A stretch of 21,348 nucleotides of DNA from Spongospora subterranea. Taxonomy: Eukaryota; Endomyxa; Phytomyxea; Plasmodiophorida; Plasmodiophoridae. The DNA is taken from NCBI GenBank assembly GCA_900404475.1, contig OUQQ01000335.1, forward strand, positions 1-21,348, in the 5' to 3' direction. A program made the position numbers and the translations under genes. The notes under the pieces were generated by a model, which had not been told where the DNA came from, searched no databases, and saw nothing but the letters and a program-made list of their open reading frames with translations. This document shows, piece by piece, positions 1 through 21,348 of the stretch. Numbering within the stretch: the first letter of the stretch is position 1; each line of letters begins with the position of its first letter.

Positions 1-52
1 CATTTGTATTTGTGCTTGGCAGGATTTTTAGCAGGGTGTGGGACTCTTAATC

Positions 53-284
53 TATCGACCGGTAGCGTATAGATTAGGACGAAAGACAAAGAAGCGTTTA
101 TTCAGAAGTTATGAAAGTCTGTACGAGTAGCAATAAGGATCAACAGTACTCTAGGATCGTCTCCAGATAGAGACGATCCTAGAGTACTGTTGATCATTAT
201 TGCTATGCTACTCGTACGGACTTTCATAACTTTTAAATAAACGCTTCTTGTCTTTCGTCCTAATCTATTCGCTACCGGTCGATA
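53..284. repeat. Long near-perfect hairpin (inverted repeat, 6-nt loop)
   Basis: The arm at 53-163 is almost fully complementary to 170-284, with a 6-nt loop (cagata) and a few small indels; for example 'ctaggatcgtctc' in the left arm pairs with 'gagacgatcctag' in the right. An outer 13-bp inverted repeat (GTGGGACTCTTAA at 38-50, its complement at 468-480) brackets it. It lies just upstream of the copia gag relic. It could be a foldback element, an inverted duplication of an LTR end, or a small-RNA precursor; nothing in it encodes protein. I see the structure directly; its identity is open. Confidence 0.9.
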
Positions 285-494
285 CGGCAATATCAGCAAT
301 GATTACATACTTCTAGGCACTCTGATACGTTTAGATATTGCTACAGTACTTGTACAAAATGTAACGAATAAACCATTTTATCCACAACTTTGAAACCGAA
401 AAATCTAACTTTGACACTTCCAACTCATCTTCCGCTCTAATCAAATCCCGTCTACCTGTTTGTGAGGTTAAGAGTCCCACCGGCTCCGGAAGCT
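285..494. other. Leader-like region before copia gag, no gene
   Basis: This is AT-rich sequence between the hairpin and the first gag-like ATG at 495. It holds the right half of a 13-bp inverted repeat (468-480). It could be LTR or untranslated leader of the adjacent copia relic, but no second LTR is visible in the window to confirm this. Confidence 0.35.
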
Positions 495-1407
495 ATGGCG
501 AGAGGAAAAGCAGGAATCAACAACAAACGAAGAGGACACCGAGACTAACGGCTCGCCAAACACTCAACCGCAACGAACCAACTAACACAGAAACTCGACC
601 TGCTGAAACAATACCAACGGCCCCCACAGCTGATACCAGAGTTCACAGGAACAAATTGGGGAAAGTAGATACAATATTGGTTTATCGGAATAGAACATAC
701 AATGACGTACCCACCAATCAAGCTCAATCGCTCGAGAAAAGGAAGGACCAATTGGCAAAGCACAGATTTGCCTAAGGTTAAAACAAGCACAATAGAAGTA
801 AGTAGCCGCATGCAAGACAACATGAGAAGTCTGGAAAACACTGAATGGACATTGTCGACGGAACATCAGAGCCAAAGCAGTCAAACCTCTTCATCCAGTT
901 TATCAAAGACGAGGGCACTTCACACATCCGATGAAATTGTATCTCCGCAACCTTATGGACATGTATCAAGACATGAGAGTGTTCGAAATCCAGATTGGCG
1001 AAACAGCCCTTGGACGGACTGCTGGAAGCGTACAAGCGAGCGAAACCTGTCATAAGGGCTACACAGAATGTTACATTCGTCAGACTAACCAACGTCCTTC
1101 TTCCGCAACAGAACGAGACGAGATGAGTACTGCAGGTCTGAACACTAATACCAATGGCGAGACAGACGGTATCAATTCGAACACGGAAATGAGGCGGACA
1201 AAATCCAAATTGAAACGAGGTGGTACGAAATCCAAGAACAGCAACGACAACGGCAATAAATACAACAAAGGCCAGTATTGTACACGCTGTAGACGAACGA
1301 ATGAAGAAAGTTGGCCACTTCATCCACACTTGAAGAAGCAATATTGGAACAACCGTTCTATGAACAACACAACTACGACTGACGAGAAGGAACATGAGTT
1401 TACATGA
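495..1407 (+). pseudogene. Ty1/copia gag relic
   Basis: This is a decayed gag region read in at least two frames. Near 630-650 the translation gives a copia gag signature (LIPEFTGTNWGK) followed directly by a stop. Around 931-1010 another frame gives KLYLRNLMDMYQDMRVFE. From 1279 there is a degenerate zinc knuckle of the copia type (CTRCRRTNEESWPLHPHLK) in which the second half has lost its cysteine. The next open frame starts at 1404 and is protease-like, as expected for copia order. The several frame changes and stops mean it cannot make a Gag protein. Gag normally packages element RNA into cytoplasmic particles. Confidence 0.72.
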
Positions 1408-1864
1408 TTCCACAGTACGTCCACCAGTGTTCTCCATCAAAAAGTGCCTATTTAATCGATAGCTTCGCTAACGTCAGCGTGGTACATGATTTAAACTTAC
1501 TTCTCTTACTTCACATTCACAGGTCATTACAGGACCCGATCATGATCACTTGCAGCAACGGCGAGATATCACCTGCATACAGACAAGGATCACTAAAGAT
1601 ACAATCCCAACCACCAGTTATCATTTGCAATGTATTATATCTCCCTGGCCTTAGCAAGACCTTACTTTCCACGAAATTGTGTACTGATCAAGGCTGAATC
1701 GTCGCCATTGACGACGCTCTTCGTATCAAGAATCAAGATGGAAAGGTTGTCGTAGCGGCGCACACGCGCAACGACCTCCACTACATTGTAAATCACATCG
1801 CATCGTTGGTCAACCACGATTCCCACATGAACACCAGACAAAAACAATCAGGGCATTTGCAATC
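1404..1864 (+). pseudogene. Ty1/copia protease and GAG-pre relic
   Basis: An open frame runs from 1404 to a single TGA at 1695-1697 and continues in the same frame beyond it. It has the copia protease landmarks: a LID-S position where the catalytic D-S/T-G triplet should be (here IDSF, the glycine lost), a CSNGE segment, and the diagnostic VLYLPGLSKTLLS. After the TGA, DDALRIKNQDGKV and RNDLHYIV fit the pre-integrase (GAG-pre) domain. Loss of the active-site glycine plus the stop make it inactive. A diverged inverted copy of part of this region lies at 20215-20365. Confidence 0.8.
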
Positions 1865-2059
1865 GTTTACTCTGATCTCAAAGAGCCATTCCTGGTTTCC
1901 AGCAAGGAAGGATTCAGATACCACATTACATTGAACTGCCTTTACTCCACCTGGACGTGGGTCAGGTTTTTGAAGCACAATAGCGCTGATGAAATTGTGG
2001 AGGCAACGAAACTGTTCATTACCTTATGTACCCATCAAGAGCGTCCAAATATTTATTAG
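1865..2059 (+). pseudogene. Ty1/copia integrase core, N-terminal part
   Basis: This frame is shifted by +1 from the protease frame and ends at a TAG (2057-2059). It reads VYSDLKEPFLVSSKEGFRYH, then YSTWTWVRFLKHNSADE. That is the start of the copia retroviral-type integrase core: the first catalytic Asp (SDL) is present, while the usual second Asp region (D-D-Y-S-R) is replaced by N-C-L-Y-S. Integrase joins element cDNA to chromosomal DNA. The remainder of pol is missing; a MITE-like element begins 47 nt downstream. Confidence 0.82.
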
Positions 2060-2105
2060 AGCCAGGGTCTAATGGTTGTCCACCGCTATGCCAAAAAAGC
2101 CAAAC

Positions 2106-2545
2106 TGTGGTGACACCACTCAGATCAACGACATGAGTCAGGAATCAAGGAACTCGGTTGAGTCCCGATGAGACTGATACTCATTGAAGGTTTTTCTTAT
2201 ATTAACCTATATATAGTTTACACTTCCTCACTACTATATATCGCTCCCAAAAGGACTCTTTACCACAGATAAGAAAAACTTTTGATGAGTATCAGTCTCG
2301 TCGGGACTCAACCGAGTTCCTTGATTCACCACTCAGATGATGACTTTATCTGAGCTCGATTTAGCGGGTCATTTTACTGATGCAGTCGAATTTCGTAGTA
2401 GTATCACATTTTAATGTTTTACGAGTTCTTCTGATATGTGGTAAAGAGTCTAAACTAGATAAGAAAAACTTTTAATGTCTGGTCGGGACTCAACCGAGTT
2501 TTTTGATTCTTGACTCATGTCGTTAATCTGAGTAATGTCACCACA
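2106..2545. mobile_element. MITE-like element with long terminal inverted repeats
   Basis: The ends are TGTGGTGACA (2106-2115) and TGTCACCACA (2536-2545), exact inverted complements. The inverted repeat extends inwards for about 60 nt with few mismatches. A third copy in the right-end orientation sits at about 2283-2329, so 2128-2192 can also pair with the middle, giving a nested foldback. AAC flanks both sides (2103-2105 and 2546-2548), a possible 3-bp target duplication. There is no transposase, so it is a non-autonomous DNA element of about 440 bp. It sits at the broken end of the copia integrase relic. Confidence 0.82.
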
Positions 2546-2897
2546 AACACGCAGGTCTTGATTATCAAAGGCTGATACAATCTTTTGGCATTTTTTTCTA
2601 TTGAATGCCCTTTGCCAAGCGATTGAACAGTTTTTAATCCAAGCTCAGTGCAGTGCAGTCAAGGAATCATGGGACTGTTCGGGCGACATGGGAGGTGAAT
2701 ATGCACTCTCGTGTACACACATGTTGACTCGGCACCGTCGCGACAACGATGGCAGGTTGCCATGCTGGCAGAACTAAAAATACACACATCTGGAGATGAT
2801 TCCAAACAGCATTCGCTCAGAGTATGAAGTTTCGATACTCTATACATATTGAAGTTGGGGATAATATCAATAGATATATTGGATGGTATGGAAAGAG
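2546..2897. other. 3' flank of copy 1, no gene seen
   Basis: This lies between the MITE and the stop codon of copy 1. Unlike copies 3, 5, 6 and 7, no AATAAA or GATAAA signal appears within about 65 nt downstream of the stop. No coding frame or repeat stands out. The array may have been cut here by the element insertions, removing the usual spacer. Confidence 0.5.
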
Positions 2898-3948
2898 TTA
2901 ATATCGCACCATAGCAAACCAGAGACACGCTTGCGAAACGGCGATGTACATCAGACAGTAGGCGAACGCCATGAAGACTTGGCCAACTATTCGAAGACCC
3001 AATATTGGCGTGAGAATCAGGGTCATGGCCACCTTGCAAATGAATAAGGGTAAAATGCACAATACTGGGAAAGCAATCAGCTTTGACTGATGAGAACCTA
3101 TTGAGCAGGGATCTGATCATACAATATACGATTTGTCAAATATCGCTTACTGCTTAGAAACTGAAAAAACCGAGCTGGAACGCCAGCGATTTGAGGAAAA
3201 GTTTGATTGGGCATAACCACTAACTTTGCTAAAGTATAAATGGACATGAAGACGAAGCCCAAGGTCATCAGTAGTAATCCAGAACCTGGCCGGATTTGCA
3301 AAAGGCAAAAGCCAACACCGGTCAGAGGAACAAAGATCCACGGCAACACTGTCACACAACGATAAACTGCTCCAGATCGTGGGCGATGAACGGATCACTA
3401 ACCCTGCCAGAATGGATTAGAGAGCACGATGATGGCGATGATCGAACCATGGAAGTCAACTGAATACGACATGTGTAAAAGGCCCCCCGACCTAATCATT
3501 GGCGTAATTTGACACATACCGGTGAGAGAAATCAAGGCCAAAAACCAGAGTGGGACAGAACTTCCAGGAACTTGAGACTCATCTGAACAAGGCGTGACGA
3601 ACATTGTGTAGAAATGTTGGAGTCCCTACGTTGGATATTTGGTGTGAAGGCGACCGAGCTGGGCACAATGGTTCGGGTACGGGGCGGATCATGGAGCTGA
3701 ATCTGCTGGCCTGAAAACGTTGTCAAAGGTTTGATGAAGACTGGCTCCATATGAGCTCTTTACCTGTACTGACGACAGAATTATGCACTACATCGATTAC
3801 GCGTTCGTTATCGGAACGGTGTTCAGCTGAATAAGGGATCAAATCGTTGATCGACTGTGCGATTCCATGTGATTATACTTATTAGAACAGCATTGGCTGA
3901 TGATGCGGCAATAACGGCTAATAAACCCAAAATCATCCTGGACTGCAT
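2898..3948 (-). CDS. Array copy 1: four-helix membrane protein, unknown family
   Basis: Model: complement join 2898-3097, 3151-3348, 3403-3459, 3520-3582, 3630-3710, 3764-3854, 3889-3948. The total is 750 nt, 249 aa plus stop. Introns are 47-60 nt, all GT-AG (donors GTAAAG, GTAGGG, GTATGT, GTTAGT, GTAAGC), and the frame closes only with all of them. The N-terminus is a hydrophobic signal-like helix; residues about 127-240 hold four hydrophobic helices, the last containing IVGQVFMAFAYCLMYIAV, the family hallmark. A 34-nt GT...AG stretch (3855-3888) inside exon 1 must also be removed, otherwise a stop follows. Intron 3 (60 nt) has no stop, so retention would stay in frame. No disabling change other than the 34-nt question is seen. 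Function unknown; membrane location inferred. Confidence 0.72.
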
Positions 3949-4634
3949 TGGTACGAAGTCAGCTACGGTAATTTCGGGAACTGATATACCAACGCCCAGT
4001 CCACGGGCAACTGGTCAGGAAAACAATGTGCGCCAAACCTTGGGGAACAATGGTACTCCTATTACGCGTATTACGCGGATTGCGCAATGAGTATTTGTTA
4101 CGGGAACAGCGCGAAGTAGAAGTATTGCGTTGACATCGTTGAGGTTATGCGATGCAAATATTGTTGTGAACGTGCGCAAAACAATTTTTCGGCTGTGATG
4201 CTTGAAATTGACGCTGGCAAGCCACCTTGATAACAACTTAATCATCAGTTTTCACCGAAGACGTTGATCTCTCATAAATTCGTGGTCATCAACATACGCC
4301 ATCTCGACCACCTAATCCTCACGGTGAGGGATTAACCTCCCTGTGCCCGATGCGCATCTCTCACACCCAATTATGTTTTCTCTGGGCAATAGCCAACATG
4401 ACCCATACACACATTGGCCGTCTTCAGATCCAGCCTGTTCACAAACTGGTCGCATGAAATCCGGTAGCACCACGATCGCTGCTTGTGCTGGTGGCAGTAC
4501 CAAACCCGAGTCGAAATTGCACACTGATAATTAGTGCTAAGATTCGATCAGAACATCTTCAAATCATAAAGGATCGGTGCTGTATTGAGTTACCCAACCG
4601 AAAGATTGACATGATGTGCAGTGCAGCTCGCAAT
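3949..4634. other. Spacer between copies 1 and 2
   Basis: This is duplicated spacer sequence that recurs between other copies: a block resembling 'ttgttgtgaacgtgcgc' just before a tRNA-Ser relic (4189-4238), then a stretch with 'cctaatcct' and 'ggtgaggg', then a 'gtagcaccacgatcgctgc' block near 4460-4485. A minus-strand frame (4312-4524) is open and Cys-containing here, but the aligned stretches after other copies are not open in that frame, so I do not call a gene. No clear AATAAA follows copy 2; the position is changed to ATACAG. Confidence 0.55.
4189..4238 (-). pseudogene. tRNA-Ser relic 1
   Basis: The plus strand reads 'tcggctgtgatgcttgaa', then 'gacgctggcaagcca', aligning to the 3' half of the intact tRNA-Ser at 18764-18845 (acceptor 3' strand, T arm, variable arm). 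The B box is mutated and the anticodon stem is lost, so it is not a functional tRNA. It lies in the same relative place in its spacer as the other relics. Confidence 0.6.
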
Positions 4635-5571
4635 TCAGCACAGAAACACATTTGCTGAACGGCGCTGGTCTTCAGACAATAGGCGAACGCCACAAACACT
4701 TGTCCAACAGTACGCGAATAGACTTGGCGAGAGTGGAAGGGTAAAGGCCAAGATGAGAATGAACCAATGTGAAACGGACAGTATTGGGAAAAACATCGAT
4801 TTCGACGAATGGGATCCTATTGAGAATAAATAAGAGATGTGATCATGCAATATACAAGTTGTCATCATCACATTCTCAGTAGCAAACGAAAACCACGAGA
4901 TGGACGAACAGGCTCGCAATCAACATTTTCAATTCGCCAAACAACTAAGTACATATGGACAAAACTACGAAAGTCCAGGTCATGAATTTCAATCCGAGAA
5001 CTGGTTGTATTTGTAAAAGACACAACCCAAGGAACATGAGAGAAATCATCACTATCGCTATCGCTATCGCACAAAGAATGAGATCAATTGGAGGAGATGC
5101 GTAATGGAGCGATCACTACCGTCCAATTGTGGTGTATAGAGTAGAATGTTGCCGAAGAGCGCTCGATGGAAGTCACCTGAAAAGGGTAAGGCGGAGTGAG
5201 CAAATCATTTGGCGTAGTTCGGCGACAGAGCTCATGAACAACAACAATCGTGGAGCAAGATTAGCAGGAACGTGGGACTCACCTGAACACGTCGTGACGA
5301 ACTTTGATTTAGAAATGTTAAATTGCGCACGTTGGGCATTAGGTGTGAGGGCAACATCGCTGGGCAATTAGAGCTGGTTTTGTTGACCAGAAAAACCGCC
5401 GTCAAAGGTTTGATGGGCATAAGGCAATTACTTGTACTGGCGCCAGTATATCTAATATATTGGGCACCTGTTCGCCATCCGGACCGGGATCAGGCGAATA
5501 AAGGGAGATGAATTCATCGATCGACGGTTCAATTCCATGTGATTTTACGTATTGATCACGTTGACCTGCAT
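4635..5571 (-). pseudogene. Array copy 2: pseudogene of the four-helix family
   Basis: The exon order is recognisable: exon 6 about 4635-4816, exon 5 4876-5063, exon 4 5120-5176, exons 3-1 to 5571. It carries several independent lesions. The signal helix is deleted, so the ATG at 5569-5571 runs straight into the exon 1 tail. The exon 3 donor GTATGT is deleted. Exon 5 is 188 nt rather than 198 and hits a TAG (CTTAGTTG). The exon 5 donor is GAATGT instead of GTATGT. Exon 6 has a 2-nt deletion in the loop before the last helix. Exon 4 still has 57 nt and an open frame. It is a dead copy. Confidence 0.85.
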
Positions 5572-5993
5572 TTGGTTACGGATTTTACCAGGCTGGGACG
5601 TTTATGAGTCGGGATTCGGGACGTGACAGGCGGAAAATACGGTATTGTGTGAGACGCAACGTTCTGTGTTCTACGGTATCCCGAACATCAATTTCAAGAG
5701 ACACACACTCAAATGTCTTTTCTAGATTATTCGTCTGACTTTTTTTCAATTTGATTCATCCAGCTACATACCTTGCATTTCTGTCCCAATTTTTGCTTAT
5801 TCCTACTTTATACGATTTGATTGCAAATCCATTGCACCATCAATCAACACAGTTACCGCTTTTGATCATCTCCTCATGTGTTATTTCCTAATGTCTCGGA
5901 TATCGGTCTGCCTGGGGCAGAAACTTTGAACGAACGCGGTCGGGTTCCTCGATTTTCTGCAAAATATTGTTGTCAACGTGCGCCAAACAATCA

Positions 5994-6054
5994 GTCGCCT
6001 GGCCGTGGTTCGACCTGATGCTGGCTATGTCAATTTGGCTTCACGTCAAGCTCC
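5994..6054 (-). pseudogene. tRNA-Ser relic 2
   Basis: This aligns with the intact tRNA-Ser(UGA) over its 3' half: 'gtggttcgacc' matches the B box, 'gctggctatgtcaa' the variable arm, and 'cttcacgtcaagctcc' the anticodon and D side. Beyond 'agctcc' the sequence departs from the tRNA and instead matches the other relics. The acceptor 5' strand is missing, so it is not functional. Confidence 0.65.
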
Positions 6055-6369
6055 ATGGAATGAGGAACTCGAGATTTACATCGACCTTCAATGTTATCGA
6101 AACGTTGATATCTCGAATTTGGTGCTCAAACCCTAAAACGCCATCTCGACCAACCTAACCTTCACGTTAAGGGAATATCCTCCCCGTGTCCATGACTAAG
6201 TTAAGCCAAGGCCATAGCCAACATCAAAAAAACAACATGACAAACTGATCTCATGAAAATCCACTACAGCACGACGATGGCTGTTTATGCTTGTGGCAGT
6301 ACCAATCTGCGCTTCGATATTGTGGCGCGGAAATGAACAGATTCTCCTCAACTTATGACGAATCGATGC

Positions 6370-6375
6370 TTTATT
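6370..6375 (-). terminator. Polyadenylation signal of copy 3 (AATAAA)
   Basis: The plus strand reads 'tttatt', that is AATAAA on the coding strand, beginning 14 nt past the stop codon (6389-6391). The same position after other copies carries AATAAA (copy 6, 15147-15152) or GATAAA (copy 5, 11334-11339; copy 7, 16897-16902), followed by similar 'gcaccgattc' sequence. Conservation across copies supports it. Confidence 0.7.
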
Positions 6376-6388
6376 GATTGAGTTGAGG

Positions 6389-7420
6389 TCACAATTGATC
6401 AATCCAGAAACACAATTGCAACACGGCGATGTACAACAGACTAAAGGCGAACGCCACAAATACTTGGCCAACAATACGATAACCCAGTATTGGCGTAAGA
6501 AGCAGGGTAAAGGCCAATTTGAGAATGGCAAAGGGTGAAGCGGCCAATATTGGGAAACCCAACCATTTTGACGGATGGGATCCTATTGAAAATAATAAGA
6601 GATCTAATAATGCAACATACGCTGTTGTCATCATCACTTACTCATTAGCAAACGAAAACCACGAGATGGACGAACACGGTTTTGATGAACATCTTCACGC
6701 CAGATAACGAACTCATTAAAAGTACATATGGACAGTACCACGAAGCTCAAGGCCATGAGTATCAATCCGATAACTGGTTGAATTTGCAAAAGGCAAAAGC
6801 CAAGCGACATAATGGGAATCATTACTATCAATATCGCTGTCACACGAACAATGAGATAAGTTCCATAAATTGAAGGAGATGTGCAATGAACCGATCACTA
6901 ACCCGTCCAACTTGACCTATAGCGCAACATGTTCTCGACCAGCGCACGATGTTGTTCCCCTAAATACGACATGATTAAGGACGAGTGACCAAGTCATGTG
7001 GCGTAATTTGACACATACTGGCGCTAGAGGACAGCAACAAGCGCGGACCAAAATCGGCAGGAACTTGGGACTCATCTGAACAAATCGTGACGAACATTGT
7101 GATAGAAATGCTGGATCCGTACGTTGGGTATCAGGTGCGAGGGCAACCGAGCTGGGCACGATGGCTCGGGCATCTCCTAAAAAATCGCCGACAGAAGTTT
7201 GATGAATATAGTGAGAACCGTTTTAGGTGCAATAATTACTTGTACTGGCAACGGGATTATCCAATACATCTATTAAATGGACCGCCAGGTCATCGGGACG
7301 GGGATCAGTTGAATCGGGGATTACATTATTGATCAACTGTGTGATTTGATTTGCCAGAGCAGCATTGGCTGATAATGCTGCAATAGCGGCGATCAAACCC
7401 AGGATTGCCCTGAACTGCAT
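6389..7420 (-). CDS. Array copy 3: intact four-helix membrane protein, unknown family
   Basis: This is the best copy. Model: complement join 6389-6582, 6642-6836, 6903-6959, 7019-7075, 7123-7176, 7240-7420; 738 nt, 245 aa. All five introns are GT-AG (47-66 nt; donors GTAATT, GTACGG, GTATGT, GTTAGT, GTAAGT). The start MQFRAILGLIAAIAALSANA looks like a signal peptide or first helix (1-20). Residues 21-116 are polar, in small exons. Helices lie at about 118-136, 138-161, 189-212 and 216-241, the last with YRIVGQVFVAFAFSLLYIAV. The loop between helices 2 and 3 is rich in Arg/Lys, suggesting it faces the cytosol. It lacks the 34-nt stretch of the other copies. I do not recognise the family; no CCG motif of tetraspanins is present. 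Confidence 0.82.
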
Positions 7421-7767
7421 TGGATCACGGACTTTGATGACAGTGCCGGATTGTTTTCCGAGTTGTTACTTGGGAACAAGGTCACGGCGTGAAACATCAT
7501 GCTGTGCCGACTACTGCCTAGGCCAAACCCCGCAATATTCCTTGGTCTGACAGTCAGGAACCAGGGGCAGATTCGCACACCCTTGTGGCTTTTCCAGCGT
7601 GTTCATGTCATTGTTTCCAAACCAGTTCATCGATCATATACTTTCCATGTCTAAGACCGTGTTATTTGGGTTTGTCAGACCCTTACGCTGTCGGTGCCAC
7701 CATTAAGTTACCCATCTACCGCATTCGATCATCTCCTCATGCGGTATTTGCCTAAGATCAACATTAC
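7421..7767. other. 5' flank of copy 3, spacer truncated
   Basis: This holds the shared upstream motif 'ttcgatcatctcctcatg' (7724-7741). Just past it (about 7768) the sequence jumps into exon 5 of copy 4, so the tRNA relic, spacer and exon 6 expected between copies 3 and 4 have been deleted. No promoter motif can be named with confidence. Confidence 0.6.
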
Positions 7768-7880
7768 GATTGCGCCAGACAACAACCTCACCTCCCCCCA
7801 GCCTATAAATGAGAACCGGACAACTGGTCGAATTTGCGAAGAACAAATCCAACGAGAATGATAGGAATCTACAAGGTGTG
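7768..7880 (-). pseudogene. Array copy 4, exon 5 fragment
   Basis: 'gcgccagacaac' and then 'gagaaccggacaactggtcg' align with exon 5 of copies 2, 3 and 5 (compare 'ccgagaactggttgaa' at 11780). About 45 nt in the middle of the exon is missing, and exon 6 is absent. The rest of this copy (exons 1-3) lies at 10200-10643, so about 2.3 kb of foreign sequence now splits it. Confidence 0.7.
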
Positions 7881-8060
7881 TAAGGCCAACATTACATTCC
7901 TTTATGTTTTCGAAAGATTCTTTGTGTCATGAATTGTATCAATATCCCGCCTAATACAACTTTGTACGGTTCGTGTTGCCGTCAAGAGTAGTTCTAGATG
8001 AGGATTAATTGGTTGATTAAAATTAGGTATACTCTTTCAGTTCAGGGCACAAACGAATTG
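7881..8060. other. Left part of the insertion in copy 4
   Basis: AT-rich sequence, no gene or repeat identified. It follows the point where similarity to the array ends (about 7880). Confidence 0.4.
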
Positions 8061-8472
8061 TTATAGGTCATCACTTTTAGTTGGGTTTAGCGTATCCAAA
8101 AGGGTCTGTATAAAAGGATTGTTAAATTTGCTATGGCCAGCCCATTTGAATGTTTCGGCATAAAAGATTACATCGATCGGGATTACATTTAATACTTCCT
8201 TCGCCATTTCGGGAAGGACTTTGCTGAGCACATGATATTTGTCATTGGAGAATCTTTGTTTGCAGAAGTCGGCGTCCATGCTCCTTGTTTGGGCCATGAA
8301 TATCAAGGCGTGGGTTTGTCGCTTGATAGCTCGTCTGGCAAAGCTGATTGCCAGGAAGTCTGCTATAACACGTTTTGTGTAGGGTCCGGCTGACTATTAG
8401 ATTGGCAATAGTAAACAGAACTGGTTTTATTAGGTCGCTTGAGATCGGTTCAAGAAAGGATAAAAAGGTCAT
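8061..8472 (-). pseudogene. Unassigned protein-coding fragment inside the copy 4 insertion
   Basis: A minus-strand frame is open from a possible acceptor (CTAATAG, just above 8393) to a TAA at 8061-8063: 110 codons with RVIADFLAISFARRAIKRQ, ALIFMAQTRSMDADFCKQRF and EMAKEVLNVIPIDVIFYAE. Just upstream, another frame (from an ATG at 8470-8472) reads EPISSDLIKPVLFTIANLIV and joins smoothly if one frameshift near 8360 is allowed. The composition is that of a helical soluble protein. It is either a terminal exon or a once-frameshifted gene relic carried in by the insertion. I do not recognise it. No poly-A tract marks it as a processed copy. Confidence 0.45.
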
Positions 8473-8814
8473 TTGAGATTTAAACGCAATTGGACGATAG
8501 TTTCAAGAAAATCATCATGAAAGATCAATCGGGAATAAGATTTCGACCCTGAATTTCCGAGGATTTTTTAAACCAAAATAAAACTGGAGGCCACATCAGG
8601 ATGGGGAGCTTTCACAAATGATTGTGCATTGTTTATAGTTTTGTCCTACCGGGTAGGGTAAACAATTTGCCAACTTGCATAAACAAAATCGATCTGTATT
8701 CGATAACAGGTGAACTGGCCCTCTATTTTTTCCCACAACCAATAGGATTTCATATTCGCCGACGCAAAGACAGAGGAACAATAGGATAACGATTGACTGC
8801 TCTGAGAGCGACGA

Positions 8815-9296
8815 AGCCGCTCTGTATCAGCAGAACACTTACGTGAAGGTGGTGCTGGACTGTTGGAATGGGCTCCTGAGGTAATTCTATCAGTTGCAGT
8901 GCCACAGGGGGTGTCCAACGCCTGCGTGTTGTGCCACTTTGTCAAAACAACTCTCATTCTGAGGACCTCCAGCGCTGTCGCAATCGAATCGAGGCAGTTT
9001 CCAGCGTGGTGCGTCCCATGGTTGGCAAAAGGTTGGCGGTGGACTATATTATGATGATAAAGGACACACATTTGTAGTCCTTTGTGAAAACCGCCTGATT
9101 GGCCAAGATCAGACCACGACGGGTACTTTGCAAAGTGCCTCGATTCGTTTCCGACAGCGCTGGAGGACCTCAGAGGGAGAGTTGTTTTAAACAGCGGCAC
9201 AACACGCAGCTGTGGCGCTTCAACTGATAGAATAGTCTTCGAGAGCCCATTCTAACAATCCAGCACCACTAAGCGTTCTGCTGATACAGAGCGGCT
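8815..9296. repeat. Foldback (large inverted repeat, arms about 165-185 nt)
   Basis: The arm at 8815-9000, starting 'agccgctctgtatcagcag', is the diverged reverse complement of 9132-9296, ending 'ctgctgatacagagcggct'. The arms share 'gaggacctccagcgctgtcg' and 'cgaatcgaggca'. The spacer is about 130 nt. Small indels between the arms show the duplication is not recent. Long frames cross it on both strands but they mirror each other and look like a by-product. It could be a foldback element or an inverted duplication of one gene fragment. Confidence 0.88.
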
Positions 9297-10199
9297 TACA
9301 ACAGACTCGCCGCGAGATCCCAAGTGTGATCGCCCCTTCTGCACAGAGACGACATCCCATGATGAACAGCACCCATCCCCTTGTTGGGATTGTTCATCTG
9401 GGAAAACACCATCGTGTCTACTTTTCTGAAGCGAAGTCGTAGCAAATCATCGTCCATAGATAGAATCGAGTACCCTTCGACATAGCCGTTCTCTGCCGAT
9501 TTATCTTGAACTAGCTGAAAAGCAGCAGCGACATCTCTGCCGTGCTTTATTGGGGCTGTCCAGGTTGATCCACCAGAACCAGACCGATTCCCCTATAGAG
9601 GTCAATGTTGACGATATCGACAAATTTCTTTTTGAACAGATGTAGAAGGACAATAGCAGTTTGATCTTCACGAACTGGACAATCTCAACAGAAGATACGC
9701 GGTCGTTGATGTGACTGTTAAAGCAGAACCAAACCATGGTTATAATGCGCGATATGGTTTAATTATTTCAGAAGCGCCTGTCTCTTCCTCTACGACCAAA
9801 CATTGCCTGCAGCAAGTTTTGTCGAACAAGTTCGATCTCAGATCGAGCCTGCCCGAGCAGATACCGTTCAACGTTGTCAACGTCGATTTCAAACTCTAGG
9901 CTCTTGAGGTGGTGATCAATTATCACAAGAAACTCCATCATTGTGATCCCCGACAGCATCAATATCAGCTAGAACTGTAGCCAGATGGTCATCGTAATCA
10001 GGGTGTTGTCATCGGAAAACACGACTAAGCCGACAGCGATCATCAATTATTCCTAGACAATCTCAGACCTATTCGAGCGATTAATTCGACTAAGTTCAAA
10101 AGGATTTACTTCAAATACATGTCGAGTTGGTTATTCCTGAATTGAGAGATTTTTAAAGCACCAAATCGTATAGGATTAACATTCTGGCCCGCAATTATA
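9297..10199. other. Right part of the copy 4 insertion, nothing assigned
   Basis: No recognised gene. Short open frames occur on both strands around 9501-9962; the minus frame 9768-9962 (with HHLKSLEFEIDVDNVERYL) has protein-like composition and could be a mobile-element relic. No motif is decisive. Similarity to the array resumes at about 10200. Confidence 0.35.
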
Positions 10200-10643
10200 C
10201 AGGGCGGCTGCTTTGTAAATTGACACATACTGGCGACAGAGCTCAAAGACAAGAACAATCGTGGAGCAGGATCGGCAGGAACTTGGGACTCTCCTAAACA
10301 AGTCGTGACGAAACCAATAGTGATGTTGGATTCCGTATGTTGGGTATTTGATGTGAGGGCGACCGCAACGGAAACTGGTTCTGCTGACCTGAAAACCGCT
10401 GTTGAATGGTCGGTGTCATATGAGGCATTTACTTGTAATGGACACAGAATTATCCAATACAGTTATTACATGGAAGAACTCATGGCCATCGGGAGGGGGA
10501 TTAGCTGAATACGGGACTAAATTATTGCTGGATTGTGGAATTCAATGGGATTATACTTCTTAGACTCGTCTTAGAAGTATAATCCCATTGGCTGATAATG
10601 CTGCAATACCAGCTATCAAACCCAGGAGCACCCCGAACTTCAT
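10200..10643 (-). pseudogene. Array copy 4, exons 1-3
   Basis: The ATG at 10641-10643 opens MKFGVLLGLIAGIAALSAN, the family's signal-like helix. A perfect-looking hairpin (10543-10590) then replaces the sequence after the signal and brings a stop. Exon 3 and its donor GTATGT are recognisable at about 10225; the exon 2 donor is changed (ATACGG). The rest of the gene is missing except for the exon 5 piece at 7768-7880. Dead copy. Confidence 0.8.
10543..10590. repeat. Short hairpin inside copy 4 exon 1
   Basis: The arms 10543-10565 (starting 'caatgggattatacttc') and 10568-10590 pair over 23 positions with one mismatch around a 2-nt loop. It sits exactly where the other copies carry the 34-nt stretch after the signal helix, and part of the arm ('attatactt') resembles that stretch, so it may come from an inverted duplication of it. 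Confidence 0.9.
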
Positions 10644-11006
10644 TTAATTTCGAATTTCCCACGACAGCGATGAGACTGTTTTTGAGTTGTCACGAACGTG
10701 AGTGGCAATATTCCCTCAATCAGACTCTGTTTCCCAGGTCGTTTCTTTTCCATTCCCGTTCATCCATCTGTACTTCATTTCTGGCCCCGTTTACTCGTTC
10801 CAACTACTCCTATATGATTTGACGGATCTGTGTCATCCTGCGACTGCATTTGATCGTGTTATTCTAAGTACTCACTATTCAGTGATGCCGATATTGCCTT
10901 GGTCCAGTAGCATTGGTCAGGCGAGTCAGGCCGGCAAACGAAAGTGTTCCGGCTCCTCGACCTCTTGCAATGCTAAGCATTCGTGGAGGCGTCCGTGAAA
11001 TAGTCA

Positions 11007-11062
11007 GTCGGCTGGCTCTCGACCTCACCCTGCAAAGCCAGCTTGATTTCAAGTCAAGCTCC
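11007..11062 (-). pseudogene. tRNA-Ser relic 3
   Basis: This is the best-preserved relic. 'cttgatttcaagtcaagctcc' keeps the whole anticodon stem-loop with the UGA anticodon, and 'ctgcaaagccag' the variable arm, but the T arm is mutated ('ctctcgacctca') and everything past 'agctcc', which should form the D arm and acceptor 5' strand, is replaced. Not expected to fold or be transcribed as a tRNA. Confidence 0.75.
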
Positions 11063-11333
11063 ATGGTTTAGATCGACATCAGAAGTTTCCCCAGTCGTTG
11101 GTGTTTCGTGATTTGTGCTTATAAACAATCCCCTTCTCGCTACCGATCCTTCTCGGTGAGGGAACAACATCGTGTGCTTGTTCAGGCACAGCAGCAGTTC
11201 CTGTGTTGACAGACAAGAAAACTGATTGCATGAAATTCAGAAGGAAAAGGATAGATTTTTTTTTGTTGTGGCTTGTAATCAACTGCACATATCTGGAACT
11301 GGATTTCCTTCCAGATCATAAAAGAATCGGTGC

Positions 11334-11339
11334 TTTATC
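11334..11339 (-). terminator. Polyadenylation signal of copy 5 (GATAAA variant)
   Basis: GATAAA lies 54 nt past the stop of copy 5, in the same sequence context (followed by GCACCGATTC) as the AATAAA of copy 3. It is a common metazoan variant hexamer. Confidence 0.5.
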
Positions 11340-11393
11340 GAAAGTATAGTCAAAGTTGGGATACCCAACAGAAAGATTTGATATGCAATTCAG

Positions 11394-12460
11394 TTAGGGT
11401 AATACCCCAGCAATCGAGAAACACAATTGCAGAACGGCGATGTACATCAGGCAATAGGCGAGCCCCACAAATACTTGACCAGCCACACGGTAAAGCGGGC
11501 TTGGCGACAACAGCAGGAGCGGGGCCAAGTCGGAAACAACTTCGAGTGAACAGGCCAATATTGGTAAACTCATCCACCTTGACGGACGGGGACCTATTAA
11601 AAATATATAAACGGTCTGATCATGCAATAACTTACGATTTGTCATCACATACTGATTAGCAAACCACAAATTCCAGTTGGAGGAACAAGCTCGCGACCAA
11701 CATTCTGGGTGCGCCAGACAACGAACTCACCTAAAGTGCACAAAGACAGCAACACGAAGCTCCAGGTCATGAGTAGTAATCCGAGAACTGGTTGAACTTG
11801 CAAAAGGCAAAAGCCAATGACCATGACAGGAAGCATTACTATCGGTATCGCTGTCACAAGAAGAATGAGATAAGTTCCAGAAATTAAAGGAAATGTGCAA
11901 TGAACCGATCACTAACGCGTCCAAATTGACCTATAGCGCAGCATGCTCTCGACCAGCTCACGATGTAATTCCCCTGAATACGACATGATTAAGGCCTAGT
12001 GACCAATTCATTTTGGCGGAAATTGACACATACTGGCGACAGAGGACAGCAACAAGCGCGGACCAAGATCGGCAGGAACTTGAGACTCAGCTGAACAAGT
12101 CGTGACGAACTTTCAATAAAAATGTTGAATCCTTACGTTGGGTATTAGGTGCGAGGGCGACCGAGATGGCTCGGGTACGACGCCGAGCATTGAACTGGTT
12201 CCGCTGACCTGAAAACCGCCGTCAAAAGCTTGATCAAGTGACGTTGGTTTCATATGAGGTATTTACTTGTACTGGCGACAGAATCATTTGATATATCCAC
12301 TATATGGGACACCTGTTCGCCATCGGGACTGGGATCAGCTGAATGGGGAATCAAGTCATTAACCGAATGTGCAATTCCATGTGATGATACTTATTAGAAC
12401 AGCATTGGCTGATAAGGCGGCAATAACGGCTAGGAAACCCAGGATCATCCTGAACTGCAT
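11394..12460 (-). CDS. Array copy 5: four-helix membrane protein, nearly intact
   Basis: Model: complement join 11394-11593, 11653-11850, 11917-11973, 12034-12090, 12137-12208, 12267-12366, 12401-12460; 744 nt, 247 aa. Introns are 46-66 nt (donors GTAAAT, GTAAGG, GTATGT, GTTAGT, GTATGT; acceptors TTTTCAG, TGTTCAG, ATTCAG, GTGACAG, TTAATAG). The signal helix is MQFRMILGFLAVIAALSANA. The C-terminal half has four helices and ends with VAGQVFVGLAYCLMYIAVLQ. The 34-nt stretch at 12367-12400 ends ACAT rather than ACAG; if that stretch is an intron its acceptor is mutated here and translation stops soon after the signal. Everything downstream is open. Function unknown. Confidence 0.62.
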
Positions 12461-12631
12461 TTGATGACGAATTTTAGTGACAGGTTCTGGGTATGAAGTT
12501 TAAAGAAAAGGTCCGCCATACCAAATTGTGACCTGAACACACAATTAGGGCGTCAACACATAACGATTGCGGCGCCAATACCAACCATTTGGGATTACAA
12601 AAAATTAAAATACACTGAGCGGGAAGGCACA
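12461..12631. other. 5' flank of copy 5 and left edge of a 1.9-kb insertion
   Basis: Similarity to the flank of copy 7 ('gacaggttctggg' here, 'gacagttctggg' at 18006) stops at about 12495. From there to about 14385 the sequence is unrelated to the array. No gene in this short piece. Confidence 0.5.
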
Positions 12632-12840
12632 CCAACACACTAGAAATGGGACTTAAACCTACTAGAAATGGGTCCTCAACACAATAGAAATGGGACTTCA
12701 AACACAATAGAAATGGGTCCTCAACACAATAGAAATGGGACTTCAAACACACTAGAAATGGGGCTTGGACACAATAGAAATGGGACTTCAAACACACTAG
12801 AAATGGGGCTTGGACACAATAGAAATGGGCCCTACACACA
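12632..12840. repeat. Minisatellite, 22-23-nt unit with 45-bp period
   Basis: Nine copies of a core 'tagaaatggg' are spaced 22 or 23 nt apart, alternating between versions followed by 'acttcaaac', 'tcctcaac' and 'gcttgg'. Because the two lengths alternate, the higher-order period is 45 bp (15 codons), which keeps both strands open and yields spurious repetitive ORFs such as the minus frame with HFYCV repeats. Confidence 0.92.
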
Positions 12841-12869
12841 GATTTGCGGAGGTCGCCTCGACATCATAA

Positions 12870-13115
12870 ATAATAGTTGATCTCGATTCCGAAAATGATG
12901 TCGCAGATCATGATTGGATCGCAATCGCAGTTGATATCAACGAGGGAGTAGCGTTGAAACAAATACGAGCAGCCTCATCAACGCACACAATGTTTCCACG
13001 AAGGATCGATTTCCATCAAATGAGGCGACGTTACGCCATATGCACTTCAGTTCGGTGGTTCGCAGAGGTTGATGGAGAGCCTAATCTCTACTGTGGTGCT
13101 ATACGCCATCAATAA
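12870..13115 (+). pseudogene. Unassigned coding-like frame
   Basis: 81 codons are open between TAA (12867-12869) and TAA (13113-13115), with no ATG near the start. The composition is protein-like: DLDSENDVADHDWIAIAVDI, then MFPRRIDFHQMRRRYAICTS and VRWFAEVDGEPNLYCG. It could be an exon or retroelement fragment. It lies in the 1.9-kb insertion, next to gag-like sequence on the other strand. I do not recognise it. Confidence 0.4.
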
Positions 13116-13348
13116 ATGGGGAACAGTACAGTGTGTTGCATTACCGACATCACTGGGTAAAAGTCTTTTGTTACCGCCATCCCGCGCATTTTTGCTGAGT
13201 GTGTTTGTGGTACCCCCTTAACGACATCACCCACCGTCTTGTTCTCCGGTCCGAAATAACCGTCTTGTCGATTCAACCCGACCAAGGCATTCAAGTGCGC
13301 CCCCAATGCAGCTACACTTTCTCCTGGATTTCGGCCAATAAAACTCAT
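13109..13348 (-). pseudogene. Possible retrotransposon gag fragment
   Basis: The minus frame from the ATG at 13346-13348 reads MSFIGRNPGESVAALGAHLN, then ALVGLNRQDGYFGPENKTVG and DVVKGVP. The PGESV-x(n)-L pattern and the spacing to the following hydrophobic-charged segment resemble the capsid of LTR retrotransposon gag proteins, but this is only a resemblance. Part of it (VGLNRQDGY) recurs on the plus strand at about 13451-13480, so the fragment was inverted and duplicated. Confidence 0.35.
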
Positions 13349-13484
13349 ATTCGCAAACTTATCAAACGAGTGTCAGCATTCAGCATGCCATTGGGTGTCG
13401 GCAAACATTACATCGTGATCCGAAATCGAGGAGAAAAGTGAGAATGCCATGGTCGGGTTGAATCGACAAGACGGTTATTACGGA
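13251..13484. repeat. Inverted repeat of the gag-like segment
   Basis: 13251-13293 ('aataaccgtcttgtcgattc' within it) is the reverse complement of 13442-13484 with three or so mismatches. Both arms encode VGLNRQDGY followed by F/Y-G, once per strand. The arms are separated by about 150 nt. Confidence 0.9.
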
Positions 13485-13976
13485 GCGGAGAACAGTAAAC
13501 AACAAGACGGTTTCCTACCGAAGTCATTGCGCTCGAAACCACTCTCTCAAGTTGCGCATGTCGGCGCTTTCAAGTTTTGTTTGTAGAGGTTTCAAAAGCG
13601 CTTTTGAAATGATCAAAGCGACAGTTGAGGCGTGATACATGGCTCTTTCTCAATACGAGAAATGAGCAATTCTTTGAGTGCAGTGCTGATCCACTGCAGG
13701 GTTGCCGATTCACAAACCGATGTCGTGCAGTTGTGCGCTCTGCCAATACAATCAATACAGCTAATTTTTATACTCTTGAGTTCAGCACACGAAAAGTAAC
13801 TTTGCCATCTAAATTAGCTTCCTTGCGATGTCTGAATATATTGGAGAGAAACAATCAGCACAACGCTGCAGAGTTTTAGTCTTGAGTTGGTTTATCAAAT
13901 ACAACATCGAGCAGTTCAGAAATTCTCTCCAGTTCGGAAACTGTCCGAATTCGCAACGAATTTGGCTTTGCATGTA
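13485..13976. other. Gene-free part of the insertion, 20-bp palindrome
   Basis: The only clear structure is a perfect palindrome TTTCAAAAGCGCTTTTGAAA at 13590-13609. Short open frames on both strands show no motif. Confidence 0.5.
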
Positions 13977-14294
13977 CTAGTCTTCGCCGCTTCTTCCTTT
14001 CGTATTTCGAGCAAGGAATTCTTGGAGTAATTGATTTGGAGAAGTATCCTGTGCCCCTCCAGCGTGTTTTGCTTTCGCGATTCGATTCAACAAAGCTTCC
14101 AATAAAATCATTTTTTTTTAGGTTTTTGGGGTGCCTCTTCCTACTGGCTCTTTGATCGTGAACTGCTTCAATTCAGGGATCGACCACGGCCGCTTTGGAT
14201 CGTTCTCGGAAGCATTCTTGATCATGGCAAAAGGATCAGAGTTGTGATCACGTTTGGACGATACAACTAGCCGGAGTTGCAAAGCGGCACAATG
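13977..14294 (-). pseudogene. Unassigned reading frame with one stop
   Basis: One minus-strand frame runs from a TAA (14295-14297) to a TAG (13977-13979), broken only by a TAA at 14118-14120 that abuts a run of A's. Before the stop: DPFAMIKNASENDPKRPWSI and PELKQFTIKEPVGRGTPKT. After it: MILLEALLNRIAKAKHAGGA and NQLLQEFLARNTKGRSGED. The two halves have similar charged, helical composition, so this is likely one protein fragment with one nonsense change. I do not recognise it; a mobile-element origin is plausible given the neighbours. Confidence 0.42.
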
Positions 14295-14763
14295 TTAAAA
14301 GCCTTTCACGACTTGGCTCCAGAATTTGAAAGCGCTTTAGACAAAGGCATATACGGCGTCGATCTGCCATGTGTGCAGTGCCAGGCCAAATACGTAATAC
14401 ATTCTGTGCGACGCAACAATCTGTGCAGTACGATATTCCGAACATCAAGTTCAACAACAGTCGACAGATTCACATAGACACAGACTTCCCTTTTTATTGC
14501 TTTTTTTTCAAACCAATTCATCCATCAAAGCTTTCCATTCTGTCCCATTTTTACTGTTTGTTCATAAACCCTGTACAAAGGGTTTGATTGCGGATCTGTT
14601 GCATCATTATTTACCTCAGCTACCGCAAATGTTTTGCCTAGAATCTCGGGATGATAGTCTGCCTCGTGCAGTAGCTTTGTTAGCGCGTTACATTGGAGTC
14701 CAAACGCTATCAGGATCCTGATTCTTGCCAAAAAAAATTGTGAACGTGCGCCAAACGATCGGT

Positions 14764-14813
14764 CGTTCGGCGCCTGACGCTGGCATCGCCAATTTGTCTT
14801 GACGTCAAGCTCC
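14764..14813 (-). pseudogene. tRNA-Ser relic 4
   Basis: 'gacgctggcatcgccaa' and 'gtcttgacgtcaagctcc' align with the variable and anticodon arms of the intact tRNA-Ser. The T arm is shortened and has lost the B box. It is preceded by 'ttgtgaacgtgcgccaaacg', a block also found before relics 1 and 2. Confidence 0.6.
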
Positions 14814-15146
14814 ATTGATGAGGAGCTCGAGATTTATAGTCGGCATCCGGTTTCACCGAAAACGTTGATGTCTCGTGAATACCTAATCCTGACGGTGAGG
14901 GAACAGTCTCCCTGTACCCGATATTGTGCATCTTCAGGCCAAACTAAGTTTAATTTGGGCAATATGACCCGTACACACATCTTCCGTCTTCAGATCCAGC
15001 TGCAATTTCTCTGCTGACAAACTGATTTGCTCAAAAATCCAGTAGCACCACGCTCGCCTCTGCTGCTTGTGGCAGTACCAAAACTGTTCTCTGATATGTA
15101 GAGCCGAATTTGAACATAATCTCCTCAGATTTTAAGAAAACGGTGT

Positions 15147-15152
15147 TTTATT
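15147..15152 (-). terminator. Polyadenylation signal of copy 6 (AATAAA)
   Basis: AATAAA on the minus strand begins 52 nt past the stop at 15204-15206, followed by ACACCG, as in the other copies. Confidence 0.6.
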
Positions 15153-15203
15153 ACGACACCAGCAGAAATACTGACATAATGTGCACTTAAGTCAACGTCG
15201 CAC

Positions 15204-16250
15204 TTAAACAAACCAGACTAATATTTGCTGAACGGCGATGAACATCATAAAAAAGGCGACGGCCACATAAATTTGGGCAACAATACGATAGAACAGGTTT
15301 GGCGTGAAAAGCAGGATCAGGGCCATTTTGAGAATGAATACAGGTGAAACGGCCATTATTGGAAAAACCATCCATTTTGACGAATGGGGACCTATTGAGC
15401 ACAAACAAAGGATCTGATTATGCAATACACGATTTGTCATCATCACATACTCGTTAGCAAACGAAAGATACGAGCGGGAGGATTAGGGTCTCGAGCAAGA
15501 CTTCCATAGTTGCGCCACACAAAGAACTTACCAAAGGTAGTTACGGACAGGACCACGAAGCTCCAGATCAACAATATCAATCCGAACTCTGGTAGAAATA
15601 GCAAAGAAAAAAAGGCGACCAACATAAGAGGAATTATCACTATCGGTAAAACTGCCACACAGCAATGAAAACCAAGGATACGTGCAATGAACCGATTCAC
15701 TAACGGTCAAAGATTGGTGTCAAAATCAGAACGTTGTCGACGAGCACACGATGGAAGGCAACTGAATACGACGCTAGTAAGGCGGTGTGACCAAACATGT
15801 GGCGTAATTCAACACATACTGGTGATAGAGTTCAACAACAACAACCAGCGTGGACCAAGATCAGCAGGAACTGGAGACTCTTCTGAACAAGTCGAGATGA
15901 ACATTGAGTAGAAATGTTAAATTCCGTACGCTGGGTATTAGGTGAGAGGGCGACCGAGCTGGGCGCGATGGTTTGGATAGGAGGCGAATCATCGAAATGG
16001 ATTTGTTGACCTGAAAACCGTCGTCAAGGATTGTATGAATAGTCATATCATGTATTTACTTGAACTGGACACAGAAGTCTCCAATATATCTAGTATATGG
16101 GACGCCCGTTCGTTATCAGGACTGGGATCAGCTGTGGGAACAAATTATTGATCCTCTGTGCAATTTTTATGTGATTGTACTTATTAGAACAGCATTGGCT
16201 GATAAGGCGGCAATAACGGCTATTAACGCCAAGACCATCCTGAACTGCAT
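15204..16250 (-). CDS. Array copy 6: four-helix membrane protein, exon 1 lesion
   Basis: Model: complement join 15204-15391, 15451-15651, 15705-15761, 15820-15882, 15930-16010, 16060-16250. Exons 2-6 are fully open with GT-AG introns of 47-59 nt, and exon 4 is again 57 nt. The C-terminal helices include LPIVIIPLMLVAFFSLLF and IVAQIYVAVAFFMMFIAVQQ; the protein lacks several Cys of its relatives. Exon 1 starts MQFRMVLALIAVIAALSANA but the following stretch is 35 nt rather than 34, and the exon tail has lost 4 nt (TTGTTCCCACAG against TTGATCCCTTATTCAG), so I find no splice choice that keeps the frame. Probably a recent pseudogene, unless an upstream alternative first exon is used. Confidence 0.6.
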
Positions 16251-16556
16251 CTAATTTGAAATTCCAAGAGAGCGATGGGACGGTTTTCTGGGTAGGGACA
16301 AGGAATAATGTCAGAAATTAATTCAACCTGGCGCAGTTTCTCTGATGGTCCAACCCATCACGTCCCCGATGATGGCGGATCTCTGGCACCTTCATCCGGT
16401 TTCATCCGGCTTCAGTAGTGCATTTGGTCATCCTCATACGCGGAGGATGACGATTTGGCTGGCCGATAGCACTGGTCATGCGAGTCACGCCGGCCAACGA
16501 AAGCGTTCCGGCTCCTCGATTTCTTGCGACTCCAAGTATTCTTAACAAAAGAATCA

Positions 16557-16612
16557 GTTGGCGGTGACATTCGAAGTCACGCTTGTTAAGCCAATTGATT
16601 CAAGGCAAGGTC
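16557..16612 (-). pseudogene. tRNA-Ser relic 5
   Basis: The T arm is intact as a 5-bp stem and 7-nt loop ('gtgacattcgaagtcac'), but the anticodon stem is disrupted ('ccaattgattcaaggcaagg') and the D arm and acceptor 5' strand are missing. It aligns with the other relics as 'ccaaggtcc / agctcc' and then 'atttacatcgacatc'. Confidence 0.65.
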
Positions 16613-16896
16613 CACGATTTACATCGACATCAGATGACGATGCTGTCTCATGATGTTGTTCTCATAATCATACGTCGTTTAAACGCTCGCGGTTAGGCAA
16701 ATAGCCTCGCCGTGCCCGAGGTACACACATTAGCCTTGTTCAGAACCAGATGCAATTTCTTCGTTGACAAGCGTGACAAACTGTTCGTATGAAAATCCCA
16801 GTACAATGGGTTTTCTCTCCTTGTGGCAGAAACAAACTGCACATACCTGGAGGTGGATAATGAACAGAGTCCTTTAAGATGATGAAGGATACGTGC

Positions 16897-16902
16897 TTTA
16901 TC
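16897..16902 (-). terminator. Polyadenylation signal of copy 7 (GATAAA variant)
   Basis: GATAAA, then GCACGTATCC, lies 64 nt past the stop at 16967-16969, in the same context as in copies 3 and 5. Confidence 0.45.
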
Positions 16903-16966
16903 GAGAATAGAGTCAAAATTGGGATACCCAGCAGCAATATTGATATGATACGCATATGTGTTAGGG

Positions 16967-17986
16967 TTATATCACAGCAATCCAGAAACACAACTGCAGG
17001 ACGGCGATGTACATCAGACAATAGGAGAACGCCATGGATACTTGGCCAACCGCACGGTAAAGTAGACTTGGCGAGAACAGCAAAGTCAGGGCCAACCTGA
17101 AAATGAAAAGGGGTGAAAGTGCCAATATGGGGAAACCCATCCATTTTGACGTATGGGAACCTATTCATCATAAGTAAGAAATCTGATCATGCAATATACG
17201 ATATGTCATCAGCACTCACTCATTAGAAAACGAAATATACGAGATGATTGAGAAAGCTCTCGATTATCATTCTCACTATGCCACACAACGAACTCTGCTA
17301 GAGTGTACATGGACAGGACCACGAAGCCCCACGCCATAAGTCGTAATCCCAGAAGTGGTTGTATTTGTAAAAGGCACAATCCAAGGAACATGAGAGGAAT
17401 CATCACTATCGGTATCGCTGTCACACAAATGATTAGAATAAAGAACATGTGCAATGAACCGATCACGAACGCCTCCAACTTGACCCGTAAAGCTTGATGT
17501 TGTCGATGAGTGCACGATTTAAGTTCCCTGAATACGGATTGCGTATGGCTTGGCCAAATTATTTGGCGAGATTGACACATACTGGCGACAGAGCTCAACG
17601 ACAGCAACAAGCGTGGAGATATGTTGGCAGGAACTTGGATCTCTAAGAAATCCCAGGATTCTGTACGTTCGGTATTTGGTGTGAATGAGACAAGGTTGGG
17701 CACAATGGGTCGGGTTACTAGGGTACGAGGCAGATCATCGAACTGGCCTGAAAACCGCCGTCAAAGTTGATGATTATAGTGATGGTTTCAAATGAAGTAC
17801 TTACTTGTATTGGCGACAGAATTATCTAATATATCTATTAGATGGGACACCTGTTCGCCATCGGGACTGGGATCAGCTAAATGAGGAATGAATTCATTGA
17901 TCGACTGTGCAATTCCATGTGATGATACTTATTAGAGCAGCATTCGCTGATAAGGCGGCAATAACGGCTAGGAAACCCAGGATCAT
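16967..17986 (-). CDS. Array copy 7: four-helix membrane protein with an exonised intron
   Basis: Model: complement join 16967-17160, 17220-17417, 17471-17527, 17583-17747, 17805-17904, 17939-17986; 762 nt, 253 aa. What is intron 2 elsewhere (46-47 nt) has shrunk to 24 nt here (17643-17666) and reads in frame, adding eight residues (about RTESWDFL), so exons 2 and 3 form one 165-nt exon. The usual ATGCAG start is gone and translation would begin at the internal ATG (17984-17986), giving MILGFLAVIAALSANA. The 34-nt stretch (17905-17938) starts GC rather than GT. The exon 4 donor is GTTCGT. Helices include IPIVMIPLMFLGLCLLQ and YCLMYIAVLQLCFWI. It is the most upstream copy, next to the intact tRNA. 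Confidence 0.65.
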
Positions 17987-18763
17987 CCTGAAACGGATTT
18001 TAGCGACAGTTCTGGGACGTTTTTCGAGTTTTCGTTTTTGGACCGCGTGACCGGAATAGGTTTACGGCGTGGATCGGTGATGCCGTGAGTGGCCATATAC
18101 GGAATACTTGCACGGTCTTCCAAACATTCATTCAACAACCAGGCGCAGTTTCACATTGTATGTTTGTTCTAGGTTTCAGTATTCGTGTCGTTTCTTTCCA
18201 AATGGATCTCTAACCCCGTTTAGTTGCTTCTTTACAGTTTGATGGCGGATCCGTGGCATAATCCTCGCATTTGATGCAGCTGGTAGTGCATTTGACCATC
18301 TCGTCATGTCTGGATATTCATCCAATGATTATGGTCTGCTTGGTCCAGTAGCATTGTGCGCCGGCGAACGAAAGCCAGAATCAATGGATCGTGCAAACAA
18401 GCGAGCAGATCTGCGAACCTCATGAGTTGGCGTTATTCTCCGTTTCCTGATTCCGACGACGCTCCGGATTAACTTTTGGGAACTGACAACACAACCTCGT
18501 TTTCACTTGCTTTTGCTCATCAGAAATCTTCGCAAAATAGATAACCAACCGTTGTTTGGCTAACAGCTAAACACGCCCATTGCTGTGAACCATAAAAGAC
18601 TTCTGAGAAATATCAAACTACACCTGCACACGTACTCGCGATCATCATCAATCTTTGCAAAAAAACTTAAAAAGTTTTTGGATCGATTAAGTTTCAATGG
18701 AGACACAGGTTTCTGAGTACATTTTATTTGCACAACGCTTCCCAAAACTTTAACAAAACAATA
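17987..18763. other. Upstream flank of copy 7
   Basis: This has the duplicated flank blocks: 'gacagttctggg' at about 18006, 'gatggcggatccgtggca' at 18241-18258, 'gcatttgaccatctcgtcatg' near 18288-18308, and 'ttggtccagtagcattg' at about 18340. From about 18380 it no longer resembles other spacers. 18500-18760 is AT-rich with no gene; the tRNA's TTTT terminator falls at its end. Confidence 0.55.
18757..18760 (-). terminator. Pol III terminator of tRNA-Ser
   Basis: On the minus strand the tRNA is followed by TATTGTTTTG; the TTTT run just after the 3' end is the standard RNA polymerase III stop. Coordinates are approximate to 2 nt. Confidence 0.7.
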
Positions 18764-18845
18764 GTCGGCTGTGAGGTTCGAACTCACGCTGGCATAGCCA
18801 ACTTGATTTCAAGTCAAGCTCCTTAGACCACTCGGACAAACCGAC
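18764..18845 (-). tRNA. tRNA-Ser(UGA), intact
   Basis: 82 nt on the minus strand. The acceptor stem GTCGGTT pairs with AGCCGAC (one G-U). The D arm is TCC..GGA; the anticodon arm is CTTGA-CTTGAAA-TCAAG with anticodon TGA; the variable arm is long (class II, TTGGCTATGCCAGC); the T arm is GTGAG-TTCGAAC-CTCAC. The B box GAGTTCGAACCTC is intact. No intron and no encoded CCA, as usual for eukaryotes. A TTTT run 5 nt past the 3' end on the coding strand is a Pol III terminator. It reads UCA and wobble serine codons. It is the only intact member of the six tRNA-Ser-like sequences spread through the array. Confidence 0.95.
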
Positions 18846-19004
18846 ACCGTAGTTGAGTGGAAAAAGAAAACAGAATGTGTAGATGATTTGTATTACAGTA
18901 AGAAGGGAATTGTGTATCGTATTGAATCATGCCAATAAACGACTCATCGTGAATAATGCGGAAGTTGAAAATATCGCCTTCCGGTTAACACGCACCTTCG
19001 CTAT
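18846..19004. other. Gap between tRNA and copia debris
   Basis: No gene seen. The last part may be the tail or untranslated end of the minus-strand copia relic that follows. Confidence 0.4.
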
Positions 19005-19400
19005 TGGATCTGGAGCTTGTTCGGTGTTTAAAATCGTGTGTCGATGTGTTTCAAACTTCTGCTCGGTCAATGGTTATGTAAAAAGGTCCGCAATCATCGT
19101 TTTAGTTGAACAATACTGTACGACTTTGTTTTGGCCTTCCTTGATCTTTTAAGGATGAAATGGTATTTGATGTCTATATGTTTAATTCTTTACTTGTTAC
19201 AGTCGTTCGTTTGGAGGAATATCGCAATTGGTTATCGTGGCGGAAAACAGATGTCTTGTGTGTGATATGTAATTTAGCTAAGAGGTCTTGCAGCCAGATT
19301 GCTTCTTTGCGGCGTCACGTGCCGCCATGTATTCGGTTGATAATGTCACGGCTTTTTGTTTCGTACATGTCCACGAAATCGTATTGAAATCCACACGGCT
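19005..19400 (-). pseudogene. Ty1/copia RNase H C-terminal relic
   Basis: In the minus direction the landmarks of the copia RNase H end appear in order, in shifting frames: KQKAVTLSTEYMAARDAAK (the ALSTAEAEYMA motif with part deleted), KEAIWLQDLLAKLHI, then RIKHIDIKYHFI (the KHIDIRYHFI motif) and TMIADLF near PLTEQKF (the ADxLTKPL tail). At least two frameshifts and stops separate them. RNase H degrades RNA in the RNA:DNA hybrid during reverse transcription. RT and integrase are not present next to it. Confidence 0.85.
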
Positions 19401-19439
19401 GTGGCACATAGTAGAATTGAGCCCATCACACAACGAGCT

Positions 19440-19960
19440 CTAAAACGACGCTTGCTTCGCCAAAATTGTTAACAACATCGAAGCAAATCAAGTGATCAAA
19501 TGCAAGACTCCAGCCGACGCTTGGAATGCACTAGAGCATTCCCATAGAGCCAGGACATTCTCACATGTGCAGTACATGAAGCAGGACTTCACCAACAAAA
19601 TGTTCAACAAGAAGGACGGCACGAAGAAGCACCTAATCTGACCTTACGACTCGACTAGCCGGACAAGATGTCGACGATTCTGAACTGGCATCTGCTATAC
19701 TGATCAACGTGAAAGACAAACGATACGACATACGATTGCGGCACTTACAGTTGGACGAACCTTACCTCCAAGCTATGACGACGTGCATCATTATTACTTC
19801 GCGAACAGGAATACCGACGAGAAACGGATTCTCAACGAAAAAGAAACAAGGAAATGCTGTAATTGCAACGCATTCGGTCGCCGAAGCAAATCAAGTCATG
19901 ACTGTAATCGAATGCAGGACTCCAGCCTAATATGGTTTCGTGGAAAAGTACGAAAAGCGT
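19440..19960 (+). pseudogene. Ty1/copia gag relic, opposite orientation
   Basis: The plus strand reads NNIEANQVIKCKTPADAWNA, then FSHVQYMKQDFTNKMFNK, a copia gag (UBN2-like) capsid pattern with the conserved A-W. After frame changes come YYFANRNTDEKRILNEKE and a zinc-knuckle-like CCNCNAFGRRSKSSHDC. The stretch 'gaagcaaatcaagt' plus 'actccagcc' occurs twice (19479-19514 and 19883-19927), so a segment was partly duplicated. It is not translatable as one protein. Confidence 0.72.
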
Positions 19961-20214
19961 ATTACCAACAAGTTTTGGACGAAAAGCGGACCTGTTTAAG
20001 ATTTTTACACCGTGCGCGACACACTTGTGTCAGCCATCAGACTCTTTCCGTTATTATGAAGATTACAGATGCTTAATCAGCCAGGTGGGAGGCCAAGAAA
20101 GCCGAAATGGTGTTGAACGGGCAATCGGTTAATGAAAAAAGGCTGGGGGTCGTCGTGGTCTGGGAAACTGAAAAGCCCAGGCAAGGAGTTTTTCCTACAG
20201 TTGCCGGCCGACGG

Positions 20215-20365
20215 GGTGCCGGAAACGATGTGATTTACAATTTAGTGGAGGTCGTTGTGCTTGTGCGCCATTACGATAATTTTTCCAACTTGATTCTTGA
20301 TACGACGCAGCCTTGATCAGTACACACTTTCGTAGCTAGTAAGGTCTTGGTAATGACAGGGACAT
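20215..20365 (-). pseudogene. Ty1/copia protease/GAG-pre fragment, inverted copy
   Basis: The reverse complement matches 1640-1810 over most of its length: the 'aagaccttact' and 'tgtactgatcaaggctg' block, then 'tatcaagaatcaa', then 'aacgacctccac' and 'gtaaatcacatcg'. This is the same family as the left-hand relic, in opposite orientation, with a deletion after the 'gatcaaggctg' part. Confidence 0.85.
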
Positions 20366-20737
20366 GTCCCTAGTGCTGCCAATTCAGCTATTTCGTACAA
20401 TTTCTGGCTTTTTTTGAGCCAGTTTATTCGGAAATTGAATGAAGAAGGACACCATACACCAAGCGCATTTGCCGAAATGAGTGCGGCTGCTCTTGCGCCA
20501 GCATGCAGGAGCGTCTGCCACATACCTTGGACGCAATTCCGATTGCGCGAATACGTCGTTCGTTCCGGTTGACCGAACGGTTTTCCGCGATGCGTACAAG
20601 CGTGGACTGGAAGGGCGCTTACCGAGTTTGCCACGCGCAAGTATCGATTGCATCGGCGTCTTCCCGAAACAATCGTTGAAAAGGAGCTTGCCGTCGAGTT
20701 CGCCCAGAAGGTTGCGGCTAGAAAACCCGACTCGTAG
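20357..20737 (+). pseudogene. Unassigned coding-like frame with a single TGA
   Basis: 126 codons in one frame from after a TGA (20354-20356) to a TAG (20735-20737), with one internal TGA at 20570-20572. The translation is protein-like throughout: EEGHHTPSAFAEMSAAALAP, then FRLREYVVRSG, stop, PNGFPRCVQAWTGRALTEFA and LPETIVEKELAVEFAQKVAA. It is more GC-rich than its surroundings. I do not recognise it. A frame also opens on the minus strand (20384-20818), but its composition is less protein-like. Confidence 0.4.
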
Positions 20738-21348
20738 CCAAGTGAAAAGACTTTGAGGTTTTATAAAATACGATTTGTTGCAATTTATATTGATGACGCG
20801 CTGGCGACCGCTTCCCAATCATCACACGATTCCAATAAAAACACCGTGGATCGTTATGGCCAGATTCTCCTAATGATGGGCGATACGTTGACGTTTTTGA
20901 TGAATCACATCAACGATTTTAGTCGCCTTAAGCGACTCTCACAAGTTGAGGTTCGTTGCCCGATATGATATCGTGGTTTTCGATCACAATGTTCTCTCAT
21001 TGTTCAAACGTTAATTTGGAAATCACATTGGACCATTTTAGGTCAAAGGGGGCATCGGTTCTTTCATTGGATCGGTAGCGGTTTATTACTTAAAACCTCA
21101 AGGCCTATGATGTTACACCATACCAGAAGATCTATCATTTCCTTCAAAGTTTTGCAATATCTGCAACAATTTCACCACATTTTCGGACTGCCCTTTCTGG
21201 CATCTTCGAAATCTGATGCAATCGAAAAAAGGCGTCGCAGAGTACATCCGCTGACTGGCCCTCCCTATCAGTCTTCCTGGAAGCCAAGTCTTTACCCAGT
21301 TATCCTTCGCTCGAGTACCATATAATTCGTCGTCAAGAGTGACAACGA
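20738..21348. other. Right end, no gene assigned
   Basis: A plus frame at 20753-20968 contains FVAIYIDDALAT, which recalls the YxDD core of reverse transcriptases, but the flanks do not support it. The remainder shows no repeats or motifs that I can name. Confidence 0.35.

What the first reader, a model, noticed from the sequence alone, without database searches (positions are those of the whole stretch)
2898..17986. Tandem array of seven copies of an unrecognised six-exon gene for a four-helix membrane protein
Comparing copies on the minus strand yields one gene model with shared intron phases, a constant 57-nt exon 4, a 195-201-nt exon 5 in readable copies and a hallmark C-terminal helix (GQVFxAFxYCLMYIAV type). 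No single ORF reveals it because the exons are 54-200 nt. The frame closes only when every short intron is removed, in copies 1, 3, 5 and 7 independently, which is strong internal evidence. I cannot place the family, so this may be a lineage-specific, expanding membrane protein family.
Basis: partly seen in the sequence, partly recalled or inferred. Interest (0 to 1): 0.85.

Follow-up and report, generated by a model that had tools for sequence, protein, structure and literature searches.

The report
Tandem membrane-protein genes of Spongospora
A stretch of the genome of the potato powdery-scab parasite carries seven side-by-side copies, five readable and two broken, of a fast-changing membrane-protein gene for which no relative outside this organism was found.

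Summary
The array is real. On the minus strand, 17986 to 2898, lie seven homologous copies: five with complete reading frames (c1, c3, c5, c6, c7) and two broken (c2, c4); an eighth lies on contig C372. All introns in the models are phase 1. Spliced c5 is identical, from residue 5 on (237 aa), to CRZ00969.1, a hypothetical protein of Spongospora subterranea, a plasmodiophorid parasite of potato. If, as I infer, that record comes from the de novo gall transcriptome, it is RNA support for the six c5 introns. Exon 1 looks like a signal peptide; exons 6-7 encode about four hydrophobic helices. No Pfam, NCBIfam, PDB-sequence or fold match is credible; word-limited searches of 5.8 billion proteins gave no other relative. 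Frames are kept (about 33 stops expected without constraint, none seen in the six chosen copies), yet dN, dS and intron divergence are close. tRNA-Ser relics follow five copies, so the duplicated unit was gene plus tRNA fragment. Best reading: a lineage-specific, birth-and-death family of secretory-pathway membrane proteins; a host-interface role is only inferred.

The parts
2898..3948 (-). copy c1, 7 exons: 3948-3879, 3826-3764, 3710-3630, 3582-3520, 3459-3403, 3348-3151, 3097-2898; 243 aa
4625..5571 (-). copy c2, broken: exon segments E1, E2, E4, E6, E7 differ from c5 by lengths that are not multiples of 3; introns 1, 2, 4 and 6 lack GT or AG at the aligned ends
   Evidence: described only, not mended
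6389..7420 (-). copy c3, 6 exons: 7420-7240 (reads through former intron 1), 7176-7123, 7075-7019, 6959-6903, 6836-6642, 6582-6389; 245 aa
10215..10643 (-). copy c4, broken: a 48-bp palindrome (10543-10590) at the end of exon 1; similarity to the other copies ends at about exon 4
11394..12460 (-). copy c5, 7 exons: 12460-12391, 12338-12267, 12208-12137, 12090-12034, 11973-11917, 11850-11653, 11593-11394; 241 aa; identical to CRZ00969.1 from residue 5 on
15204..16250 (-). copy c6, 7 exons: 16250-16181, 16131-16060, 16010-15930, 15882-15820, 15761-15705, 15651-15451, 15391-15204; 243 aa
16967..17986 (-). copy c7, exons 17986-17929 (start at the second Met), 17876-17805, 17747-17667, 17642-17583, 17527-17471, 17417-17220, 17160-16967; 239 aa; intron 3 shrunk to 24 nt, open in frame, probably retained (then 247 aa)
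18763..18845 (-). intact tRNA-Ser (anticodon TGA) at the upstream end of the array
16542..16613 (-). tRNA-Ser relic 354 nt after the c7 stop
14774..14818 (-). tRNA-Ser relic 386 nt after the c6 stop
11006..11062 (-). tRNA-Ser relic 332 nt after the c5 stop
5985..6059 (-). tRNA-Ser relic 330 nt after the c3 stop
4177..4241 (-). tRNA-Ser relic 384 nt after the end of the c2 match (4625)

Best explanation
A lineage-specific, tandemly duplicated gene family of Spongospora subterranea encodes secretory-pathway multi-spanning membrane proteins of about 240-250 aa. Exon 1 is a signal peptide (ending SANA), exons 2-5 a variable, mostly hydrophilic part of about 85 residues, exons 6 and 7 about two hydrophobic helices each. 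The duplicated unit was gene plus about 350 nt plus a tRNA-Ser fragment; unequal exchange beside the tRNA gene made the array, and repeat insertions, loss (c2, c4) and partial gene conversion then reshaped it. Shown: array, gene structure, kept frames, relic tRNAs, near-equal dN, dS and intron divergence. Inferred: that exon 1 is a cleaved signal peptide, that c5 is transcribed in potato root galls, how the array arose, and that the proteins sit in a membrane at the parasite-host boundary, where loose, possibly diversifying, constraint lets paralogues vary.
For: Spliced c5 equals CRZ00969.1 over 237 aa. Schwelm 2015 deposits a Trinity de novo S. subterranea transcriptome as HACM01000001-HACM01012732 (passages), from potato root galls (table in PMC12883290); that CRZ00969.1 belongs to it is my inference from the number range. 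Six copies open end to end, introns phase 1. Exon length differences from c5 in E2-E6: 15 of 15 multiples of 3; introns 6 of 19 (hand count; Fisher p 3.9e-5). About 33 nonsense changes expected without constraint, 0 in the six copies. SANA-ending hydrophobic first exon in 6 of 6 and hydrophobic stretches in exons 6-7 of 6 of 6; helices in the model. Relic tRNA-Ser pieces 330-386 nt after 5 of 7 copies. Mosaic tracts: c3-c5 90% from E4 to the start of E6, c3-C372 87% in E7, permutation p 0.001 each, best possible with 1000 shuffles, uncorrected for 15 pairs.
Against: No expression, localisation or function data for any copy but c5, and for c5 only by inference. Adaptive diversification is not shown: omega 1.05 does not differ from 1, pooled pN is a little below pS (95% CI of the difference -0.088 to -0.004) and in no exon group above it. 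M2a beats M1a (2 dlnL 13.7, p 0.001), but conversion tracts can cause that and I ran no simulation control; only 3 sites have posterior over 0.9. The structure model is weak (pLDDT 68.4, pTM 0.36) with 0 of 41 fold matches at E <= 0.001. c1 has further hydrophobic stretches at 83-118, so four helices is not uniform. By eye, the charges give no clean topology.
Confidence: 0.6

Rival explanations
1. A decaying family: one copy (c5) is functional, the others drift neutrally and are young pseudogenes that happen still to be open.
For: dN close to dS and to intron divergence; omega 1.05; two of seven copies already broken; only c5 has a matching public protein.
Against: Six copies at pairwise dS 0.27-0.66 stay open where about 33 nonsense changes would be expected on the tree, and exon length changes keep the frame while most intron ones do not. 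The six were chosen for being readable, and two splice choices were made partly to keep the frame, so the argument is weakest for terminal branches.
Confidence: 0.2
2. A host-interface family under true diversifying selection (conserved signal peptide, diversifying mature part), sensed by or acting on the plant.
For: E1-2 most conserved and below intron divergence; E5-6 pN 0.380 exceeds pooled intron divergence 0.298 (95% CI of the difference 0.040 to 0.129); M2a favoured; the parasite is an obligate biotroph.
Against: pS is also raised in E5-6 (0.428), so the rate there may reflect tract history rather than selection; multi-spanning proteins are unusual as secreted effectors (recalled).
Confidence: 0.15
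3. Cargo or part of a transposable element.
For: Copia-like and foldback-like pieces surround and interrupt the array.
Against: The one answered DNA search found one place outside the array (a lower bound); conserved introns and relic tRNAs in register argue for segmental tandem duplication.
Confidence: 0.03

Closest known systems
CRZ00969.1 hypothetical protein, Spongospora subterranea
   Same: identical to spliced c5 from residue 5 to the end, 237 aa
   Different: a single record named only 'hypothetical protein', without Pfam domain; the listing says nothing of the array, the paralogues or the gene structure
Decaprenyl-phosphate phosphoribosyltransferase (PDB 8j8j, 8j8k; NCBIfam NF008976)
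   Same: profile hit over the helices: E 3.3e-5 (8j8j) in the PDB, 7.1e-5 for one of six members in NCBIfam
   Different: covers only helices and the loop between them; the second PDB entry scores E 0.072; the chain's ND..D...D-like stretch faces our variable loop without it; treated as a composition match
Clustered multi-gene membrane-protein families of other parasites, such as the Plasmodium 2TM families (recalled, not tested)
   Same: signal-peptide exon, variable membrane proteins in gene clusters
   Different: no sequence relation tested; another lineage

Membership tests
Family of CRZ00969.1 | homology over the whole protein | tested here: met
   100% (c5), 44% (C372), 41% (c1), 95-98% of the query covered
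Pfam families | score above the curated cut-off | tested here: not met
   best of six members E 0.025, 14.9 bits against a cut-off of 25
NCBIfam NF008976 (decaprenyl-phosphate phosphoribosyltransferase) | score above the curated cut-off | tested here: inconclusive
   one of six members at E 7.1e-5; the answer for the alignment did not show bits or cut-off
UbiA-type prenyltransferases | Asp-rich motif (recalled as ND..D...D) | tested here: not met
   the chain's stretch with that pattern aligns to a variable loop, and no such motif is invariant in the six proteins
UbiA-type prenyltransferases | fold | tested here: inconclusive
   weak model; 0 of 41 PDB fold matches at E <= 0.001
Plasmodiophorid secretome as filtered in PMC12503489 | signal peptide and no transmembrane domain | tested here: not met
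   hydrophobic stretches after the first exon, by hydropathy only; the filter is from a passage of the paper
Expressed multi-gene family | transcripts from more than one copy | not tested
   no RNA reads at hand

The most novel reading that the evidence does not exclude
An orphan Spongospora or plasmodiophorid family of surface or interface membrane proteins that diversifies by tandem duplication, partial gene conversion and in-frame intron retention (c3 intron 1; probably c7 intron 3), of a kind that a secretome screen discarding proteins with transmembrane helices would not see.
Probability: 0.3. Interest if true: 0.6.

Novelty: new member of a known kind. Interest (0 to 1): 0.42.

Why it matters
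About half of the Spongospora proteins in UniProt were still uncharacterised in June 2025 (PMC12883290), and the secretome screen in PMC12503489 removes proteins with transmembrane domains (passage), so a family like this would not appear in it. If the copies are made at the boundary between parasite and potato cell, they would be a handle on a surface that is hard to study in a parasite that cannot be cultured without its host. The array also shows introns turning into coding sequence in single paralogues.

Tried and rejected
Internal repeat (exon 6 against exon 7), suggested by mis-alignments: hhalign probability 3%, rejected. UbiA-type enzyme: rejected as a composition match. Transposable-element cargo: not supported. 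Fold search: nothing at E <= 0.001. Positive selection as a proven fact: not claimed. The open frame 17760-17209 of c7 runs through introns 3-5 but reads exon 5 in another frame, so I take it as chance (and my reading). Organism by rRNA search: not completed. Papers: five searches, judged from the listings only; those showed 20 of 25, 12 of 17,898 and 8 of 441 papers; none of the listed titles names this family, and 'CRZ00969' gave 0 papers.
Full report
What is there. The window is the whole contig C544 of an unnamed 20.6-Mb, 679-contig assembly. A DNA search with copy c3 found eight places, c3 itself included: seven in the window and one on contig C372 (locus L007), at 66-100% identity (a lower bound). 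Repeat search and self-comparison show the same copies on the minus strand. Alignment of six readable copies (five in the window and the C372 one; the broken c2 and c4 left out) shows exons bounded by GT and AG at homologous places.

Gene model. c1, c5, c6 and c7 have seven exons and c3 six; the C372 copy has seven. Every internal exon boundary is phase 1. Lengths are 243 (c1), 245 (c3), 241 (c5), 243 (c6), 239 (c7) and 252 aa (C372). In c3 its donor and acceptor are both lost and 42 nt are read through in frame. In c7 intron 3 is only 24 nt, open and in frame, and is probably retained. I read both as introns turned into coding sequence in single paralogues. The C372 intron-5 acceptor was chosen partly for keeping the frame.

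Organism and RNA support. A profile of the six proteins, searched against 5.8 billion proteins (only the 7,997 candidates sharing most words were scored), returns one protein at E <= 0.001: CRZ00969.1, hypothetical protein, Spongospora subterranea. It equals spliced c5 from residue 5 to the last residue. Two of the more divergent copies, C372 and c1, searched alone at E <= 10, also return only this protein (1,916 and 1,650 candidates). Schwelm et al. 2015 (PMC4471660, passages) assembled S. subterranea transcripts de novo with Trinity and deposited HACM01000001-HACM01012732; PMC12883290 (passages, and part 1 of 2 of one section) gives potato root galls as the source. That CRZ00969.1 is one of these is an inference; if so, the six c5 introns have cDNA support.

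Protein. Exon 1 encodes a hydrophobic stretch ending SANA in 6 of 6 proteins, read by eye as a signal peptide; no predictor was run. Hydropathy windows above 1.6 cover this stretch and the greater part of exons 6-7 in 6 of 6; the first two helices merge into one stretch in c3 and c6, and c1 has further hydrophobic stretches at 83-118. AlphaFold2 on CRZ00969.1 with five exon-7 rows gives helices at 106-124, 126-155, 180-199 (broken) and 204-232 of that protein, but mean pLDDT is 68.4 and pTM 0.36, and Foldseek finds 0 of 41 listed PDB matches at E <= 0.001. Pfam scans of the six members give nothing near a cut-off. One NCBIfam prenyltransferase model hits one of six members at 7.1e-5, and the PDB profile search hits the same kind of enzyme at 3.3e-5, with its sister entry at 0.072, over helices and a loop in which our proteins lack the chain's Asp-rich stretch. 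I treat this as composition.

Selection. Nei-Gojobori dN/dS over 15 pairs runs from 0.56 to 1.08, dS from 0.27 to 0.66. Pooled over pairs, pN is 0.297, pS 0.342 and trimmed introns 0.298; pN minus pS has a 95% bootstrap interval of -0.088 to -0.004. My own codon-model code, on 244 codon columns, gives omega 1.05 (lnL -3764.85 against -3765.00 for omega 1), M1a -3757.37 and M2a -3750.54 with 23% of sites at omega 2.2 and 3 sites above 0.9 posterior (p 0.001); it was not checked against another program or by simulation. Frames are nevertheless kept: about 974 substitutions on the tree would give about 33 stops if unconstrained, and there are none in the six copies chosen for being open. Exon length differences from c5 are multiples of three in 15 of 15 cases for exons 2-6, intron ones in 6 of 19 (my hand count; Fisher p 3.9e-5; exons 1 and 7 left out, cases not independent, models chosen to be open). 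Exons 1-2 lie below the introns in pN and exons 5-6 above (interval of the difference 0.040 to 0.129), but pS is raised in exons 5-6 too (0.428). A shuffle test for mosaic tracts gives p <= 0.01 in 5 of 15 pairs and p above 0.05 in 10; the clearest are c3-c5 (90% from E4 to the start of E6) and c3-C372 (87% in E7), both 0.001. This points to partial gene conversion. So the proteins are kept as proteins, loosely constrained in sequence, with at most suggestive evidence for diversifying selection.

How the array arose. An intact tRNA-Ser lies upstream of c7 (18845-18763). Pieces of it follow the ends of c7, c6, c5, c3 and c2 at 330-386 nt (5 of 7 copies; none was found after c1 or the truncated c4, and in the C372 locus only a 14-nt match at E 0.49). 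The matches begin 18-28 nt into the tRNA, so its 5' quarter to third is not recognisable. The duplicated unit was thus gene plus tRNA fragment; unequal exchange as the cause is inference. The longer gaps between c3 and c4 and between c5 and c6 hold palindromic and tandem-repeat material.

Function. There is no direct evidence. For an obligate biotroph that lives inside plant cells (established knowledge), a loosely constrained tandem family with a signal-peptide-like first exon and several membrane helices most simply belongs to the parasite's surface or endomembrane system; I put about one in three on a role at the host boundary.

Noticed in passing
window 53-284, 2134-2335, 8814-9297: Three long near-palindromes (89%, 72%, 71%), foldback- or MITE-like. 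2113-2359 also matches the miRNA-precursor model MIR2630 at 70.6 bits, well below its gathering score of 144, presumably only for being a hairpin.
   Followed up: partly
window 1398-1697 (+) and 20226-20365: Copia-like Pol fragment (Pfam Pol_BBD, E 2.2e-5, 25.1 bits against a cut-off of 27); 1639-1800 recurs in inverted orientation at 20226-20365, 75% identical.
   Followed up: partly
window 12633-12840: Tandem repeat with a step of 22-23 and 45 bp between c5 and c6.
   Followed up: no
window 10543-10590: 48-bp palindrome at the end of exon 1 of the broken copy c4.
   Followed up: partly
L007 650-800: The C372 locus also holds a long hairpin whose arms contain GGGGGTCTGACAAC and its inverse, about 700 nt from the eighth gene copy (read by eye).
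   Followed up: no
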